Source of the DNA: a virus
Strand: one strand, 5' to 3'
Length of the DNA stretch: 64,000 bases
IMG/VR virus record: IMGVR_UViG_3300032242_002802
Coordinates: 1-64,000 of that record
Part shown: positions 1-64,000 of the stretch, piece after piece
How the letters are laid out: each line of letters begins with the position of its first letter
How positions within the stretch are numbered: the first letter of the stretch is position 1
Notes under the pieces: generated by a model
Told to the model about the DNA's origin: nothing
The model's input: only the letters and a program-made list of their open reading frames with translations
Database searches by the model: none
Program-made: the position numbers and the translations under genes

Positions 1-2
1 GT

Positions 3-329
3 AACTCATTCTTTAAATATGAATCAGTATTAGAATTGGTAAATGAAGTAAGAAATGAATTAAATTGTGATTTAACTTATTTCTATGAAAATAAATTAGG
101 TAAAGAGTTAATTGTTAAAAGAAAACTTGAAGATAAAGAAAGAGAAATAACTCTTAAATTAGAAGATATTTACTTTAACATTGATAAAATTAAAGGTTCT
201 ATCCAAATGATTGGAGAATCAGAAACTTTAACTACTGCTCTTAAAAACTTAGAGAAAAGAAGTTTAAATCTTAATGCAGAATTAAATGCAGTTAAAGAAT
301 TACAATACAAAGAAAGAATTAGAGGATAA
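3..329 (+). CDS. Coiled-coil hypothetical protein, 5' truncated by window edge
   Basis: The reading frame is open from base 3 with no stop, so the gene begins outside the window; the first in-window start-like codon is a TTG at 36. The visible product is Lys/Glu/Leu rich with long helical stretches and no membrane segment, consistent with a coiled coil. I do not recognise a family. It is followed at once by a hairpin terminator, so it is the last gene of its transcript. Confidence 0.6.
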   Translation, partial: NSFFKYESVLELVNEVRNELNCDLTYFYENKLGKELIVKRKLEDKEREITLKLEDIYFNIDKIKGSIQMIGESETLTTALKNLEKRSLNLNAELNAVKELQYKERIRG

Positions 330-348
330 TCACTCTAAAACATATAAA

Positions 349-382
349 AAATACTCAAATGAAAATTTGAGTATTTTTTTTT
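349..382 (+). terminator. Rho-independent terminator
   Basis: Perfect 12-bp stem (AAATACTCAAAT / ATTTGAGTATTT) with a GAAA loop followed by a T run; ends the transcript of the first gene. Confidence 0.85.
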
Positions 383-458
383 AAACTTTTTTAATATACA
401 TTTCTATAACATGAATGAAAATGGATTACTTTATTCATTTAAAAATTAAGAACTATGG

Positions 459-824
459 ATGTACTTAAACAACAAAGATTTATACATTGAAATAATAGTT
501 AGTAAAGCACAGGGAAGACTAACAAGAAATGCAGAAAAAATGCTAGAACTTTTAGCAAAGAAAACAATCAAAAAAATGAGATACTGGTCAAATGATGACA
601 AATTAGATTGCTACCAAAGTGGTCTATTGGATATGTTCCAAAACTGGTATAACTTCAATGAAGACAAATCAATTAATGCCTTTGCTTACTTTACAGAGAT
701 ATTCAAAAGAGGATTGGCAAAAGGATGGAATGACCTTTATAAAAAGAAAGGTGATAATGAACATCAAATCAAACTTATCTCAATAAATAGTGCAAATGAT
801 GGAAATGTACTCCACTCTATATAA
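459..824 (+). CDS. 55: gp55-like late transcription sigma factor
   Basis: A 121-residue protein with the layout of T4 gp55, the small sigma-70-family factor that directs host RNA polymerase to late promoters. The start YLNNKDLYIEII parallels the T4 YVNNKELLQAII segment, and the core D-x-x-Q-S-G-L-L-D...NWYNFNEDKSINAFAYFTEIFKRGLAKGWNDLYKKKG parallels the sigma region 2 helices (NFDETKYKNPHAYI...AFVQRIKKERKE). It is shorter than T4 gp55 (about 185 aa), lacking much of the C-terminal tail that binds the clamp. An out-of-frame ATG lies 4 nt upstream, and a 12-codon ORF (411-449) precedes it. A motif variant TTAATATACA lies at 391. The recurring TTAATATATA motif described elsewhere is its likely target. 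Assignment is from pattern, not search. Confidence 0.8.
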   Translation: MYLNNKDLYIEIIVSKAQGRLTRNAEKMLELLAKKTIKKMRYWSNDDKLDCYQSGLLDMFQNWYNFNEDKSINAFAYFTEIFKRGLAKGWNDLYKKKGDNEHQIKLISINSANDGNVLHSI

Positions 825-969
825 AATTAAAACATTTGATATAGTGGCAAATCCTGGATTTGGTACTGCTACTATAACAAATACAATGTCTATTTTTCCA
901 CCAAAGAATGTTATAAGAAAGAAAAAGATAGAAAACTTATTAAATAATTTTAATAAAAGTAGTAAATAA
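805..969 (+). CDS. Small hypothetical protein overlapping the sigma gene
   Basis: A 54-codon ORF starting with ATG inside the 3' end of the sigma gene (20-nt overlap) and ending just before the next gene. The product starts MYSTLYKIKTFDIVANPGFG and has a basic C-terminal tail (RKKKIENLLNNFNKSSK). The overlap and the tight packing argue that it is expressed by translational coupling. No family recognised; a late-transcription accessory role can be imagined only from position. Confidence 0.55.
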   Translation: MYSTLYKIKTFDIVANPGFGTATITNTMSIFPPKNVIRKKKIENLLNNFNKSSK

Positions 970-975
970 AGACTA

Positions 976-1287
976 ATGAAAAAATTATCAGATACTATCA
1001 TTCTTCAACTTTGGGAAGAATCTATTAAAGGAAAAGGTTCAAGACCAGATGGTTGTTCTATACATATAGATTTAGAAGCAAGATTAGATTATATCAATAG
1101 AGAATATGAGTTAAGACAATCAAATGTTATTCCTGATGAATATGAAGTTGCAGTTGGTGCTCCAATTGAAGTTAATGTTACTGATAATATTTACAATATT
1201 CTTAAAGAAGCAAAATCAATTAGACTATTACAAACAGAACTTAGAAACTTAGTTGAATTGAAAGAAATACAATATATTTTAGATTAA
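976..1287 (+). CDS. Hypothetical protein, 103 aa
   Basis: Starts 6 nt after the preceding small ORF and is probably co-transcribed with the late sigma gene. The product is soluble and mixed-charge, beginning MKKLSDTIILQLWEESIKGK, with a helical C-terminus. Its stop codon overlaps the end of the convergent gp4-like gene by four bases, so there is no terminator between them. Function unknown. Confidence 0.6.
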   Translation: MKKLSDTIILQLWEESIKGKGSRPDGCSIHIDLEARLDYINREYELRQSNVIPDEYEVAVGAPIEVNVTDNIYNILKEAKSIRLLQTELRNLVELKEIQYILD

Positions 1288-1814
1288 AGACTAAATTTTT
1301 TTAAGTGATTTTCCGTAATGATGATAAAATCATATCCTTTTTTATTACACCAAGCAATCATAGTTTCCCATTTATTCTTATTCTTATAAGCCATTTTCAA
1401 GTCATACTCAAAACTTTTTAATTTTTTTAAACTTGTTTCAGGTACATTTGCAAATTTACCTTCATTTAATTGTATAACCATATCATATTCTTTTTGTGGT
1501 TTAACTTCAACAACAACTTCTTTAAGAGTTCCATCTGCTAATCTCATTCTATAAAAGAAATCAGGATAGTATCTATGAGCTTTAACTTTGGTATCACCAT
1601 TATCAAAGTGAGTCATTTGATATGGTATTTCTAAACATTCTGCACCCCATTGAAATATTTCAGGTTTCATATCCATCCAGAACATAATTTTCTTTTCCCA
1701 AGATGATCTATAGTACACACCACCCTCTGTGTTTAGTTTTAAGACCTTATCTTTATTCTGAGGTATAAAGTTACCACCATGAAATTTTGAGTTGTTAGGT
1801 TTAGAATTTAACAT
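1284..1814 (-). CDS. 4: Head completion protein, gp4-like nuclease fold
   Basis: 176 residues matching the head-completion protein family of T4 gp4 (gp50/65). Diagnostic stretches are YYRSSWEKKIMFWMD near residue 34, WGAECLEIPYQ, and HRYYPDFFYRMRLADGT...VVEVKPQ, which give the conserved E, PD and E-x-K set of a PD-(D/E)XK-type core. In T4 this protein acts after DNA packaging to complete the head before tail joining. Encoded on the minus strand, divergent from the 1858 gene. T4 gp4 is about 150 aa, so the size fits with a short N-terminal extension. Confidence 0.85.
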   Translation of the reverse strand: MLNSKPNNSKFHGGNFIPQNKDKVLKLNTEGGVYYRSSWEKKIMFWMDMKPEIFQWGAECLEIPYQMTHFDNGDTKVKAHRYYPDFFYRMRLADGTLKEVVVEVKPQKEYDMVIQLNEGKFANVPETSLKKLKSFEYDLKMAYKNKNKWETMIAWCNKKGYDFIIITENHLKKFSL

Positions 1815-1857
1815 TGTTTGATTTACTTTTTTTTATATATAAAAATAAAAATCCCTT

Positions 1858-2553
1858 ATGGCAGAACTAATAGAAAGAGTTAAACTTAACTTACTTGTTA
1901 ATGGAAATGGAATTGTTGAGAATTTTAAGAATAACTCACTTTTCTTTTATGATAAGTTTAATCAAAGTACTCCAGATGTATTAGCCATCAATGTTAGTGA
2001 TATTTACCCAGGTGGTTTTTATTTCTTTCACTATTTGGATGATTCTAATTGGATGAAGTATTCACCAGTATTTGTTGCAGACTTTAAGAAGTTTGATGAT
2101 AAAGTAATTTTATTTGCTATTAACTTTAATTTTATCCCAATGGAAATAAGAGTGATGTTATTTGATAAGTTTATTCTACCAGAAGACTTTGAAAAAAATA
2201 GTTTATTGAAAGTTGATTATAAAGGTGTTTATGATGAAATTAGAAAGTTAGGATTTGAATATGCTTTAATGGAATTCAATGCAATTCAATTGGTCTTAGT
2301 TCATAGAATAAGTTTAGAGATATTGCCAAGATTTTTATACTCACAACATCCTATAAATAAATATGATCCAAATAAATTAAATGAGATATGGGTTGCTAAG
2401 ATTGGTAAAAGAGATGAAAGACATAAAGAACTAATGACATCTGCCTTAAATGACTTCTATGATGTCAATAGTGAGATTTCTGATAAGTATAATGTAATGA
2501 AAGATCATATTAAAAGATTACAGACAAGCCTTACCAAATATGGAAAAAGATAA
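1858..2553 (+). CDS. Conserved phage protein of unknown function
   Basis: 231 residues. The middle part reads LFFYDKFNQSTPDVLAIN...GGFYFFHYLDDSNWMKYSPVF...NFNFIPMEIRVMLFDKFI. From memory this resembles a protein common in marine T4-like phages that has a YD-x-x-P...GFLGLNxHYLPP pattern and no agreed function; the resemblance is weak. The C-terminal 70 residues are helical and basic. It sits between the head-completion gene and the portal, so a morphogenesis role is possible but not shown. Confidence 0.6.
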   Translation: MAELIERVKLNLLVNGNGIVENFKNNSLFFYDKFNQSTPDVLAINVSDIYPGGFYFFHYLDDSNWMKYSPVFVADFKKFDDKVILFAINFNFIPMEIRVMLFDKFILPEDFEKNSLLKVDYKGVYDEIRKLGFEYALMEFNAIQLVLVHRISLEILPRFLYSQHPINKYDPNKLNEIWVAKIGKRDERHKELMTSALNDFYDVNSEISDKYNVMKDHIKRLQTSLTKYGKR

Positions 2554-2586
2554 AAAATATAGAAAAATGTGTAAAATATAGAAAAA
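2554..2586 (+). repeat. Direct repeat upstream of HTH cassette 1
   Basis: Two exact copies of AAAATATAGAAAAA at 2554-2567 and 2573-2586 (19-nt period), just before the motif and start codon of the small HTH gene. The second HTH cassette near 62.7 kb also has AT-rich tandem repeats in the same place. These are candidate operators for the HTH proteins (inference). Confidence 0.5.
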
Positions 2587-2600
2587 GGAGAAACACATTT

Positions 2601-2610
2601 TTAATATATA
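2601..2610 (+). promoter_or_regulatory. Late-promoter-like motif TTAATATATA
   Basis: TTAATATATA followed by exactly four bases and the ATG at 2615. Same motif and spacing occur before several other genes on both strands. Confidence 0.6.
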
Positions 2611-2614
2611 CTAT

Positions 2615-2764
2615 ATGAAAGCAAAAGAAGTATTAGAAAAATATAACATAACAAGAAGAACTCTTAGTAACTGGGTTAAGAAAGGTGTAATTGAAGTAGA
2701 ACTAACTCCAACAGGTAGATATATTTATATTGATAAAAATAAGAAATCAAATGAAGAGTTGTAG
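2615..2764 (+). CDS. Small MerR/resolvase-type HTH protein (cassette 1)
   Basis: 49-residue protein with an N-terminal helix-turn-helix: KEVLEKYNITRRTLSNWVKKG followed by a short wing IEVELTPTGRYIYID. This layout matches the MerR-like HTH found at the N-terminus of IS607-type serine resolvases and small excisionase-like proteins. There is no catalytic domain. Its stop overlaps the start of an HNH endonuclease gene by 14 nt. A paralogue identical at 34 of the first 40 residues lies at 62732, there coupled to a GIY-YIG nuclease. The pairing suggests a regulator or DNA-targeting partner of homing nucleases. Confidence 0.8.
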   Translation: MKAKEVLEKYNITRRTLSNWVKKGVIEVELTPTGRYIYIDKNKKSNEEL

Positions 2765-3431
2765 TAAATGTAAAATTGAAAAAGAATTTATTAATTTTCA
2801 TAAATGTTCAAAAAATAAAATTGGATACAGGTCACAATGTATTTCTTGTGAGAATGAATATAAGGAAGCTAATAAAGATAAACGTAGAGAATATGACAAG
2901 AATAGAGTTTATGATAAAGAAAGAAATATTCAATATTATTCCTTGAATAAAGATAATATTCTTCTAAAAAGAAAAGAATATTATCAAAATAATAAAGAAT
3001 CTAAATTAGAGTACCAAAAAGAGTACAATAAAAACAATAAAGAGAATAGAAACTTGTATCTAAATGAGAGAAGAAAAAATGATCCTTTATTTAAGCTAAT
3101 AACAAATGTTAGGAATTTAATATATAATTCATTCTATTATAATGGATATTCAAAAAATTCAAAGACAGAAGAGTTATTAGGTTGTTCTTTTGAAGAGCTA
3201 AAACAACATTTAGAATCTAAGTTTGAACCTTGGATGAACTGGGATAATAGAGGATTGTATAATGGTGAGTTAAATTATGGTTGGGATATTGACCATATAA
3301 TACCATTATCAAGTGTAGATAAAGAAGATGATATAATAAAATTAAATCATTATATAAATTTACAACCACTCTGTAGTAAAGTAAACAGAGATATAAAGAA
3401 AGATAATTTAGAATATGGCTTCATACAATAA
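2751..3431 (+). CDS. HNH homing endonuclease
   Basis: 226 residues from the ATG at 2751 (an upstream TTG would add 7). N-terminal zinc finger CSKC...CISC (residues 3-36), a long Lys/Asn-rich linker helix, then the phage HNH core: ELLGCSFEELKQHLESKFEPWMNW...WDIDHIIPLSS (the His-Asp-His region) ...NHYINLQPLCSKVNRDIK. Such enzymes cut cognate alleles lacking the insertion and spread by homing. The 3' end overlaps the portal start codon by 17 nt, so the element sits flush against an essential gene without breaking it. Confidence 0.9.
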   Translation: MKSCSKCKIEKEFINFHKCSKNKIGYRSQCISCENEYKEANKDKRREYDKNRVYDKERNIQYYSLNKDNILLKRKEYYQNNKESKLEYQKEYNKNNKENRNLYLNERRKNDPLFKLITNVRNLIYNSFYYNGYSKNSKTEELLGCSFEELKQHLESKFEPWMNWDNRGLYNGELNYGWDIDHIIPLSSVDKEDDIIKLNHYINLQPLCSKVNRDIKKDNLEYGFIQ

Positions 3432-5160
3432 TTACGACACTAATAGTAATACTGCAAACTTTGGTGCTGCTGGACAATCTGCAGTGGAAAATAAAGGATT
3501 GTTTAACAGAATACTTAGAACTCTATCCTCTTATGGAATGAACTATGATGATATGATTATCAGAAATCAAGTGGGTATTGGAATTAATGAGGATCCATAT
3601 GCTGCTCGTGGAAATTCGATGTATGACTTCTTTTCGCAAAGAGCGGTTGCATCTGTATTAAACAGAAAATCAATACCTTATTTAGACAAAGCTTATGCTG
3701 ATAAGAGAAGAATATTAAGAGAATACTCTATCAAAGATGAGATTAGAGACTTTGTGAGCTCAATTGCTGATGAGTGTATAGTTTATAATGATGAGAGAGA
3801 TTTCTGCTCACCAGTGGCTTTACCTATAGAATATTCAACAGAGATACAAGATAAGTATCAAGAGTACTTTGAATCTATTTATAATAAATTTGGATTCTCT
3901 GATAACATTACTGCTTGGAATATGATGAAAGACTTTTTAGTTGATGGTTATGTTGCACTTGAGATTATATTTGATGATAAAAAGAAGAATATTATTAGTT
4001 TCAATAGATTAAGACCAGAGACTTTAGTTCCTGCATATGAACCAGCAATTGGTCACTTATGGATTCAGTTTCCTGAGGATCCACAATTAAGAAGAATATT
4101 CTTAGACTCACAGATAGTTTATGTTTCATATTCAACTCAAAATGAATTTTCAGAGACATCTTATGTAGAGGGTTTAATTAAACCTTATAATCAATTAAAA
4201 ATATTACAACAAACAAGAATAATGTTTAACATTGTTAATGCAACTATTTATCAAAAGTTTACCATTCCAATTAAAGGTATGTCAAGACAAAGAGCAGAAG
4301 AACAAATAGGACAATTAATACATGATTATTCAGAAGAAGTAGAATGGGATGACTCATTGGGAACTTTAACTATTAATGGTTCCAAACACTTACCTTATAA
4401 TAAACAAATATTGTTTCCTGAGGGAGATGCAGGTACTCCAAATATGACATTAGAATCTCCACAAGGTCATAACTTAAATGATGATACAATGTTGGATTGG
4501 TTCTTCAAGGCACTTAAAAGAGCATCTAAAATACCAATGTCAAGATTTGAAAGTGATAATGGTGGTGGTAACTTAGTTACTGATGCTGCTGAGATGACAA
4601 GAGATGAGATTAAGTTTCATAACTTTGTTAGTAGATTAAGATCAAACTTTAAGGAATTAATTGTTAAACCATTAAGACTACAAATGTTAATTGAGTTTCC
4701 TGAATTAAAAGATGATGAGTTTTTTACAAATGCAGTTGATATTAATTTCTTTACAAACCAAGTATTTGAAGAATGGAAAAAGATAAACAATTTAGAAAAG
4801 AAAGCAGGTATAGTTGGAACTTTACTTGGTGTTATGAATGGTGAGAAACCATACTTTCACATTGAATGGATTATGGATAATGTATTCAAACTTACTCCAG
4901 AAGAAAAAGCAGAGAATGCTAAGTACTGGGCAATGGATGTTGCTAATCAAGCAGCAGGCGCCACAGGTGAACCTGGTGCTCCATCAGAAGGTGGTGGAGG
5001 AGGTGGCTTTGGTGGTTCTGGTGAAAGTGGAGAAGCTCCAGCACAAGCAGCACCTCAAGCAACCCCAGAAGCTCCAGCACAAGGTGGTGGACAAGCAGCA
5101 CCTCAAGCAGCACCTGAAACTCCTCCTGCTCCTGAGGGTGGAGGTGAGTTTGAGTTCTAA
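3415..5160 (+). CDS. 20: Portal vertex protein, gp20-like
   Basis: 581 residues, close to T4 gp20 (524) with an added tail. Portal family features include FVSSIADECIVYND near residue 115, IISFNRLRPETLVPAYEP, IYQKFTIPIKGMSRQRAEEQI, the LDWFFKALKRASKIPMSRFES segment and MTRDEIKFHNFVSRLRSNFKELIVKPLRLQMLIEFPEL. It forms the twelve-membered ring through which DNA is packaged and which nucleates the prohead. The last 75 residues are a Gly/Pro/Ala/Gln low-complexity extension ending GGGEFEF. The start ATG lies within the end of the HNH gene. Followed by a terminator shared with the convergent gene. Confidence 0.9.
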   Translation: MASYNNYDTNSNTANFGAAGQSAVENKGLFNRILRTLSSYGMNYDDMIIRNQVGIGINEDPYAARGNSMYDFFSQRAVASVLNRKSIPYLDKAYADKRRILREYSIKDEIRDFVSSIADECIVYNDERDFCSPVALPIEYSTEIQDKYQEYFESIYNKFGFSDNITAWNMMKDFLVDGYVALEIIFDDKKKNIISFNRLRPETLVPAYEPAIGHLWIQFPEDPQLRRIFLDSQIVYVSYSTQNEFSETSYVEGLIKPYNQLKILQQTRIMFNIVNATIYQKFTIPIKGMSRQRAEEQIGQLIHDYSEEVEWDDSLGTLTINGSKHLPYNKQILFPEGDAGTPNMTLESPQGHNLNDDTMLDWFFKALKRASKIPMSRFESDNGGGNLVTDAAEMTRDEIKFHNFVSRLRSNFKELIVKPLRLQMLIEFPELKDDEFFTNAVDINFFTNQVFEEWKKINNLEKKAGIVGTLLGVMNGEKPYFHIEWIMDNVFKLTPEEKAENAKYWAMDVANQAAGATGEPGAPSEGGGGGGFGGSGESGEAPAQAAPQATPEAPAQGGGQAAPQAAPETPPAPEGGGEFEF

Positions 5161-5169
5161 TACAAAAAA

Positions 5170-5199
5170 TAAAATCCTTTCAATTGAAAGGATTTTTTG
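5170..5199. terminator. Bidirectional terminator
   Basis: AAAATCCTTTC / GAAAGGATTTT stem with AATT loop, A and T runs on either side. The last codons of the minus-strand gene (ending K-N-P-F-N-stop) lie inside the hairpin, so one structure serves both convergent genes. Confidence 0.85.
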
Positions 5200-5602
5200 T
5201 TTCTGGTAAGTCAATTGTAAATGAAACATTTCTATCAGTAAATACTTGTCTGGCTTCAAGTTCTATTCCTGAATCATAGATTTCTTTTAATTTATTTCCA
5301 CAAACAGTATCTAAAAATTCTGTCTTTAGTGTTAATTTCTCAATGTTATTATCTTTAATGATAAAAGTCATACCACTTATACTAAAAGCCATTGTATCTA
5401 ACTTACTACCATTATCAAGTGTTATAAAATCATATACCATTCCAATCTTTTGTATATTATCAACATCAAACTGAACTCTCTTACTCTCAAGTAAGGTAGA
5501 TAGTTTAATATCTCTATAAAAAGATTTCCACTCATTATAAGTGGAAAGTGCTTTATCATACTGATCTAAAGTATTATTATTTAGTTTAACATTTAATTCC
5601 AT
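5180..5602 (-). CDS. Hypothetical protein, 140 aa
   Basis: Soluble protein with alternating beta-strand-like segments (FITLDNGSKLDTMAFSISG, FIIKDNNIEKLTLKTEF). Its start codon overlaps the stop of the RNase R gene by one base, so it is the distal gene of that minus-strand operon and probably translationally coupled. No family recognised. Confidence 0.65.
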   Translation of the reverse strand: MELNVKLNNNTLDQYDKALSTYNEWKSFYRDIKLSTLLESKRVQFDVDNIQKIGMVYDFITLDNGSKLDTMAFSISGMTFIIKDNNIEKLTLKTEFLDTVCGNKLKEIYDSGIELEARQVFTDRNVSFTIDLPETKNPFN

Positions 5603-7476
5603 TAGAATACTTCAAAGTCTATTTGTTTTCTGTCTAAATCAATGGCTTTAACCATTACTTTAATTTCATCACCTAATCTTATTGAACCTCCCATTTTAGG
5701 AAATACAATATAATTATCTGCATCAATTGTGTAGTTATTGTTATATCTAACCATACCTTCACATTTACTATCAATAAGTTCAACATACATACCCCACTCT
5801 GTTACTCCTGATACAATACCTTCAAATACTTGTCCAATTTTATCTTCTAAGTATTCTATTTGTTTGTATTTAATTGAGTCTCTTTGTGCTTTTGCTGCTA
5901 AAATTTCTCTTTCAGAACACCATTTGGCCATATCTTCAATTTTATTAGGACTTCCAACAGACTTTTTATTTAAGTAATCAAATAAAACTCTATGAGTTAT
6001 TAAATCTGGATATCTTCTGATTGGTGAAGTAAAGTGAGAATAGTGAGTAAATCCTAATCCATAGTGTCCAGAGTTTATAATTGTATAAGTAGCTTTAGAC
6101 ATACATCTTGTGATTAAAGTTTCAATCATATTCTCTTCTGGTTTACCTTTAATATCTCCAACCAATTGATTAATTGATTTTTTAAGATTTGCTGGTTCAC
6201 CTTCAACTTCTAAAGTATAACCAAAGTTTTTACAGATTAAAGAAAGAGCTTGTAACTTTTCAATGTTAGGAGTATCATGTACTCTATAAACATTTGGATA
6301 TTTTGCATCTGATAATTCTTTAGCAACTAATTTATTTGCAAGTAACATATATTCTTCAATAAGTTTATTTGCATCTTTTTGAGTTTTGAAATAAACACCA
6401 GTTGGTTTCTTTGTAATTGGATCCAATTGAAATCTTACTTCAATTCCACCCATTTCAATAGAACCATCTGATATTCTTTGTTTTCTCATTTTCTTAGCAG
6501 TTGTATCTAATAAAAGTATTTCAGTTTTGAAATCTCCATCTTTACCTTCAATTATTTCTTGTGCTTCTTCATAAGAGTATCTTCTATCTGAATGTATAAC
6601 AGTTTTTCCAAACCATTTATTCAGAACTTTTCCTTCTTTATCTAAAGTAACTACAACTGAGAAACAAAGTTTATCTTCATTAGGTCTTAATGAACATACT
6701 CCATTACTTAATCTTTCAGGTAACATTGGTACACATCTATCAACTAAGTAAACAGATGTTGCTCTACTAATTGCTTCATCATCTAAATCAGTTCCTTCTT
6801 TAACATAGTGAGATACATCAGCAATATGAATACCAACTTCAATAGTATCATTATCTAAAATGTTTACTGAAAGAGCATCATCAAAATCTTTAGCATCAAC
6901 AGGGTCAATAGTAAAGGTTGTGATGTCTCTCATATCTCTTCTTTTTTCAATTTCTTCTTCTGATATTTCAAAAGGTATTAATTCTGCATCAGCTTCAACC
7001 ATTAGAGGGAAACTATTAGGTAATCCATATTCATACATAATTGAGTTCATTTCTGTGTTGTTGTCTCCAGATTCTCCTAAAATTTCAATGATTTTACCTT
7101 TAGGGGATTTGGAACCAGGTTCCCAGCTTGAGAACTCAACCAAAACTTTTTGGTCATTCTTAGCATTGTGTTCACCTTTAATATAAAAATCTACTGGAAT
7201 TTTTTGACTGTCTGGTATTACAAAGGTTAGGTCTTTGTTTAAGTGTACTTTACCAACAAATTGTGTACGGAATCTTTCTAATACTTCTATTACTTCCGCT
7301 TCTACTTTATTATTCTTGATAATAATTTTGACTTTAACTTTATCTGAGTTAAGTGCATTTAGTGTATTTTTTTTATAGATAAAAATACTTTTGTTCTCTA
7401 TTGTAATGGATGCATTTCCACTATTTGAGAAATCTATAGTACCATCATAGATACTATCTTCTTTTAATTTATTCAT
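5602..7476 (-). CDS. rnr: RNase R / RNase II family 3'-5' exoribonuclease
   Basis: 624 residues. After two cold-shock-like beta-barrel regions (about 1-130) comes the RNB catalytic domain with the metal-binding signature TIDPVDAKDFDDA (D191-D200), IHIADVSHYV, LPERLSNGVCSL, and the HFTSPIRRYPDLITHR region with catalytic/RNA-binding arginines. A C-terminal S1 domain follows (EGIVSGVTEWGMYVELI). The N-terminal HTH and basic C-tail of bacterial RNase R are missing, making it a compact form. RNase R degrades structured and non-stop mRNAs and in bacteria works with tmRNA, which this phage also encodes at 16502. Key residues appear intact. Confidence 0.93.
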   Translation of the reverse strand: MNKLKEDSIYDGTIDFSNSGNASITIENKSIFIYKKNTLNALNSDKVKVKIIIKNNKVEAEVIEVLERFRTQFVGKVHLNKDLTFVIPDSQKIPVDFYIKGEHNAKNDQKVLVEFSSWEPGSKSPKGKIIEILGESGDNNTEMNSIMYEYGLPNSFPLMVEADAELIPFEISEEEIEKRRDMRDITTFTIDPVDAKDFDDALSVNILDNDTIEVGIHIADVSHYVKEGTDLDDEAISRATSVYLVDRCVPMLPERLSNGVCSLRPNEDKLCFSVVVTLDKEGKVLNKWFGKTVIHSDRRYSYEEAQEIIEGKDGDFKTEILLLDTTAKKMRKQRISDGSIEMGGIEVRFQLDPITKKPTGVYFKTQKDANKLIEEYMLLANKLVAKELSDAKYPNVYRVHDTPNIEKLQALSLICKNFGYTLEVEGEPANLKKSINQLVGDIKGKPEENMIETLITRCMSKATYTIINSGHYGLGFTHYSHFTSPIRRYPDLITHRVLFDYLNKKSVGSPNKIEDMAKWCSEREILAAKAQRDSIKYKQIEYLEDKIGQVFEGIVSGVTEWGMYVELIDSKCEGMVRYNNNYTIDADNYIVFPKMGGSIRLGDEIKVMVKAIDLDRKQIDFEVF

Positions 7477-7858
7477 TTGTTTTTATTTTCTTGGAGATAT
7501 TATCAACTCCATATTTTTTAATTAATGTTTTTTTCATCTTATCTAAAACTTTTTTATTTTGAATAGGATAATCTACTCCAAAGTTTTTTCTAAGTGTTTC
7601 TTTCCTCTTACCCTCAGAACATTTTCTACAATAATATTCTCCCCAAACATTATCATATTTAAGGTAATTCTTATAGATTACATCTTTCTCAACCCCACAA
7701 ACATCACATTTACATTTAATTTTATAATGAGAACCTTTTGGTAATAGTTCAACCGGAATAACTATTTCTTCTCCTATATATACATCATATCCTAAATAAT
7801 CATAATAGTTGTAATTTGACTCAATTATTTTTATATTTATCTCTCTTGAAAGGATCAT
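7469..7858 (-). pseudogene. Truncated homing-nuclease relative (zinc finger and repeat part only)
   Basis: 129 residues. An N-terminal beta region (GYDVYIGEEIVIP), a four-Cys zinc finger (CKCDVCG...CRKC) and two repeats of the K-x-(F/Y)GVD-x-x-x-x-K type. The same domains, in the same order, begin the 300-aa protein at 44585, which continues into a PD-(D/E)XK nuclease; here the protein stops right after the second repeat. It overlaps the RNase R start by 8 nt. Either a decayed homing endonuclease or a retained DNA-binding remnant. Confidence 0.65.
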
Positions 7859-7952
7859 AAAAAACCACTTATTTTTAAGTATTTATTAAAATCTCAATCT
7901 CCCTTTTTATCAAAATTAAAACTACCTTGTTTTACAAGACTTCACAAAGATA

Positions 7953-8004
7953 CTATAAAAAATCCACTTCTCAAAAATAAGTAATTACAAAGTTGAATAT
8001 ATAC
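7953..8004 (+). promoter_or_regulatory. Two-part upstream element of the protease-scaffold gene
   Basis: CTATAAAAAATCCAC at 7953-7967 and GAATATATAC at 7995-8004. The identical 15-mer occurs before the major capsid gene at 10222, followed at nearly the same distance by a TATATATAC box, so the pair is probably a strong late promoter. The 7859-8033 gap holds no ORF. Confidence 0.55.
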
Positions 8005-8033
8005 CACAGAACTACAAAAAATAATTATTTTAA

Positions 8034-10220
8034 ATGAAACCAGTTTTAATCGTAGAAAATTCAACAAATTCTCTTGTAAGAGAGAATGCTTCTACAGGTA
8101 ATAAGGATTTTATCCTTAATGGTACTTTCACAGAGTTTGGTGTTAAAAATCGTAATGAGAGAATATACACTGCTGAGAAGTTCTTACCTGCTTTAGGTGA
8201 GTTGAATGAAAGAATGAGCAGCTTAGGTGCTGTTTTTGGTGAATTTGATCACCCAGATGTTTTTGATACTTCATTATCAAGAGCATCACACATCATCACC
8301 AAAGCTGAATATGTTTCTGAAAAGAACACAGTTGAAGGAGAAATCAAATTGTTAAGTACATATTGGGGAAAAGAAGCAAAGGCATTAGTTAATGATGGAT
8401 GTCCTGTTTTTGTATCTTCAAGAGCTGCAGGTATTACTGAGTCTGATGGTTCAGTATCATTGAAAAAACTTTTTACATATGACATTGTTGCTGATCCAGG
8501 ATTTGCATCTGCAAGAATGAGTGTAAAAGTATTGAATGAATCTTTAGGTTATTGTACTGATGGACAAATTGAAAAAAATAACTTTAGGATATATGAAATG
8601 TCTGACGAGTCCAAAATGAACGAATTATTCAAAATGAACAACAATGACTTTGTAACAAAACAACAACTAAGTGACTATTCAAAGTATTTAGTTAATGAGA
8701 TTGCATCTACTAAAAAAGTAGTAAATAATGCAATTACTAAAGGTAATATGCCAGCTAAAAAATTAGAGCAATTACTTGAGTATTATGAAGAGTTAAATGG
8801 AACTAACTCACAAGTTGCTAAATATTTAGATTATTTAGCTGACAAAATCCAAGTGGTAGTTAATGAAAATAAATCATTAAAAGAAACTACTACAAAATTG
8901 GCTAAACACAATGATTACTTAGCTGAGAACTTAGAAAAAGCTATTAACTATTCAGAATATTTAGCTGAGAATTTAGATAAAAATATTGAGTATTCAGAAT
9001 ATTTAGCTGAAAACTTAGATAAAAATATCAATTACTCAGAATATATTGCTGAAAACTTAGACAAAAACATTTCTTACTCAGAATACTTAGCTGAGAACTT
9101 AGACAAAAACATTGAATATTCAGAATACTTAGCAGAAAACTTAGACAAGAATATTGCTTACTCTGAATACATTGCTGAAAACTTAGACAAAAACATTGCT
9201 TACTCAGAATACATTGCTGAGAATGTTGATAATTCAATTGCTTACTCAGAATACTTAGCAGAACATGTTGAAGGTAACATTGCTTACTCTGAATACATTG
9301 CTGAACATTTAGATGATAACATTGCTTACTCTGAATATGTTGCTGAAAACTTAGACAAATCTATTTCTTACCAAGGAATGATAGTTGAAAAATTAAACTC
9401 ATTTGGTAAATTAAATGAAGGATTTGGTGATGATGAAGGTCATGCTTTCCCATCAATTGAAGATGCTGGTTTTGAATCACAAGAAGAAGAGGAAGAGGAA
9501 GAAGAATTCCACGGAGACTTTGCACAAGATGCTGCTGAATTTGGTAAAGAAGCTGAAAAGTTTGCACATGAAGCTGAAGAATTTGCAGGTCATGAAGAAG
9601 GTGAAAGAGAAGAAATGGAAGGTGAAAGAGAAGAAATGGAAGGTGAAAAAATGGAAGATGAAGAAGAAATGGAACAAGAAGAAGAATTTGCAGGTCATGA
9701 TGACTCTGAACTTTCTGAATCTATTAATAAATTAATTGAAGAAGCTAAAAAACGTAAAGTTTCTGAAAGCAGTGATTTGAACTTTTTAAAGTTCTTAAAC
9801 AAATCACAAGTTGATAGTTTTTATGCTCTATCAGATGAAGAACAAGATACTGTTAAACTACACATAAACGAGAGTAGTTATTTTACACAGAAAGAAGTTC
9901 TTACTTTGATTACAGAAGCATTATCTACTAAAAACGAAACTCTTGAAGAAAGAGTAATCAGATTGATGCCTGATAACATTAAGCCAATCTGGGGTACTTT
10001 AAATGAATCTGCTAAAAAATCTGTCTTATCACAAGCTAGATTATATCCAGAAGAAGTTTTAAGAACTGAAAATCAAATTGAGCATTTCTGGGGAACTAGA
10101 AATATCAAAACTAATGAAACTGTAACTAAAAAACTTGTTGCTCATGAAGGTTTAATCCAAGAGGATAAACTATCTGATACAGAAGTTTCTATGATTATGG
10201 AAAGATTTAGAAGAGTATAA
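8034..10220 (+). CDS. 21: Prohead protease fused to scaffold (gp21-gp22 type)
   Basis: 728 residues. Residues 1-168 are a herpes-type prohead serine protease: GTFTEFGVKNRNERIYT, catalytic His in GEFDHP (H73) and Ser in VFVSSRAAG (S128/129), then VADPGFASARMSVK. A helical region with eleven 14-residue repeats follows (292-445), then a very acidic Glu-rich stretch and a helical C-terminal core. In T4 the protease (gp21) and scaffold (gp22) are separate genes. Candidate self-cleavage sites of the form [LI]-N-E before S/G occur at VLNE-S (after E169, would free the protease), KLNE-G, HINE-S and TLNE-S. Directly upstream of the capsid gene. Confidence 0.88.
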   Translation: MKPVLIVENSTNSLVRENASTGNKDFILNGTFTEFGVKNRNERIYTAEKFLPALGELNERMSSLGAVFGEFDHPDVFDTSLSRASHIITKAEYVSEKNTVEGEIKLLSTYWGKEAKALVNDGCPVFVSSRAAGITESDGSVSLKKLFTYDIVADPGFASARMSVKVLNESLGYCTDGQIEKNNFRIYEMSDESKMNELFKMNNNDFVTKQQLSDYSKYLVNEIASTKKVVNNAITKGNMPAKKLEQLLEYYEELNGTNSQVAKYLDYLADKIQVVVNENKSLKETTTKLAKHNDYLAENLEKAINYSEYLAENLDKNIEYSEYLAENLDKNINYSEYIAENLDKNISYSEYLAENLDKNIEYSEYLAENLDKNIAYSEYIAENLDKNIAYSEYIAENVDNSIAYSEYLAEHVEGNIAYSEYIAEHLDDNIAYSEYVAENLDKSISYQGMIVEKLNSFGKLNEGFGDDEGHAFPSIEDAGFESQEEEEEEEEFHGDFAQDAAEFGKEAEKFAHEAEEFAGHEEGEREEMEGEREEMEGEKMEDEEEMEQEEEFAGHDDSELSESINKLIEEAKKRKVSESSDLNFLKFLNKSQVDSFYALSDEEQDTVKLHINESSYFTQKEVLTLITEALSTKNETLEERVIRLMPDNIKPIWGTLNESAKKSVLSQARLYPEEVLRTENQIEHFWGTRNIKTNETVTKKLVAHEGLIQEDKLSDTEVSMIMERFRRV
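8907..9368 (+). repeat. Eleven in-frame 42-bp repeats encoding YSEYLAENLDKNIx
   Basis: Tandem repeats with exactly 42-nt period; the unit encodes Y-S-E-Y-(L/I)-A-E-N-L-D-K-N-I plus one variable residue. First and last copies are degenerate (HNDYLAENLEKAIN; YSEYVAENLDKSIS). Fourteen residues are two heptads, consistent with an extended coiled coil in the scaffold. Confidence 0.9.
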
Positions 10221-10221
10221 T

Positions 10222-10272
10222 CTATAAAAAATCCACACTTCAAAAAAAGTGAAAAAACAAGGATATATATAC
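10222..10272 (+). promoter_or_regulatory. Two-part upstream element of the major capsid gene
   Basis: CTATAAAAAATCCAC at 10222-10236 (identical to 7953-7967) and GGATATATATAC at 10261-10272. It is followed by an A-rich leader up to the ATG at 10316, of the kind that replaces Shine-Dalgarno sites in Bacteroidota. Confidence 0.6.
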
Positions 10273-10315
10273 ATTTATAGATTACATAAAAAAAATAAAA
10301 AAAAAGAAAATTATT

Positions 10316-12034
10316 ATGTCACAAATTAGAATAGATAATCAAAAAGCCATGAAAAAATGGTCTCCAGTGTTGGAAAACATGGGAGTAACAGGTGATAGAC
10401 TTGAATGGATGTCAGAATATGCTGAATTCCACTCTATCAATGAGAACGCATATGTTAATGCTACAAACGTAGCTGGTATGGGTAATGTATTAGCAGCACA
10501 ACCAGGTGCTTACTCAGGTACTACTTTAGGAACTTTAAATGGTGGTTCTTATCCAAATGCTTCTGTTGGATCAGGTGATGTTGGTCAAAACTTATTACCA
10601 GTAGCTATGAAAATTGCTGCTCAAACAATTGGTTTAGACTTAGTTGCTGTAAAACCAACTCCAGGTCCAAAATTAGACTTACTTTTTATTGATTTTCAAT
10701 ATGATGATGTTGATTTAACAACAAATGAAAGACCACAAGTTTTCAAACTTGATGTTGGATATGGTACAGGAACTCAATCTAATTTGAATAATGTATTAGC
10801 TGGTTTAACTGCAAGTGGTACAATTATTCAAAATCAAGGTGGTTTATTACAAGGTAGAGTATTCATTAATGTAGGTACTTCTTCTAATTATACTTCTTAT
10901 ACAGAACCTAAAAGTACTGATGCTCCTGCTGGTATTGCAGCTGGTAGACAAAATTGGGTTGAATTTTTAGGATTCTCAAGAGTTGATGGATTACCAATGT
11001 TTAGAGCATTTAGACAAGCAAATACTGCAGGTCAATACAACACATTTGGTTACACTGCAACATTGAATACATTTGATAGTACATCATCAATGCAATCACA
11101 AATAAAATGGATTTGTGGTCTTACTCAATCAAATCCATCAATTCAATTAATATCTGCATTAGAAGATCACATTCCTGGATTCTCTACTAACTGGGCTGCT
11201 CAACCTTCTGGACAAGAAGCTGGTGCTTACCCAATGTCAAGATTAGAAGATGACCAATCTTACTCAGGTGTTATTGGACCAAAAATTTCTTCTAAAACTA
11301 TTGCAGTTGGTACTATTGAAATATCTTCAGCTTTAAGAAGAACAGAAATTGAAGACATCAAAGCTAACACAGGTATGGATATTGTTCAAAAAATGGAATC
11401 AATCCTTGTTAATGAATTGTCTCAAACAATCTCTAAACAAATTGTTTCTAAAATATTTGAAATGGGTGCTTTAAACAGAACTAATGCTCCTAAAAAATCT
11501 GATAATAATACTTCATTATTTGATTTAGATACAGCTTATGCTGGAACTTCATTTGTTGGTGGTGAAACTACTCACGCTGTTCAAAGAAAACTTATAACTA
11601 GAATTGCTCACGCTTCTAACTATATTGCAACAGAGGGACGTGTTGGACCTGCTCAATACTTAATCACAAATGGAGGTTTAGCTGCAGCATTACAAGATAT
11701 TGCTGGTTACACAATTAACCCAGTTAAATCTAAAATGAACTCTCAAGGTCAATTATACCCAGTAGGTTCTATTGGAGACATCTCAATCTATGTTGATCCA
11801 TATATGAGATATAATGATAATAGAATTGTATTAGGAAGAAAAAATAATCCTGACCAACCAGGTATCATCTTTGTACCTTACTTAATGGCACAATCTATCT
11901 CAGTTATTTCTGAGGCTACATTTGCTCCAAGAATGTTACTTAGATCAAGATATGCTATTGCAGAAGTGGGATGGTATCCACAAAAACAATTTATGCAAAT
12001 AAATGTTACTGATGCTAACCAATTACTTAACTAA
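10316..12034 (+). CDS. 23: Major capsid protein, gp23-like
   Basis: 572 residues with the HK97 fold pattern of T4 gp23: N-terminal helix KKWSPVLENMGV, the YVNATNVAGMG segment, the P-domain helix around QKMESILVNELSQTISKQI, and C-terminal NPVKSK...GSIGDISIYVDPYMRYNDNRIVLGRK...ISEATFAPRMLLRSRYAI. A likely prohead-protease cut lies at SINE-N (after E43), leaving NAYVNATN as the mature end, in the position equivalent to the T4 gp23 cleavage. It has its own promoter-like element and a terminator. A diverged partial copy occurs at 18947. Confidence 0.95.
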   Translation: MSQIRIDNQKAMKKWSPVLENMGVTGDRLEWMSEYAEFHSINENAYVNATNVAGMGNVLAAQPGAYSGTTLGTLNGGSYPNASVGSGDVGQNLLPVAMKIAAQTIGLDLVAVKPTPGPKLDLLFIDFQYDDVDLTTNERPQVFKLDVGYGTGTQSNLNNVLAGLTASGTIIQNQGGLLQGRVFINVGTSSNYTSYTEPKSTDAPAGIAAGRQNWVEFLGFSRVDGLPMFRAFRQANTAGQYNTFGYTATLNTFDSTSSMQSQIKWICGLTQSNPSIQLISALEDHIPGFSTNWAAQPSGQEAGAYPMSRLEDDQSYSGVIGPKISSKTIAVGTIEISSALRRTEIEDIKANTGMDIVQKMESILVNELSQTISKQIVSKIFEMGALNRTNAPKKSDNNTSLFDLDTAYAGTSFVGGETTHAVQRKLITRIAHASNYIATEGRVGPAQYLITNGGLAAALQDIAGYTINPVKSKMNSQGQLYPVGSIGDISIYVDPYMRYNDNRIVLGRKNNPDQPGIIFVPYLMAQSISVISEATFAPRMLLRSRYAIAEVGWYPQKQFMQINVTDANQLLN

Positions 12035-12055
12035 TCATTAATTAATTAATTATAT

Positions 12056-12083
12056 AAAAAGACTCCTTTTAGGAGTCTTTTTT
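12056..12083 (+). terminator. Terminator after the capsid gene
   Basis: AAAAAGACTCCT / AGGAGTCTTTTTT hairpin with T run. Confidence 0.88.
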
Positions 12084-12094
12084 GTTTTATACAA

Positions 12095-12104
12095 TTAATA
12101 TATA
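12095..12104 (+). promoter_or_regulatory. Late-promoter-like motif TTAATATATA
   Basis: Exactly four bases before the ATG at 12109; supports that start over the upstream in-frame ATG at 12082, which lies in the terminator tail. Confidence 0.6.
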
Positions 12105-12108
12105 CATT

Positions 12109-12501
12109 ATGAGAATTAAGAAATATAAATCATTTAATGAAAGTAAAAATAAATTTCCTAACATAAAAACTTTGGATATTGATGGATTTATTGTATATTT
12201 GGGACGTGATGCAAAATCTAATGACCATTTAACATTTAATATGTCAAATCCTGATGATATTTGGATGCACACAAAAGGTGTTCCAGGTAGTCATATGTTA
12301 ATTGTTGTTAGAGAAAAACTACCTACACCAGAAGTAATAAAAAAAGTTGCTGAGATTGCTAAAAAGAATAGTAAAGCTAAAGATGAAGATAAAGCAACTG
12401 TAGTTTATTGTAAAGCAAAATTTGTTAAAAAACAACTAGGTATGAATGATGGTCAAGTAAGAGTTGATTATGGAAACTCACATGAAGTAATAGTAAATTA
12501 A
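12109..12501 (+). CDS. Stand-alone NFACT-R (DUF814) domain protein with packaging peptide
   Basis: 130 residues. After the N-terminal MRIKKYKSFNES (capsid-targeting type), the rest is an NFACT-R domain: DGFIVYLGRDAKSNDHLTF (24-42) and DDIWMHTKGVPGSHMLIVV (49-67), the two signature blocks of RqcH/Rqc2/NEMF and FbpA C-terminal regions. In RqcH this domain helps hold obstructed 50S subunits and peptidyl-tRNA while Ala tails are added. The NFACT-N, HhH and coiled-coil parts are absent, so it cannot be a full RqcH; it could compete with or modulate host ribosome quality control. Two bases separate it from the downstream peptidase gene, suggesting one operon. Confidence 0.85.
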   Translation: MRIKKYKSFNESKNKFPNIKTLDIDGFIVYLGRDAKSNDHLTFNMSNPDDIWMHTKGVPGSHMLIVVREKLPTPEVIKKVAEIAKKNSKAKDEDKATVVYCKAKFVKKQLGMNDGQVRVDYGNSHEVIVN

Positions 12502-12502
12502 T

Positions 12503-13849
12503 ATGGCAGATATAAAAATAAAATTTTCACCAAGATTGATAAAAGTCATCAAACAAATTGATGATGAGTTTGAAAATAATCTATCCTATAAGATATTAGG
12601 TCTTATTGATGGTAGTCTTAAATATGAAAATGTATTAAATATTTACTATATGGACTTATCTAAAGTTGATAATTGTTTTGATATTGTAATAAAAGGAAAA
12701 AAGTCAACAATTAGTATAGCAAAGTTTAGTAATACTTACTTCCCTGATTTAAAGATTTCTGACAATGGTTTAATAGAATTTCACACTGCATATAATTCAT
12801 TTAAAGGAGAAACATTTGGTATTGTTACTGGTACACCAGTTGAACATAAACCATTTGTTTTTAATCCTAAAGATGTACGTTCTACTTTTTTATCATTAGT
12901 TACAAAGACTTATCCAATGGGTCATGAAAAAGAAGTATTACAATTTTTACCTAAACTTGATACAGATATACATGGAAATTATTATAAAATAATTCCAGGT
13001 GATACAAAAACTATGTTTACTTCTCACTTAGATACTGCTGACTGGAAACAATTACCTACTAAATTAATGTCTAAGATGATTGACAATGAAGAGTATATCT
13101 TCACTGATGGTACAAGTATTTTAGGTTCAGATGATAAAGCAGGAGTAACTATAATGCTTTATATGATGGCACATAATGTTCCAGGATTATATTACTTTTT
13201 CTTAGGTGAAGAAAGAGGTGGTGTTGGTTCAAGATTAGTTGCTGGTGATTTTGAAGAAATAGATTATCTTAAAGATATAAAAAGATGTATATCATTTGAT
13301 AGAAGAAAAACAGGTTCTGTTATTACTTCTCAATATGGTAGAGTTTGTTGTTCTGATGATTTTGGTTCTGCTTTATGTAGAGAATATAGTAGCAATGGTG
13401 TAAAGTTATCATTAGATGATACAGGAATATTTACAGATTCTGCTTCTTTTATTGATAATATACCAGAATGTACTAATATATCAGTTGGTTATGAAAATGA
13501 ACATACTACTAAAGAAATACAAAATATTACATTTTTAGATAAGATTGCTAAAGCATCAGTCAATGTTAATTGGAGTAAATTACCTACTATTAGAAAAGTT
13601 GGTATAAATAGTGAGATTATTAGAAAGTATAAAAATTTAATACAACAAATTAAAAGATATGCATTTGACCTTGATGTAAAAGTTGTAGGGTATGATGGTA
13701 AAGTATTCATTGAGTTTGACTCATTAGGATGTGATATAAAGACAATAGGGAACACATTAAAATATATTAATAATATCTTATCAAGATATAATATTATTGA
13801 TCCTTATGTGGAATTTGAAGAAACGTATATCAAAATAGAAATAAAGTAA
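12503..13849 (+). CDS. M20/M28-type zinc aminopeptidase with unknown N-terminal domain
   Basis: 448 residues. The first 130 residues are unrecognised. Then comes a co-catalytic zinc peptidase core: TSHLDTAD (metal His/Asp), GSDDKAGVTIMLYMM (bridging Asp), FLGEERGGVGS (catalytic Glu-Glu), SFDRR (metal Asp) and GYENEHTTKE (metal His). These are the five ligands and the general base of the peptidase T/M28 class. It probably removes N-terminal residues from peptides in the cytoplasm. It is flanked by two genes carrying the packaging peptide but lacks it itself. Family within the clan is uncertain. Confidence 0.85.
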   Translation: MADIKIKFSPRLIKVIKQIDDEFENNLSYKILGLIDGSLKYENVLNIYYMDLSKVDNCFDIVIKGKKSTISIAKFSNTYFPDLKISDNGLIEFHTAYNSFKGETFGIVTGTPVEHKPFVFNPKDVRSTFLSLVTKTYPMGHEKEVLQFLPKLDTDIHGNYYKIIPGDTKTMFTSHLDTADWKQLPTKLMSKMIDNEEYIFTDGTSILGSDDKAGVTIMLYMMAHNVPGLYYFFLGEERGGVGSRLVAGDFEEIDYLKDIKRCISFDRRKTGSVITSQYGRVCCSDDFGSALCREYSSNGVKLSLDDTGIFTDSASFIDNIPECTNISVGYENEHTTKEIQNITFLDKIAKASVNVNWSKLPTIRKVGINSEIIRKYKNLIQQIKRYAFDLDVKVVGYDGKVFIEFDSLGCDIKTIGNTLKYINNILSRYNIIDPYVEFEETYIKIEIK

Positions 13850-14214
13850 TGATAAAGAATTATAAAAAATTTACAGAGAGTTTAGAAGGTTCTATGAGTG
13901 ATAATAGAGACTATTATGATGATGAATATTATGGTCATAATACTGATGGTATGGAACATATAACATATCTATTAAGAACTACTCTAAGAAATAAAGGTAT
14001 TGAAGATTTTACTGTTGATTATAGAGATTATGATATATGTATATCAGTATTCTTGTATGAATTGGAAAAATTGAGTACAATGATGAATATATTTGACATA
14101 TTAGAACATTTGAGAACTGATATTTTACCACAATATGATTGTGAATTTGATATGTATCAAACTAAAAAAACAGGTGGTAGTGTATTAGAATTTAATTTTT
14201 TCTATAATGAATAA
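13849..14214 (+). CDS. Hypothetical protein with packaging peptide, 121 aa
   Basis: Begins MIKNYKKFTES, matching the capsid-targeting pattern with a cut after E10. The ATG overlaps the peptidase stop by one base (TAATG), implying coupled translation. The remainder is acidic, Asp/Tyr rich, with an alpha/beta look (GIEDFTVDYRDYDICISVFLYEL). No family recognised. Confidence 0.7.
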   Translation: MIKNYKKFTESLEGSMSDNRDYYDDEYYGHNTDGMEHITYLLRTTLRNKGIEDFTVDYRDYDICISVFLYELEKLSTMMNIFDILEHLRTDILPQYDCEFDMYQTKKTGGSVLEFNFFYNE

Positions 14215-14224
14215 TTAATATATA
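14215..14224 (+). promoter_or_regulatory. Late-promoter-like motif TTAATATATA
   Basis: Motif copy directly after the preceding stop codon and 42 nt before the ATG at 14267; here the leader is longer and A-rich. Confidence 0.45.
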
Positions 14225-14266
14225 AATAAAATTAGTACATTTGTACAAAAAAACAAGAAGCAAGTA

Positions 14267-15025
14267 ATGCAGTATTTGAAAAAATTTGAAGAAATTTCCT
14301 TTGGAAATCTATTCAATAAAAAGAAGGAAGAAAAACCTCAACCTACTGGTGAAGTAATAATAAGACCAATGAAAGAGGAAGATGTTGATGATTGTTTAGA
14401 TTTAAAATATCAATATTTTGGGCATTTTTATGGAGATTTAGATGATCCAATGACTAAAGCATATCATGATAATTATGCACTTAGTAAATTAGATTTATCT
14501 GTTTCATTAATTGCTGAGATAGATGGTAAAATAGTTGGTGGTTATATTCTTGAGAAAACAGGTCTACCTATGTATCCAGGTAATTTTTATGACTTTTCAG
14601 GTGAAAAATTAACAGGTGTTGAAGGAGTTTCATTATTTGTGGATCCAAATTATAAATCTGCAGGTATTGGACATAAACTTAAATACTATTATAAAGAAAA
14701 TAAACACCCTGAAATATCTTTCATTTGGGGTATGGCATTTCATGGTTTAAATAATATGAACCACTGGTTAAAAACAAGAACTATGTTCAATGACTTATTT
14801 GGTGTTTATTACACTATTGAGTTTTATACACCAGGTGGTATAAATAAATATCCAAAAACAAAATATTTGGATTTTTATGAACAAAATAAAATAAATGTAG
14901 TTGATTATATTAATAGTGAATTAAAAAAAGGTAAGAAAGTTAATAGTATTGCATCAGTATTAGTTGATTATGGATTTGATAAAAGTGAAGTAATGGAAAT
15001 AGCAAATTATTGTAAAGAAGAATAA
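14267..15025 (+). CDS. GNAT-like acetyltransferase with packaging peptide
   Basis: 252 residues. N-terminal MQYLKKFEEI fits the capsid-targeting peptide. A GNAT domain follows: VIIRPMKEEDVDDCLDL (about 30-46), LIAEIDGKIVGGYILE, and motif A VSLFVDPNYKSAGIGHKLKYYY with the acetyl-CoA pyrophosphate loop in modified form (SAGIGHK for Q/RxxGxG/A). The C-terminal 60 residues are extra and helical. It would acetylate a small molecule or protein; substrate unknown. Two bases separate it from the cysteine-peptidase-like gene. Confidence 0.78.
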   Translation: MQYLKKFEEISFGNLFNKKKEEKPQPTGEVIIRPMKEEDVDDCLDLKYQYFGHFYGDLDDPMTKAYHDNYALSKLDLSVSLIAEIDGKIVGGYILEKTGLPMYPGNFYDFSGEKLTGVEGVSLFVDPNYKSAGIGHKLKYYYKENKHPEISFIWGMAFHGLNNMNHWLKTRTMFNDLFGVYYTIEFYTPGGINKYPKTKYLDFYEQNKINVVDYINSELKKGKKVNSIASVLVDYGFDKSEVMEIANYCKEE

Positions 15026-15027
15026 AA

Positions 15028-15723
15028 ATGAGACATATAAATCAAAATTGTGGTTCATCTTGTGGACCAACATCATTAAAAATGATAATGATGGAAGCAG
15101 GTTATAAAGACAATCTTGGAATACAAGATATTTTTGGAATGTCACCAACTAAAATTGGTGGAACTCCTTGGCCAAGAATGTCTAAAATAATAAGAGATTT
15201 AGGTATTAAACATAAAGTAATGGCTAATGTATCTTTAGATTATTTTAAAACTGCACCAGAAAATAAAGTTTGGATGTTAGCAGTTTATTGTGGTCAAATA
15301 AAACATTGGGTTGTTTTACAAGGATATAAAGATAATTATTATTTAATACTTGATCCAGCAGATACTGTTAAAGAATATACTAAAAATGAATTATATAGTA
15401 TATTTGGTAATAGAAACTCATTAGTCATTGAATTTGATTTAGATGATTTCTTAGGTGATTCACCAAATTATGAAACTCATGACAAAGATGGTGATTATGT
15501 TATGAATTATGTTAATGAATATCAAATGAGATTAACAGAAGATTCAAACTATATATTTGATAAATTAGGTAAAAAAGTAGATTCAGTTGAAGAGATATTC
15601 AAAGGTGATATTGATACTGATTATATCTATGGTGTATTTGATGAAGATGAAGTAATCTATGATAAATATATCTTTGGTTATTCAAATGATAAAATAATAC
15701 TTTTAAGATTTAAAGGAGAATAA
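15028..15723 (+). CDS. C39-like papain-fold cysteine peptidase
   Basis: 231 residues. N-terminal QNCGSSCGPTSLKMIMMEAG has the C39-type active-site Cys (C12, or C8) with the following helix, and KHWVVLQGYKDNYYLILDPAD supplies the His and Asp. These match the peptidase C39/papain-like clan used for leader cleavage or host protein processing. The C-terminal half (from about 150) is an acidic unknown region. No signal peptide, so probably cytoplasmic. Forms an operon with the GNAT gene and ends at a terminator. Confidence 0.78.
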   Translation: MRHINQNCGSSCGPTSLKMIMMEAGYKDNLGIQDIFGMSPTKIGGTPWPRMSKIIRDLGIKHKVMANVSLDYFKTAPENKVWMLAVYCGQIKHWVVLQGYKDNYYLILDPADTVKEYTKNELYSIFGNRNSLVIEFDLDDFLGDSPNYETHDKDGDYVMNYVNEYQMRLTEDSNYIFDKLGKKVDSVEEIFKGDIDTDYIYGVFDEDEVIYDKYIFGYSNDKIILLRFKGE

Positions 15724-15752
15724 AAAAAGAGGTGAAAATTCACCTCTTTTTT
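15723..15752. terminator. Bidirectional terminator
   Basis: AAAAAAGAGGTGAA / TTCACCTCTTTTTT inverted repeat between convergent genes. Confidence 0.88.
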
Positions 15753-16434
15753 ATTCTATTTCATTAAGTATATCTTTGATAATTGCAAGTTTTTCTTTTG
15801 TACCTTCTGTTTTAAATTTCTCATTATCTTTAAAGACTGCAAATGCAAATGAATCTGCAAAATCTTCTCTTGGATTTCTACTTGAATAATTTCTACAGAA
15901 ATCAGCATCTTCTTTATGTACCCAATTTGATTTTTTGGGTCCTGCTAATTCTCTACCTTTTCTTTTCTCAATATATCTTTTATAACCCTCAGGTATTTTT
16001 TTATCTCTATCACACTTTTTCCAACCAGATATTGCCTGCCATTTTTTAGAAAAAGAAACTTTGTCTAAATGGTCAACACAATGACCTATTTCATGAACTA
16101 TAACAAATACTTTATAAGGTATATCTTTTATTCCATCTTTGAACTCTTTTTTAAACTTAAAAATACTTGGATTTAATGTCATTTGTTTCTTTTTAGGAGT
16201 ATCTTTCCATCTTCCATGAACACCACCTAATTTCTCTAAAACAATTTTATCTATTTTACCTTTTATGAAATTAACTTTAAAGAATGAAAATGCCTTTTCT
16301 AAAATATCTAATTCCTGAGCATTGAATTTTTCATCAAGTTCAAGTTCATACTTCTTTTCAAAATCTAATACTCTTTTTGACTTCTCTTTAACTTTCTTAT
16401 TCTCAAATACTTTATATTCTTTTATAAATTTCAT
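15751..16434 (-). CDS. HExxH zinc metallopeptidase with packaging peptide
   Basis: 227 residues. Starts MKFIKEYKVFENK (capsid-targeting type). The centre carries VFVIVHEIGHCVDHLD, a zincin HExxH motif with a third candidate ligand H, and a later NPREDFADSFAFAVF segment with an acidic residue suitable as the third ligand/helper. The flanks are Lys rich. It is likely a cytoplasmic or injected metallopeptidase with unknown target. The motif TATATATTAA lies four bases upstream of its start on the minus strand. Confidence 0.8.
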   Translation of the reverse strand: MKFIKEYKVFENKKVKEKSKRVLDFEKKYELELDEKFNAQELDILEKAFSFFKVNFIKGKIDKIVLEKLGGVHGRWKDTPKKKQMTLNPSIFKFKKEFKDGIKDIPYKVFVIVHEIGHCVDHLDKVSFSKKWQAISGWKKCDRDKKIPEGYKRYIEKRKGRELAGPKKSNWVHKEDADFCRNYSSRNPREDFADSFAFAVFKDNEKFKTEGTKEKLAIIKDILNEIE

Positions 16435-16438
16435 AGTA

Positions 16439-16448
16439 TATATATTAA
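16439..16448 (-). promoter_or_regulatory. Late-promoter-like motif (minus strand)
   Basis: TATATATTAA on the plus strand, i.e. TTAATATATA in the gene's direction, four bases before the ATG ending at 16434. Confidence 0.55.
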
Positions 16449-16501
16449 AATAAATTAAACTTTTTTGGCTTTTTAATTATAATATATATAATACATTATT
16501 A

Positions 16502-16867
16502 GGGGGTGTTACAGAATTGATTTGTGGTCTAATAGTGATTATGCAAGTATCGGGTGGTCTAATGACCGATTAATAAATTAGTTGATACAATTTTAAACGG
16601 AAACGTAAATCAAGTAGGAACAAGTGAAGATATAGTAGCTTGCTTACAAAACAACATGATCTCTGATCTAGTAGTAGCTTAATTAAGTTTAAACTATTAT
16701 GCACAAAAAAGCTGTGTCACCAGTTGAAAAGTGAAACCTTTTTATTAGAGTTTTGAGATTCAAAAACTAAATATTTTGTAAGTTAAGAAAAACTTACTAA
16801 ACTTGTAAATGAATAGTTATTATTAACTGAGAAAGACACGTTGGGCAGTACAACGTCACCTCCACAA
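16502..16867 (+). ncRNA. ssrA: Phage tmRNA (transfer-messenger RNA)
   Basis: A 366-nt gene-free locus with tmRNA architecture. The ends pair as a 7-bp acceptor stem, GGGGGTG (16502-16508) with CACCTCC (16857-16863), including a G3-U70 wobble, the alanyl-tRNA synthetase identity element. A long-range P2 helix pairs TAATAGTGATTAT (16530-16542) with ATAGTTATTATTA (16813-16825), 13 bp with three G-U pairs. Between them lies a tag reading frame ending NNMISDLVVA-stop at 16680-16682, placed as in known tmRNAs. CCA is not encoded (the 3' end reads ACAA), so it must be added. The T-loop (GGCAGTA in a 6-bp stem) is atypical. A terminator follows immediately. Confidence 0.9.
16617..16682 (+). other. 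tmRNA tag-peptide reading frame
   Basis: In-frame codons from GGA (16617) to TAA (16680-16682). The encoded tag ends S-D-L-V-V-A rather than the usual A-L-A-A of bacterial tags. The resume codon is not certain: GGA at 16617 is preferred because Bacteroidota tags usually begin with Gly, but the frame stays open further upstream. Confidence 0.6.
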
Positions 16868-16868
16868 C

Positions 16869-16898
16869 AAAAAAGTCCTTCAATTGAAGGACTTTTTT
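16869..16898. terminator. Bidirectional terminator after tmRNA
   Basis: AAAAAAGTCCTTC / GAAGGACTTTTTT with AATT loop, 5 nt beyond the tmRNA acceptor stem and overlapping the stop of the convergent gene. Confidence 0.88.
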
Positions 16899-17370
16899 AT
16901 TTTAACTTAACATATATATCAATATTTTTAATTTTCTTGTTTGTTGTCTTACCTGATAATAATTGTTTTCTATCATAGAAAAAATGTGTATGTTTTGTAA
17001 TATACATTGGAGTTTCAAAATCAACAACCAATTCATCTGCAAAATCTTTTTGATAAGAAGGAATCCAGGATTTAAGAAAAGTAGGACATATTTCATATTT
17101 AATATCTAACATTTCAAAGAATGGTATAAATTCATCTTTGATTTCTCTCCAGTAAAAAGAACGTGCTCTTGCAACTGCTCTTAGATGTGGTAAATCAACT
17201 TTAATTTTCCTTAATGATATTCTCCAAGCATCACAATTTGGTGTCCATACTATTTTCACTTCAAACCCTTCATCAAGTAAATAAGCTAAATTCTGATTAC
17301 AAAACTTTTGTAGTTCATCTTTGATTTCAGAATTACCAAAAGATTCAAAAAACTTTCTTAAATATTTCAT
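16897..17370 (-). CDS. Hypothetical protein with packaging peptide, 157 aa
   Basis: Starts MKYLRKFFESFGNS, capsid-targeting pattern with a cut after E9. The rest is soluble alpha/beta (GFEVKIVWTPNCDAWRISLRKI) with several aromatic residues. No family recognised. Minus-strand motif TTAATATATA sits four bases before the ATG. Confidence 0.72.
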   Translation of the reverse strand: MKYLRKFFESFGNSEIKDELQKFCNQNLAYLLDEGFEVKIVWTPNCDAWRISLRKIKVDLPHLRAVARARSFYWREIKDEFIPFFEMLDIKYEICPTFLKSWIPSYQKDFADELVVDFETPMYITKHTHFFYDRKQLLSGKTTNKKIKNIDIYVKLK

Positions 17371-17374
17371 ATAT

Positions 17375-17384
17375 TATATATTAA
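17375..17384 (-). promoter_or_regulatory. Late-promoter-like motif (minus strand)
   Basis: TTAATATATA in the direction of the 16897-17370 gene, with a 4-nt spacer to its ATG; it lies in a 31-bp divergent intergenic region. Confidence 0.55.
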
Positions 17385-17401
17385 ATATTAATTTTGTAAT
17401 T

Positions 17402-17908
17402 ATGATAAATAGATTTGATGGTAGATATAGTTTTCTTTCAAACTTCTACCCCTGTAAAATAGAACACCAAGGTATAACTTACCCATCTGTTGAACACTAC
17501 TATGTTGCAATGAAATGTAATAGTAATCAAACATTTGATGGAGTATATTATACACCTGTGGATTTTAGAGAAATGATTGCAACTATTAAAAGTCCAGGAC
17601 ATGTAAAGAAAATTGGCCAAAGAATTAAAATAAGATCTGACTGGGATTCTAAGAAATTAGAGTTTATGACTTGGGGTGTTAATGAAAAGTTCAAGGATCC
17701 TGCATTAAAAGAAATGTTACTAATGACTGGTGATGTTGATATTGTTGAGGGTAACTGGTGGCATGACATCTATTGGGGCCAATGTACTTGTGAAAAATGT
17801 GCAGGTAAAGGTAAGAATAAGTTAGGTAAACTTTTAATGGAAGTTAGAAGTGAACTAAATGGCACAAAGAAACCTAACCTTTATGATGTCTTATTTCCAA
17901 AAAAATAA
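17402..17908 (+). CDS. NADAR (YbiA/RibX-like) N-glycosidase-type protein
   Basis: 168 residues from the ATG at 17402. Hallmarks are FDGRYSFLSNFYPCKIEHQGITYPSVEHYYVAMK (5-38), KLEFMTWGVNEKF, and EGNWWHDIYWGQCTCEKCAGKGKNKLGKLLMEVR (116-149) with the zinc-knuckle CxC-x2-C insertion seen in one NADAR branch. NADAR domains bind ADP-ribose/NAD-type nucleotides; some remove ADP-ribose from guanine in DNA, countering DarT-type toxins. In a phage this suggests relief from ADP-ribosylation defence or NAD metabolism. Upstream of, and probably co-transcribed with, the methyltransferase. Confidence 0.88.
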   Translation: MINRFDGRYSFLSNFYPCKIEHQGITYPSVEHYYVAMKCNSNQTFDGVYYTPVDFREMIATIKSPGHVKKIGQRIKIRSDWDSKKLEFMTWGVNEKFKDPALKEMLLMTGDVDIVEGNWWHDIYWGQCTCEKCAGKGKNKLGKLLMEVRSELNGTKKPNLYDVLFPKK

Positions 17909-17952
17909 ACTTTTGGATTCTCAATGCATATAAAAACAAAACAATATAAAAA

Positions 17953-18942
17953 ATGAGTATCATATCATACTTTGGTGGTAAGGCAAACTTTCAATCCTTT
18001 ATTACACCTATAATTCCAAAAGATTGTAAAACTTATGTAGAACCATTTTCTGGTTCATTTGCAATTTACTTAGATTCTAAATTAGAGTTTGAGAATGTTA
18101 TCTTTAATGATAGAAATAGACATCAAGCTAATTTGATGCAATGTTGTTCAAGACCAGAAGAGTTTTTGGTTGAACTTAAAAAATTAATGGATTTTGGTGG
18201 ACTTCTTTATACAGAAGAAACTGAATTAGATAAAAAATGGGACTTCTATAAAGGAATTTATAGAACTTATGTTACTAATGATTTCTTAGATAATATGGAC
18301 TTTGAGATTGGTGATTTAAAAGTAGGTGCAATTTATGCCTTTTTAATTACATCAAGTTTCAGTTCTGTTTATCCAAGAGGTGGTGGTTTCACTGGATTTA
18401 AGAAAAAAACAAACAAATTAAATCTACAAATTTTAATCAATAAATTAGAGAAAAACAAATACACTGAAAGATTACAAAAGATTAATGAGTTTAATAACTT
18501 AGATTTTGAAGATGTTATTAAGATGCATGATGCAGAAGATACTTATATGTATTTAGACCCACCTTATGCTCGTTTTAATGACATTAAAAATGATGATGAT
18601 GGTAGAAGACTATTTTGGTATGGATGTGACACAGAGAACACCTTTGGGGTTTCCTCACATAGACGTTTATTAGAGTTGTTAAAACAATCTAAATGTAGAT
18701 GGTCATTATCATATTACTACTTTCCTTTATTAGAAGAATTATTACCTAAAGATGAATACTTTTGGACTTCAAAAGAGTTTCATAGACCATCTGCAGTTAT
18801 TAAGAATAAAGTAGAAGGTGTTGATAAAGAAAAAGGTGTTGAGTTATTGATTATGAATTACAACCCTGAGACTGGAGAAAAAATAAAAGTTAATTCAGAT
18901 GTTCAACAATCAGAACCAGAATGGGATCCATTTAGAGATTAA
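17953..18942 (+). CDS. DNA N6-adenine methyltransferase (Dam/D12 class)
   Basis: 329 residues in the D12 (alpha) order: SAM-binding motif I as YFGGKANFQSFITPIIP...YVEPFSGSFAIY near the N-terminus, then the catalytic DPPY in TYMYLDPPYARF near residue 200. Motif I reads FSGSFA instead of FxGxG, still compatible with SAM binding. It methylates adenine in a short site, giving protection from restriction or marking phage DNA. The 3' end is followed four bases later by the capsid-paralogue gene. A second, beta-class methyltransferase lies at 47748. Confidence 0.9.
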   Translation: MSIISYFGGKANFQSFITPIIPKDCKTYVEPFSGSFAIYLDSKLEFENVIFNDRNRHQANLMQCCSRPEEFLVELKKLMDFGGLLYTEETELDKKWDFYKGIYRTYVTNDFLDNMDFEIGDLKVGAIYAFLITSSFSSVYPRGGGFTGFKKKTNKLNLQILINKLEKNKYTERLQKINEFNNLDFEDVIKMHDAEDTYMYLDPPYARFNDIKNDDDGRRLFWYGCDTENTFGVSSHRRLLELLKQSKCRWSLSYYYFPLLEELLPKDEYFWTSKEFHRPSAVIKNKVEGVDKEKGVELLIMNYNPETGEKIKVNSDVQQSEPEWDPFRD

Positions 18943-18946
18943 TAAA

Positions 18947-19624
18947 ATGTTTGATAATATTAAGTTGAGTGATGTTATAACATTGGATAAAAGTGTTAAT
19001 ACTAACTTTACTAAGTATTCTACATCTGTAAGTGTTGGATTAATAGACTTTCAAGATATGAAAGAACATGTTTATAGTGATATTATACAAGCAATTGGAA
19101 GAAAATGTGTTAAAGAGTTAATGGATAATTCTATTACTGACTTTTTAGATTTATCAAAATATGATAATGATGTTGAATTAGTTAAACCTGCAACAGATGA
19201 ATTGATTGATTATATTATTAACTCTGGTTATAAGAAATGTATATTAAGTTCAATGTTGGCATCAGTTATTCAAGATGATATTAGATTTCATTTTAAAGCA
19301 ATGAATCAGAATATTACTATTAATGGTGCAGATATTTATAGTATAGGTTTTCTATCAACTATTGAATTATTTATTGACCCATATATGAGATTTAATGATA
19401 ATATTGTATTATTAATAAATGATTTGAGATTAAATGTTAACTATATTGATTCTGAAATTAAAAGTGATGCAACTTTTACACCAAGAATTGTTATAGATTT
19501 TAATATGTTTTCATCATATGATAGTAAAATATGTTATGTTGTTGATAAAATGTACTCTAACAATTATAATAAATATCTTGCTGAATTAAGAGATAAAAAA
19601 ATAGATACTTTATTAAATGATTAA
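18947..19624 (+). CDS. Diverged partial paralogue of the major capsid protein
   Basis: 225 residues from the ATG at 18947. Its second half reads like the capsid C-terminus: SMLASVIQD against GLAAALQDI, YSIGFLSTIELFIDPYMRFNDNIVLL against GSIGDISIYVDPYMRYNDNRIVL, and SDATFTPRIVIDF against SEATFAPRMLLRS. The first half could match the capsid region around VGTIEISSALRRTEIEDI. The N-terminal 300 residues of a capsid protein are missing. Possibly a vertex/decoy protein or a relic taking a new role. Sits outside the head cluster between a methyltransferase and a small unknown gene. Confidence 0.72.
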   Translation: MFDNIKLSDVITLDKSVNTNFTKYSTSVSVGLIDFQDMKEHVYSDIIQAIGRKCVKELMDNSITDFLDLSKYDNDVELVKPATDELIDYIINSGYKKCILSSMLASVIQDDIRFHFKAMNQNITINGADIYSIGFLSTIELFIDPYMRFNDNIVLLINDLRLNVNYIDSEIKSDATFTPRIVIDFNMFSSYDSKICYVVDKMYSNNYNKYLAELRDKKIDTLLND

Positions 19625-19943
19625 AACACATCTTGATAAGATAGTTGACTTAGGTTTTGTTGTTGATATAAGTTGGAATAGTGATTTTGCTATAGAGTTC
19701 TATGATATAGATATACTTGTATTAAGAGCTGTATATGAATCACATGATGATTTTGAAGACTTTATGGAGATTTGTATTGATATTTTTTATAGTTGGTATA
19801 ATGAGAATTATAAACTTATAGAAAGATATGAACATTGTCAAGATGATGAAAAGAATGAAATACAAGATAAGTTAGAAAAAGGTGTATTAGGACATATAAC
19901 AAAGACTGTTACAAGAGAATTAACACTTAATAAATTAATATAA
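19617..19943 (+). CDS. Hypothetical protein, 108 aa
   Basis: Overlaps the stop of the capsid-paralogue gene by 8 nt and is likely coupled to it. Acidic N-terminal half (VVDISWNSDFAIEFYDIDILVLRAVYESHDDFEDF) and a helical C-terminus. No family recognised. Ends at a terminator. Confidence 0.65.
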   Translation: MIKTHLDKIVDLGFVVDISWNSDFAIEFYDIDILVLRAVYESHDDFEDFMEICIDIFYSWYNENYKLIERYEHCQDDEKNEIQDKLEKGVLGHITKTVTRELTLNKLI

Positions 19944-19970
19944 AAAAGAGAAGTTTAACTTCTCTTTTTT
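19942..19970. terminator. Bidirectional terminator
   Basis: AAAAAAGAGAAGTT / AACTTCTCTTTTTT inverted repeat between convergent genes. Confidence 0.88.
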
Positions 19971-19971
19971 A

Positions 19972-20325
19972 TTATCTCATTAATCCTGCATTTACTAAAT
20001 CATTTACTATCTCTCTAGCTAATTCAGTTTTTAGATTATCATCATTTGCAACATTTTCTAAATCATACATTTTAAGATTATTAAGAACTATTTGGTGTGC
20101 TGTTAAGTCACTTCCATTTGATTCTTCTAAACTTTCAATAGAATCATCAACTTCATCTGCTGATAAGTCATCCATTTTTTTAGTTACATCATTATAATGA
20201 AACTTTGTGTTTCTTGGAAATTGTTGTTTATCTGCACTATTTTTAGTGAAGTCTCTTTTTAAGTCTTGAAGTTCAGCTTGCTCTTCTTCTTTTTTGAAAT
20301 CTTCAAATTTTACTATTTTTGCCAT
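19972..20325 (-). CDS. Acidic hypothetical protein, 117 aa
   Basis: Begins MAKIVKFEDFKKEEEQ, a possible looser version of the packaging peptide. Highly charged, Asp/Glu rich centre (SADEVDDSIESLEES) and a helical C-terminus. No family recognised. Last gene of a minus-strand run. Confidence 0.65.
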   Translation of the reverse strand: MAKIVKFEDFKKEEEQAELQDLKRDFTKNSADKQQFPRNTKFHYNDVTKKMDDLSADEVDDSIESLEESNGSDLTAHQIVLNNLKMYDLENVANDDNLKTELAREIVNDLVNAGLMR

Positions 20326-20341
20326 GATATTGTTTATTTTT

Positions 20342-21046
20342 TTATTGATTTTTTAATTTTCTATCTAATAACTTAGACATATTTGATCCAATTAAATAGT
20401 GAATATTTTTAATTGTATCACTTTCTACAGATTCTATTTCATCCATAAATCTAAATTGTAGTTTATATGTATCAATATCTTCTGGATCCTCTGTTAAATC
20501 TTTATCTATTTTATGAATTGAAAATTCAATATCATAACTATTATTAATATTTATTTTAAAGTCAAATGTAGTTTTATCACAAGAAACTATTTTAAACTTT
20601 GGTTCATACTCTACATCAAAAACAGAGTATTCTGTAATTTTAGCTCTTTTCATATAGTAATTTAAGAACATAGCAGGTGCTTCAATAAAGTCAGAAAGAA
20701 TTTGAATATCTTCACCAAAGTTATTTGATTCAATAATATCATCAATACTTTTCTTCATATCAATAATACTATCAAATTCTATTTTGTGATAAACACAATT
20801 TATATCATAAAGATATATAAATGAATTTTCAATAATATTTCTCTTTTCTAAGTCTGTTTTGAAAATAAACTTAGTATGTATAATAGATATATCTTCTGTT
20901 GAAAGTCCTTGTATGCAAATAACTAATTTAAGATAATCACCATCAGATGATTTTTCATAAACTGTTTCAATTGCACTTACTACTCCTTCTTCTTCTTTAA
21001 ATATATCTTTAAAGGCTTCTTCTATCTCAGCTATTCTAATGTTCAT
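20342..21046 (-). CDS. Hypothetical protein, 234 aa
   Basis: Soluble, acidic, rich in Ile and Asp with alternating strand-like segments (FKIVSCDKTTFDFKININNSYDIEFSIHKI) and a C-terminal basic helix. Two bases downstream of the nucleotidyltransferase-like gene, so co-transcribed with it. No family recognised. Confidence 0.65.
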   Translation of the reverse strand: MNIRIAEIEEAFKDIFKEEEGVVSAIETVYEKSSDGDYLKLVICIQGLSTEDISIIHTKFIFKTDLEKRNIIENSFIYLYDINCVYHKIEFDSIIDMKKSIDDIIESNNFGEDIQILSDFIEAPAMFLNYYMKRAKITEYSVFDVEYEPKFKIVSCDKTTFDFKININNSYDIEFSIHKIDKDLTEDPEDIDTYKLQFRFMDEIESVESDTIKNIHYLIGSNMSKLLDRKLKNQ

Positions 21047-21048
21047 AA

Positions 21049-21813
21049 TTAATTAAATTGTTTATCATAAGCTTCTCTTTTAAGCTTCATTATTTTTCCT
21101 ATATAGTTGTTTCTTCTTAATAATTTGAATACAAGATTTCCTGTTGAGAACTCTCCACCTTCACTATCAAGACCACTTTTTCTACTATCTTTTATTTTAG
21201 TCCACACTTTTTTAATTTTATCTTTAAGTAATTCATATTTATCTTTTTTTGCTGCTTCTTCTAAGTCATCTATTTTAGACATTATAGTTTTAGCTTTTTC
21301 TTTAATATCTTCTTCATCTGGAACAAAGTCAATCTTTTGAGGTTTCTTAACCCATTTATCTTTTAATATAGAATAAGCTCCACCAATTTTACCTGTTTCA
21401 ATTCCTTCATTTAATGAATTAATATCTTGTAACATTATTTCAACATCATATCCTTTTATTTGAATTTCATGTTCACCATTCCACATTTTTTTGGCATAGT
21501 CACAATACTTTTCAACTAATTCAACATTTTCATCAATATCAGAATGTCTTATAATAACATGTAAGTCAAAGTCAGAATATTTTTCAGACCAGTTATAATT
21601 ACATAAAGATCCACAGAATATAATATCAAGTACATCTGCTTCTAATTCTAAGTCACTATAAAAGTCTTCACCTATTTGTAACAATTCTCTTCTTATTTCA
21701 TCATCTAATTCAAATCCATCCCATACTTTAGGATTCAATTCATCTTTTAACTGAAATGATTTTACTGGTTCTAAATCAGCTTGTACAAATTCAAAATATT
21801 TTTCTATCTTCAT
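21049..21813 (-). CDS. Nucleotidyltransferase-fold protein with packaging peptide
   Basis: 254 residues. Starts MKIEKYFEFVQAD (packaging-peptide type). The centre has DIIFCGSLCNYNWSEKYSDFDLHVII (62-87), the G-S...D-x-D signature of the Pol-beta/MNT nucleotidyltransferase superfamily, with a third acid possibly in DVEIMLQD. The C-terminal part is a Lys-rich helical region. It may transfer a nucleotide to an RNA, protein or small molecule; the target cannot be told. If packaged it would act at the start of infection. Confidence 0.78.
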   Translation of the reverse strand: MKIEKYFEFVQADLEPVKSFQLKDELNPKVWDGFELDDEIRRELLQIGEDFYSDLELEADVLDIIFCGSLCNYNWSEKYSDFDLHVIIRHSDIDENVELVEKYCDYAKKMWNGEHEIQIKGYDVEIMLQDINSLNEGIETGKIGGAYSILKDKWVKKPQKIDFVPDEEDIKEKAKTIMSKIDDLEEAAKKDKYELLKDKIKKVWTKIKDSRKSGLDSEGGEFSTGNLVFKLLRRNNYIGKIMKLKREAYDKQFN

Positions 21814-21817
21814 ATTC

Positions 21818-21827
21818 TATATATTAA
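21818..21827 (-). promoter_or_regulatory. Late-promoter-like motif (minus strand)
   Basis: TTAATATATA in gene direction, four bases before the ATG of the 21049-21813 gene; overlaps the 3' end of the upstream fibre gene. Confidence 0.5.
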
Positions 21828-23212
21828 TTATAAACTCTTATTTCTATTGGTGTATTAGATAAAACATCATCTACTGGATATGTATTTCTATCAAATACTT
21901 GTATATTTATAGTATCTATACTATCATTACTTGATATATTTATAGTATTGTAATCATTGTTCAAAACAGGTGTAATGCTAGTAAATGTTTTATTTAATAT
22001 AAATGCACCATTTAATGTTGCATTGTAATCACCAGTATCAACTCTTGACCATGTTATATTTCCAATAGTATTCTCTAATACTATTGCAGTAGGAGATGCA
22101 GTTCCTGATTGTGTTAATAAAGCAGTATAAACTCTATATGTTGTTTTTGTTATAGAAATTAATTCAACTTCACCAAAATTCTCAACTGCACCATAAGTAC
22201 CAATTATTAATTGACCATTTGCAATATTTATTCTACCATAGTTTACTATAGTTCCATCAACTGTTAAATCACCATAAACCCAGTATTGACAATATTGAGG
22301 TATGACCACATAGTCATTTGGTTCTATATAATACTTTATATTAAATGCATCATTAGAATAGTTTTTAATAAATTGAAAACAATCTGCATTAACATCATAA
22401 GACAATGTGTAAATATTATCAGGTTGTATATCATATATCATTAAATCTACTAATCCATTAATAGATGGTTTTTTAACACTTTTATAACCAATACCATTTA
22501 TGTTTACTGAAACATTTTGTGAATTTGCCATATCAAATTTAGATAAAAATATAGCATCACTCTCATATATACTAAACTGAGGGGTTGTTGCTGTTGAATA
22601 AAGTGAACCATCACCAGTAAAATCAACTGAATAAACTTGTGTTAATTTCTCTTTATTCCATTGTCCTGTTGAATAAGTACCTTCATATTTATAAAGTGAA
22701 TTATCTTGATCATCAACTCTAACAGTCATTCCATTTGTAGGTATTGTATTAGTCCAATTTGTTGTAGATGAGTTATATTCTGATATAAAACCACCTGGGT
22801 TTCCTGCCCAAGGAGAACCAATTACAGATGAAAATTGATTAATACCTACTAAATATCTATCACCATCATTAGGTGAAGTAGGTATTGTAGTAACTATTGA
22901 TTTAACTGAACTTTGCCACTCATTATTTGTAGCACTTACACCATTATATTCAACCCAGTTAAGATTATTTAATAAATCAGTATCAACATTATTATATTTT
23001 AGTTGATAAGTTTTATTATTAGGATTATCATTATAAACAGTGACCAACATACCCCATTGTCTTCTTTGGATAATTATGCTATCTCTTTCTGATAGAGTTT
23101 CATATCCATGAGCACCACCTTTAATCTCATTTGCATAAGCTGTTGAGATTAAATCTAAAGAGTCATTTGGACGAATTGCTGCTGATATTAAAGTTCCTGT
23201 ATTTTGTGACAT
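21824..23212 (-). CDS. Tail fibre/virion surface protein
   Basis: 462 residues, Asn/Thr/Ser rich with a beta-structural look. It contains a DUF2793-like stretch (PTSPNDGDRYLVGI...GFISEYNSSTTNWTNTIPTNGMTVRVDDQDNSLYKYEG) common in fibre-like proteins, then a segment of short turns (YVVIPQYCQYWVYGDLTVDGTIVNYGRINIANGQLIIG) typical of stacked beta repeats, and an immunoglobulin-like C-terminus. Likely a receptor-binding or fibre subunit. Downstream partner of the 23229 gene. Confidence 0.72.
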   Translation of the reverse strand: MSQNTGTLISAAIRPNDSLDLISTAYANEIKGGAHGYETLSERDSIIIQRRQWGMLVTVYNDNPNNKTYQLKYNNVDTDLLNNLNWVEYNGVSATNNEWQSSVKSIVTTIPTSPNDGDRYLVGINQFSSVIGSPWAGNPGGFISEYNSSTTNWTNTIPTNGMTVRVDDQDNSLYKYEGTYSTGQWNKEKLTQVYSVDFTGDGSLYSTATTPQFSIYESDAIFLSKFDMANSQNVSVNINGIGYKSVKKPSINGLVDLMIYDIQPDNIYTLSYDVNADCFQFIKNYSNDAFNIKYYIEPNDYVVIPQYCQYWVYGDLTVDGTIVNYGRINIANGQLIIGTYGAVENFGEVELISITKTTYRVYTALLTQSGTASPTAIVLENTIGNITWSRVDTGDYNATLNGAFILNKTFTSITPVLNNDYNTINISSNDSIDTINIQVFDRNTYPVDDVLSNTPIEIRVYN

Positions 23213-23228
23213 TTCTATTCTATATTTT

Positions 23229-24209
23229 TTAGCTTATTATAATATTTAATGGTGAGTTTTGTGCAGTATTACTTACCCAAACTTCATAATTTGTTGACGC
23301 ACCATTTGAATTAGTAAATGACCAACCTGTTTTTACTTTTGTAAATGCAGTATTTGGTAAACCATTTACATTAAATGTTGGTGAAGTTGATCCACTTACT
23401 GAACTTGGCCAAGCAAATATTAAATAATTACCACCTCCATTAATACTTGTATATGTTTTACTTTTTGTTGTACTTAGTTGACTATTCAATCCTAATATTA
23501 TTGAGTTTGTTACTGCAGTAGTTACATAAGAAGTATATGATGGATTTAATGTTAAGTCTGGATTAGGATAAGTAAGACCACTAAGGTCAATAGTACCCCA
23601 GTATATTTTATTCATCCAAGTTATTGTTGCACTTGTTGATGTGGTTTCAGTACCATCATTTACATTCATTGTAAAAGTATTTGTTGTACTTGAAGGTAAA
23701 GGGAAACTATAGGTTCCTGTAACAATTCTTGTTCCTGTTTGAGAATTTCCTGTTATACCACCAATAGTTGAACCATCAATAACAACACTTAATATTGTAT
23801 TTGAACTTTTAGTTACAGACCAATTAAGATTTTGAACTAAACTTTGTCCATATTCTTTTTGGATATTTGGTGTAAGTGATATTGTAGGTGGTGTGTAAGG
23901 ATAGAAAATTGCATCAAACATTTGTTGAATTGTTTGTGGTGTTGGAAATGTTGTTCCTGAACTAACTCCACCAACTGAAATTGTTGTTGGATTTGTATTC
24001 ATATATGTTGTAGGTGTAGCTGATGCTGATGCAACAATAACACTTAAATCATTTATTCTTTCCCAAAGAGTAAATACAGAATCTCTAACATCTTTGGCTT
24101 TAACTAAATTTGTGGTATTATTAGGGATTTGATTTAATAAATCAGCAACCTGATCATAACGAAATGATTCAATAGTACTTCCAGTTCCATATCCATATAA
24201 AAGAGCCAT
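23229..24209 (-). CDS. Tail fibre-like virion protein
   Basis: 326 residues, Thr/Ser/Asn rich. N-terminal part (YDQVADLLNQIPNNTTNLVKAKDVRDSVFTLWERI) resembles the attachment helix of fibre proteins. It is followed by a Thr-rich stretch, then beta-sandwich-like repeats (TPPTISLTPNIQKEYGQSLVQNLNWSVTKSS, a pattern common in Bacteroidota phage fibres) and a C-terminal domain. Starts MALLYGYG. Precedes and is likely co-transcribed with the 21824 gene. Confidence 0.68.
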   Translation of the reverse strand: MALLYGYGTGSTIESFRYDQVADLLNQIPNNTTNLVKAKDVRDSVFTLWERINDLSVIVASASATPTTYMNTNPTTISVGGVSSGTTFPTPQTIQQMFDAIFYPYTPPTISLTPNIQKEYGQSLVQNLNWSVTKSSNTILSVVIDGSTIGGITGNSQTGTRIVTGTYSFPLPSSTTNTFTMNVNDGTETTSTSATITWMNKIYWGTIDLSGLTYPNPDLTLNPSYTSYVTTAVTNSIILGLNSQLSTTKSKTYTSINGGGNYLIFAWPSSVSGSTSPTFNVNGLPNTAFTKVKTGWSFTNSNGASTNYEVWVSNTAQNSPLNIIIS

Positions 24210-24258
24210 AGATTAATTTGTTTTTATGTATATATTAAAATATTATTTCCATAAAAAT

Positions 24259-24284
24259 AAAAAAGAGAGTCAAACTCTCTTTTT
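24259..24284 (-). terminator. Terminator of the 24288 gene
   Basis: AAAAAGAGAGT-CAA-ACTCTCTTTTT hairpin; serves the minus-strand gene and insulates the fibre genes. Confidence 0.82.
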
Positions 24285-24287
24285 ATA

Positions 24288-25007
24288 TTACTCTTTTTTA
24301 CTCCAAAGATAAAAATCATCAGTTTTCTCAAAATTAAACTTAGTGAAGTTATTTTCAAGTGAATTATTTATCAAGTCTGTAATTCTATCATCATCTAATT
24401 GAGATTCTATATAACTTTCTGCTTTAGATTTATCTATCAGATTTTCTAATTTAACAACAAGTCCTAATAAATCAACTTCTTCTTTTAATAACTCATCTGT
24501 TAAATATTCTACAATATTACCTTTTATAATATCCATCTCATCTTTATTATAAACAATTACCAATAAATCATCATTTTCCCAGTTTGTTACTTTGAATAAG
24601 TGTTTATCAGAATCAACTATATCTATTTGACTTAAATTAGCATCAAAATGGTCTGCTAAGAATTTCTCAGCTTTAATATCAGTTCTACCAACTCCTTTAT
24701 AAAGACATTGTAAAAGTGAAGTAAACTTAAAATCTACAGATTCAAATACTTTGAAACTTTCAAATGTTAAAACACCATCAGATTCCATATGAACTCTATC
24801 TTCAATTACATCATTTATTACTTGTTTGATTCCATTAATATCTTTTAAACCATTTCTTTCAATAAACTTTTCAAACTTATCTGAACCTGTCTTTAAATAT
24901 CTTTTTAGATTGGTAGGTCTAATCTTCCATTTATCCATATAGTCATCAACAAGTTTATTTACTACTTGATAATATTTATTTGCATCTTCTCTACTACTTA
25001 TTGACAT
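24288..25007 (-). CDS. Hypothetical protein, 239 aa
   Basis: Helical, acidic. An internal phrase LTFESFKVFESVDF recalls the packaging peptide but lies near residue 80, not at the N-terminus. The N-terminus SISSREDANKYYQVVNKLVDDYMDKW looks like a helical bundle. No family recognised. A TTAATATATA-type motif lies further upstream (about 25042-25051), not at four bases. Confidence 0.62.
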   Translation of the reverse strand: MSISSREDANKYYQVVNKLVDDYMDKWKIRPTNLKRYLKTGSDKFEKFIERNGLKDINGIKQVINDVIEDRVHMESDGVLTFESFKVFESVDFKFTSLLQCLYKGVGRTDIKAEKFLADHFDANLSQIDIVDSDKHLFKVTNWENDDLLVIVYNKDEMDIIKGNIVEYLTDELLKEEVDLLGLVVKLENLIDKSKAESYIESQLDDDRITDLINNSLENNFTKFNFEKTDDFYLWSKKE

Positions 25008-25100
25008 TGTTAACTTATGTTATTTATTAAATGTATATATTAAAAAAATATTTTCATTTTTTTTCTAAACAAATAATAAGTTTGATGATATATAATCATG

Positions 25101-25125
25101 TAAAAAAAATTAAAAAAAAGAAACT
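25101..25125 (+). promoter_or_regulatory. A-rich leader before the lipoprotein gene
   Basis: A nearly pure A tract with two breaks runs up to the ATG at 25126, preceded by GATATATAATC at 25087. The capsid gene has the same arrangement (TATATA box plus an A-rich leader ending AAAGAAA near the ATG), suggesting high expression. Confidence 0.5.
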
Positions 25126-25317
25126 ATGAAAAAATTATTATTTGCTTTAATGGCTATTGTTGCAATCACTGTAACATCTTGTAAAAAAACTGAAACTGTA
25201 GAAACTCAAACAACTGTTGACTCAACTGCTGTTGATACTACTAAAGTTGATACAACTGCTACTGACACAACTAAAGTTGCTGATACTACTAAAGTAGAAG
25301 CTCCTGCTGTTAAGTAA
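25126..25317 (+). CDS. Small secreted lipoprotein with Thr/Asp/Lys repeats
   Basis: 63 residues: a signal peptide MKKLLFALMAIVAITVTSC with a lipobox ending in Cys19, then KK and a repetitive tail of TTKVDTT/ADTTKV units. Lipidation would anchor it in the cell envelope of a Bacteroidota host, where the +2/+3 Lys residues still fit inner-leaflet or outer-membrane sorting. A-rich leader implies strong expression. A cell-surface phage lipoprotein is a classic way to block superinfection or alter the envelope; that role is inference. Confidence 0.85.
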   Translation: MKKLLFALMAIVAITVTSCKKTETVETQTTVDSTAVDTTKVDTTATDTTKVADTTKVEAPAVK

Positions 25318-25336
25318 TTAGAAATGTGCTTGGTCT

Positions 25337-25368
25337 AAAAAAGAGAAACAGAAATGTTTCTCTTTTTT
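25337..25368 (+). terminator. Terminator after the lipoprotein gene
   Basis: AAAAAAGAGAAACA / TGTTTCTCTTTTTT hairpin. Confidence 0.88.
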
Positions 25369-25387
25369 GTTTTTAGGAATTATGTAT

Positions 25388-25397
25388 TTAATATATA
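25388..25397 (+). promoter_or_regulatory. Late-promoter-like motif TTAATATATA
   Basis: Exactly four bases (GTTT) before the ATG at 25402. Confidence 0.6.
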
Positions 25398-25401
25398 GTT
25401 T

Positions 25402-26304
25402 ATGAATTTATCACAAACAAGAGACTTTTATAATAAAAAACCTGTTGAGTTTGTTGTCAAAGAACACTATAACTTAATAGAGGATAATGAATATATTCCA
25501 AGGTTTTCCCTAAAGAATGTTAAGGATATTGCAAATATTCCAATTAATCAACCAATTAAATACTCAGATGAGATTATGAAAAAGGCCATTAGATATGGTA
25601 TGATGTTTCTAATCAATTACAAAGGTGAAAAAGATAAACACTTTGCCGGCCATGAGAGAGTAATTTATCCAATGGTACTTGGACGTTCTTCACAAGGTAA
25701 AATTTTATTGAGAGGTTGGCACTTAAATGGATGGTCAGTATCTCAAAGAAGACACATAAACAAGATTTGGAGACTTTTTAGAGCAGATAGAATACTTTCT
25801 ATGACTTTCACTGGATCATTCTATAGATTGCCACCAGCAGGTTATAATATGAATGATAAAGGTATGAGAGGTGGTATTATAGTTAAAGCGGATTTCAATG
25901 AAATTAGAAGAAACCAACAAGCTCTTATTAATCAAAATAAAATTCAAAATAGAGAAGAAGTTACAATTGGTCAACCAGACAAAACATTTGCTTCTATTCA
26001 AGTTAAAGAAACAGAAACTCAAGTAGATTTAATGAAACCATTTGAGAATGCTTATATTAATAATAACAAAGATATGGCAGGATTAAGAATATCATTCTTA
26101 AAAAGTATTTATGGTAACACATATATAGCTGTTTTGGGTGCATTAGGTCAACCAGGAAACACAGTAAGAGTATTAACAGATAAACAGAACAATCTTGGTG
26201 TATTTAAAGTTATGGACTCTGTTACAGGAGATGTATTAAAAAGTATAAAGAATGTAAAGGGTAATTCTATATATGATTTATATATGTTTGATAAAAAATT
26301 ATAA
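25402..26304 (+). CDS. Virion-associated or WYL-like protein, function unknown
   Basis: 300 residues. The region FLINYKGEKD...ERVIYPMVLGRSSQGKILLRGWHLNGWS...KIWRLFRADRILSMTFTG (about 70-140) resembles the small-beta-barrel WYL ligand-binding domain by pattern, with R-x-I-x-P and a closing R-L-F-R-A-D-R-I. No DNA-binding HTH precedes it. The C-terminal half (from about 200) holds a beta-rich domain (GNTYIAVLGALGQPGNTVRVLTD). It has a promoter-like motif at the canonical 4-nt spacing, in keeping with late expression. Structural protein is an alternative. Confidence 0.5.
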   Translation: MNLSQTRDFYNKKPVEFVVKEHYNLIEDNEYIPRFSLKNVKDIANIPINQPIKYSDEIMKKAIRYGMMFLINYKGEKDKHFAGHERVIYPMVLGRSSQGKILLRGWHLNGWSVSQRRHINKIWRLFRADRILSMTFTGSFYRLPPAGYNMNDKGMRGGIIVKADFNEIRRNQQALINQNKIQNREEVTIGQPDKTFASIQVKETETQVDLMKPFENAYINNNKDMAGLRISFLKSIYGNTYIAVLGALGQPGNTVRVLTDKQNNLGVFKVMDSVTGDVLKSIKNVKGNSIYDLYMFDKKL

Positions 26305-26311
26305 AGTGATG

Positions 26312-26824
26312 ATGAAATTTATTAAGTTATTTGAAGAGTTAAATAGAGAAGATATTGTTGTATCTAAGATACAAGGTGATGATATTGAAATAGCTAAAGA
26401 TATTGTTGCTAAACAATTTGAAGATAAACTACCTTATGAAGATTCATTAGATTATTTATCAGATGTTGTTGATTTTGATAATTCATATATTGCTAAAGAA
26501 AATGGTAATGTAGTTGGAGTTTTACTAATTGGTGATTCTATAATTTATGATTTAAAATCAAATGATACTTGGAAACAAATAGAAGATGTTGATTTAAGTG
26601 GTAAAGGTATTGAAGGAGTTGCACTTGTTATATTACCTGAATATAGAAAAAGTTTTGCAACATATAAATTGATAAATGAACTTAAAAATAGTGATTGGAA
26701 TTTTTTAACAATTCAACAATATGAAGGTATGGAAGAAACTATGAATTATTTTAATAAAACTAAACTTATTGGTTATTTTATGGAAGATGGTAATAAAGTA
26801 GATGTTTTCTATGTAAAAAGATAA
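26312..26824 (+). CDS. GNAT-like acetyltransferase with packaging peptide
   Basis: 170 residues from the second of two adjacent ATGs (26309 adds one Met). N-terminal MKFIKLFEELN is the packaging-peptide type. It is followed by a compact GNAT pattern: DIEIAKDIVAKQF, SYIAKENGNVVGVLLIGDS, and IEGVALVILPEYRKSFATYKLINEL, where the acetyl-CoA loop is degenerate (RKSFATYK). This is the second such protein in the window, with the same peptide-plus-GNAT layout as 14267. Activity is uncertain because motif A is weak. Confidence 0.7.
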   Translation: MKFIKLFEELNREDIVVSKIQGDDIEIAKDIVAKQFEDKLPYEDSLDYLSDVVDFDNSYIAKENGNVVGVLLIGDSIIYDLKSNDTWKQIEDVDLSGKGIEGVALVILPEYRKSFATYKLINELKNSDWNFLTIQQYEGMEETMNYFNKTKLIGYFMEDGNKVDVFYVKR

Positions 26825-26833
26825 TTTTAAATA

Positions 26834-26843
26834 TTAATATATA
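26834..26843 (+). promoter_or_regulatory. Late-promoter-like motif TTAATATATA
   Basis: 21 nt before the ATG at 26865; the 37744 gene has the same motif at the same 21-nt distance. Confidence 0.5.
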
Positions 26844-26864
26844 ATAAAAAACAATCAAATAGAA

Positions 26865-27413
26865 ATGGATAAGTTACAATCATTTGAGTCATTTAATGAA
26901 GAAAAGAAAGATAAATGGATTCAAGACGCAATTAAGAAACCAGGTTCTCTTAAAAAATCTTTAGGTAAAGGTAAAGGTGATAAAATAACTAAAACTGAGA
27001 TAGAGAAAGAATTATCTAAATTAAAAGCTAAAGATAAAGATAAGAAAAAACCAGGAACTCAGTTAGACAAGAAAGATGCTACTAAGAAAAAAAGATTAGA
27101 ATTAGCAAAAACTTTAAGAAGTCTTAAAGAAAATCATGAAGAAGGTAATTATATGTTCTTCTCTAATTTAGAAACTATCAAAAGATTAGTAGATGAACTA
27201 TTAGAAATGGATAGAGCTGAAATTGATGCTATGTTAAATGAGCATGATTGGGCTTCTGACCATATTACAAGTTCTAAAGATGATATTGAAGAAGTATTTG
27301 ACTTTATAGCAGGTAATAGTAATCCAGAAGAAGATGAAGAGGATGATTATGAACCATTATCTAATACCTTATATGATGCTGAAAAAAGAGAATTTTTTAG
27401 AAAGAGCAAATAA
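26865..27413 (+). CDS. Basic internal-protein candidate with packaging peptide
   Basis: 182 residues. Starts MDKLQSFESFNEEKK (packaging-peptide type, cut after E12). Residues 16-85 are very Lys rich and carry WIQDAIKKPGSLKKSLGKGKGDKITKTEI, a short element known from many phage and viral basic proteins where it appears to be a DNA-condensing tail. The C-terminal half is acidic. A head-packaged, DNA-binding protein fits well; known T4 internal proteins are likewise basic. Confidence 0.72.
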   Translation: MDKLQSFESFNEEKKDKWIQDAIKKPGSLKKSLGKGKGDKITKTEIEKELSKLKAKDKDKKKPGTQLDKKDATKKKRLELAKTLRSLKENHEEGNYMFFSNLETIKRLVDELLEMDRAEIDAMLNEHDWASDHITSSKDDIEEVFDFIAGNSNPEEDEEDDYEPLSNTLYDAEKREFFRKSK

Positions 27414-27461
27414 GATGATGATTTTAGTTGTATTCTAAATCCACAACATATTGTATAAATT

Positions 27462-27489
27462 AAAACCTCACTTTAAAGTGAGGTTTTTT
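27462..27489 (+). terminator. Terminator
   Basis: AAAACCTCACTTT / AAAGTGAGGTTTT hairpin and T run, about 50 nt after the preceding stop; the gap holds no ORF. Confidence 0.85.
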
Positions 27490-27572
27490 CTTTTTAACTA
27501 AACAACACATGATAAAATATATATAATCATAAATCTTTAATTTATTAGAGATTAAAAATTATTGGCCTATGA

Positions 27573-27995
27573 ATGAATGAAATTGATGAGTTTTTAACAT
27601 TTCTATATGATAATATAGAAGATGAAAGAATAGAAGTATCAAAAAAGATGAAATATGGATTTAGACACTTTGGAATAAATCTTTATTTAGAGAATAAAGA
27701 ACCTGACACTATAAATGGTTCAACTGGTCAAATATTAACAGAGAATAGTAGTTATAACTCAATTCAAATATTAATAGATTGTAGAAACAATTGTATTGAA
27801 CTTAATGTTAATATGGATGAGGCAGTAATTGAAGATGCTGAACTTACACTTAAATGGGCAGACCTGCTTGAAGAATACCTAAACAACAAATTAGAGAATA
27901 AAGTAAGTACTTTGATAAATAATGGTTTATCAAAAACTGACTTATTGAGAGAATATAAGCTTAAAAAAATAATAAAAGAAGATGAATCTATATAA
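27573..27995 (+). CDS. Hypothetical protein, 140 aa
   Basis: Starts MNEIDEFLTFLYDNIEDERI; an earlier ATG at 27569 runs into a stop after three codons. Acidic, with a middle beta region (YNSIQILIDCRNNCIELNVNM) and a helical, Lys-rich C-terminus. Overlaps the uvsY-like gene by 14 nt, indicating coupled expression and perhaps a role in recombination. No family recognised. Confidence 0.65.
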   Translation: MNEIDEFLTFLYDNIEDERIEVSKKMKYGFRHFGINLYLENKEPDTINGSTGQILTENSSYNSIQILIDCRNNCIELNVNMDEAVIEDAELTLKWADLLEEYLNNKLENKVSTLINNGLSKTDLLREYKLKKIIKEDESI

Positions 27996-28476
27996 TCAAG
28001 AAGAAGTAGATAGAATTGCTAAAGTTAAAGAAGTAAATGACAAAATGGAAGACTTCTTTAATGACAAAAGAATTGAATGGAGTAAAAATGTAGATCCATT
28101 ATTCAAATCATTGGCATTGGATTTTAGTTTACCTGCAAGTCATAAAGAAATTTTAAACACACAAGCACTTGCACTTTCATTTAGACAAGTATTGAATGAA
28201 GAAGTAAACTTATTCCTTAATAAGAGAAGTAAGGAAGCAACAAAAATTAAAAGATTAAGACAAGATAGATTTGTTTTTTATGCAACTGGATTTGGTATTA
28301 AAACAAATATGGGAGAGAAAGGGATTTTAATTGATGGTCATTTAGCAGAGAATGAAAGAGCAATGGAAATAATAGAAAGTCATATTCAGTTTTTGAGAGA
28401 TACTGTTAAAAACTTAGAATCACTTGGATTTGCAATTAAGAATATGGTTGAATTAATGAACTACTTAGGAAAATAA
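27982..28476 (+). CDS. uvsY: UvsY-like recombination mediator
   Basis: 164 residues, mostly helical. The C-terminus ENERAMEIIESHIQFLRDTVKNLESLGFAIKNMVELMNYLGK matches the end of T4 UvsY (...ALDAIKSRGFAIKHIQDMRAFEAGK), and the RLRQDRFVFYATG region corresponds to the K-A-R-L-D-Y-Y-S-G segment. UvsY loads the UvsX recombinase onto gp32-coated single-stranded DNA. It is slightly longer than T4 UvsY (137). UvsW at 49105 and clamp at 32356 complete part of the recombination-replication machinery. Confidence 0.8.
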   Translation: MNLYNQEEVDRIAKVKEVNDKMEDFFNDKRIEWSKNVDPLFKSLALDFSLPASHKEILNTQALALSFRQVLNEEVNLFLNKRSKEATKIKRLRQDRFVFYATGFGIKTNMGEKGILIDGHLAENERAMEIIESHIQFLRDTVKNLESLGFAIKNMVELMNYLGK

Positions 28477-28503
28477 AAAAACCCATCATTTGATGGGTTT
28501 TTT
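28475..28503. terminator. Bidirectional terminator
   Basis: AAAAAACCCATCA / TGATGGGTTTTTT inverted repeat between convergent genes. Confidence 0.88.
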
Positions 28504-28507
28504 GTTT

Positions 28508-29578
28508 TTAAGAGTTATACTTAAAGTTGTGGTTTTCTTCAATGTTAAGAAGAGTTTCATAAATCAACTCAATAACATTTTTAACATCTTTCTTATGAAC
28601 TGTTTCACAAGTTGTATGCATATATTTCAATGGTAATGAAATAAGTGCAGATGGAGTTCCACCATTTGAGTAAGCAAATGAATCAGTATCAGTTCCAGTA
28701 TGAGTAGAACTTGCTGCTAATTGGTGAGGGATTTTTTTACTCTCAGCAGTATCTAAGATTAATTTTCTTAATCTATTGTGAACTGCAGGAGCTCTGGTGA
28801 TAACACCACCATCACCAGCAACATGTTCTCCTTGTTTACTTGGAGTATAACAAGGTGATGAAGTTTCATGACAAACATCAGTTACAATAGCAACATTTGG
28901 TTTAATAGTTTGTGCAATCATTTCAGCACCTCTTAAACCAATTTCTTCTTGAACAGAATTTACTACATAAAGTTTGAAAGGTAGTTTAATATCTTTCTCT
29001 TTTAATTTTCTTGCAACTTCTGCAATCATAAATCCACCAATTCTATTGTCTAAAGCTCTACCAGTGTAGTAATCTTTACCCAATTCCATTAGTTCATCTT
29101 TGAAGGTAACAACTGTACCAATTTTGATTCCCATTTTAGCAACATCTTCTTTAGAAGAAGCACCAATGTCAATAAAGATAGAGTCTAAATCCGCTTCTTT
29201 CTTTCTATCATGAATGTGAATAGCAGGGTGTCCAAAAACACCTGTAACAGGTCCTTTTTCTCCCCATAGGTTAACTCTCATAGAAGGTGCAATTGTTACA
29301 TCAGAACCACCATTTCTGATTACTTTGATATAACCTTTAGAATCAATGTAATTAACAAACCAAGATATTTCATCTGAGTGAGCTTCAATTACAACTTTAA
29401 AGTCTGATTCTAAATTACCCATAACTCCATAAGCAGTTCCATAGTTATCAAGTTCAACTTGATCAGTATATTTAGACATATAGTCCATCCATACTTTTTG
29501 ACCACCTAATTCATATTCAAATCCAGTTGGAGAAGTACTATTTAAGTATTCTTTTAAAAATTTCTTGTTTATTTTCAT
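28508..29578 (-). CDS. M42-family (TET-type) aminopeptidase
   Basis: 356 residues, the usual length of M42 glutamyl/leucyl aminopeptidases. Conserved ligands in order: VIEAHSDEISWFV (His), YYTGRALDNRIGG (bridging Asp), VNSVQEEIGLRGAEM (catalytic Glu-Glu), AIVTDVCHETSS (Asp) and KYMHTTCETVHKKD (His). M42 enzymes form dodecameric tetrahedra that degrade peptides released by proteases. The phage also encodes ClpP, whose peptide products would be substrates. All catalytic positions look intact. Possibly acquired from the host; no phage-specific peptide at the N-terminus. Confidence 0.93.
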   Translation of the reverse strand: MKINKKFLKEYLNSTSPTGFEYELGGQKVWMDYMSKYTDQVELDNYGTAYGVMGNLESDFKVVIEAHSDEISWFVNYIDSKGYIKVIRNGGSDVTIAPSMRVNLWGEKGPVTGVFGHPAIHIHDRKKEADLDSIFIDIGASSKEDVAKMGIKIGTVVTFKDELMELGKDYYTGRALDNRIGGFMIAEVARKLKEKDIKLPFKLYVVNSVQEEIGLRGAEMIAQTIKPNVAIVTDVCHETSSPCYTPSKQGEHVAGDGGVITRAPAVHNRLRKLILDTAESKKIPHQLAASSTHTGTDTDSFAYSNGGTPSALISLPLKYMHTTCETVHKKDVKNVIELIYETLLNIEENHNFKYNS

Positions 29579-29644
29579 TTTATAAGTTTTTAAGATAAGA
29601 GTTATAGATAGAAAAACAAAAATGTTTATTCTAATATAATATTT

Positions 29645-29980
29645 ATGAAATTTAGATTAATAAAAGACTTAATAATAAACACTGGTTTTGAAGAAATAAA
29701 ACTATACGATAAAGGAACTATATTTACTCCTAATAATGAGGGTAATTATGAGTTCAATTCACATGATGGAAAAACAAAAATCCAATCAAAAGAAGACTTA
29801 CTTGATAAAAAGAATTTATTTGAGTATCTTCCTGAGATTGAATTAAAAGTTAAAGAGTTAGAAATAGAAGAGGATGACATAGTTAAAAACTATAGAATCC
29901 AATTAGATATAAAAACATCATTTAGAAAACTTAAAGAAATTGAAAAGTTCTTAAAAGAGAATGTAAATGAAATGTTATAG
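29645..29980 (+). CDS. Hypothetical protein, 111 aa
   Basis: Starts MKFRLIKDLIINTGFEEIKLYDKGTIFTP; N-terminal half looks like a small beta barrel (strands around IKLYDKGTIF and GNYEFNSHDGKTKI), C-terminal half is a charged helix. Divergent from the M42 gene. Its last codons overlap the end of the convergent metallopeptidase gene by 6 nt. No family recognised. Confidence 0.62.
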   Translation: MKFRLIKDLIINTGFEEIKLYDKGTIFTPNNEGNYEFNSHDGKTKIQSKEDLLDKKNLFEYLPEIELKVKELEIEEDDIVKNYRIQLDIKTSFRKLKEIEKFLKENVNEML

Positions 29981-30559
29981 AATTTGACCTTCTAATAATT
30001 CAAAAAATGTGCTGGCATTAGTTTTTGCTAAGTCATCAGTCATCATTCTATAGATTTCTTCTCCCATATTTTCATTACCTCTTAACATACGCTCCATATT
30101 AACTATTTGGGTAAATCCCATTGTTCTACAAGAATCAATTGCATAAGTATTTGCATCATCTTCAAGTTCTCTGTAGTTCTTCAAGAATTCTTCTTTATTA
30201 CCATCTACAACTGTTTGAAAGTATTTAGGTGTAAATTCACCATTTTCTTCTTGAAAAGCATGTCTTGATTCATGAAGTGCAATGAAAAACTTAATATCTC
30301 CAGGAACTGGTGGTGTTGAATTAATTAAAACTCTATCAGTACCAACAAAACAACCCATAATAGGTTTTTGAGTATTGAATGGAAAGTAATGTATTTTAAA
30401 ATTACTTCTATTTTGATTCCACCAAGAAATAATGGTTTCTTTACTTGCTCCAAGTGGTGGAGTTCTACCTTCATTTAGTCTATCTATAAAGTCTGATATA
30501 GATATTTCACCTGGGAAATTTTTTTCAAGTGATTCATTAAATCTTTTTAAGTGTTTCAT
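29975..30559 (-). CDS. HExxH zinc metallopeptidase with packaging peptide
   Basis: 194 residues from the ATG at 30559, chosen because it gives MKHLKRFNES, the clearest packaging peptide in the window (an upstream ATG would add four residues). The core has FFIALHESRHAFQEENGEF, a zincin HExxH motif, and downstream YRELEDDANTYAIDSC with an E-x-x-x-N/D helix that could give the third ligand, as in gluzincins. Second such peptidase after 15751; the two share little else. First distal member of a four-gene minus-strand operon whose proteins all carry the peptide. Confidence 0.8.
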   Translation of the reverse strand: MKHLKRFNESLEKNFPGEISISDFIDRLNEGRTPPLGASKETIISWWNQNRSNFKIHYFPFNTQKPIMGCFVGTDRVLINSTPPVPGDIKFFIALHESRHAFQEENGEFTPKYFQTVVDGNKEEFLKNYRELEDDANTYAIDSCRTMGFTQIVNMERMLRGNENMGEEIYRMMTDDLAKTNASTFFELLEGQIL

Positions 30560-30579
30560 TTTATTTTTCATTTATTTTT

Positions 30580-30951
30580 TTAGGCTACACCTTCTTCACC
30601 ATCATCATATGTTTCTTCCCTGTATTTATAAGGATTTATATTTGACAACTTTTTTAAAAGTCTATTCATTTCTTCTGTTTTTTCACCTAATCTATCTATA
30701 ATATCAGTCATAACATCAACTGGATCTTGATCATCAACAATTCTATACATCATTTCTTTATATAAAGGATCTTGTGTATCTAAATAGTCTTTAAGTTCAA
30801 TTTTAAGTGCTGTAAATGCTGCCCAGAAGTCACCTATTTTATCATCTCTGTCATTGAGACCTGATACTACTACATCTGAAAATTGTCTTTCTAATGGACT
30901 TAAATTTCCAAACCTTTGTTCAAAGTTTTCAAAGAGTTTTAAGTATTTCAT
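30580..30951 (-). CDS. Hypothetical protein with packaging peptide, 123 aa
   Basis: Starts MKYLKLFENFEQRFG (packaging-peptide type). The rest is helical and acidic (PVDVMTDIIDRLGEKTEEMNRLLKKL). Its start overlaps the stop of the 30951 gene by one base, within an operon of four peptide-bearing genes. No family recognised. Confidence 0.7.
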   Translation of the reverse strand: MKYLKLFENFEQRFGNLSPLERQFSDVVVSGLNDRDDKIGDFWAAFTALKIELKDYLDTQDPLYKEMMYRIVDDQDPVDVMTDIIDRLGEKTEEMNRLLKKLSNINPYKYREETYDDGEEGVA

Positions 30952-31643
30952 TATTTTAATTTTATTTTTTCTGTTAAATAAAAATGTTTACCTATAACTT
31001 GGAATGCATCTTCAAAAGCATCTATTACCATTCTTCTTTCAGTTCCCATATCATAGATTCTATCACCTAAATCAATTACATTTCTTTCTAATTCATCAAA
31101 TGAAATATCAGGATTTCCAAACATTAAAGTATCAATAATATATTCTCTAACAATGTCATCATAACTACTTAACTTTCTTTCCAATTCTTCTACAATACCT
31201 TCTTGGTCTGCAGATTCACCAGGATATATTTCTAAGATTCTTTTAACCATTGAATATATTTGTTTAACATCTTCTGATTTCAAAGATTCTGTCCATCTAC
31301 CTTGATATGTTTCTGATACACCTAATATAGAGTGTATATCTTTCTCTATAATGTCTAATCCTTCATCTATTGAACTAACTGCAGTTTCAAAGTCAACAAC
31401 ATTACTTGCAATTTTTTTAAGCATTAAATCATCTATATCAAACTCATATCTTAATACAAGTTCATTACTTGTAAAATTAACAAATAATTCATGGTCATTT
31501 TTATTTTCCCACTCATACATAAATGCTTGACCACCTATACTATCTACAAGTTCTTTAATTTCTTGCATTTTTACATCCAATACACTATCAGAACCTGTTT
31601 CTACAAATTCTCTAATGAACTCATTATATTTTTTAATCATCAT
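30951..31643 (-). CDS. Hypothetical protein with packaging peptide, 230 aa
   Basis: Starts MMIKKYNEFIREFVETGS (packaging-peptide type; possible cut after the E of FIRE). Mostly helical, acidic, with an N-terminal alpha/beta stretch (AFMYEWENKNDHELFVNFTSNELVLRYEFDIDDLML). No family recognised. Six bases downstream of the 31650 gene. Confidence 0.7.
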   Translation of the reverse strand: MMIKKYNEFIREFVETGSDSVLDVKMQEIKELVDSIGGQAFMYEWENKNDHELFVNFTSNELVLRYEFDIDDLMLKKIASNVVDFETAVSSIDEGLDIIEKDIHSILGVSETYQGRWTESLKSEDVKQIYSMVKRILEIYPGESADQEGIVEELERKLSSYDDIVREYIIDTLMFGNPDISFDELERNVIDLGDRIYDMGTERRMVIDAFEDAFQVIGKHFYLTEKIKLK

Positions 31644-31649
31644 ACTTTA

Positions 31650-32288
31650 TTATTTTTTAAGAGTTATTTTTATAATCAAATGTTTTACTTTTTTCAAATC
31701 ATAACCATATCCCTGTTTAATACGTATTTCTGTTGGATTATCAATGAATTCTAAATTAAATTTTGAAAAATCAATAGGATTTTCTCTAATATAATTATCC
31801 CAAAGTCTTTTAGTTCCCTCTACCCATACTTTTATACTATCTCCCTCTTTAGATATAGAAGAATATATTTTTGAACTACCCTTTAAATCATTAGCTAACT
31901 TCTTAATTAGATATTTATCATCTTCTTCTATTTTACTATAAATATCAATAGATATTTTAGTTGATCCTAACCATACAGTTACTGTATTTCCATATGTTTC
32001 ATCCATAACATTCTTAAACATAATCAATTCATCTAATAATTCCCAAAGTCTTTTATCTTTAACATTAGTATTAGTTGCACCATTAACTCTCTCAAAATGT
32101 TCAAAATTAAAAGATATAGTTGTCTCATTATATCCTGCAAATTCACCAGAAGTTACAAGTGATTTATGAGTATCTATCTTAACACCAAGATGTTTTATAG
32201 GAACTAAAAAATCATTTACTATTAAGTCTAAATCAAGCTCTTCTTTACTTTCTTTTAGGTATTCTATAAATTTAGTTAAATGTTTCAT
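31650..32288 (-). CDS. Hypothetical protein with packaging peptide, 212 aa
   Basis: Start set at the ATG ending at 32288, which gives MKHLTKFIEYLKES and lies five bases from a TTAATATATA motif; a longer upstream start would overrun the motif. The body has strand-rich segments (ETTISFNFEHFERV, NTVTVWLGSTKISIDIY). No family recognised. First gene of the four-gene operon. Confidence 0.7.
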   Translation of the reverse strand: MKHLTKFIEYLKESKEELDLDLIVNDFLVPIKHLGVKIDTHKSLVTSGEFAGYNETTISFNFEHFERVNGATNTNVKDKRLWELLDELIMFKNVMDETYGNTVTVWLGSTKISIDIYSKIEEDDKYLIKKLANDLKGSSKIYSSISKEGDSIKVWVEGTKRLWDNYIRENPIDFSKFNLEFIDNPTEIRIKQGYGYDLKKVKHLIIKITLKK

Positions 32289-32293
32289 AAGTC

Positions 32294-32303
32294 TATATAT
32301 TAA
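32294..32303 (-). promoter_or_regulatory. Late-promoter-like motif (minus strand)
   Basis: TTAATATATA in gene direction, five bases before the ATG of the 31650-32288 gene; would drive the four-gene packaging-peptide operon. Confidence 0.55.
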
Positions 32304-32355
32304 AATTCTATTAAACAAAAACCATCTTTTTTATATAATCCTAAAGATTAAATTT

Positions 32356-33129
32356 ATGTCAAAACTAAAACTAAAGATAAAACCAGAGAATTTCAGTTTA
32401 TTTGTTTCTAAGATAGAAAATATTGCTGCTATTGATGACACTGTAAGAGTGAAGATTGATAGTGAGAATATATTAATGTACTCAATGTTAGGTGGTGGTA
32501 ATGTAATGTTAGCATTTAAGAACTTCCTATTGAATACCAGTGATTTCTTTGAGATTGGTGATTTTGATTATACTATTGATATGATTATACCTAATGCTAA
32601 AAAGTTTGTTAAGAACTTAGCATTTATTAGAGAAATGGATAAAATTGGATTTGACTTAACATATAAAGAAGATGAAGATGATGAATTACTTTATGCAGTT
32701 AGAACTTTCCAACTATCATCTGGTAAATTCAAAGTAAACTGGTTAGGTGGTGAATTATATTCAGTTAGAGATATTGGAAAAGCTGCATTGGCTCAGAGAT
32801 TAAACCCTAAAGATAAAAAGTGGTCATTTAATATTGGAAATCAAGATTTTCTTGATGTTAAGAAACTATCAAGTATAAATGGTGAAAGAATTATCTGTAT
32901 GGATGTTACTAAAGGAAAAGTAATTTTTTCAGAAAAATCCTCTTGGGAATTAGAGGTTGATGAAATTGAAGACAGAAACGCTGCTTTAATTTTAAACAAA
33001 AGATTTTTAAGTTGTATAAATGATAAATTAGAGAATATAGAATTTTGTATATTTGAGAACTTTATGTTAATAAAAGATGAAAACTCAAACTTAATGTTGA
33101 GTTTTGAACAAGACTTCTCAGATGATTAA
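32356..33129 (+). CDS. 45: Sliding clamp, gp45-like
   Basis: 257 residues (T4 gp45 is 228). N-terminal PENFSLFVSKIENIAAIDDTVRVKIDSENILMYSMLGGGNVMLAFKNFLL matches the first clamp half, and the C-terminal part repeats the topology. The ring-shaped trimer tethers polymerase to DNA and, in T4, activates gp55-dependent late transcription. The window also has gp55, so the replication-coupled late transcription scheme is probably retained. Ends acidic (EQDFSDD). Eight bases before the IF3 gene. Confidence 0.82.
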   Translation: MSKLKLKIKPENFSLFVSKIENIAAIDDTVRVKIDSENILMYSMLGGGNVMLAFKNFLLNTSDFFEIGDFDYTIDMIIPNAKKFVKNLAFIREMDKIGFDLTYKEDEDDELLYAVRTFQLSSGKFKVNWLGGELYSVRDIGKAALAQRLNPKDKKWSFNIGNQDFLDVKKLSSINGERIICMDVTKGKVIFSEKSSWELEVDEIEDRNAALILNKRFLSCINDKLENIEFCIFENFMLIKDENSNLMLSFEQDFSDD

Positions 33130-33137
33130 TTAATAAA

Positions 33138-33671
33138 ATGAATAAAAGAATAGTAAACAACAAAAGAAAACACAAAATAAATGATGATATTAAGTCATTT
33201 GAAGTTAGGTTAATTGTTACAGGTGCTGCACCTCAAGTAATGAAAACCAAAGATGCTCTCAAACTTGCTGATGATGAGGGTAAGGATCTTATTTTAATTA
33301 ATGAGAATCAAGAACCACCTATTGCAAAGATTGAGGATTATGGTAAATTTCTTTATAACATTGAAAAGATGTTAAAAGAACAAAAGAAAAATGCTGTAAA
33401 GTCAGAGTTAAAAGAAATAAAATTATCTTGTGAGATTTCAGACCATGACTTAGAAATTAAGGCTAAGAAAGGTAAAGAGTTTCTACAAGATGGTGATAAA
33501 GTAAAATGTGTAATTCAATTAAAAGGAAGACAAAAGGGTAATCCAGATAGAGGACAATTAGTAATGTTAAAATTTGCTACAATTCTTGAAGAGTTTGGAA
33601 CTCCTGAAAATGTTCCAAAATTAGAGACCAGTAAATGGTTAATGATATTAAAACCAAAAAAGAAGAACTAA
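33138..33671 (+). CDS. infC: Translation initiation factor IF-3
   Basis: 177 residues with both domains of bacterial IF3. N-domain: KINDDIKSFEVRLI...TKDALKLADDEGKDLILINENQEPPIAKIEDYGKFLYNIEK (14-74). C-domain: ELKEIKLSCEISDHDLEIKAKKGKEFLQDGDKVKCVIQLKGRQ, matching the IKxRxxIxxHDxxxKxxxxxxFLxxGxKVxxxxxFxGRE pattern. IF3 binds the 30S platform, prevents 50S joining and polices start-codon choice. A phage copy could favour leaderless or non-Shine-Dalgarno phage mRNAs. It lies directly downstream of the clamp gene. Confidence 0.93.
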   Translation: MNKRIVNNKRKHKINDDIKSFEVRLIVTGAAPQVMKTKDALKLADDEGKDLILINENQEPPIAKIEDYGKFLYNIEKMLKEQKKNAVKSELKEIKLSCEISDHDLEIKAKKGKEFLQDGDKVKCVIQLKGRQKGNPDRGQLVMLKFATILEEFGTPENVPKLETSKWLMILKPKKKN

Positions 33672-33684
33672 TGTTCTTCTTTTT
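33655..33684. terminator. Bidirectional terminator
   Basis: AAAAAGAAGAAC / GTTCTTCTTTTT hairpin overlapping both convergent gene ends. Confidence 0.82.
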
Positions 33685-34042
33685 ATTCTTCATAATTTTC
33701 TATTTCAGATATTAAATCATCTAATGGACTATCACCTTGCCAAAAGAATAATCTCATTACATCTTCACCATTATTACTTATTATTTCATTAATGGCCATA
33801 CACCATTCAGAGGCAGAACCTTCTTTTATTATATTTCCTTGTTTTACTTTTATAATACTACCATTTATTGACACTATTTCACTATCATTAAAACTTGATA
33901 ATATAATCTCAGTTAGTTTTTCTATATCTGATTCTTTTGGTTCCCATATACTGACATATTTTAAATCTAAGTTTAATTTAGAATTTTCTATTTCACTACC
34001 ATTAACATCAAAACTTTCTGTAATTTTCTTTAAGTGTTTCAT
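33683..34042 (-). CDS. Hypothetical protein with packaging peptide, 119 aa
   Basis: Starts MKHLKKITESFDVNGS (cut predicted after E9). The remainder is acidic, small alpha/beta (IVSINGSIIKVKQGNII), with a C-terminal DDLISEIENYEE. No family recognised. Single-gene unit between IF3 and the polymerase fragment, convergent with IF3. Confidence 0.7.
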   Translation of the reverse strand: MKHLKKITESFDVNGSEIENSKLNLDLKYVSIWEPKESDIEKLTEIILSSFNDSEIVSINGSIIKVKQGNIIKEGSASEWCMAINEIISNNGEDVMRLFFWQGDSPLDDLISEIENYEE

Positions 34043-34118
34043 AATATTACTTATTTTTATAATGTATATATTAATTTTTTTATCTAAAACTTTTTACTCA
34101 TGGCTAAATATAATCTCT

Positions 34119-34250
34119 ATGACAAAAGAAGAAAAAAAACTTAGAATAGAGTCATTAAAGATACAGGCAGTACAACTAAAAAAAGATGTTGAATACTACA
34201 ATGCAATGCAAACTGCATTGAAGCTTGTACTTAATGGGTCTTATGTTTAA
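34119..34250 (+). CDS. 43: B-family DNA polymerase, segment ending inside motif B
   Basis: Short open frame of 43 residues whose end, YYNAMQTALKLVLNGSY, is the finger helix and motif B (K-x3-N-x-x-Y) of family B polymerases. The frame then hits GTT TAA. The continuation (G-A-F-A-T-A-Y-F...) resumes in another frame after a 40-nt hairpin element. Exonuclease domain and motif A are not upstream, so the polymerase N-terminal part must be encoded elsewhere: this is a split polymerase. Whether this segment is translated together with the downstream frame is discussed under the element. Confidence 0.75.
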   Translation: MTKEEKKLRIESLKIQAVQLKKDVEYYNAMQTALKLVLNGSYV

Positions 34251-35610
34251 CCCCCACTACAGATGTGGTGGGGGTGAAATTAACGGTGCATTTGCAACAG
34301 CCTACTTCATATTATTTAATAATCATGTAGCAGGTACAATTACTGCCCAAGGTAGAGACCTTACCAAAACAATGGATAGAGTAAATCAAGATTATTGGTA
34401 TAACCAATGGCAAAATGATTATGAATTACACACTAAACTTGGAATAAGAGATATTACACCTATTGATAAAAGTGAACCTGTTAGTATTTATGCAGATACT
34501 GACTCATTGTTTGTATCATTTAAACCTGCAATTGATCACTGTACTTGGGAAAACTTAGTATTTGATGAATTAGATTTCATCAGTGAGAGATTCATTATAC
34601 TATCAAAAGATTTTCCTAAACACAATAATCCTAATTGTGTTGGTATGGCTAAGAATGTTAAAGAGTTGGAAGAGTTATTAATTAATGATTATGACTTATT
34701 AATTTTTGATGGTGAGTTTATTAAAAATAGAGATATAAGTAGAATGATTTCAGAAGGTGTTTTCACATCTGAAATTAAATGGAACTGGTCTAAAGAACTT
34801 GATTTAATACAAGGTATGGATTCATTTAGATATGGTGGTTATTTCAAGAAATGTTTAGAAGATTATGCTGCATCATTTGGTGTTGAGAATAAAGAAGACT
34901 TTGAGTTAGAGAAGATTTCTGAATCTATCATAAACATTGCTAAGAAGAAATATATTCAACATATTGTACATGAAGATGGTATTGATTTTGACCCAATGAG
35001 TTATATATTCCCTAAAGGAGTTGAACTTGTAAGGTCATCTACACCATTGTTTGCAAGAGATAAAATTGTAGATATTGTAAAATATTTATTCTTAAATCCT
35101 GATACATTCAACATTAAAGAGTTACTTAAATTGGTTAAGAATTTAAGAAAAGAGTTTGAATTGGCAGATATTGATGACATAGCACAACAATCATCTTGTT
35201 CTAATTATGATGCTAAAGTAATTGATGATAAGAACTTACCTTTACAATATGTAAATGGTGCTCACTTTGCTGTTAAGGCAGCAGCTTATCATAATTATTT
35301 ATTACACAATGATAAGGATGCACAACAAAAGTATGAATATCTTAAATCTGGAACAAAGATTAAGTATTATGCTTGTAAAGATAAATCTATTAATGATTCA
35401 TTTGCTTATATGAGAGGTTCATTCCCTCATGAGTTTGCTCCTCAGATTGATTATGACCAACAATTTGCTAAGGCAATATTATCTCCAATCAATTCAATTA
35501 TTGAACCACTTGGAATGCCTACAATAACAAATAGATTATCAGTTGTGATGGATATTTTTGGTGGTTGGAATACTACTAAACCATCAGGTGGAACTAGTTC
35601 AGATTTCTAA
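34243..35610 (+). CDS. 43: B-family DNA polymerase, C-terminal palm and thumb
   Basis: From the Gly codon at 34285 the product reads GAFATAYFILFNNHVAGTITAQGRDL, then motif C YADTDSLFVSF (catalytic Asp pair), FDGEFIKNRDISRMIS, and a thumb region ending IFGGWNTTKPSGGTSSDF. In RB69/T4 gp43 seventeen residues separate the motif B Tyr from the AIT-x-x-G-Q stretch; here Y and TIT-A-Q-G-R are also seventeen apart once the hairpin is skipped. If translated on its own it could start at ATG 34243 (or TTG 34225), adding MFNPHYRCGGGEIN. The C-terminus has no clear clamp-binding box apart from the terminal IFGG region. Confidence 0.82.
   Translation: MFNPHYRCGGGEINGAFATAYFILFNNHVAGTITAQGRDLTKTMDRVNQDYWYNQWQNDYELHTKLGIRDITPIDKSEPVSIYADTDSLFVSFKPAIDHCTWENLVFDELDFISERFIILSKDFPKHNNPNCVGMAKNVKELEELLINDYDLLIFDGEFIKNRDISRMISEGVFTSEIKWNWSKELDLIQGMDSFRYGGYFKKCLEDYAASFGVENKEDFELEKISESIINIAKKKYIQHIVHEDGIDFDPMSYIFPKGVELVRSSTPLFARDKIVDIVKYLFLNPDTFNIKELLKLVKNLRKEFELADIDDIAQQSSCSNYDAKVIDDKNLPLQYVNGAHFAVKAAAYHNYLLHNDKDAQQKYEYLKSGTKIKYYACKDKSINDSFAYMRGSFPHEFAPQIDYDQQFAKAILSPINSIIEPLGMPTITNRLSVVMDIFGGWNTTKPSGGTSSDF
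34245..34284 (+). other. 40-nt GC-rich hairpin insert in polymerase motif B (bypass-like element)
   Basis: Between the Tyr codon (34242) and the Gly codon (34285) lie 40 bases not explained by polymerase homology: GTT, a TAA stop (34248), then a perfect 11-bp stem ACCCCCACTAC / GTGGTGGGGGT with an AGAT tetraloop (34250-34275, one G-U pair). Both ends carry TTAAC. Removing the 40 bases restores the frame and an ungapped match to gp43 around motif B. Stop codon plus stable hairpin right after the take-off point recalls the T4 gene 60 translational bypass. Take-off and landing codons are not obviously matched, so RNA excision or split subunits remain alternatives. Confidence 0.6.
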
Positions 35611-35903
35611 TGGATGATAGATATATTGAAACTTTTTTAGCAGGTAAATCTGATTTAATTAAATTAGATGTATATAATATATTAGATGATTTTATAGATG
35701 TTGATATTAATATTTTTAACCTTTATATGTTAGTAAAGAAAAAAATAAAATTTTCTTATAAATTAATTGGAATGACTATGTTTGGTAAAAAGTACATAAA
35801 TGCTTTTTTAATTGGACATCATCTAATTAGTATTACATTTGATTATTATGATTTTATTGAATTTCAAAGAAATATTAAAATTGAAAAAATCCTCTCAATT
35901 TGA
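35610..35903 (+). CDS. Hypothetical protein, 97 aa
   Basis: ATG overlaps the polymerase stop by one base, indicating coupled translation. Ile/Asp/Tyr/Lys rich with a hydrophobic middle (FNLYMLVKKKIKFSYKLIGMTMFG) that is not a clear membrane segment. The last codons (EKILSI) form part of the terminator stem. No family recognised. Confidence 0.6.
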   Translation: MDDRYIETFLAGKSDLIKLDVYNILDDFIDVDINIFNLYMLVKKKIKFSYKLIGMTMFGKKYINAFLIGHHLISITFDYYDFIEFQRNIKIEKILSI

Positions 35904-35914
35904 GAGGATTTTTT
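35884..35914. terminator. Bidirectional terminator
   Basis: AAAAAATCCTCTCAA / TTTGAGAGGATTTTTT inverted repeat between convergent genes. Confidence 0.88.
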
Positions 35915-35920
35915 ATTATA

Positions 35921-36643
35921 TTACCATATACCTAACTTTCTGTATATCTCTTCCCATTTGTCTTCTAATTGCTTTCTTTCATCATTATCAGTAATCTTAG
36001 TTGGATCTAAAACAGCTTTAACTTCATCAACATATCTACCACCAGGTCCTGGAGATTGATAGAATTTAATTGTATCACCTAAATCATCAACTTTTACTAA
36101 AGGTACATTTAACTTATTCATAAGTTCTACTAATATACCATTCACATTTATATTATCTTCTAATCTTTTAACAATAGCAATTATAGAATATTTAGAATAA
36201 GTTTTATCAAAACATCTATATTCAATGTATATCATATCATCTGATTGATAAGTTTTATATTTCTGTCTTGATAATTCAAAAGATTCTTTAGTAAACTCTT
36301 TAGACTCTGTTAAACTATCAATTCTATAAAACTTTTCTTCACTTGTTATATTTACAAAAAACTTACATCCTAATATTTTAGATATGTATAATAATAAACC
36401 TTTTTGTAAAGTTGGTCCTGTTAGTATATTTCCTAATTTAATTGAGTCTGCTTTATATTTCTTCTCAACAATAGCAATGATATTATTTGAATCATCATAT
36501 ATAACTTCATCTAAATCAAGCATAAAGTGACTTTTTAAAAATCCATTTCCTTTATCTCTACTACGATGACCATTTGAGAAAGGATTTCCACCTCCATGTA
36601 CTCTTTCTCCTGCTTCTTCTTGTATCAATGTAAATTTCTTCAT
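35921..36643 (-). CDS. Nuclease-like hypothetical protein with packaging-type N-terminus
   Basis: 240 residues from the ATG at 36643, which gives MKKFTLIQEEAGER and lies four bases from a TATATA motif. LIQEE-A resembles a prohead-protease site. A segment LDLDEVIYDDSNNIIAIVEKKYK (about 43-65) has the D...E-x-K spacing seen in PD-(D/E)XK nucleases, but this is a weak pattern. The C-terminal half is alpha/beta. If packaged and active it could attack host DNA early. Confidence 0.6.
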   Translation of the reverse strand: MKKFTLIQEEAGERVHGGGNPFSNGHRSRDKGNGFLKSHFMLDLDEVIYDDSNNIIAIVEKKYKADSIKLGNILTGPTLQKGLLLYISKILGCKFFVNITSEEKFYRIDSLTESKEFTKESFELSRQKYKTYQSDDMIYIEYRCFDKTYSKYSIIAIVKRLEDNINVNGILVELMNKLNVPLVKVDDLGDTIKFYQSPGPGGRYVDEVKAVLDPTKITDNDERKQLEDKWEEIYRKLGIW

Positions 36644-36647
36644 GATG

Positions 36648-36657
36648 TATATATAAA
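36648..36657 (-). promoter_or_regulatory. Late-promoter-like motif variant (minus strand)
   Basis: TTTATATATA in gene direction, four bases before the ATG at 36643. Confidence 0.45.
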
Positions 36658-36660
36658 AAT

Positions 36661-36670
36661 ATAATATATA
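36661..36670 (+). promoter_or_regulatory. Late-promoter-like motif variant
   Basis: ATAATATATA with a 4-nt spacer to the ATG at 36675; together with 36648 forms a divergent pair. Confidence 0.5.
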
Positions 36671-36674
36671 AATT

Positions 36675-36884
36675 ATGAAAAATGACAATATATATCCATA
36701 TTATATTAAGTATCTGGAGCAGAGATTAGTGGAAGGTAAGATATCCAGAGGTTCATATTCTTTACTAAGAATTAGTGAGAGTGCATTTGAGGATTTTAAG
36801 TTTAAGTTTGAGAATGATTCAAATATGAGAAAGGCTTCTATAAGGGATAAGAAAATAGATGATTTATTTGATGATATTATTTGA
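36675..36884 (+). CDS. Small hypothetical protein, 69 aa
   Basis: Basic-acidic mixed helical protein (MKNDNIYPYYIKYLEQRLVEG). Possible cut-site-like phrase RISE-S in the middle. Motif at canonical spacing supports expression. Overlaps the next gene. Confidence 0.58.
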   Translation: MKNDNIYPYYIKYLEQRLVEGKISRGSYSLLRISESAFEDFKFKFENDSNMRKASIRDKKIDDLFDDII

Positions 36885-37224
36885 TGAAATAAATATAAAT
36901 GGTGATATAGTTAAATTCTATGATGGAATAGACTATGAGTTTGTAAGAAATTATGATAAGAAAGAATTTATTGTAATATTTATTGAAGACTGGGCTAAAG
37001 AACAAATAAGTTTTATTAGAGAAGCAAAAATAAATTCTTTATTTGATGGTCCAGAATATAAAGAATTAGAAGATATAAATAACAATTATATTGCAATATA
37101 TCAAACAAGTGGTTATTTAGAAATAGTTGCAGAATCAATTAAAAAGAAGTTATTGTCAAATACAAATGTAAACCATAATGAACCATGGTTTGCAAATACT
37201 TCTAAAGGTAAAATTAATATATAA
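36859..37224 (+). CDS. Hypothetical protein, up to 121 aa
   Basis: Overlaps the previous gene; ATG at 36859 gives 121 residues and ATG at 36871 gives 117 (MILFDEININGDIVKFYDG), and I cannot decide between them. The product is alpha/beta, acidic. No family recognised. Four bases separate it from the next ATG. Confidence 0.6.
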   Translation: MIYLMILFDEININGDIVKFYDGIDYEFVRNYDKKEFIVIFIEDWAKEQISFIREAKINSLFDGPEYKELEDINNNYIAIYQTSGYLEIVAESIKKKLLSNTNVNHNEPWFANTSKGKINI

Positions 37225-37227
37225 CTT

Positions 37228-37707
37228 ATGAGACGTTTAATGATATATGAAGAATTTTCAAGTCAGGATAGAACTGATGAATTACTGGATAAAATATCTA
37301 AGTATGGTATATCATCATTGACTCCACATGAGAAAGACTTTTTAGATGCTGTTTCTACAGGTGATGAAGAGCAAGTTAAAACTAAGATGAGAGATTTAGA
37401 TACTGATCAAGTATTTGAGGATAATCATTTTAAATTTGAATTAGAAGATACTAAATATGAAGGTGATGGTATATATTACATTGGTACTTTATATGTTCCT
37501 GATTTAGAGTTTGAAGATGGTAGAAGAATTGAAGGTGATTTAAAAGGAAAAATAATACTTAATAATGATGGTTCATATGCTTTAGATTTTGAAAAGACTG
37601 CATATGAGAAGGGTAAAGAAGTAGAGTATGATGTATTTGAGTTTTGTAATGGACTTGAATATGAATTAGATAGTTTTATAGACTATGTTATTCAAGAATT
37701 GGAATAA
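37228..37707 (+). CDS. Hypothetical protein with packaging-type N-terminus and short DUF6576-like motif
   Basis: 159 residues. Starts MRRLMIYEEFSSQD, a looser packaging peptide. Next comes ELLDKISKYGISSLTPHEKDFLDAVS, which resembles the short helical LLDKI...G-x-x-SLT-x-x-E...FL motif often found at the C-terminal ends of Bacteroidota membrane proteins (DUF6576). The C-terminal domain is a beta-rich acidic region. Suggests borrowing from a Bacteroidota host. Confidence 0.62.
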   Translation: MRRLMIYEEFSSQDRTDELLDKISKYGISSLTPHEKDFLDAVSTGDEEQVKTKMRDLDTDQVFEDNHFKFELEDTKYEGDGIYYIGTLYVPDLEFEDGRRIEGDLKGKIILNNDGSYALDFEKTAYEKGKEVEYDVFEFCNGLEYELDSFIDYVIQELE

Positions 37708-37712
37708 AAATA

Positions 37713-37722
37713 TTAATATATA
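37713..37722 (+). promoter_or_regulatory. Late-promoter-like motif TTAATATATA
   Basis: 21 nt before the ATG at 37744, same spacing as before the 26865 gene. Confidence 0.5.
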
Positions 37723-37743
37723 ATAAAAATTAACTTATAAGTT

Positions 37744-38235
37744 ATGGCTATTAAAAAATACAATCAATTTGTAAAAACTAATGAAGAGTTTGTTGATGCA
37801 CCAAGTTTAGATACTAAACAAGCACCAGCAAGACCAGAAAGAGGTACTGAAACAATGCCTGGAAGACCTGGTACTACACCTTCAACAAGACCATCAAGAC
37901 CATCAGTTGTTCCTGGTAAAAGACCAAGTGAAGAAGATGCACCATTGGCATCAAATGATGAATATATTGGAACAAGAAAAATGAGAGAATTGGCAGAAGC
38001 TTTACCTGATTCTAAATTAGAAAATGGTACACTTTACTATGATGGTAAAGAAATAAACTTTTATTCTGAGACAGAAAAGTTCCATATTGGAAGAAAAAGA
38101 TTTGATGATGTGGAGGATGTACTTAATTATTTAGGAGTTAAGGATTCAAAATCAGATTTTGAAGAAGATGAAATGGACCCAGAATTTGAAGCAAAAAGTT
38201 ATAGATTTACAAGAAATCATAAAAGATTAAAATAA
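37744..38235 (+). CDS. Pro/Arg-rich internal-protein candidate
   Basis: 163 residues. Starts MAIKKYNQFVKTNEEF (packaging-type). Residues 20-65 are a Pro/Arg/Thr/Gly low-complexity linker (repeats like GRPGTTPSTRPSRPS). A small C-terminal domain follows (LPDSKLENGTLYYDGKEINFYSETEKFHI). Basic tail FTRNHKRLK. Packaged DNA-associated protein is the simplest reading. Confidence 0.62.
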   Translation: MAIKKYNQFVKTNEEFVDAPSLDTKQAPARPERGTETMPGRPGTTPSTRPSRPSVVPGKRPSEEDAPLASNDEYIGTRKMRELAEALPDSKLENGTLYYDGKEINFYSETEKFHIGRKRFDDVEDVLNYLGVKDSKSDFEEDEMDPEFEAKSYRFTRNHKRLK

Positions 38236-38262
38236 AAAAAACCACTCAGATGAGTGGTTTTT
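38236..38262. terminator. Bidirectional terminator
   Basis: AAAAACCACTCA / TGAGTGGTTTTT inverted repeat between convergent genes. Confidence 0.86.
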
Positions 38263-38265
38263 AGT

Positions 38266-38604
38266 TTATTGTTGATTTTCTTGCATTGTTGCATCAACTG
38301 AATTGCTTGTAGTTGCTGCAGATGTTTTTTCTTTCTGTATTTGATTAACCATATAACCAGCTACAACAAATTGCATACCTGCCCATATTGCAAAATCTGT
38401 TACTACCATTTTATCAATTTTTTGAAGTATAAAATAAATCATACCCCATTCTGCAATAACAAAACCAATACCTGATTCAACTCTTTTCTTAGAGAAATAA
38501 GAAGGTTCTGTAGAATAAATCTTCATTATTTCAGTAAAAAACCATCTAATGTTATCACCTATTTTTTTCCAAGATGATAACTTTTTAACTTCTTCTTCTG
38601 CCAT
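38266..38604 (-). CDS. Small two-helix membrane protein
   Basis: 112 residues from MAEEEVKKL (longer starts at 38613 and 38637 possible). Two predicted transmembrane helices: ESGIGFVIAEWGMIYFILQKI and TDFAIWAGMQFVVAGYMVNQI, preceded by a basic amphipathic region and followed by a Ser/Thr/Gln tail. Size and topology would suit a holin or an inner-membrane phage protein, but there is no adjacent endolysin to support that. Confidence 0.6.
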   Translation of the reverse strand: MAEEEVKKLSSWKKIGDNIRWFFTEIMKIYSTEPSYFSKKRVESGIGFVIAEWGMIYFILQKIDKMVVTDFAIWAGMQFVVAGYMVNQIQKEKTSAATTSNSVDATMQENQQ

Positions 38605-38656
38605 AATATTCATTTTTTCTTTTATATATAAAATCATGAAAATGAATAAAATACAA

Positions 38657-38684
38657 AAAACCCACCAAACAATTTGGTGGGTTT
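38657..38684 (-). terminator. Terminator of the OMP gene
   Basis: AAACCCACCAAA / TTTGGTGGGTTT hairpin with a T run on the minus strand. Confidence 0.85.
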
Positions 38685-38706
38685 AATTTTTATTCTAAAT
38701 AATTTA

Positions 38707-39252
38707 TTAGAATTTGTAGATTAATCCAATTTTAGGAGTAGTTAATGGATTATCAACTTTGTTAAATCCTACTTTAAAAGTAGAAGCTGAATCATCATAA
38801 CTTGCTAAACTTGTTAAATTTGCAGTTAAAGCCAATTTTTTAGTTACAAAATAGTTTAAACCTAATCCAAAATCAGCAGTAACATAAGATTTTGTATCTG
38901 CATCATTATTGTTAGTAACTCCTAATTGAGAATAAACTTTAAAGCTTTGTCCTACATTTAAGAAATAATGTCTAGCAAATACAGTTGTACAAAAATGTTT
39001 TGTGTAACTTAGTACTTCATTTGTAATAACTGCATCTTTACCAGTCTCAACTGAAATTCCTACAGCAGTTTTGTCTGTTAAGAAATAACCAACAGTTGGT
39101 GCAAATGTATAAGTTGCATCAGTTGCATAAGTACCAGTTTTTTTCTCATAAGAGAAAGTTCCCTCAACAAATTTGTCAGATTTTTTAAATCCTGTTTGAG
39201 CAGTTGCAGTTAAGCCTAACATTGCTACTAAAATTAATAAAATTTTCTTCAT
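38707..39252 (-). CDS. Outer-membrane beta-barrel protein
   Basis: 181 residues. Cleavable signal peptide MKKILLILVAMLGLTATAQ, then eight alternating amphipathic strands and the C-terminal ending IGLIYKF, whose terminal aromatic residue is the BAM recognition signal. The pattern is that of the Bacteroidota OMP_b-brl family. It must have come from a Bacteroidota host. A phage-encoded OMP may mask receptors against superinfection or change permeability. Monocistronic, with its own terminator. Confidence 0.88.
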   Translation of the reverse strand: MKKILLILVAMLGLTATAQTGFKKSDKFVEGTFSYEKKTGTYATDATYTFAPTVGYFLTDKTAVGISVETGKDAVITNEVLSYTKHFCTTVFARHYFLNVGQSFKVYSQLGVTNNNDADTKSYVTADFGLGLNYFVTKKLALTANLTSLASYDDSASTFKVGFNKVDNPLTTPKIGLIYKF

Positions 39253-39326
39253 TTTTAATATTTATTTTTTTTTAATGCTTGGTTAATTCCAAACACTTCT
39301 ATTTATATTAAAGATTTTAAAAAAGT

Positions 39327-40526
39327 TTATAATTTATTGAAGTCTTCAAACTTTCTATTATAATCAACAGAATCTGCATCATTTTTATTTCTTCTCTTAA
39401 ACTTAGGAATCCACTTGATGTCCATTACATCCTCACTAAAGAAATTAGGAAGATTTAATTTTTTATAAGCACCTGGTGTTAATTGACAAAGTTTATTAAT
39501 ATCTTTCACTTTACTAATTCTATGTAATAATGTATAAGGATCTTCAACTCTTTTTCTTTCAACAATATCATCAAAAAGTTTTCTCCATAAGAATACTGGA
39601 TAACCTTCTTTTAACTTTTCCTCAGATTTTTTAAAACCTGCTTCATCATTATCAAAAAAGTATTGTAAGTCAAAACCACCATTCTCTAAAAATCTAAAAT
39701 CAGTATTAACACCAACTAATCCAATTGCATTAGGGTAAAACAATGAATCTAAATAACCTTCAAATACAGTTATCATATAATCAAAATTAACATTAAGTAT
39801 ATTAAAGTAGTATGACAATTTATTATAAACCACAAGTTCATTAATATCAATAACTTTAGGTTCTTCTTTTGCCATATTTACCCATTCTAATAAGTTCTCA
39901 TAATTATAAATCTTGAAAGTTCTACGTTTACCTTCTTTAAGATTTCTAATTTGCATACCTAATATCTTATTATCCTTTCTATTAAGCATTACAATGACCC
40001 ATTCAGACTCATCTTCATTCTTCCAATACTTTGCTTGATAAATATTTTTGTGTAGTTCTGGTGCAATCCCACGTCCAATTAGATATTTGTAGATACCACC
40101 ATTTACCTGAATTGGTTTAAAATCAGAGAAAGGTGTTAAGTTTTTATTTATTGAATCTTCAAGGTCAGTCAAGTCAATTAAATTTTCAAATCTTGCATCA
40201 ATAAATTCATTTTGGTAATCAGTATAAGTTACAATTGAATCTAAGTGTTCAATCATTTCTAGTTTTTTATCAGGATCAATCTGTTCATTGAAATCTTTAC
40301 ACATTCTATCAAATGTAGTTTTCTTATCACAATTAAAACAAATAAAGACCAATCTATTAAAATATAGATTACCTCTTTTTGCATGATTATTTCTGTGTGA
40401 ATCACCACAAAATGGACAAGCACAATTAAGTCTATCAGAGTAATCATTAATTCTTCTCTTAGTAGAATTAGTGAACTCTTTATCAATTATCTTTTGTAAT
40501 AAACTTTTTATGTAGATTTTATCCAT
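39327..40526 (-). CDS. 61: DNA primase, gp61/DnaG-type
   Basis: 399 residues. N-terminal zinc ribbon CPFCGDSH (37-44) with CFNC (63-66), then a Toprim domain: VFEGYLDSLFYPNAIGLVGV (catalytic Glu) and LQYFFDNDEAGFKKSEEKLKEG (D-x-D). The C-terminal helical region would contact the replicative helicase. It makes RNA primers for lagging-strand synthesis. Length is slightly above T4 gp61 (342). It is transcribed divergently from a host-type promoter. Confidence 0.88.
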   Translation of the reverse strand: MDKIYIKSLLQKIIDKEFTNSTKRRINDYSDRLNCACPFCGDSHRNNHAKRGNLYFNRLVFICFNCDKKTTFDRMCKDFNEQIDPDKKLEMIEHLDSIVTYTDYQNEFIDARFENLIDLTDLEDSINKNLTPFSDFKPIQVNGGIYKYLIGRGIAPELHKNIYQAKYWKNEDESEWVIVMLNRKDNKILGMQIRNLKEGKRRTFKIYNYENLLEWVNMAKEEPKVIDINELVVYNKLSYYFNILNVNFDYMITVFEGYLDSLFYPNAIGLVGVNTDFRFLENGGFDLQYFFDNDEAGFKKSEEKLKEGYPVFLWRKLFDDIVERKRVEDPYTLLHRISKVKDINKLCQLTPGAYKKLNLPNFFSEDVMDIKWIPKFKRRNKNDADSVDYNRKFEDFNKL

Positions 40527-40541
40527 ATTGATTATATAAAT

Positions 40542-40572
40542 TTTGTTTGTTTAAGTTTTTTTCCTATCTTTG
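40542..40572 (+). promoter_or_regulatory. Bacteroidota housekeeping-type promoter
   Basis: TTTG (40542-40545), 19 bp, TATCTTTG (40565-40572), an exact fit to the Bacteroidota primary-sigma consensus TTTG-N19-TAnnTTTG. Start of transcription would be around 40579, nine bases before the ATG at 40588. Likely an early or middle promoter read by unmodified host polymerase. Confidence 0.8.
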
Positions 40573-40587
40573 TAAAAAATTAAAACA

Positions 40588-40815
40588 ATGGCCTGTATAA
40601 GTAAATTGGTAAAGGATAAAAAAGATGTCAAGTTTAATGACATTCCTTTAGAGTGGAAAGATAGTTTCCAAAAGTTTATGTTTGGTCAAACCATTTATGG
40701 TGATGATGAAGGTAACTATATTGCTTACTACCATGATTTCATTAGATGGTATTATGAAAATCAAAAAGAGTTGGATAGAGAAATAAAAATTAATAATATT
40801 TTAGACAATGAGTAG
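40588..40815 (+). CDS. Small hypothetical protein, 75 aa
   Basis: Soluble, acidic with aromatic C-terminal half (YIAYYHDFIRWYYENQKEL). First gene after the host-type promoter, so a candidate early protein acting on host functions. Overlaps the next gene by 8 nt. No family recognised. Confidence 0.65.
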   Translation: MACISKLVKDKKDVKFNDIPLEWKDSFQKFMFGQTIYGDDEGNYIAYYHDFIRWYYENQKELDREIKINNILDNE

Positions 40816-41452
40816 ATGTAGATTTAACTGGGAAAAAGCAGATTCTTTTGAGTGGAAATTCAAAAGAAAACCTAAGTTGCGTACAATTTCAGAAGTTCAT
40901 GATTTATATCTTAGAGCAATGGAACGTTCTACAAAAAAGTCTAATGAAATAATGGATTGTGTCAATGAAATTGTAAGAGATATTCCACCAACAGCTCCTT
41001 ACAATGGTAGATACAATGATTCTTACATTACTTATTTCTATTCTGATGATATTCTGTATCAATACAAAATGACTTATGAAGAAAGTTATGGTTGTTATGG
41101 TACTTCTTATGACAGAGTTAAATTTGATGAAGGAAGTGTTGAAGAAATCAGAGATAAAAAAATTCATTTTATTTTGAATAATCTAAGAGCTCTTGAGTTA
41201 GGTGAAAAATACCACAGATTATCTGCTGCAAATAAATATCTACATTATAATGTAAGAGAAGCATTTGAGAAAATGATTATTGAGACTTTAGAAAAAAAAT
41301 TCAAAGATGTTAGAGCAATTGATTTACCAAAAGCTATTCCTGTTTTGGTTGGTGGTAAAAAATATGTGTTCACTATTGATCCACAATCTTGGGGAACTTA
41401 CAAAAAATTCATATTTCTTGGAGAATCACATGAAGATATTGTATTGGATTAA
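40808..41452 (+). CDS. Hypothetical early protein, 214 aa
   Basis: Starts MSRCRFNWEKADSFEWKFKRKP. Helical middle with ERSTKKSNEIMDCVNEIVRDI and a C-terminal YVFTIDPQSWGTYKKFIFLG. Coupled to the 40588 gene by overlap, so under the same host-type promoter. Its end overlaps the convergent 41449 gene by four bases, with no terminator between. No family recognised. Confidence 0.65.
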   Translation: MSRCRFNWEKADSFEWKFKRKPKLRTISEVHDLYLRAMERSTKKSNEIMDCVNEIVRDIPPTAPYNGRYNDSYITYFYSDDILYQYKMTYEESYGCYGTSYDRVKFDEGSVEEIRDKKIHFILNNLRALELGEKYHRLSAANKYLHYNVREAFEKMIIETLEKKFKDVRAIDLPKAIPVLVGGKKYVFTIDPQSWGTYKKFIFLGESHEDIVLD

Positions 41453-43278
41453 TCATATATTTTAAGATATAGTACTCTTTTATAAATATCTTTGTCAAAT
41501 GTATTATAGTTAAATCCAAATGCAAATCTTAGTAAAGATTTCATCATAGAATTTGACCCACACCATTTATCATATTTATTAGTAAGTTCTTCATCATCAA
41601 TTAAATCAAGTATATAATCTAATTTTGTTTTGTATTTATCAGGTAGCCAATATGTTGTTATAATATCATCTGATTTAATTTTCATTAAAGCACCTAAATA
41701 AATCATAGGTAACATTTCAGTTTGTGTAGGTTTACCAATTGTAGATATACCATAGTAAGTTCTAAGTATTTCTCTATAAATATAATTTTCATCAATATTT
41801 TTTATGAACTCAGTATCAGGTTCAAACTCTAAAAATTTATCCATAAGTTCACCATGTACTTTAGTTGAATCTTCTCCTAATTCTTCAACTAAACTATCTC
41901 TTAAATCATAGAAAATATCATCCCAGAAAGCAAATTCACCATCTGCATATGGATTTTCCATATAATCCATTGAATAGTTTTCACCATCAACTTCTTTATA
42001 TAAACAAGAGTATTTATCATCATTTGGTACAATATCAGTTTCACCATCATTATCAATAATAAATATGACATAATCACCTTCTGAAATATCTACATAATCA
42101 CTAAGTATTTCTGAGTAAGATGAATCATCTATATATAACCAATCTTCACAACAATCACTATGAACTAATTGAGGTAGATTATGTCTATTTCTATAGGAAT
42201 TATCATCTAATTCATATCTATCTTTATATTGTAAATAAACTGCATCATCTTGATGTACATAATCTTGAATTGATTCAATCCAAACTGCATAATCCTCATC
42301 AATATTTTCACCTTCATAATCACTCCAAACACCTGCTTCTTGATGTCCACCATGTGTATCTTGTAATTTTATACAATCTCTGTCTGTACTTTCAGTACTA
42401 CTTAAAATACCTTCACTTTTATTAAATGATAGAAAAGTATCCATATATGGATAATAATCATAAGAATTTTCCCCAATTGTAACATATTTAGTCTTATAAT
42501 CATTATCATAAGTTCTATAGCCATTTTTATCTGCCCATTCTTTGAATAAATATTTATCACTATCATTTGCAATATATATTCTATCCATATAATTATCACC
42601 ATTATCTAAAACCCAAAGAAGTGCTCTACCTAAAACTTTATTATTGGCATCTTTAAGAACTAATAAACTACATACATCTTCATTTTCAGTATAAATATCA
42701 AAATACTTTTGACAATAATCATGTCTCATACAAGAGTTGGCTAATGTTCCTTTACCTTCTGCATAATTATCTACAAGATAACCCCATTTAATATCATCAC
42801 CTTTTAATATAATAAATTCAGGTTCAATATCTTTTATATCATATGTTGCTTTATATGCATTTGAAAATTGTTCTATTTGTGCAGGTGTAAATGTAGTTTT
42901 ATAAACATCTTTATAAATATGAGTTACCCATTTACCTATTTTGTGTTTAGTTCTTATATTCTCATCAGTCCATGATTTAGAGTCTTTAGGAATTTTTGAC
43001 CAATCATATTCCATTTTACCTTCTTCTGGTGGAAACTCTTTAAGTATTCTATTAACTTGTATATATGATATATAATCATTCTTTTCAGTTATATCAACAA
43101 GTGTATATTTATCCTCCATTTGGTTGGAGTCTTCTGCCAATAATAGAAAGTTAGCAATTTTACTGGCTTCTTCTGAACTACCATTGGATATTTTTGTAAA
43201 TAAAGCTCTAAGTTTATCTGAGTAATACAATCTCATTGTATTTTTATTCTCATTTATGAATTCTAAAAATCTTTTCAT
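41449..43278 (-). CDS. Large internal-protein candidate with packaging peptide, 609 aa
   Basis: Starts MKRFLEFINENKNT (cut predicted after E10). It is the longest protein here with this peptide and is comparable in size to T4 Alt, the ADP-ribosyltransferase packaged in T4 heads. A recognisable block is ANSCMRHDYCQKYFDIYTENEDVCSLLVLKDANNKVLGRALLWVL...YMDRIYIANDSDKYLFKEWADKNGYR (about 175-255), a module I recall from other phage proteins of unknown function. The centre is extremely acidic (DYEGENIDEDYAVW). No ART or kinase motif is visible. Confidence 0.72.
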   Translation of the reverse strand: MKRFLEFINENKNTMRLYYSDKLRALFTKISNGSSEEASKIANFLLLAEDSNQMEDKYTLVDITEKNDYISYIQVNRILKEFPPEEGKMEYDWSKIPKDSKSWTDENIRTKHKIGKWVTHIYKDVYKTTFTPAQIEQFSNAYKATYDIKDIEPEFIILKGDDIKWGYLVDNYAEGKGTLANSCMRHDYCQKYFDIYTENEDVCSLLVLKDANNKVLGRALLWVLDNGDNYMDRIYIANDSDKYLFKEWADKNGYRTYDNDYKTKYVTIGENSYDYYPYMDTFLSFNKSEGILSSTESTDRDCIKLQDTHGGHQEAGVWSDYEGENIDEDYAVWIESIQDYVHQDDAVYLQYKDRYELDDNSYRNRHNLPQLVHSDCCEDWLYIDDSSYSEILSDYVDISEGDYVIFIIDNDGETDIVPNDDKYSCLYKEVDGENYSMDYMENPYADGEFAFWDDIFYDLRDSLVEELGEDSTKVHGELMDKFLEFEPDTEFIKNIDENYIYREILRTYYGISTIGKPTQTEMLPMIYLGALMKIKSDDIITTYWLPDKYKTKLDYILDLIDDEELTNKYDKWCGSNSMMKSLLRFAFGFNYNTFDKDIYKRVLYLKIYD

Positions 43279-43283
43279 AGTAG

Positions 43284-43293
43284 TATATATTAA
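43284..43293 (-). promoter_or_regulatory. Late-promoter-like motif (minus strand)
   Basis: TTAATATATA in gene direction, five bases before the ATG of the 41449-43278 gene. Confidence 0.5.
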
Positions 43294-43320
43294 AAAATCC
43301 TCTTAAAAAAGAGAATTTTT
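43294..43320 (-). terminator. Probable terminator of the 43322 gene
   Basis: AAAATCCTCTT / AAGAGAATTTT imperfect hairpin with T run on the minus strand side. Confidence 0.6.
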
Positions 43321-43321
43321 A

Positions 43322-44482
43322 TTATTTCTTTCTACAACTACAAGTGCATGCATCTCCACATTTACACTCAGTTGCAATCCTATCACAACAATCACAATAA
43401 GTATTACTTTCTTTAGCTAAACGTTTTGCTTTATTCTTCAAAAGATTTGCATAAGGATCTTGTCTTGTTTCTCCACCACCTGGTGTAAATCTATCATTTG
43501 CTTTCCCATCTTCAATTGCTAAGTTATTAAAACTTGCAAATGGCATAATAGATGATTCTAAACCTGGAGTTTGTGACATATTTTCAGAGAACTCATCATA
43601 TTGTTTAACTCTTGTAGGGATATTAGTTCTTACAATGTTCTCAGGTTTATTAGTATCTTTGATAATAAACTCATCAATAAAAGGCCATAGTTGTTCATGA
43701 TCTATATCTTCACTTGAAAGTGCATTAGTCATGTGTCTAACATTTCCTGGGTCATCATCAGAGAAACCTACTTTTGCAGTGTAACCAATTTTCTTAGCAT
43801 AATCATTAACATCTTTAATAAAGTCTTTAAGAGCATCTTCTTTAGCTGCCTCTGGATTCTCAGGAGAACCACCTCTTGAAGGAGCAGATACACCAATAAA
43901 GTGACATAAATCTAAATAATCTTGAACCAATTCAGATTTAGAGAAACTTGACATACTTTCATAATTGTCTTCATGGTCTCTTGATTTACCAAATAATTGT
44001 AAGAACATTAGCAAACTATCATGCATTTTAGACTTTTCTTCTTGAGATAAACTATCAATTACAAATTCAACACCTTTTCTCATACCTTCTGATTCATGTC
44101 CTCTTGCAGTAATAATTGCAAATACAGAACCATTAGTCAAACACTCAATGAAGTCCTCCCAAGCAGGACCAAAAGCTCCCATGTTTATAGCTTTAGCAAC
44201 ATCTTTTTTGAATATTTCAGGGTCTTCAATATCTCTAAAGTTTCTAAATGCTCTTGAATAGTCTAATCCAACAATAGTTTCACCTTTGTATTCAAAGTCT
44301 TCTTTACCTAATTTAGAACGATGTATTGCAAAATCTGCAGTACTCATACCAATTTCTTCACCATCTTTAGTTTTTACCATTATCTCAGTTGGCATATTTA
44401 AAATATTGTCATCCCAGTCAAAAGCTGCATATTGGAGTACAGGTTTGTTTATATTTTCATTAAATTTTTTTAAAAACCTCAT
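43322..44482 (-). CDS. HAD-like phosphatase domain protein with packaging peptide and Cys-rich tail
   Basis: 386 residues. Starts MRFLKKFNENINKP (cut after E9). HAD-superfamily signatures: AAFDWDDNILNMP (D-x-D motif I, residues 18-30), FAIITARGHES (motif II Thr, about 138), and VGFSDDDPGNVRHM (motif IV acids, about 235). The order fits a HAD phosphatase such as a nucleotidase or polynucleotide phosphatase. The end has nine Cys in YCDCCDRIATECKCGDACTC, probably metal-binding. If packaged, it enters the cell with the DNA. Confidence 0.78.
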   Translation of the reverse strand: MRFLKKFNENINKPVLQYAAFDWDDNILNMPTEIMVKTKDGEEIGMSTADFAIHRSKLGKEDFEYKGETIVGLDYSRAFRNFRDIEDPEIFKKDVAKAINMGAFGPAWEDFIECLTNGSVFAIITARGHESEGMRKGVEFVIDSLSQEEKSKMHDSLLMFLQLFGKSRDHEDNYESMSSFSKSELVQDYLDLCHFIGVSAPSRGGSPENPEAAKEDALKDFIKDVNDYAKKIGYTAKVGFSDDDPGNVRHMTNALSSEDIDHEQLWPFIDEFIIKDTNKPENIVRTNIPTRVKQYDEFSENMSQTPGLESSIMPFASFNNLAIEDGKANDRFTPGGGETRQDPYANLLKNKAKRLAKESNTYCDCCDRIATECKCGDACTCSCRKK

Positions 44483-44584
44483 AATTTAATTTTTTTTTAT
44501 ACACTATATATAAATTATAATATATTTATTTTACATTGGATAGGGAGGTGTCATAATTTTATATATAAATAAAAACAATATTTT

Positions 44585-45487
44585 ATGTATTCAGATAAAT
44601 CAATAGATATAAAAATAGGTAAACATAATATAGATTATTATTTAGAAAGAGGTTATGATGTAAGAATAAAAGAAATTCACAAAATAAAATCTTGTGATGT
44701 TATAAAAACAGTTTCTAATAGAATATATGTTATATGTCAAAATTGTTTCATTGAGAGAGATGTACAATCTTGTAATTATCATAATCAATTAAAAAAACAA
44801 AACTTTTATGTATGTTCAAATTGTTCACATACAAAAATAAAAAAAACAAACCTAATTAAATATGGAACTGAGTGTCCTCTTCAAAATATAAAGATAATTG
44901 AGAAAACCAAAAAAACTATGTTAAAAGAATATGGAGTTGATAATATTTCAAAATTGGATTCAATTAAAGATGATAGGAGAGAAAACTTCAAAACAGAGAA
45001 TTTTAAAAATAAATCTAAAATAACATGGTTGGGTAAATATGGAGTTGATAATCCTTCAAAGTCGGATGGTATTAAATTAAAAAAGGAAGAAACAACATTT
45101 ATGAATTATGGGGTTAAAAATCCATCACAATCATCACTCATTTTTGAAAAATCACAAATAAGTGGTAAAAAAATAAAACTACATGATTGTGGATTAATGT
45201 ATAGAGGTACTTATGAAAAAGACTTTTTAGATTTTTGTATGAGTGAAAATATTTATGTTGAAAAAGGGTTGACTATAAAATATAATTATGAAGGTACTGA
45301 TAGATATTATCATTCAGACTTTTTCATACCTAATCTAAATCTTATATGTGAAATAAAATCATTATATTATTATGAATTATATTTAGATAAAAATATATCA
45401 AAAATGAAAAGCGCTATTGATAATGGATATAACTTTGAATTTATAATAGATAAAAAATATGATAAAATAAAAATCCCTCTTAATTGA
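44585..45487 (+). CDS. PD-(D/E)XK homing endonuclease with YGV-repeat DNA-binding region
   Basis: 300 residues. N-terminal beta region (YLERGYDVRIKE), a four-Cys zinc finger (CQNC...CSNC), then four repeats of the K-(Y/E)YG-V-(D/K)N-(I/P)S-K type (about 98-195), as in phage homing enzymes. C-terminal nuclease: MYRGTYEKDFLDFC, YYHSDFFIPNLNLICEIKS, giving the E, D and E-x-K set. Free-standing between two minus-strand gene groups, with its own terminator. The 129-aa fragment at 7469 is a truncated paralogue. Confidence 0.82.
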   Translation: MYSDKSIDIKIGKHNIDYYLERGYDVRIKEIHKIKSCDVIKTVSNRIYVICQNCFIERDVQSCNYHNQLKKQNFYVCSNCSHTKIKKTNLIKYGTECPLQNIKIIEKTKKTMLKEYGVDNISKLDSIKDDRRENFKTENFKNKSKITWLGKYGVDNPSKSDGIKLKKEETTFMNYGVKNPSQSSLIFEKSQISGKKIKLHDCGLMYRGTYEKDFLDFCMSENIYVEKGLTIKYNYEGTDRYYHSDFFIPNLNLICEIKSLYYYELYLDKNISKMKSAIDNGYNFEFIIDKKYDKIKIPLN

Positions 45488-45496
45488 GGGATTTTA
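45468..45496. terminator. Bidirectional terminator
   Basis: AAAATCCCTCTT / TTGAGGGATTTT inverted repeat at the ends of convergent genes. Confidence 0.84.
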
Positions 45497-45497
45497 A

Positions 45498-45713
45498 TTA
45501 TGTATAGTATGCACCATAGCTACCACCACTATCTCTATCAGAATTTATTGCCTTGCATATAGAATCTGCTGCTTTTTTAGTTATATTTAGTGTTGCAATT
45601 TCTTTCTCACCTTTATACTCTATAATAGTCAAATCAACAATTCTCTTATCAAGACCAAATGAATCTGTCTTAAAAAAATCAGAAAAATTCTCAAATACTT
45701 TTAAATATTTCAT
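45498..45713 (-). CDS. Small protein with packaging peptide, 71 aa
   Basis: Starts MKYLKVFENFSDFFKTDSFG (packaging-peptide type). A short alpha/beta domain follows (DLTIIEYKGEKEIATLNITKKAADSICKAINSD) and a Gly/Tyr/Ser end. No family recognised. Confidence 0.68.
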   Translation of the reverse strand: MKYLKVFENFSDFFKTDSFGLDKRIVDLTIIEYKGEKEIATLNITKKAADSICKAINSDRDSGGSYGAYYT

Positions 45714-45723
45714 TTAATTTTAA

Positions 45724-46020
45724 TTACTTTTTATTAATAAAAGATTGAAAAGATTCTAATGTTTCTTTTTCATCATCTTCATCCTCTTCTTCTTCTTCAC
45801 TTTCCTCATCATCTTGTGGGAAATCTTCTTCTTGTGCTTGACCATCAAAATCTTTGAATCCTTTGATGTCTTCATCATCACCTTGACCTTCTTCACCTTC
45901 TGGTGTTTCTAATGTGAACTCTTCTACAGTTTCACCATCTAAATCAGCTTTAACGGTTACAACACCATCAACTTCTTCAATTTCTATTTCATATCCAAGT
46001 ACTTCAACTTTAGTTTTCAT
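45724..46020 (-). CDS. Very acidic protein, 98 aa
   Basis: N-terminal half is beta-rich and regular (VEVLGYEIEIEEVDGVVTVKADLDGETVEEFTLETPEG); the C-terminal half is almost all Asp/Glu, closing LESFQSFINKK. DNA mimicry, scaffold or chaperone-like roles are conceivable from composition only. Probably co-transcribed with the 45498 gene. Confidence 0.65.
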   Translation of the reverse strand: MKTKVEVLGYEIEIEEVDGVVTVKADLDGETVEEFTLETPEGEEGQGDDEDIKGFKDFDGQAQEEDFPQDDEESEEEEEDEDDEKETLESFQSFINKK

Positions 46021-46133
46021 ATTGTTATATTTTTTTATTTTTATATATTAAATAATAAAAGTCCTTTTTTTCACTTTTTGTAATATAAACTTTTACTAGT
46101 TTTACCAATAAAAACAAAAAATAATACTTACAA

Positions 46134-46793
46134 ATGTCAAAAGACTTTAACAAATACTTACTTAGTCAGTCAATCTCAAGTACTTCACAAGATGCTTATT
46201 TTAAAAAACTTCAAAAATTAAATAGTACACCATTATTACTTGAAAGTAATGGAATCTCAGTAGATATATTCTCAAAATTATTAGAAGATAGAATCATCTT
46301 TCTATCAACAGAAATAGATGATTATGTTTGTAATATCATAAAAGCTCAATTACTTTATTTAGAAATGGAAAGTGATGAAGATATAGAAATTTATATTGAT
46401 TCTCCTGGTGGTTCAGTTTATTCAGGATTAGGTTTACTTGATGTAATGGACTATGTTAAACCTGATATAGTTACTATGAATACAGGATTGGCCGCATCAA
46501 TGGCTGCAGTTATTCTTTGTTCTGGTACAAAAGGTAAAAGAAAATCTTTAAAAAGAAGTAGAACTATGATTCATCAACCTTTAGGATATGGTGGTTATGC
46601 ACAAGCATCTGATATGGAAATTGAAGCTAAAGAAATAAACTCTTTGAAGAAAGAACTTTATGAAATAATTTCAGAAAGAACAGGTCAAACTTATGATAAA
46701 GTTTACAAAGATAGTGATAGAGATTATTGGATGACTGCAATTGATGCCAAGAAATATGGTATGATTGATGAAATAATTATAAAAAGAAAATGA
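46134..46793 (+). CDS. clpP: ClpP-family serine protease
   Basis: 219 residues. The ClpP core is complete: IYIDSPGGSVYSGLGLLDVMDYV (oxyanion and hairpin region), NTGLAASMAAVILCSGTKGKR with nucleophile Ser122, RTMIHQPLG with His147, and the aspartate in DSDRDYWM (D197). The N-terminus is longer than mature ClpP and may be a propeptide; hydrophobic-pocket residues for binding a Clp ATPase seem present. No ClpX/ClpA is visible in the window, so it would need the host ATPase. The GGCT-like gene overlaps its stop by four bases. Prohead-protease role is unlikely as gp21 is present. Confidence 0.93.
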   Translation: MSKDFNKYLLSQSISSTSQDAYFKKLQKLNSTPLLLESNGISVDIFSKLLEDRIIFLSTEIDDYVCNIIKAQLLYLEMESDEDIEIYIDSPGGSVYSGLGLLDVMDYVKPDIVTMNTGLAASMAAVILCSGTKGKRKSLKRSRTMIHQPLGYGGYAQASDMEIEAKEINSLKKELYEIISERTGQTYDKVYKDSDRDYWMTAIDAKKYGMIDEIIIKRK

Positions 46794-47320
46794 TAATTGC
46801 AATTATTGCTTGGGGTTCTTTAATATGGGAACCTAAAGAATTGCAATTTGATGAAAAAATTGGTTGGTTAGAAAATGGTCCAATTTTACCTATTGAGTTT
46901 GCAAGAATATCAAACAATAAAAGATTAACATTGGTGATAACACCTGATGGAACACCTGTAAAAACAATGTATTCTATATCAACTAATAATAGATTGGATT
47001 TAGCAGTTACTAATTTAATGAAAAGAGAAGGAACTATAAAAAGACATATTCATAGTTATTGTAAAATAAATGGATTTTCAGATGATACATTTTCTTATAA
47101 AAAAAATATAACAGACTGGATTAATAATACTGATTATGATTGTGTTATATGGACTAATCTTCCTGAAAATTGGAAAGAGAAGACTAATGACAGAATAGAA
47201 TATTTAAAAAGTTTAAGTTTAGATGAAAGTTTATTAGCAAAAGAATATATTTGTAATACACCAAAACAAACTCAAACAAATTATAGAACTCTAATTGAAG
47301 AAAAACTCAATTGGAAATAA
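46790..47320 (+). CDS. Gamma-glutamylcyclotransferase-like protein
   Basis: 176 residues. N-terminal AIIAWGSLIWEPKELQF has the (Y/W)GS-L-x-W/N loop of the GGCT/ChaC/AIG2 fold, followed by NGPILPIEFARISNNKRLTLVITPDGTPV and a possible catalytic Glu in that strand region. Such enzymes split gamma-glutamyl amides. In bacteria they often accompany amidoligases; an amidoligase-like gene begins at 63593. ATGA overlap with clpP indicates one operon. Confidence 0.68.
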   Translation: MIIAIIAWGSLIWEPKELQFDEKIGWLENGPILPIEFARISNNKRLTLVITPDGTPVKTMYSISTNNRLDLAVTNLMKREGTIKRHIHSYCKINGFSDDTFSYKKNITDWINNTDYDCVIWTNLPENWKEKTNDRIEYLKSLSLDESLLAKEYICNTPKQTQTNYRTLIEEKLNWK

Positions 47321-47338
47321 AAAATAACTAATTCTAAA

Positions 47339-47767
47339 ATGGATATTAGTAATTTATCAAAAGAACAAAAAATTGAAAAGATAATAGAAGACCATTCTAA
47401 GAAGAAAGTTGCAACCATTTCAAGTACTCTTTTCCCAAAAGAAAAACTAAAAGATAGTGAAATAATAAATATACTTGATAAAATAATTGATGAGATTGGT
47501 TATATTGCAGATGCACCAAACATTATGATTGGTCATGTTAGTCATAGCTCAAAAACAATTGTAGGTAGTTCAATTAAAGAATTAACTGACTTTGTAATAA
47601 AAACCTTAGGTAAAGATGAGTCTATTGGAGTGTATCAAATTGGATTTGATAAACAAATTAACAAATATAGTATAAGATGTTTTTTCTATGATGATATTGG
47701 TAGAAAAGTAAGAAGAATAAGAGAAAATAAAATAGATTTAATATTAAATGATAAACCAAATATTTAA
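47339..47767 (+). CDS. Hypothetical protein, 142 aa
   Basis: Helical Lys-rich start (MDISNLSKEQKIEKIIEDHSKKK), then an alpha/beta segment (YIADAPNIMIGHVSHSSKTIVGSSIKEL). Its 3' end overlaps the methyltransferase start by 20 nt. No family recognised; part of the clpP-GGCT-methyltransferase operon. Confidence 0.65.
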   Translation: MDISNLSKEQKIEKIIEDHSKKKVATISSTLFPKEKLKDSEIINILDKIIDEIGYIADAPNIMIGHVSHSSKTIVGSSIKELTDFVIKTLGKDESIGVYQIGFDKQINKYSIRCFFYDDIGRKVRRIRENKIDLILNDKPNI

Positions 47768-48488
47768 TGAAGATAATTTAAGTACAATGATGAGAATACC
47801 AGATAAAACAATTTCTGGTATTATTACCAGTCCACCTTACAACATCACCACAAAAAGAAAAGATATTTATTACAACAATGGATATTCTGATAATGATAAT
47901 TTAACAGAAGAAGAATACCTTAGTGTAAGAACAAATGAGTTCAAAGAGTTCTCAAGAATTATGATTGATAGAGGTGTTATTTGTTATAACATTTCTTATC
48001 ACAATGAGAATCCTATTTTACCAACACTTTTAATAAGTAAAATACATAATGAAACAGATTTGACAATTGCTGATATTATTACTTGGAAAAAGTCAAATGC
48101 TATTCCATTTCAAACAAGTCCTACTAAACTATCAAGACTATGTGAGTTAGTTTATGTAATTGTTAAGAAAGAACATTTACATGACTTTATTACTAATAAA
48201 GAAGTTAGTACTATTAATGAGAAGACTAAACAAAAGTTCTATAAGAATTATGTTAATATAATTGAAACTAAGAATAATGATGGTATAAAGTGTAAACTAA
48301 AAGCTTCCTATTCTGAGGAATTTGTAGAGAAATTAATGAATATTTATTTTCCAGAAAGTAGTTTAATTTATGATCCATTCATTGGTATTGGAACAACTGC
48401 AAGAGCTTGTAAGAAAAATGGTAGAAATTATTTAGGATCTGAATTAGATAAAGAACATTATGATATTGCTATTGATTTATTGAAATAA
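47748..48488 (+). CDS. DNA methyltransferase (beta class, N4-cytosine or N6-adenine)
   Basis: 246 residues. Catalytic motif IV precedes motif I: IITSPPYNITTKR (SPPY, residues 26-38), ADIITWKKSNAIPFQ, and near the C-terminus DPFIGIGTTARACKKNGRNYLGSELD (SAM-binding). The (S/T/D)PP-(Y) form with Ser suggests N4-cytosine or N6-adenine methylation in the beta group. No cognate restriction gene nearby, so an orphan phage methylase, likely for protection against host restriction. Confidence 0.88.
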   Translation: MINQIFNEDNLSTMMRIPDKTISGIITSPPYNITTKRKDIYYNNGYSDNDNLTEEEYLSVRTNEFKEFSRIMIDRGVICYNISYHNENPILPTLLISKIHNETDLTIADIITWKKSNAIPFQTSPTKLSRLCELVYVIVKKEHLHDFITNKEVSTINEKTKQKFYKNYVNIIETKNNDGIKCKLKASYSEEFVEKLMNIYFPESSLIYDPFIGIGTTARACKKNGRNYLGSELDKEHYDIAIDLLK

Positions 48489-48516
48489 AAAAACCCACTT
48501 AATAGTGGGTTTTTAA
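48486..48516. terminator. Bidirectional terminator
   Basis: AAAAAACCCACT / AGTGGGTTTTT inverted repeat between convergent genes. Confidence 0.86.
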
Positions 48517-48969
48517 TTATGCTTGACCTTCATCAGTTTTAGGTTTTGGCTTTCTTCTACGTCTTGGTTTAGACTTTTTCTCTGGTGCAACTTCTGCAAC
48601 TGGTGCATCAATTGGAAACTCAGATTTTTTCTTACCTTTGATGTCTTTTGCTGTTACTTTTTTCTCAGTAGCAACTTCTGCAAGTTTTTCACTAATAACT
48701 TTAACTTCTTTTTTCTCAGTTTTAGCTTTAGATCTTCTTCTAGCTGGTTTTTTAGTTTCCTCAGCTTTTACAACTGGTACTTCTACTTCTTTAGTTTCCA
48801 CAACTTCTTGAGTTGGTACTTCTTTAGTTTCCACAACCTCAGTTGGTACTTCTACTACTTCACAAACTTCTGGAGTTGGACAAGATTCAGGTGTGTCACA
48901 TCCACATGTATCACAATCTTCCACTTTTTTACCACCAAAAAGTTCTTTAAAGAATTTAATTAATCCCAT
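48517..48969 (-). CDS. Low-complexity Lys/Arg/Pro/Val-rich protein
   Basis: 150 residues. An amphipathic start MGLIKFFKELFGGKK, a five-Cys cluster (CDTCGCDTPESCPTPEVC), acidic repeats of the V-P-T-(E/Q)-EVVETKEV type, then very basic stretches (KKPARRRSKAKTEKK; KKSKPRRRRKPKPK). Composition resembles histone-H1-like nucleoid proteins of Bacteroidota and phage DNA-binding proteins. The start helix may bind membrane or a partner. Function not known. Confidence 0.62.
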   Translation of the reverse strand: MGLIKFFKELFGGKKVEDCDTCGCDTPESCPTPEVCEVVEVPTEVVETKEVPTQEVVETKEVEVPVVKAEETKKPARRRSKAKTEKKEVKVISEKLAEVATEKKVTAKDIKGKKKSEFPIDAPVAEVAPEKKSKPRRRRKPKPKTDEGQA

Positions 48970-49104
48970 AATTTTAATTTGTTTTTTTTTATTATATATT
49001 CAATCTATCATCTTCCCTTTGTAAAAAACCTTAAAATTTTAAACATTTCAAGGTAAATCAAGGTTTTACAAAACAAACTGATATATTTTATATATAATAA
49101 TGAG

Positions 49105-50718
49105 ATGAAGTTTAGATATGATAAAGAAACAGAAGAATTAGTAGTCAGTGAAGCAACAAGAATAGAATATCATCAAATGAGTTTATGGTTAACTCGTCAT
49201 GTAAAAGGTTGGAAATATCAACCGGCAGTGAAGTTAGGTGTATGGGATGGTAAAAAGTCTTATTTCAGAGATGGTAGAATAAATGTTGGATTATGGAAAG
49301 AAGCATTCAGAGGATGTAAAGAAATTGATGTACCCTTTATTGTTGAAAATAAAGAAGACTTTCCAATAAATAGAGATGTTACTTTAGAAAAAGTACAAGA
49401 TTTCTGTAAAGAGTTCTTCAAAACTCATAAAATGAAAAAAGATGGTGAAATAGTTCCTTTTATGCCTTATGACCATCAAATTGAAGCAGCATACAAAATT
49501 TTAAAGAATAGATATTGTATGGCAGAGGTAGCAACTTCTGGTGGTAAATCTTTAATCATATCAATAGTTATGTTTTATACTTTGAAACATACAGACCCAA
49601 GTGCCAAATTTCTTATTATAGTGCCTTCTATTACACTTGTAACACAATTCTATGATAATATAGTTGAATATAATTTTGGCTTAAATAACCTTCTTGAAAT
49701 GCGTGAGAAGAAAATAGAAAAATTTGAAGACTTACATAATGGACATACACCTTGTACTGTAAGAGTAGAAGAAGTAATGTCAGATAGACCAAGAAAATTC
49801 TCAGGTACTGAAAATCCTAATGTTTATATTGGTACTTATCAATCTTTAGAGAAATGGCCTAAAAAGTTCTTTGAACAATTTCACACTGTGGCAACAGATG
49901 AAGCACATGGTGCCAAAGCAAAAACAATTACATCTATTTTAGAAAGTACTTTTAATAAAGCTTATTCAAGATTTGGAGTATCTGGTACATTTCCTACTGA
50001 TGAAACTTGTGAGATACTAACTATTCAATCAGTCTTAGGACCTAAAATAACAGAGGTTTCTGCTGATGAATTAAAGAAGAAGGGTATTATTACTCCAATG
50101 GATATAAAAGCTGTTATAATGAACCATAATGACTTGGATTTTGCAGAACGTTTAAAACAAATAAGAAAATCAGGAGATGGTAAATCAGCATTTGATTTTG
50201 AGAAAGCTTATGCACATCAATCAGAGAAAAGATTAGAGTTTATTAAAAAGATAGTTGATAAGTGTTCTAATAATACTTTGTTATTATTCCACACTATTGA
50301 TAATGGTCAAAAAATATACCAAAAGTTAAAAGATGAATTACCTGATAAAGAGTTCTTTTATATTGATGGTGAGATTAGTGGTAGAAAAAGAGAGGTTATA
50401 AAAAAAGAGATGGAAGTTACTGATGGTAAAGTAAGAGTTCTTGTTGCTTCTTTTGGTACACTTTCTACTGGTGTAAGTATCAATGCAATTTTCAATGTTA
50501 TATTTACAGATTCATTTAAGTCTGAGCAAATCATTATTCAGAGTATTGGACGTGGATTACGTTTACACTCTGATAAAGATAAGGTTAATATATTTGACTT
50601 AGTTGATATTTTTGATCCAAATGATTTGAATAATATACTTTACAAACACTACTTAGAACGTAAAGGTTTCTATATTAAAAGAAAATATCCTTATAAAGAA
50701 ATAAAAATTAATTTGTAG
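49105..50718 (+). CDS. uvsW: UvsW-like SF2 DNA helicase
   Basis: 537 residues (T4 UvsW about 500). The N-terminal domain (LWLTRHVKGWKYQPAVKLGVWDGKKSYF) is the UvsW double-stranded-DNA-binding part. Helicase motifs: I EVATSGGKS (141-149), II TDEAHGAK, III GVSGTF, V/VI ASFGTLSTGVSI and IIQSIGRGLRLH. UvsW unwinds R-loops and branched DNA, switching replication from origin- to recombination-dependent mode. Monocistronic with a TATA-rich upstream region. Confidence 0.92.
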   Translation: MKFRYDKETEELVVSEATRIEYHQMSLWLTRHVKGWKYQPAVKLGVWDGKKSYFRDGRINVGLWKEAFRGCKEIDVPFIVENKEDFPINRDVTLEKVQDFCKEFFKTHKMKKDGEIVPFMPYDHQIEAAYKILKNRYCMAEVATSGGKSLIISIVMFYTLKHTDPSAKFLIIVPSITLVTQFYDNIVEYNFGLNNLLEMREKKIEKFEDLHNGHTPCTVRVEEVMSDRPRKFSGTENPNVYIGTYQSLEKWPKKFFEQFHTVATDEAHGAKAKTITSILESTFNKAYSRFGVSGTFPTDETCEILTIQSVLGPKITEVSADELKKKGIITPMDIKAVIMNHNDLDFAERLKQIRKSGDGKSAFDFEKAYAHQSEKRLEFIKKIVDKCSNNTLLLFHTIDNGQKIYQKLKDELPDKEFFYIDGEISGRKREVIKKEMEVTDGKVRVLVASFGTLSTGVSINAIFNVIFTDSFKSEQIIIQSIGRGLRLHSDKDKVNIFDLVDIFDPNDLNNILYKHYLERKGFYIKRKYPYKEIKINL

Positions 50719-50762
50719 TGACTCTATAATAATATATAATAGATAAAATTAATATTATATAA

Positions 50763-52619
50763 ATGTCATTAACACAATCTGCTACTGCAAGTAGAACTGG
50801 TGCAACAAGTTCTAATTTTGATGCAACTGGTGTAAAAGTAACTCTTACTAAGAAAAGTGGACCTGGTGAACTTATTGGTGTTACTGATAAATTAGTTACA
50901 AATGGATTCATTGACTTTGATGGAATACAATTTGATACTCCAGGTGAGTATGTTATTACTATAAGTACTGACTCCTATTTAGTAGAAACTAAGGACATAA
51001 CAATAACTGTTATTGCTAATGATGAAGTAATACCACAAGAAAAGTCAAGAGGTGAAGAACAAAAACCAATAGAGGGTACAAGACCTATAATTGCACAAAT
51101 AGATAAACCAACTATTACTTTGAATCCAATTGAGTTTGATGCAAATGATGATGCACATAATAAAGAAGTTGGTGTTGGTTTAGGTTTTACTCCATTTGTT
51201 TGGTATAATGCATATCAGATAAGTGTAAGAGATATTAAGTCACTTAGATTATATTATGATGGTATTACACCTAAAGTTGTTTTAAATTTTGTGGATTCAG
51301 TTGGTTTTATGAAAAAAGAGGGTATGCCTTTAGATGATACTAAAATTGAAATATTTTTTAATTCAGGTACAAAAAACTTGAAGTCAATTCATATGAAGTT
51401 TAAGGTAATAAACTTTCAAGAGAATAAAGGACATTCATACACAATTACAGGTAGTATTGAACTTAAAGATTTCTATAAAATTAACTATAAAAGTTATAAA
51501 GGAACATCATTTGAGGCAATAAGACAATTATCTACTGAATTACAATTAGGATTTAATTCAAATATAACAAATACAATAGATAGTATGAATTGGGTAAATC
51601 ATGGAATTGTATTTAGAGATTTCTTAGCAGGTATAATAAATCATTCATATATATCAGATACCTCATATGTTTTGGGTTATATTGATTATTATTATTGTTT
51701 TAACTATGTTGATATAGAAAAAGAGTGGTTAAGAGATATATCTAATGATGTTGGTCTATCATCAACTGGTGTTAACCATTTGAATGAAGATTCTCAAAAA
51801 GATAAGATTGAGAGAATGTTATTAACAACTGATAAAGGTTCTAATATGAGTCCATTTTATATTGCAAAGTACAAAGTAACTAATAACTCTACAAAAATAT
51901 CTACTACAAAAGGTTATTTTACAACAACAAAGGCATATGATTCAATTTCAAAACAATTTTTAGTTTTTGATGTAGATTCACAAAGTGGTGACCAAAACAC
52001 AAACATATCATTAAAGGGAGCACCAGGTGATGGTAAGGCAATGGAAGAAACATTTAGAACAAAGTATTCTGGTAAAATGGATACTGAAAATGTTCATAAA
52101 AACTATTACTATTCTGAGACTCAAAACCAAGTTAACTTAGATAATATGGTCAGAATATCTGTTACATTAGAATTACCTAATGCAAATTTTAATCTTTATA
52201 AATTTCAAAAAATTCAGATTATATTCAGTAATGAAAAAAATACACCTTCAAACTCAGACCAAACTCAAGCAAGACTTAATGGTGAATGGATGATAATTGA
52301 TATTGCTTATAATTGGACTAGTGGTCATTTAATTCAAGAAGTTAAATGTGTTAGAAAAGAACTTAGTAAAACACCAGAAGAAATTAGAGATAATACAAAT
52401 AACTCTGCTGCCAAACCAGAAGTTAATACACAAAATAATGTAAATCCAACACCTGGAACACAATCAACACCTCAAAATGTTACACTACCTCCAAATAGTG
52501 TTTATAAAGTTGGTGAGATTTATAATGTTGAAAGTAAAGATGGTAAGAAATACACATTAAAAATTACAAGTATTTCTACAAATGGAAATGAAGTTAATGC
52601 AATTGTAACAAATGCATAA
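50763..52619 (+). CDS. Baseplate/tail hub-like protein
   Basis: 618 residues. An N-terminal Ig-like beta domain (TGVKVTLTKKSGPGELIGV...PGEYVITIST, residues 20-95) and a hub-like body: YQISVRDIKSLRLYYDGITPKVVLNFVDSVGFMKKEGMPLDDTKIEIFFNSGTKNLKSIHMKFKVINF, of the type seen in gp27/gpD-like tail hub proteins that are built from tandem beta-barrels. A Pro/Asn linker leads to a small C-terminal domain (YKVGEIYNVESKDGKKYTLKI). First gene of the tail operon ending at 58061. Confidence 0.65.
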   Translation: MSLTQSATASRTGATSSNFDATGVKVTLTKKSGPGELIGVTDKLVTNGFIDFDGIQFDTPGEYVITISTDSYLVETKDITITVIANDEVIPQEKSRGEEQKPIEGTRPIIAQIDKPTITLNPIEFDANDDAHNKEVGVGLGFTPFVWYNAYQISVRDIKSLRLYYDGITPKVVLNFVDSVGFMKKEGMPLDDTKIEIFFNSGTKNLKSIHMKFKVINFQENKGHSYTITGSIELKDFYKINYKSYKGTSFEAIRQLSTELQLGFNSNITNTIDSMNWVNHGIVFRDFLAGIINHSYISDTSYVLGYIDYYYCFNYVDIEKEWLRDISNDVGLSSTGVNHLNEDSQKDKIERMLLTTDKGSNMSPFYIAKYKVTNNSTKISTTKGYFTTTKAYDSISKQFLVFDVDSQSGDQNTNISLKGAPGDGKAMEETFRTKYSGKMDTENVHKNYYYSETQNQVNLDNMVRISVTLELPNANFNLYKFQKIQIIFSNEKNTPSNSDQTQARLNGEWMIIDIAYNWTSGHLIQEVKCVRKELSKTPEEIRDNTNNSAAKPEVNTQNNVNPTPGTQSTPQNVTLPPNSVYKVGEIYNVESKDGKKYTLKITSISTNGNEVNAIVTNA

Positions 52620-52634
52620 AAAATAAGAATAAAA

Positions 52635-53999
52635 ATGGCAAATTATAAGATTACTATAAAAAATCCAAAGAGTGATAATGATAACAAAGTTGAAGGTCTT
52701 ATATCATTTATTGAATTAGGTACAACTATAAGTTCAGTTGCTATACTGAACAACTTACCTAATCCATTTATAAATTCTTTAACTGGTTTACCAGTAGATA
52801 ATAATACAGGTAAATTAGAATATAAGGGAAAACCTTTTGCTAATTTGATACCTTTGAATATTTTGATAGATGATGTTATTACTAATCTTAAAATTATGGT
52901 TATTAGTAAATATGGATTATTCTTTGATTTAATATATGAAGAAATTATTGTTAATCCAACTGAACCTATACCATCATTAACACAATCTACTCCAACAACA
53001 AATACTATTTTTGGAACAGGTTCTACTCCAATAGTTGTGGCAACTAGTTCTACTGCCACTGCATCACAACCAAGAGAATATACATTTGATGTTCAAATTA
53101 AAGATACTTTTTACAATGCAGATATTGGATTTTTAACAATTACTGGTAAAGTAGATGATACATTTGTGTATGGTGATGAACAAGATACTATTGATCCAGA
53201 GTATTTAGAAGAACCATTTGTTGGAGAAGAAGAGCAATTAATAACATTAGAAGCAATAAATGTTGAAGCATTAAATGATATTAAAGGATTTGACCCTGAA
53301 AATCCAGACCCTTCAATTTCAACAGATGCTGGTTCACCTTATCCAATACCTAAAAATAAGCAAGCTAATATTTCAGCAATTGTTGCTGCAATGAAAAGAC
53401 ATAAAATTACAAATAAATATACACAAGCTGCTATATTAGCAATTGTTAGTAAAGAAAGTGCTTTTGTTCCTAGAAATGAAGGTTCATATGCTAAGACAAG
53501 TGCTACAAGAATAAAGTCTATATTTGCTGCTTTTAGAAAATATAGTGATTCAGAGGTTGATAGAATTAAAAAAATACCTAAACAATTCTTTGATATAATT
53601 TATGGTGGTAAAAATGGTAATGCAGCTGATGAAGGATATAAATATAGAGGAAGAGGATTTAACCAATTAACTTTTAAAGGTTTATATTTAGAGGCACAAA
53701 ATAAAACAGGACATAAAATTGTAGCAGATCCAGACTTACTTAATACCATTGAGGTTGCCTCTGATTGTATTGTTGTTTATTTCTTACAAAGAATGGCAGG
53801 TATGCCAAGTAAGTATAGAACTCAGTATAATACATCAGGTGCTATTAATGATTTTAAAACATTAAATGATGCAGTTGGTGCTATTTATCATGCTAATGCA
53901 GGCTGGGGTCATTCATATAGTCTTATTGTTGCAGATTCAACAGGTGGTAGAAGAAAAGCATTTGCTGCAGCACCAAGTCTTTATAGTAATTTGGCTTAA
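52635..53999 (+). CDS. Tail lysin with GH19 chitinase/lysozyme domain
   Basis: 454 residues. The N-terminal 150 residues are an unknown virion domain with a Thr/Ser-rich linker. An acidic linker with EEPFVGEEEQ follows, and the C-terminal half is GH19-like: AAILAIVSKESAFVPRNEGSYAKTS (catalytic Glu region), YRGRGFNQLTFKGLY (the RGRGxxQLT signature), and a terminal helix bundle. GH19 domains cleave peptidoglycan in phages. Its place in the tail operon parallels the lysozyme of T4 gp5: local wall digestion during injection. Confidence 0.85.
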   Translation: MANYKITIKNPKSDNDNKVEGLISFIELGTTISSVAILNNLPNPFINSLTGLPVDNNTGKLEYKGKPFANLIPLNILIDDVITNLKIMVISKYGLFFDLIYEEIIVNPTEPIPSLTQSTPTTNTIFGTGSTPIVVATSSTATASQPREYTFDVQIKDTFYNADIGFLTITGKVDDTFVYGDEQDTIDPEYLEEPFVGEEEQLITLEAINVEALNDIKGFDPENPDPSISTDAGSPYPIPKNKQANISAIVAAMKRHKITNKYTQAAILAIVSKESAFVPRNEGSYAKTSATRIKSIFAAFRKYSDSEVDRIKKIPKQFFDIIYGGKNGNAADEGYKYRGRGFNQLTFKGLYLEAQNKTGHKIVADPDLLNTIEVASDCIVVYFLQRMAGMPSKYRTQYNTSGAINDFKTLNDAVGAIYHANAGWGHSYSLIVADSTGGRRKAFAAAPSLYSNLA

Positions 54000-54012
54000 A
54001 GATATAATAAAA

Positions 54013-54022
54013 TTAATATATA
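54013..54022 (+). promoter_or_regulatory. Late-promoter-like motif TTAATATATA
   Basis: Exactly four bases (GTTT) before the ATG at 54027. Confidence 0.6.
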
Positions 54023-54026
54023 GTTT

Positions 54027-56114
54027 ATGGCAGATATAACATACCTTAACAATCCACATGGTGCTGGTGCAACTTCTTCATTAACAGCTAGAGAATTAAA
54101 GATAAAAGAAGCAATTGATTCATCTGGTGATTTAAGATCAAATTTGGATAAAATAATAAATAGAGGTGATTTGTGGCCACAGGTGGCTAGAAATCCTAGT
54201 ACTGGTCTTGGTGATAGTTTAGGATTTCTTCCTGTCTTATTAATTCCACCAAATAAAGATTTTAAAAATCCTAATCCTGATGCAGTTAATCCAAAAATAT
54301 TAATAAACTATGAGTTTAGTGATTGGTTAGGTCAAAAGATAACAAGTAAAGGTTTAATACCAGTAGAAACAAGAGATAGGTTTGAGGAAAGTAAAAATCT
54401 ACCTAAAACTAAACAAGATTTAAAAACTCTACCATATAGTACAAGAGATAACTATTTAATATTTAATGATTCTGGAACAGATTATTTTAAACATGGTTTA
54501 CAAGTACTTAATCATTTAACTCCAATTGAAAATCCAGTAAATGGTTTATCAGATTTAAGATTAAGTCAATTTAAAAACACTCCATTTGAAAACCAAGATC
54601 CAATTATTTTTGGATTTGAAGTTGTTATTGATGGTATTAGTTCACCATTATTAAATGGCTCAGTATCTGACTTTTTAAATAACTATAATATGATAAGTGA
54701 AATAAAAAGTAAGATACCTGTTTATGAAGATTTTAAACAACAATTTATAAAATTCTTTAAAACTATTGGTACAATTACTATTAATAATGAACAAGTAAAT
54801 TTAAGTAAAACTAAAACAGGATATGCACATAGTGAAAGTCCAAAGTCATTATTTCAAAGTGGTAGACAAGCTTATATGAGTCATTACTTAAAAAAAGTTG
54901 AAGGATTAAATTTATTAACTGAAAGTAATGCTGCTGAAAAGAAAAAGTATTTAGTTAGTTATAGAACAGATGTTATAAAGCTTGATTTTACAGAGGATGT
55001 ATCAATGAGTTTAGGTACATTAGCACACTTATATAAACTTATGTATTGGTCAAAACCAAATGGTAAAAGTTTAGTTCCTGAGAATTTATTAAGATTTAAT
55101 TGTGATATTATTGTATCTGAGGTTAGAAATTTTAATAGAGTTAGAAAAGCAATAGGTACAGGTGATTTAGAAGTTATAAAAGATAATTTATCAAGATATG
55201 TTTATTCTTTGAGAGAATGTCAATTTTATTTTAATTCAATGCCACATCCTACAGGTATTGATTTAAGTGAACAGGGAAAAACACATGATGTAACCACATT
55301 AGAATTTGATTTTAAATATTCTACTGTTAAGTTTGAGAAGTTTATGGAGACTAATAATGGATTTGGACAATATGTTGGATATGATGGTGGTGCAATATGG
55401 AAAGTTGGTAATCCAGGTGAAAGAGGAAGTAGAGGAAATACATCATCAACTACAGATACATCAATTCCAAAGTTTTACACAGTTGGTGGGAATAAATTCA
55501 GACAGAATGGTGTTACATCTCCATTTCTTATAAATAGTTATGGAAAAGGTTTACCTGGTGAAGAAGTTATTCCACAGAAGCGTGATTTGGAAGCAGTTAA
55601 AATTGATGCAATTAAGGGTAAAAATATGGGTGCAACATTCTCAACAGAAAGTACACAATCAATTAGTGATAGATTGCGTAGTAGAGCAGTAATACCTGAT
55701 AAAAAAGGACCTACTTTTATTGAGAGATTAAAAGAAGCAGGTAAAAAAGCAGGTGAAGGTGCAATTAATTCATTAGAACAAAATCTTAAAGGTTCTAATT
55801 CTCCTATGAACTTCATTGAAAGATTAAAGGAATCAACAAAAAGTAATGTTAAAGTACAAATTGCCAATCTTGTTAATAATAGAGTAAATCTTTTATCAAG
55901 AACAATTAATAAATTAGGTATTGATTTTGTTGGTGGTAAAGGAGTTAGACCACCTAAGAATGTTTATTTACCTGATCAAGGTCCTCTTGGTAATGCTTTA
56001 AGTAATATCTCTGATAGATTTTTCTATGATGTTAGGAATGATTTATTTGACTTTGCAGGTGGTGCACTTAGTAGTTTCTTAAATGGTGGTATAAGTAGTT
56101 TTACTAAAAAGTAA
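54027..56114 (+). CDS. Baseplate/tail-tube-associated virion protein
   Basis: 695 residues. The central part (FTEDVSMSLGTLAHLYKLMYWSKP...NCDIIVSEVRNFNR...SRYVYSLRECQFYFNSMPHPTGIDLS...VTTLEFDFKYSTVKFEKF, about 320-445) looks like the tail-tube fold used by tube and tube-initiator proteins such as T4 gp19/gp48/gp54. The C-terminal 200 residues are linker and helices with paired FIERLKE phrases. Candidate tube initiator; exact equivalent not determined. Confidence 0.65.
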   Translation: MADITYLNNPHGAGATSSLTARELKIKEAIDSSGDLRSNLDKIINRGDLWPQVARNPSTGLGDSLGFLPVLLIPPNKDFKNPNPDAVNPKILINYEFSDWLGQKITSKGLIPVETRDRFEESKNLPKTKQDLKTLPYSTRDNYLIFNDSGTDYFKHGLQVLNHLTPIENPVNGLSDLRLSQFKNTPFENQDPIIFGFEVVIDGISSPLLNGSVSDFLNNYNMISEIKSKIPVYEDFKQQFIKFFKTIGTITINNEQVNLSKTKTGYAHSESPKSLFQSGRQAYMSHYLKKVEGLNLLTESNAAEKKKYLVSYRTDVIKLDFTEDVSMSLGTLAHLYKLMYWSKPNGKSLVPENLLRFNCDIIVSEVRNFNRVRKAIGTGDLEVIKDNLSRYVYSLRECQFYFNSMPHPTGIDLSEQGKTHDVTTLEFDFKYSTVKFEKFMETNNGFGQYVGYDGGAIWKVGNPGERGSRGNTSSTTDTSIPKFYTVGGNKFRQNGVTSPFLINSYGKGLPGEEVIPQKRDLEAVKIDAIKGKNMGATFSTESTQSISDRLRSRAVIPDKKGPTFIERLKEAGKKAGEGAINSLEQNLKGSNSPMNFIERLKESTKSNVKVQIANLVNNRVNLLSRTINKLGIDFVGGKGVRPPKNVYLPDQGPLGNALSNISDRFFYDVRNDLFDFAGGALSSFLNGGISSFTKK

Positions 56115-56130
56115 ATGTAAACAACTCATC

Positions 56131-56140
56131 TTAATATATA
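56131..56140 (+). promoter_or_regulatory. Late-promoter-like motif TTAATATATA
   Basis: Exactly four bases (ATTT) before the ATG at 56145. Confidence 0.6.
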
Positions 56141-56144
56141 ATTT

Positions 56145-58061
56145 ATGGCAAAAGTAGAAGCAAATAAAACATATGTTGGTGTTGTAGAAGACAATAGTGA
56201 TCCAAAAAGATTAGGTAGAGTAAGAGTAAGAGTTTTAGATGTCTTTGATAGTCTTAAAGTTGAAGATATACCGTGGGCAACTCCTTGGAAAGATCTAAAT
56301 GGTAATGTTGTTAACATACCAGAAAAGGGAAAAGTACTTCTTGTTGTTTTTGACCAAGGTGATGAGTACAAACCAGAATTTATTTCATCAGACCATTACA
56401 ATGCAAATTTAGAAAAGAAATTAGTTTCATTGAGTGATTCAGATTATATTTCAATGAAATCACTTTTATTTGACCATAAAACTCAAGTTTATGTTAATGA
56501 TAAAGAAGGACTTAAATTAGACCACAAATACAATAATATAAACATAACTGAAAATACTATTGACTTTAACTTAAAAGACAACAATAGACATGTTAACATT
56601 GGTGATGCCACTGCAGGTCAACAAGCTATTTTAGGTAATCACTGGATGGATTGGTTTGATGAGTTTGTAGATAATTTAATGGGTAATAATGGAGGTCCAT
56701 ATTTAGGAAACTTAGGTGCACCAGTTGTTACTAATCCTGCAATGATACAAGTTTTAATGAAGTATAAATCATTAAGAGATCCAGTTTTCTTATCTCATCA
56801 TGTTAATATAGTTGATAATGATAAAATTAGTACAGTTAGAAATACACATAGAGAAGATAATCCACAATTAGGAGATGCGTGGAATTCAACAAAAGTTGAA
56901 AATAATCTTACACAAAAAACTAATGAAGATTTCAAACCAGTTGAAGGACCTAAAGCAGAGTATGATGATAAACATGTTGAACCTTCTATTAATAAACCTG
57001 TAACACCAGTTGGTGGAACTGCAGCAGGTGGAAGTACTGCATCTGCACAAATAGCAACAACTACACCTACAACATCATCAGCTTTACCACCTGAGAATAC
57101 TAATCCAGTAAAAGAACCTTTATCATCTGCTACATCTAATCCAAAAATAGATAAGATGATTACTTTCTTAAAATCTAAGAAGTATTCAGTTTATGAAGAT
57201 ATAGGGGTTTTAAATATAGTTTCTATGCAATCACCAAGTAAAGATAGTGGTGAAGTTAGTAATAAGTTTGATGATACATTAAATTTATTCTTCAAGAATG
57301 AAAGTGGAAATTGGGAGTTATTAGAATATCAAGTAACTACAATGCCTGGATTTGTTCCTAAGACAACTTCATTACCTGATGGTGTTGGAATGTTGGCATT
57401 AGGACAATATGTTGACCAGTTAAAATTAGATACTTATATAGTTGATGCAAGTACAACACCATATAAGACTGATAGATGTTTAAAAGTAGGTGAATGTATT
57501 TTTCATATCAATGATACTAATGATAAATATAATTATAAGTCAACTACAATTAAAGCAAAATCAATTGTTTTAATTCATAGATCAAGTAATGGGATTGCAG
57601 ATTATGTATTTAATTATTCAGGTGGGGCTCATGTATTTAAAAACTCTACTCAATATGATCAATTCTTAGATTTCTGTGATAAACAAGTTAAGTTATCAAA
57701 TAAGGCAGTATTTACTTATACTTTGTGTAAACAAAGTGAGTTTGATTCATTTGTACCTGTAGATGAAACAGAAGCAACTAAAGCAAATAATACAACTACA
57801 GAAATACCTAGTAATCCTGCTATTAATTGGGAAGTAGGTAAAAAAGTAAATAGTGAATTATCAGTTGATAATAATATTAAAGTAGAGTGGATTATAACCA
57901 ATGATACTCAACCTGGACATTATACATCTATATTAAAAAGTACTAATGGTAAAGATATTAAGAGTGAAACTTATACTGATACAGATTTGACCAAACTTGA
58001 AAAAACTTTAAGAGAACAAGCACTACAGGATTTTAATCAACTTAAACTTGAAAGAGGTTAA
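56145..58061 (+). CDS. 5: gp5-like baseplate hub/spike protein
   Basis: 638 residues. N-terminal OB-fold of the gp5/VgrG class: YVGVVEDNSDPKRLGRVRVRVLDVFDSLKVEDIPWATPWKDL (10-50), then PEKGKVLLVVFDQGDEYKPEFI. Middle segments (YNNINITENTIDFNLKDNNRHVNIGD) look like the start of a spike beta-helix. The lysozyme domain of T4 gp5 is absent; its role is probably filled by the separate GH19 and peptidase-like proteins. The C-terminal part (about 350 on) is an unrecognised domain after a Thr/Ala/Pro linker. Its stop overlaps the convergent 58058 gene. Confidence 0.78.
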   Translation: MAKVEANKTYVGVVEDNSDPKRLGRVRVRVLDVFDSLKVEDIPWATPWKDLNGNVVNIPEKGKVLLVVFDQGDEYKPEFISSDHYNANLEKKLVSLSDSDYISMKSLLFDHKTQVYVNDKEGLKLDHKYNNINITENTIDFNLKDNNRHVNIGDATAGQQAILGNHWMDWFDEFVDNLMGNNGGPYLGNLGAPVVTNPAMIQVLMKYKSLRDPVFLSHHVNIVDNDKISTVRNTHREDNPQLGDAWNSTKVENNLTQKTNEDFKPVEGPKAEYDDKHVEPSINKPVTPVGGTAAGGSTASAQIATTTPTTSSALPPENTNPVKEPLSSATSNPKIDKMITFLKSKKYSVYEDIGVLNIVSMQSPSKDSGEVSNKFDDTLNLFFKNESGNWELLEYQVTTMPGFVPKTTSLPDGVGMLALGQYVDQLKLDTYIVDASTTPYKTDRCLKVGECIFHINDTNDKYNYKSTTIKAKSIVLIHRSSNGIADYVFNYSGGAHVFKNSTQYDQFLDFCDKQVKLSNKAVFTYTLCKQSEFDSFVPVDETEATKANNTTTEIPSNPAINWEVGKKVNSELSVDNNIKVEWIITNDTQPGHYTSILKSTNGKDIKSETYTDTDLTKLEKTLREQALQDFNQLKLERG

Positions 58062-59581
58062 ACTGCATTAGATTGTTGTTTTTTAATTGCATCAAGTCCT
58101 TTATCATTCATTCTATGTAAGGCAACAGAATTCCAATCAACATGAGATATTTGTAATTTATTTTGAGTAAAGTCACTCATCCATTTGAAACCAGTCCATA
58201 CTTGTATATGACCATATAATTTACCTCCAGTATAGTCAACTGCAACTACATCACCTATTTGCCATTTATCAGGTGAGTTAAAATAATCTTTAGATAATTT
58301 TATTTTATTATTAAAATAACCGGTTCCTGTAAATGAATTACTACCATTCATTGAAAATGTATTGGCATTACCTCTTAACTGACCTACTTTTTTAACTCCA
58401 GTAAGTGCATATAGAACAGATAAGGTTCCTTGTGGACATAAACCATGAATACCTTTTATATATCCACTACTTAAATTTCTATAATTAACTCTTGGACTTT
58501 TACCAAGTTCTCTAGCACAATCACCTGCCAATCTCAATAGTGAATCAAGATTACTAAATGGTTTAATATTTGCAGGTGTACCAGGTTCAACTAATTCACT
58601 ATCACTATCTTCCTGATTAGAACTTACTTCATCTTGTAATTTTAACTCTGCTTCTTCAACACCTGCAAATGGTTCTTCTGTGTACTCATCAGATAAATCT
58701 GTAAGTTGATCATCTTGAACTATTGTTTCAATAATTTCTTTATTTTTACCAATAAATATTTTAAATGTTGTATCAATCTTAACTTTTATTGAATCTGGAA
58801 GTACAACAATTATAGGTTCTTTAGGTTTTTCATTTGTTGCAACTAACACAGCTGGTGTTGCTTCTGGTTGAATTGTTTTTAATGGACTTTTATAAGGTAT
58901 GATAGAACAACTTTCATTATTAGGTGAACATAAAGCCAAGTCATAATTAGGTATTTTTCTTTTCCATTCACTAATTAAAATATCTAATACTATTAGGTCA
59001 GTTCCTCTAAAATCTTTAGAATAAATAGTATATTCAAACTCATTGTTTTTATTTAGAGTTAAGTTTTGAGTTTCTTCTTTGTGAACAATTCTAATTGATT
59101 TATTAACACTTATAGGTTTAACATTACCAGTTTCTTTATAGTATGAAGGGTCATAAGTTATTTCTGTTCCATCTGGTTTACTATATTGTACACCACCCAT
59201 AGTTGTTAAATCATCAGGATTTGTCCAAGATATATAAACTTCTGCACCATTGTTTAGATAATATGGATCATTCCCATAATTTCTAATTATAGGTGTAGTA
59301 TCTTCCCAAGGATCTTGTATTATTGAGTAATATGTATTTGCATCAGTACTACCTAAGTTATTATTAGTTGCTATAAAGTTATGAATGAAAAATAAAGGTT
59401 CAGTAGTATCTTTTATTTTATACCTAGCTTCTTGCCAAACAACATTACCATTATTAGTGCCTACTAATACCATTTCATTAGCACCAAATGTATGTTTATC
59501 TTCACTTAAAGTTACTTTGATGTCTAATGTACCTGACTTAATATTACTCTTTCTTACTCTTACTGATTTAATCTCTTTCAT
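58058..59581 (-). CDS. Tail protein with CHAP/NlpC-like hydrolase domain
   Basis: 507 residues. N-terminal beta domains with virion character, then an acidic linker (DEYTEEPFAGVEEAEL) similar to that in the GH19 protein. The C-terminal domain LLRLAGDCARELGKS...GLCPQGTLSVLYALTGV...WQIGDVVAVDYTGGKLYGHIQVWTGFKWMSDF has the Cys and His arrangement of CHAP/NlpC-P60 peptidoglycan amidases or endopeptidases. Together with GH19 it would cut both glycan and peptide bonds. The catalytic Cys is not certain (GDC or GLC). Confidence 0.72.
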   Translation of the reverse strand: MKEIKSVRVRKSNIKSGTLDIKVTLSEDKHTFGANEMVLVGTNNGNVVWQEARYKIKDTTEPLFFIHNFIATNNNLGSTDANTYYSIIQDPWEDTTPIIRNYGNDPYYLNNGAEVYISWTNPDDLTTMGGVQYSKPDGTEITYDPSYYKETGNVKPISVNKSIRIVHKEETQNLTLNKNNEFEYTIYSKDFRGTDLIVLDILISEWKRKIPNYDLALCSPNNESCSIIPYKSPLKTIQPEATPAVLVATNEKPKEPIIVVLPDSIKVKIDTTFKIFIGKNKEIIETIVQDDQLTDLSDEYTEEPFAGVEEAELKLQDEVSSNQEDSDSELVEPGTPANIKPFSNLDSLLRLAGDCARELGKSPRVNYRNLSSGYIKGIHGLCPQGTLSVLYALTGVKKVGQLRGNANTFSMNGSNSFTGTGYFNNKIKLSKDYFNSPDKWQIGDVVAVDYTGGKLYGHIQVWTGFKWMSDFTQNKLQISHVDWNSVALHRMNDKGLDAIKKQQSNAV

Positions 59582-59582
59582 A

Positions 59583-60092
59583 TTATAATCCTCCTATTGA
59601 AAATTTACCATTTACTACTCTTACTGGTTCTCTTGGTGTATCTAAAACAACTGGTGATAAAGAATAATCATTCTCTATATAACTTTGCCTTGATGCATCT
59701 CTCTTAGTTGTTTTATTTGGTGTATTTGGTGTTCCTAATTTTTTAATAATTGAATTTTCATTTAATTTTGCAGGTGGTAAGTATCTAAAGTTTTCTAAGT
59801 CAGTTAGTGTTGTTGGATAATCTAAAACCATTCCTTCTTTTATATTTAAAGGATTGTCAATATTATTGATGTATAATAAAACATCTATATCTTCTAAATA
59901 TGTATCAAGATTTGAAATATCAATTGAATACATATTAGCAAAAACTAGGTCAATTCTCATCTCATCATCTTTAGTAACTAGATAGTTACTTATAGTAATA
60001 TTTGGATTACTTATAAATGTAGGTGTGAATAAATCATAAAACCCAGTAGTTTGATCCTTTTTAACATATCTATATAATGATTTTACATTCAT
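59583..60092 (-). CDS. gp53-like baseplate wedge/LysM-type protein
   Basis: 169 residues. The middle ...LVTKDDEMRIDLVFANMYSI...LEDIDVLLYINNIDNPLNIKEGMVLDYP (36-110) resembles the LysM-like core of baseplate wedge proteins of the gp53 type. The C-terminal 60 residues are an extended, basic tail. Two bases downstream of it begins the CHAP-like gene, and it follows the 60110 structural gene, so the three form one tail operon. Confidence 0.62.
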   Translation of the reverse strand: MNVKSLYRYVKKDQTTGFYDLFTPTFISNPNITISNYLVTKDDEMRIDLVFANMYSIDISNLDTYLEDIDVLLYINNIDNPLNIKEGMVLDYPTTLTDLENFRYLPPAKLNENSIIKKLGTPNTPNKTTKRDASRQSYIENDYSLSPVVLDTPREPVRVVNGKFSIGGL

Positions 60093-60109
60093 AATTTTAT
60101 TTTAATTTT

Positions 60110-62185
60110 TTAAGCCAATTGTGTAAAGTCCAAATCAAGATAACTAACAGGTGTACCACTTGATGCATCTTTAACTATCTGTTCACCAACAGAACTAGCT
60201 TCTTTAGTTGTTGATATAGCACTTGTAACTACTTGATTTTGTGTAGCACTGGTTGCTGAAGCCACTGCACCACTTGCAGCAGTTGTTACTGAATTAGCTG
60301 CCACTGCACCTGAATTATTCACACTTGATAATGATGGACTAGTGTTATTTGGTATAGGTGTAGTTGTTGCATTATATCCATTTAAGGTAAATGGTGTATC
60401 TTGTTTAAGTGCTGCATTTTGTGCATCTTGTTGTGATAATGGTCCAACTGACACAACTGCAACACTATCTGTTGTTGATTTTTGTGCTGCTTGATTTGTC
60501 ACATTTGATGTTGATGATTGATTTGAGTTACCTGCAATACTACCACTTGCACCTGTACTTGAAGTTGCTCCTGTATCATTATAAACTTCACCATCTTCTG
60601 TTTTACCATTATTAACTGTTTCACCAGGTCTCAAACTATTTGTATCTTTTAATCCATTACTAACTCTTAAACTACCTGCATTAAACTTAGCCAATATCTC
60701 TTGTAAACCCCAAGGTCTTGCATTTGTTAGTGAAAACTCTGCAGTTATACTTGATGGTAAATCATTAAATGCTAAATGAGGTCCTAATTTTAATGTCACA
60801 TTTTCTGCCATATACATATCACCTGCACAAAATATAGGTCTTAAAGGATTACCAATTGTTATGTGCCAAGGAGTTGAAGGCATACCACTTAATGCATTTG
60901 CAATACCTTCAATTTCTAATCTATATTTTTGTATTGTCTTTTTAAATGATTCTTTTAGACTATCAAGCTGGTCTTTTACAATTTTACTTGCCTTACCTGC
61001 ATTTGCTGCATTATCTTTATCCTCTTGTGTTTTTTTTGCATCAGCATCTTCTTTTTTTGGTGTTGTTAAATTAGTATAAAATGACTTAACTGCATTTACT
61101 AAACCATCTTTCATACCTTCAAGAGCAGTTGTTATATATTCCAGTATATCTGTACCAACTTTTTCTGGATGATCCAACCAAGTTTTAACTTGGTTTTCAA
61201 ATTTTTTACTTAATCCATAAATATCACTTTTAGATGTACCAAATCTTAAAACATTTGCAATTAAATCTTGAAATACTATTGTTGGATCAATACCAGAAAT
61301 AAACTTTTGTTCCCATTCACAAGTCATTTTAATACTTATGGAACATTTTAATCCAGAACCCGGAACTTCATAACCTATAGTTTTTCTTCTTTTTGCTACT
61401 TTAATTAGGTTAGGATTACCTGATGGTAGTGGTTGTTCTAAACCATCTTCATTTAATATACCCATTTTTGCCAAAACTTTTCTTTGCAGTGTTTCTGTAA
61501 ATCCTGGTAGAGATACTATATTAAGTGCTGCATTTCCTATATCACCTAATGCTAACTTATTATTCATTCCAAAATCTTTACCTAAATCATTCATAACATT
61601 TGTAAAATCAGCATTGGCTTCTGTCCATTCTTCACCAAATTGTATATCGATAAAATCTTCATCAGGTATTTTCCAAGAAATCAATATTGCAGATGGTACT
61701 CCAGTAACTTTTGAACCTGCTTTCCCATAAATATTATCACCATGTGGGTTTAAAAATCTTCTTGCTATCATTAATCTGTTATTAGGATAAACACCAACAT
61801 CTTTTAAATATGCAAAATCACCAGGTCTTAATGCTGCTTCTGTACCTGACAATCTTTCTATAATATTTAATAAACTTGTGTCATAAACTGCATTATTATG
61901 TAAAGTATTTTTATTAACTCCACCATATTTAGTCTTATCCATATTCTGACCAGTACCATTATCAGCTCCTATTGAACCTATATTTCCATAAGGTGATAAT
62001 GTACTTTTACCACTAAGTAAAGATTCAGTACCTTTTTTATTGGCATTTGGATTTATACCTGAATTATATTTATTTACATTAATATTACGACTGGAACCTC
62101 CATTGAATGTGGACATACCTGTACCTTGAACTGGTGTACTTCTAACACCTATTAAACCAAGTGGTGAACCTCCTAAAATTGCCAT
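60110..62185 (-). CDS. Large tail/baseplate structural protein
   Basis: 691 residues. Gly/Asn/Ser-rich N-terminus, then SLLNIIERLSGTEAALRPGDFAYLKDVGVYPNNRLMIARRFLNPHGDN (100-150), a helical insertion, and a tube-like segment SMPSTPWHITIGNPLRPIFCAGDMYMAENVTLKLGPHLAFNDLPSSITAEFSLTNARPWGLQEILAKF (455-515). The last 170 residues are Ser/Thr/Ala low complexity. PWHITIGNP...ENVTLKLGP is typical of baseplate proteins in large T4-like phages. Minus-strand head of the tail operon down to 58058. Confidence 0.68.
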   Translation of the reverse strand: MAILGGSPLGLIGVRSTPVQGTGMSTFNGGSSRNINVNKYNSGINPNANKKGTESLLSGKSTLSPYGNIGSIGADNGTGQNMDKTKYGGVNKNTLHNNAVYDTSLLNIIERLSGTEAALRPGDFAYLKDVGVYPNNRLMIARRFLNPHGDNIYGKAGSKVTGVPSAILISWKIPDEDFIDIQFGEEWTEANADFTNVMNDLGKDFGMNNKLALGDIGNAALNIVSLPGFTETLQRKVLAKMGILNEDGLEQPLPSGNPNLIKVAKRRKTIGYEVPGSGLKCSISIKMTCEWEQKFISGIDPTIVFQDLIANVLRFGTSKSDIYGLSKKFENQVKTWLDHPEKVGTDILEYITTALEGMKDGLVNAVKSFYTNLTTPKKEDADAKKTQEDKDNAANAGKASKIVKDQLDSLKESFKKTIQKYRLEIEGIANALSGMPSTPWHITIGNPLRPIFCAGDMYMAENVTLKLGPHLAFNDLPSSITAEFSLTNARPWGLQEILAKFNAGSLRVSNGLKDTNSLRPGETVNNGKTEDGEVYNDTGATSSTGASGSIAGNSNQSSTSNVTNQAAQKSTTDSVAVVSVGPLSQQDAQNAALKQDTPFTLNGYNATTTPIPNNTSPSLSSVNNSGAVAANSVTTAASGAVASATSATQNQVVTSAISTTKEASSVGEQIVKDASSGTPVSYLDLDFTQLA

Positions 62186-62217
62186 AACTAAATATATTTT
62201 TTAGTATATATTAATAG

Positions 62218-62610
62218 TTAATAGTCACGTATTATCTGAGAATTTGAAAATTTTGATAAATTTGAAAAAACATCATCAATTACTTCTGGGTTTCTTCTAA
62301 ATTCATTGTAGAATATTAAAACATTGAAATTATTTTCTCCAAGTATCTTTTTAAGGTTTAAGAGTTTTTCTATTGAGAATTCATTGTCAAAGTCTGGAAT
62401 GTAGTATATGTCTTTCTTTTTGTCTATTGCTTGTTGTATTTTATTGAATATGATAATCTTTAAGTATGTTTTGTCATCATTGAAGTCAACTTCTTCTTCT
62501 GCCATTATTTTATTAATGTCTATAATATATTTATTTTTTATAGCATTAATTTTAACAAATTTGTCAAATTTTTTTCTTGTTTTGCAATAGACACAAAAAA
62601 ACTCCATCAT
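62218..62610 (-). CDS. Hypothetical protein, 130 aa
   Basis: Starts MMEFFCVYCKTRKKFDKF with a single CxxC; an internal ATG at 62505 (MAEEEVDFND) would give a 95-residue product, and I cannot exclude that start. The body is alpha/beta (YIPDFDNEFSIEKLLNLKKILGENNFNVLIFYNEF). No family recognised. Confidence 0.6.
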   Translation of the reverse strand: MMEFFCVYCKTRKKFDKFVKINAIKNKYIIDINKIMAEEEVDFNDDKTYLKIIIFNKIQQAIDKKKDIYYIPDFDNEFSIEKLLNLKKILGENNFNVLIFYNEFRRNPEVIDDVFSNLSKFSNSQIIRDY

Positions 62611-62674
62611 CTACAATAATTTTTATTTTTTATATATAATTTGTTGTAAAGTCCCTTTTTTATAGGGTATTATA

Positions 62675-62704
62675 TATACAAAAATATACAAAAATATACA
62701 AAGG
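62675..62704 (+). repeat. Tandem decamer repeats upstream of HTH cassette 2
   Basis: Three copies of TATACAAAAA (last one ends AAAGG) with exact 10-nt period, one helical turn, just upstream of the second HTH gene. Comparable repeats precede the first cassette (2554-2586). Candidate operators. Confidence 0.55.
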
Positions 62705-62717
62705 TAGAGATGTATAT

Positions 62718-62727
62718 TTAATATATA
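62718..62727 (+). promoter_or_regulatory. Late-promoter-like motif TTAATATATA
   Basis: Exactly four bases (ATAT) before the ATG at 62732, as in cassette 1. Confidence 0.6.
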
Positions 62728-62731
62728 ATAT

Positions 62732-62875
62732 ATGAAAGCCAAAGAAATATTAGAAAAATACAAAATTACAAGAAATACTCTTTGTAATTGGGTTAAAAAA
62801 GGATGGATAGAAGTAGAACTAACTCCATCAGGTAGATATATTTATATAGATAAAATTAATAATAGTGATGAGTAG
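62732..62875 (+). CDS. Small MerR/resolvase-type HTH protein (cassette 2)
   Basis: 47 residues: KEILEKYKITRNTLCNWVKKG helix-turn-helix with wing IEVELTPSGRYIYID. Identical to the cassette 1 protein at 34 of the first 40 residues, with similar DNA including the promoter motif. The recognition-helix residues differ (RRTLSN versus RNTLCN), so binding sites may differ. Its stop overlaps the GIY-YIG gene start by 8 nt, the same layout as in cassette 1 with another nuclease family. Confidence 0.8.
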   Translation: MKAKEILEKYKITRNTLCNWVKKGWIEVELTPSGRYIYIDKINNSDE

Positions 62876-63572
62876 AGAAGTTTATATTTATACATTGAGT
62901 TATAAAGATGACATTAGATATGTTGGTAGAACTTTTAATGTAGATAAAAGATTAAAACAACATATAAATGAATCTAATAAAAATAATACACATAAATCAA
63001 ATTGGATTAGAAAAGTTAAAGATATTAATATAGAGATTGTTGATGTTTGTGATGAGAGTAATTATTCTTTCTGGGAACAACACTATATATGTTTATATAA
63101 AAGTTGGGGATTTAATTTACTAAATATGACCATAGGTGGTGAAGGTGTATCAGGATATAAATATACAGAAGAGGATAGATTAAAAAGGTCTATTAGAATG
63201 TTAGGTGATAAAAATCATTTTTATGGTAAAAAACATACATTAGAAACAAGAAAAATAATATCAGAAGTTGATAGATATGGTAAAAGAAATTCTATGTATG
63301 GTAAAAAACATAAAAAAATATCTAAAAGTATTATGTCTAATAAAAAGATTGGTGTTTATGAAGGTGTTAATAATCCAAGAGCAAAAAAGCTGTATCAATA
63401 TGATACTGATAATAATTTAATTAGATGTTGGGATTTTGCCAAGGAATGTGCAGACTTTTATAATATTTCAAGAGGTAATATATCTACATTTTCAAAAAAT
63501 AATACCAATGTTGATTTAAGTGGACAAGGGAAGTATAGAATATTAATAGGATTTATATTCAAATACCATTAA
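62868..63572 (+). CDS. GIY-YIG homing endonuclease with NUMOD repeats
   Basis: 234 residues from the ATG at 62868. The catalytic domain reads VYIYTLSYKDDIRYVGRTFNVDKRLKQHI (the GIY...YIG strands in the form IYT...YVG, with the catalytic Arg) and FWEQHYICLYKSWGFNLLN (catalytic Glu). NUMOD3-like repeats follow (GDKNHFYGKKHTLETR, NSMYGKKHKK), then a NUMOD1/HTH unit KLYQYDTDNNLIRCWDFAKECADFYNISRGNISTF. A seg-type free-standing homing enzyme, inserted just before the amidoligase gene. Confidence 0.92.
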   Translation: MSREVYIYTLSYKDDIRYVGRTFNVDKRLKQHINESNKNNTHKSNWIRKVKDINIEIVDVCDESNYSFWEQHYICLYKSWGFNLLNMTIGGEGVSGYKYTEEDRLKRSIRMLGDKNHFYGKKHTLETRKIISEVDRYGKRNSMYGKKHKKISKSIMSNKKIGVYEGVNNPRAKKLYQYDTDNNLIRCWDFAKECADFYNISRGNISTFSKNNTNVDLSGQGKYRILIGFIFKYH

Positions 63573-63578
63573 TTAAAA

Positions 63579-63588
63579 ATAATATATA
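63579..63588 (+). promoter_or_regulatory. Late-promoter-like motif variant
   Basis: ATAATATATA with a 4-nt spacer (GTCT) to the ATG at 63593. Confidence 0.5.
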
Positions 63589-63592
63589 GTCT

Positions 63593-64000
63593 ATGGAAAA
63601 ATATAGTGATAAGTTTTTAAATCAATCAGGTAAACTTAAAAATGCCGTAGTGGGGATGGAATTTGAGATGTACATGAAGGATTTATCATTTTATAAAACA
63701 TTGGAATTATTGAATCAGGAATTGGCACCTGTTAAAGTTCATGGTTTTAGAGAATATCACTCAGACTTTACACCAGATGAAAGTAACTTCAAGATTGAAC
63801 CTGACTTATCAGGAGGTTCAAATATGATTGAGTTAGTAACAGGACCAATGGACTATTATGATGCAAAGTTTTATTTAATTAAAATAATAAAATTTATACA
63901 AACTTATGGTTATACAAATGAAAAGTGTTCAATTCACTTTAATTTATCATTTAATGGTGATAAAAACTTAAATGACTTAAACATATTAAAACTTATCTTA
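63593..64000 (+). CDS. Putative amidoligase, 3' truncated by window edge
   Basis: 136 residues visible. The start NAVVGMEFEMYMKDLSF, then FKIEPDLSGGSNMIELVTGPMDYYDAKFYLIKI and CSIHFNLSF, follow the pattern of phage/bacterial amidoligases of the glutamine-synthetase-like fold (G-x-E-x-E; D-x-S...E-x-V-T-G-P-M; H-x-N). These join amino groups to carboxylates using ATP, forming isopeptide or gamma-glutamyl bonds. A GGCT-like gene at 46790 might supply the reverse activity. Gene continues beyond base 64000. Confidence 0.72.
   Translation, partial: MEKYSDKFLNQSGKLKNAVVGMEFEMYMKDLSFYKTLELLNQELAPVKVHGFREYHSDFTPDESNFKIEPDLSGGSNMIELVTGPMDYYDAKFYLIKIIKFIQTYGYTNEKCSIHFNLSFNGDKNLNDLNILKLIL

Follow-up and report, generated by a model that had tools for sequence, protein, structure and literature searches.

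A single-domain NFACT-R protein with a capsid-targeting-like N-terminus encoded beside the major capsid gene of Mahaphage-like phages

The gene that follows the major capsid protein (MCP) gene of a Mahaphage-like virus encodes a protein made of a single NFACT-R domain, the RNA/ribosome-binding part of RqcH and NEMF, behind a short, conserved N-terminal peptide. It lies in a window of 64,000 nucleotides, the whole stretch of DNA analysed here, with positions those within a 68-kb virus record (IMG/VR record IMGVR_UViG_3300032242_002802; Table 1). The gene sits in a late/virion setting, and its phage relatives form a clade of their own. We tentatively favor the reading that this is a late, probably packaged virion protein in which a targeting peptide is joined to an NFACT-R domain that would act on RNA of the host translation apparatus.

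Table 1. Features of the NFACT-R locus and other genes of the window
Feature	Positions	Strand	Details
RNase R	5602-7476	-	TIGR02063, 651 bits (cut-off 598)
Prohead protease (gp21/S77 type)	8034-10220	+	phrog_207 head maturation protease, E 1.6e-30
Major capsid protein (gp23 type)	10316-12034	+	PF07068, E 2.3e-30
Rho-independent terminator-like hairpin	12056-12083	+	GACTCC/GGAGTC stem and T-run, between MCP and NFACT-R genes
Late-promoter-like motif TTAATATATAC	12095-12105	+	ends 3 nt before ATG; TATATA-N4-ATG
Single-domain NFACT-R protein	12109-12501	+	130 aa and stop; Pfam, PDB, AlphaFold2, Foldseek
Capsid-targeting-like peptide MRIKKYKSFNE	12109-12141	+	predicted cleavage after E11; disordered in model, pattern match
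Predicted mature NFACT-R	12142-12498	+	119 aa, 13.4 kDa, pI 9.3
Metallopeptidase-like protein (PepT-like)	12503-13849	+	phrog_4191 peptidase, E 2.7e-63
Small acidic protein, conserved neighbour	13849-14214	+	N-terminus MIKNYKKFTES, capsid-targeting-like
ClpP	46134-46793	+	PF00574, E 6.9e-67

Domain, fold and relatives

The sequence-only reading had described the protein as a free-standing NFACT-R domain, and this description is borne out. Pfam family PF05670 (NFACT-R_1) matches residues 24-119 (E 2.8e-13, 50.8 bits, cut-off 29.8), and the best sequence matches in the PDB are B. subtilis RqcH (E 3.5e-17), S. suis FBPS (3.7e-11) and CCDC25 (1.5e-4). No significant PHROGs family was found for the protein (top E 0.026). 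AlphaFold2, run on an alignment of 52 relatives, gave a model with a mean pLDDT of 90.7 that reaches about 97 over the domain and falls under 50 in residues 1-12, the first 12 residues being predicted to be disordered. The structural match to RqcH NFACT-R that had been anticipated was found with this model: the top Foldseek match is RqcH (8s1u_H, E 1.5e-11, Z 20.0), and 5h3w also matches (E 6.9e-10, Z 19.4). In fold comparison with VIA-align, RqcH scored Z 20.0, FBPS 19.4, CCDC25 16.6 and NEMF/Rqc2 about 15, and the next unrelated fold scored 3.4. Residues common to the phage and RqcH sequences include N38, D50, W52, H54, K56, P59-G60-S61-H62, S88, K108 and G115, among others, and the W-x-H-x-K and PGSH motifs of RqcH are thus retained.

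NFACT-N was matched neither in the window record nor in 11 related phage records (12 in total), and the protein is therefore single-domain. The 130-aa protein has no NFACT-N with the tRNA-binding DR motif that would make it a full RqcH/NEMF factor. Its model has no coiled-coil extension and the domain runs to the C-terminus, which sets it apart from a CCDC25-like architecture. Several other explanations of the gene were considered and rejected. A chance open reading frame is ruled out by 57 distinct relatives and by the conserved protein sequence and fold, and a degraded RqcH whose N-terminal part was lost nearby by the lack of NFACT-N matches in the 12 phage records. Host contamination is ruled out by the phage-specific clade and the conserved synteny to the MCP and protease genes. 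An upstream TTG start at 12082 was rejected as well: close relatives share the ATG, and a conserved motif stands before it.

At least 57 distinct viral proteins have this single NFACT-R design, all of them from Mahaphage relatives. They were counted in the first two of three overlapping scans of viral contigs (12 loci, then the best 80 of 90, then the best 80 of 99) together with two huge phages. Among 21 related phage records, NFACT-R exceeded the cut-off in 17, with one copy per phage, and was absent from relatives of 735, 636, 462 and 540 kb. The 634- and 642-kb phages LR745206 and LR756502 carry it. The window MCP is 68-70% identical to those of LR745206 and LR756502, 50% identical to those of the 636- and 735-kb phages and 28-29% identical to those of Lak phages; by these identities, the window phage belongs to the Mahaphage clade. 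The largest members of that clade are predicted to infect Bacteroidetes (PMC7162821). INPHARED matches labelled as Listeria, Enterococcus and Helicobacter phages were set aside as long RqcH-type frames in three records, probably host DNA, and no NFACT-R frame stood out clearly when the human-faecal record MT835503 was scanned.

The phage proteins placed in trees form one clade (support 98/99 and 99/99). No cellular relative turned up when genome contigs were scanned with phage-only patterns, and a second, pattern-limited scan returned mostly Bacillota RqcH. Free-standing NFACT-R domains do occur in bacteria: 79 genomes from the phylum of a deltaproteobacterial locus (L112), a sample drawn around that locus in which many genomes may be incomplete, gave nine matches in frames of 132-198 aa. 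In three of these nine genomes a match of RqcH length likewise exceeds the cut-off; in the other six none does. Single-domain NFACT-R proteins thus seem to exist independently of RqcH and are not necessarily inhibitors. In the tree the phage clade stands on the RqcH side, apart from the bacterial free-standing proteins (96/80), a placement of moderate confidence given the long branches. The two separate clades and the position of the phage one suggest, with the same caution about long branches, that phage and bacterial free-standing NFACT-R had separate origins.

Genomic setting and the N-terminal peptide

The NFACT-R gene is set off from the MCP gene by the terminator-like hairpin, in whose stem the changes seen in relatives are compensatory (GACCC/GGGTC). 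Of 53 distinct regions upstream of NFACT-R genes, 36 have TATATA 4-5 nt ahead of the ATG; in related loci, AATATATA has this spacing in 60 of 512 distinct ORFs of at least 120 aa. We regard AATATATA/TTAATATATAC as a candidate late promoter and, because it stands so near the ATG, it would imply nearly leaderless late mRNAs. The spacing of AATATATA is bimodal, most other motif-bearing ORFs having it 16-34 nt upstream. Examples in the window are at 12095-12108, upstream of the gene at 35921-36643 and upstream of 54027.

The prohead protease is probably fused to a scaffold region, the scaffold part being suggested by repeats; PF03420 also matches this protein, at E 0.0013, below its cut-off. On the other side, the metallopeptidase-like neighbour recurs in 77 of 82 related loci and is matched by TIGR01883 (E 7.7e-9, below its cut-off). 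Median identity to the window proteins is 77% for the protease, 70% for the MCP, 65% for NFACT-R, 51% for the peptidase-like neighbour and 38% for the acidic neighbour. Four loci (L082, L089, L091 and L095) have no clear MCP match nearby, yet keep NFACT-R with the peptidase-like and acidic neighbours. A NADAR-domain protein (17402-17908; PF08719, E 1.3e-25) is encoded near the capsid cluster and recurs in relatives.

A packaging peptide in front of the domain had been proposed from the sequence. A capsid-targeting-like N-terminus is indeed present; that it is a packaging signal is what we infer. The M...phi...E type of N-terminus is seen in 16 of the 76 window genes, against 9 such sequences at the 344 internal methionines used as controls (Fisher p = 1.7e-7, an optimistic value, as the regular expression, which allows no acidic residue before the E, was written after inspecting the sequences). 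A similar pattern is found in 54 of the 57 NFACT-R family members, where the peptide varies in sequence and length (FNE/S, YLE/S, LFE/G, YFE/S) and the Glu is constant. The phi-x-E pattern also lies close to the N-termini of MCPs (INE/N) and proteases (LIVE/N), and RNase R and ClpP of the window are without this peptide. Some relatives have an extra N-terminal domain, of about 100 aa in L014, L027, L039, L048 and L053; L009 is 277 aa and L012 is 357 aa. Most of the extended relatives (L009, L012, L027, L039, L048 and L053) again start with a packaging-like peptide. The extended proteins mostly keep an internal remnant of such a peptide as well.

In phage T4, a capsid targeting sequence is about 10 aa long, has as its last residue a Glu at which gp21 cuts, and suffices to package and deliver cargo; T4 internal proteins are present in about 360 copies each (PMC9026906). 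As a pattern match, the NFACT-R protein has the N-terminal peptide with a phi-x-E site typical of T4 internal proteins, and the same phage encodes a gp21-type protease and a gp23-type capsid protein. Because the T4 sequence is sufficient and the peptide pattern is conserved here, packaging of the NFACT-R protein in the capsid is likely, and the analogy makes it plausible that the prohead protease cuts after Glu11. The position after the capsid gene, the terminator of its own, the late-promoter-like motif and the near-capsid conservation likewise make packaging likely, and injection into the host with the DNA, as for T4 internal proteins, is plausible.

Other window genes with a capsid-targeting-like N-terminus are at 13849-14214, 14267-15025, 16897-17370, 19972-20325, 28508-29578, 29975-32288, 35921-36643, 37228-37707, 43322-44482 and 45498-45713. 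Most of their products are unknown; one is an M42 aminopeptidase (28508-29578), and another has a weak GNAT-like match (14267-15025). From this shared sequence pattern, the peptide-bearing genes may represent a set of injected proteins.

Possible role and rival explanations

Few parts of RqcH and NEMF are as poorly understood as NFACT-R, whose role in binding RNA is mostly a prediction. The C-lobe of mammalian NEMF, which contains NFACT-R, cradles the anticodon stem of the tRNA and touches the large subunit close to the central protuberance (PMC4321881). When RqcH is bound to the 50S subunit, NFACT-N and HhH hold the tRNA and the M domain sits at the stalk base, with NFACT-R poorly resolved near the A-site finger (PMC8012679). 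Given these placements and the retained W-x-H-x-K and PGSH motifs, the phage protein would most simply be expected to bind RNA, either of the large subunit or tRNA.

In the reading that we favor, the NFACT-R gene would be expressed late, beside that of the MCP. The targeting peptide would direct the protein into the head and be removed by the prohead protease after Glu11, and the mature domain would be carried in the head and enter the host together with the DNA. There its target would be structured RNA in the host's translation machinery, in the likeliest case the large-subunit/tRNA surface faced by RqcH NFACT-R, and phage translation or ribosome recovery would be favored in the first minutes. 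Cellular ribosomes far outnumber the roughly 360 copies of a T4 internal protein, so that, by this analogy, NFACT-R would be unlikely to affect 50S subunits in bulk; a rare target, or synthesis of the protein during infection as well, would change this. Counted against this reading are that NFACT-R alone is not the main ribosome anchor of RqcH and that four of the related phages are without it. The more specific proposal that the virion delivers a detached ribosome quality control (RQC) domain which, at time zero and ahead of all phage gene expression, engages large subunits or tRNAs of the host and redirects ribosome rescue or translation, we consider doubtful.

DNA is also a possible ligand, and DNA binding stays a live rival in view of CCDC25 structures solved with DNA (7eof and 8woh, among the Foldseek matches) and the basic mature protein. 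The protein might then be an internal head protein whose work is to compact or shield the genome and which does little once injected. Its pI of about 9.3 and net charge of +5 (median of 44) are as in the basic T4 internal proteins, and its gene adjoins that of the MCP and is conserved nearly as well. The 636- and 735-kb relatives, whose MCPs are 50% identical, do without NFACT-R, which argues that such a head does not need it, and retention of the RqcH-type W-x-H...PGSH signature speaks for a more specific ligand; we consider this alternative unlikely. Somewhat less probable still is that the protein stays out of the virion as a late cytoplasmic accessory to translation or ribosome rescue, its N-terminal peptide being another kind of signal. 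Expression from a late-like promoter, when virion proteins are produced, would fit, as would the RNase R and ClpP genes for translation and proteolysis in the same phage. The peptide, however, is common to many unrelated window proteins and missing from precisely these two, and it has the phi-x-E pattern of MCP and protease N-termini in a genome with a gp21-type protease.

The sequence-only reading had gone further and cast the injected domain as an apt dominant-negative for RQC. On such a model it would compete with RqcH on obstructed 50S subunits and block Ala-tailing. The domain is the same as that of RqcH, with up to about 40% identity, and stands on the RqcH side of the tree, if on long branches; delivery is predicted at time zero, and obstructed 50S subunits are rare, so that few copies might do. 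Yet RqcH is anchored by its NFACT-N/HhH and M domains, not by NFACT-R, and rqcH was detected in only 404 of 1,956 FCB-group genomes (PMC11633108). Our Bacteroides control genome matched neither NFACT-R nor NFACT-N; for Bacteroidota, rqcH occurrence here rests on that published table and this one genome. The bacterial free-standing proteins, most of them in genomes without an RqcH-length match, suggest that lone domains have roles of their own, and the capsid-like conservation is unlike that of a fast-evolving inhibitor. The proposal is at most weakly supported, and we judge it improbable.

In bacteria, RNase R and ClpP work at steps that follow ribosome rescue, and both recur in NFACT-R-bearing megaphages, so that a translation and protein-turnover theme linking them with NFACT-R is possible. 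A search of the 12 phage records for RqcP-like S4 proteins gave one S4 match (G008) and no pattern. A naturally detached and highly conserved phage family offers a simple handle on the ligand of NFACT-R. If packaging is true, a translation quality-control domain would be delivered with the DNA by phages of a clade that includes the largest known.

Comparison with known systems

The phage domain resembles the NFACT-R (PF05670) of RqcH, Rqc2 and NEMF by HMM, sequence (about 31-42% identity to bacterial RqcH) and fold. It differs from RqcH/NEMF in having no NFACT-N, HhH, coiled coil or M domain, and in the added packaging-like peptide. The bacterial free-standing proteins (L266-L274) are also single-domain, in frames of about 130-200 aa, and are 32-38% identical to the phage protein, but they form a separate clade, have no capsid-targeting-like peptide and are chromosomal, away from capsid genes. 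CCDC25 shares the NFACT-R-only architecture (24% identity), whereas it is eukaryotic and has a coiled-coil extension.

The T4 proteins IPI-III and Alt are comparable in their short N-terminal peptide ending in Glu, the gp21-type protease and the predicted ejection with DNA. Their cargo is unrelated and variable, whereas that of the phages studied here is a conserved translation-factor domain. Among viral proteins in BFVD, M1ICD2, M1HME1, M1HE72, A0A0P0YM59, A0A0P0C2D5 and V5LR89 are predicted to be NFACT-R-like, as is a NEMF-like protein of Bodo saltans virus. Several of the BFVD proteins are single-domain NFACT-R of 105-171 aa by fold, and none is known here to come from a phage. NFACT-R in a virus is therefore not new as such; its use by a phage as a packaged protein would be.

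Follow-up and report, generated by a model that had tools for sequence, protein, structure and literature searches.

The window, i.e. the whole 64-kb stretch of DNA analysed here out of a 68-kb virus record, is a fragment of a huge-phage genome. Positions 34119-35610 correspond to the gene for the C-terminal half of a split family-B DNA polymerase, with an insert in the motif-B region between LNGSY and GAF (Table 1), and a profile search matched PF00136 in the downstream part of the gene (E=8.9e-12). The original prediction was right in seeing a polymerase gene interrupted in its motif-B region; however, the gene is not full-length, and the C-terminal half begins at 34119. In relatives, a separate, single gene located far away encodes the N-terminal half (~500-515 aa), which comprises the exonuclease and motif A (DFASLYPT); in LR756502, the N-half and C-half genes lie far apart (254 kb vs 121 kb). 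The record of the window, a 68-kb fragment, does not extend as far as the N-terminal half and lacks it. Among named relatives, the best are genomes of huge phages (634-735 kb), and the likely host phylum is Bacteroidota, to judge from Prevotella and Flavobacterium phages that encode distant relatives of the polymerase. A sequence search of the PDB gave no match, and the AlphaFold model of the C-half was of low confidence (pLDDT 58.5) and was left out of the conclusions. Just upstream of the C-half gene lies a gene for translation initiation factor IF3 (33138-33671; IF3_C E 8.8e-25, IF3_N E 5.7e-19), which occupies the same place in several relatives with or without an insert; a link to unusual translation is a possibility.

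Table 1. Features of the interrupted polymerase C-half gene in the window.
Feature	Position	Strand	Remarks
5' coding part of C-half gene	34119..34244	+	42 codons, MTKEEKK...LNGSY; ATG at 34119
Weak predicted 5' stem-loop in upstream coding sequence	34172..34231	+	Pairs within GTACAACT...AGCTTGTAC
TAT (Tyr), putative take-off codon	34242..34244	+	Geometry as in other inserts: codon, 6 nt, C-run
Inserted element, position-42 type	34245..34284	+	40 nt, GTTTAACCCCCACTACAGATGTGGTGGGGGTGAAATTAAC; missing in L004, which is nested in the same clade
In-frame TAA stop	34248..34250	+	Second codon after take-off
GC-rich hairpin	34250..34275	+	Arms ACCCCCACTAC (34250-34260) and GTGGTGGGGGT (34265-34275), loop AGAT, one G.U
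AAC, candidate landing triplet	34282..34284	+	Placed by geometry; imperfect for tRNA-Tyr, 2/3 positions
Main C-half coding part	34285..35610	+	GAFATAYF...YADTDS..., ~440 codons; resume codon GGT at 34285-34287

Direct reading confirmed the 40-nt stop-plus-hairpin insert: the frame runs CTT AAT GGG TCT TAT and then GTT TAA, and GAFATAYF resumes in a different frame that ends with a stop at 35610. If the insert were skipped, the fused peptide across it would be ...LVLNGSYGAFATAYF, and the junction peptide expected from bypass would be ...LVLNGSYGAFATAYFILFNNH... The arms and the AGAT loop of the hairpin were as originally described, but one of its 11 pairs is G.U, so that the supposedly perfect stem is perfect as RNA only. 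The TTAAC noted at both insert ends is present in the window and also in L005, and both ends carry TTAGC in L006; the remaining relatives have no such repeats, and we rejected TTAAC direct repeats as a family feature. No further copy of the insert with 3 or fewer mismatches was found across the 64 kb, its fold had a z of -3.4 (0 of 200 shuffles were equally good), and C4...G4 hairpins in 1.06 Mb of flanking DNA from relatives were nearly all located at the motif-B insert site. The hairpin is thus not a product of chance. A hairpin at L041:14975 and pattern hits outside the polymerase gene were set aside as terminators or unrelated.

Two scans of IMG/VR yielded approximately 60 related contigs, and their motif-B regions were aligned allowing one insertion. 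We extracted 32 distinct inserts of 36 to 48 nt, as against about 20 close related insert-free loci; an additional, 33rd insert occurs in L172. These insert-free loci provide the uninterrupted gene that the original prediction had suggested looking for, and such homologues (L004 and others) continue directly from the 5' part into GAF. A scan of the genome-contig collection (genome_contigs) found no relative. The relatives do not count as independent cases, and a single origin is possible for several of the inserts. The inserts occupy six positions within 11 codons of the C-half gene (codon 32, 33, 36, 39, 40, or after 42) and share a constant layout of codon, ~6 nt, C-rich arm, short loop, G-rich arm, 5-10 nt and resume codon. 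Their lengths fall into all three classes modulo 3 (14/9/9; n=32). Stop readthrough and simple frameshifting were rejected, because 23 of the 32 lengths are not multiples of 3 and hairpins are present.

At codons 32, 33, 36, 39 and 40, the resume codon falls into the same codon box as the first codon of the insert in 24 of 24 cases (p ~1.6e-7, counting one draw per position). The matched pairs, GCT..GCA/GCT, CTT/CTG..CTA, GTT..GTT, GGT..GGT and TCT..TCA, cover five positions and five amino acids. The third bases often differ, so the match is not a simple 3-nt duplication. They are nevertheless regular: take-off codons are nearly always NNU, and the landing codons are CTA, GCA and TCA, as would be expected if one U34 tRNA gave up weak pairing for strong pairing. 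The Leu landing codon is CTA in all 15 cases, although the commonest Leu codon is TTA. An in-frame stop lies at +2 in 24 and at +1 in 4 of the 32 inserts, with all three stop codons in use, and in 28/32 the stop comes 1-2 codons past the last good codon (the exceptions are L050, L011 and L051/L054). For codon-33 members, bypass would give the junction peptide ...LQLALKLVLNGSYGAF... Furthermore, 10 of the 20 inserts at codons 32/33 (L010, L012, L017, L018, L036, L037, L044, L049, L050 and L095) have TGA or TAA immediately 5' of the landing codon.

These regularities bear on two other explanations. Hairpins can cause sequencing errors, and L036 and L037, practically identical over the surrounding 2 kb, differ by one G within the G-run of the insert, where a homopolymer error is possible. 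An assembly or sequencing artefact is nonetheless exceedingly improbable, as identical inserts recur in independent metagenomes (L025/L026/L043/L047 and L017/L018/L019) and the features and codon match are ordered over 32 inserts. Alternatively, the polymerase could consist of three associating pieces, namely the N-half, a C-part with its own start and, between them, a peptide of 43 aa that terminates at the stop. The polymerase is indeed already split into N- and C-halves, and a functional split gp43 exists in phage 44RR. However, a start downstream of the insert was rejected: there is no in-frame ATG, GTG or TTG from the insert to residue ~30, an in-frame TAA directly precedes the resume codon in L011 and L033, half of the codon-32/33 inserts have the stop at the landing edge described above, and the cut would lie inside motif B. 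The separately made downstream subunit that the original prediction had named as counting against bypass is thus very unlikely.

The insert stems contain 31 G.U but only 3 A.C pairs in 28 stems under a rule scoring both alike, and the loops are stable tetraloops (GNRA and one UUCG). The abundance of G.U and scarcity of A.C indicate that the hairpin folds as sense RNA, and a DNA-level cruciform was rejected on the same ground. In addition, inserts at codons 32, 33 and 36 have a second stem-loop in the coding region just upstream, with its 3' arm 0-1 nt from the take-off codon in 21 of 21 cases; in L031, the 5' stem and the take-off codon are both displaced by three codons. The synonymous-shuffle z of this stem-loop ranged from -2.7 to -7.1 at these three positions, compared with -2.2 to +1.7 in uninterrupted genes (Mann-Whitney p = 2e-8), and none of 500 shuffles matched its covariation. 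The 5' stem-loop is also strong at codon 40, and weak at codon 39. A lysine-rich stretch upstream of the insert occurs in uninterrupted genes too.

Folding in the sense RNA would also suit a miniature intron that is cut out of the mRNA, followed by ligation and continuous reading of the message. Precise removal would restore the frame in every insert and leave the length free modulo 3, and phages commonly encode RNA ligases. However, such an intron does not predict a codon-phased match of take-off and landing, stops at +1/+2, or a stem-loop that tracks the take-off codon. Moreover, 36-48 nt is below the size of known self-splicing introns, and no Rfam family was matched above the gathering score at 33900-34700. 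RNA removal of the insert is therefore unlikely, with perhaps a slim chance left to it.

Both flanks of the insert are under purifying selection. Between the window and L005, dN was 0.031 and dS 0.45 upstream of the insert (dN/dS ~0.07), and 0.125 and 0.83 downstream (dN/dS ~0.15). These values also speak against the inserts being regulatory or disabling hairpins in a dispensable or dying gene. The recent and patchy occurrence of the inserts would fit such decay, but the downstream frame is intact in the interrupted family members, and the relatives yielded no complete second family-B polymerase, a gene that the original prediction had listed as counting against bypass. We consider a dispensable or dying gene very unlikely.

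Taken with the codon match, the stops, the sense-RNA hairpins, the 5' stem-loop and the free length, this selection makes translational bypass, as originally proposed, the reading that accounts best for the inserts as a family, and very likely so at the five positions other than codon 42; most of the support comes from relatives. The window itself belongs to the codon-42 group (n=8: the window, L005, L006, L007, L011, L022, L033 and L048), in which no insert has an exact match of take-off and landing codons (0/8). Take-off in this group would occur on TAT/TAC, and the triplets before the resume Gly are AAC, AAC, AGC, AAC, TAA, CAA, TAA and GAC, which pair with tRNA-Tyr at two of three positions at most. 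The Ser-Tyr codons vary synonymously (TCT/TCC/AGC/AGT and TAT/TAC). The 5' stem-loop is borderline in the group (p = 0.055) and strong in L022 only; that of the window is not significant (z = -1.3). Two other matches were considered and rejected. One, through GGN..GGN, would delete S-Y-G and is trivial, because every NGSYGA contains G-x-x-G; the other, in the +1 frame (AAC..AAC/AGC..AGC), is exact in the window, L005, L006 and L007 but absent in the other four members.

The insert of the window thus does not have the two strongest signs of bypass, the codon match and a strong 5' stem-loop, which makes its mechanism less certain. Bypass still appears the likeliest explanation for the codon-42 inserts, with a reasonable probability, and the title of a cited gene 60 study by Herr et al. 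points the same way. A more speculative and rather doubtful idea is that these inserts are passed by a second, non-cognate bypass in which peptidyl-tRNA-Tyr would land on near-matching triplets. One mobile family would then have tried several landing rules, and host or phage-modified ribosomes would accept hopping far more easily than E. coli ribosomes do.

In 19 of 31 interrupted loci, the C-half gene is directly preceded, on the opposite strand, by a freestanding HNH homing-endonuclease-like gene or its remnant, compared with 0 of 20 close uninterrupted loci (p = 3e-6). When the tree was taken into account, ~6 pairs supported the association of endonuclease and insert and none opposed it (median p 0.03). 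The window has no upstream endonuclease gene, and L149, a distant insert-free relative, has one. The upstream endonucleases match PHROG homing endonucleases (E to 8.5e-11), and their C-terminal ends carry an invariant DHK.S...G...NLCITK...NS.K, by our reading an HNH-like pattern. Their clades follow the insert position, one occurring with codons 32/33/36 and the other with 39/40/42; an exception is L005, which sits on a long branch. Several other candidate genes were seen. A DUF7487 protein related to the upstream endonucleases is encoded 10 kb downstream in the window (44585-45487; E 8.8e-27), and two further endonuclease-like ORFs (2730-3431, HNH-like, and 62865-63572, GIY-YIG-like) were recognised by eye from translations. 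Some interrupted loci have a second HNH-like ORF (MKKC(S/T)KCK...) directly 3' of the polymerase gene, at ~+1284..+1982 relative to the GAF codon in L005 and L095.

On the polymerase tree, the insert state is patchy, with at least 15 changes. The site is empty in L004, which has neither insert nor endonuclease, and filled in L006, which has both. The proteins encoded downstream are identical between L011 and L012, but the inserts differ. L010 and L011 are 92-98% identical downstream and ~40% upstream, with the break exactly at the insert/motif B, and dS between L096 and L132 is 0.28 upstream of the insert and 1.79 downstream. In a pooled synonymous-difference test, travelling of the 5' part with the insert showed a modest effect only, the clear cases being single pairs. 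The sequence breaks and patchy inserts would fit homing with co-conversion, as proposed for T4 mobA/gene 60. Inteins at the DTDS motif C were found alongside the hairpin insert in L031, L035, L044, L051-L053 and L107; two kinds of homing-type element thus strike this gene.

Overall, the insert is quite probably a member of a mobile, ribosome-bypassed element family in the motif-B region of the split polymerase C-half gene. In this model, the freestanding HNH homing endonuclease encoded upstream would cut uninterrupted polymerase genes near motif B, and repair would introduce the hairpin insert together with the 5' coding part and the endonuclease gene, the insert destroying the cut site. The ribosome would then halt on the take-off codon ahead of the hairpin and stop, and the peptidyl-tRNA would release. 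The hairpin, together with a 5' stem-loop re-forming behind the ribosome in most members, would carry the ribosome across the insert. Re-pairing of the peptidyl-tRNA at the landing codon would allow reading to resume, and the essential polymerase would survive. In the window, which is without the upstream endonuclease gene, landing would need imperfect tRNA-Tyr pairing. The make-up of the inserts, their codon match and RNA pairing, the association with the endonuclease gene, the patchy spread and the selection are computed results, whereas the endonuclease cutting, the ribosome hop and the survival advantage are inferred.

To our knowledge, long-gap bypassing in bacteria and phages is established for essentially one gene, T4 gene 60. 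In T4, ribosomes perform a programmed 50-nt bypass aided by a 5' stem-loop, which that of the polymerase inserts resembles, and mobA lies nearby (PMC5009743, PMC3014915). The original prediction had already pointed to gene 60; the homing-endonuclease cassette had not been foreseen. Both systems involve the C-terminal half of a split essential phage gene, with the gap near its start (codon 46/47 in T4, after codon 32-42 in the polymerase), a stop plus a hairpin with a stabilising tetraloop, a 5' stem-loop behind take-off (strong in the polymerase at codons 32, 33, 36 and 40), matched take-off and landing codons (in most polymerase inserts), and an adjoining HNH homing endonuclease gene with proposed shielding of the site from cutting. 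However, the inserts described here sit in a family-B DNA polymerase, in another phage group and with another endonuclease family, and number at least 32, diverse and spread over six positions, as opposed to one case. T4 uses GGA for take-off and a stop at +1, whereas the polymerase take-off codon is not GGA, the stop is mostly at +2, and the hairpin starts ~6 nt past take-off; the codon-42 inserts also differ from gene 60 in having no exact landing codon. Gene 60 also needs a nascent-peptide signal. Apparently, the polymerase inserts follow the logic of mobA/gene 60 but evolved independently and are highly mobile.

The split gp43 of Aeromonas phage 44RR/25, with its intercistronic sequence, HEG and intron, is likewise a split T4-like polymerase gene that draws homing endonucleases. 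Its split, however, gives two proteins, whereas the insert in the window is located within motif B, where it has to be passed. The byp elements of Magnusiomyces capitatus mitochondria, with 81 inserts over many genes (PMC5009743), are similarly short, numerous, presumed mobile and hopped over, and some of their codon matches are imperfect. They are mitochondrial and spread over many genes, in contrast to phage inserts in one gene with an endonuclease cassette and a 5' stem-loop in the coding region. A 29-nt hop has also been reported for plaA of Prevotella loescheii (PMC5009743), i.e. in Bacteroidota, the likely host phylum of the insert-bearing phages, but plaA is a cellular adhesin gene with no known endonuclease or insert family. 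We found no prior description of the polymerase hairpin-insert system in the open-access literature (few subscription papers and no bioRxiv preprints were covered). If the proposed model is true, homing endonucleases can repeatedly create ribosome-skipped elements within an essential gene. The natural inserts, at least 32 at six positions and with insert-free siblings, would make it possible to deduce from evolution, and to test, the rules that govern take-off and landing, the hairpin and the 5' stem-loop.
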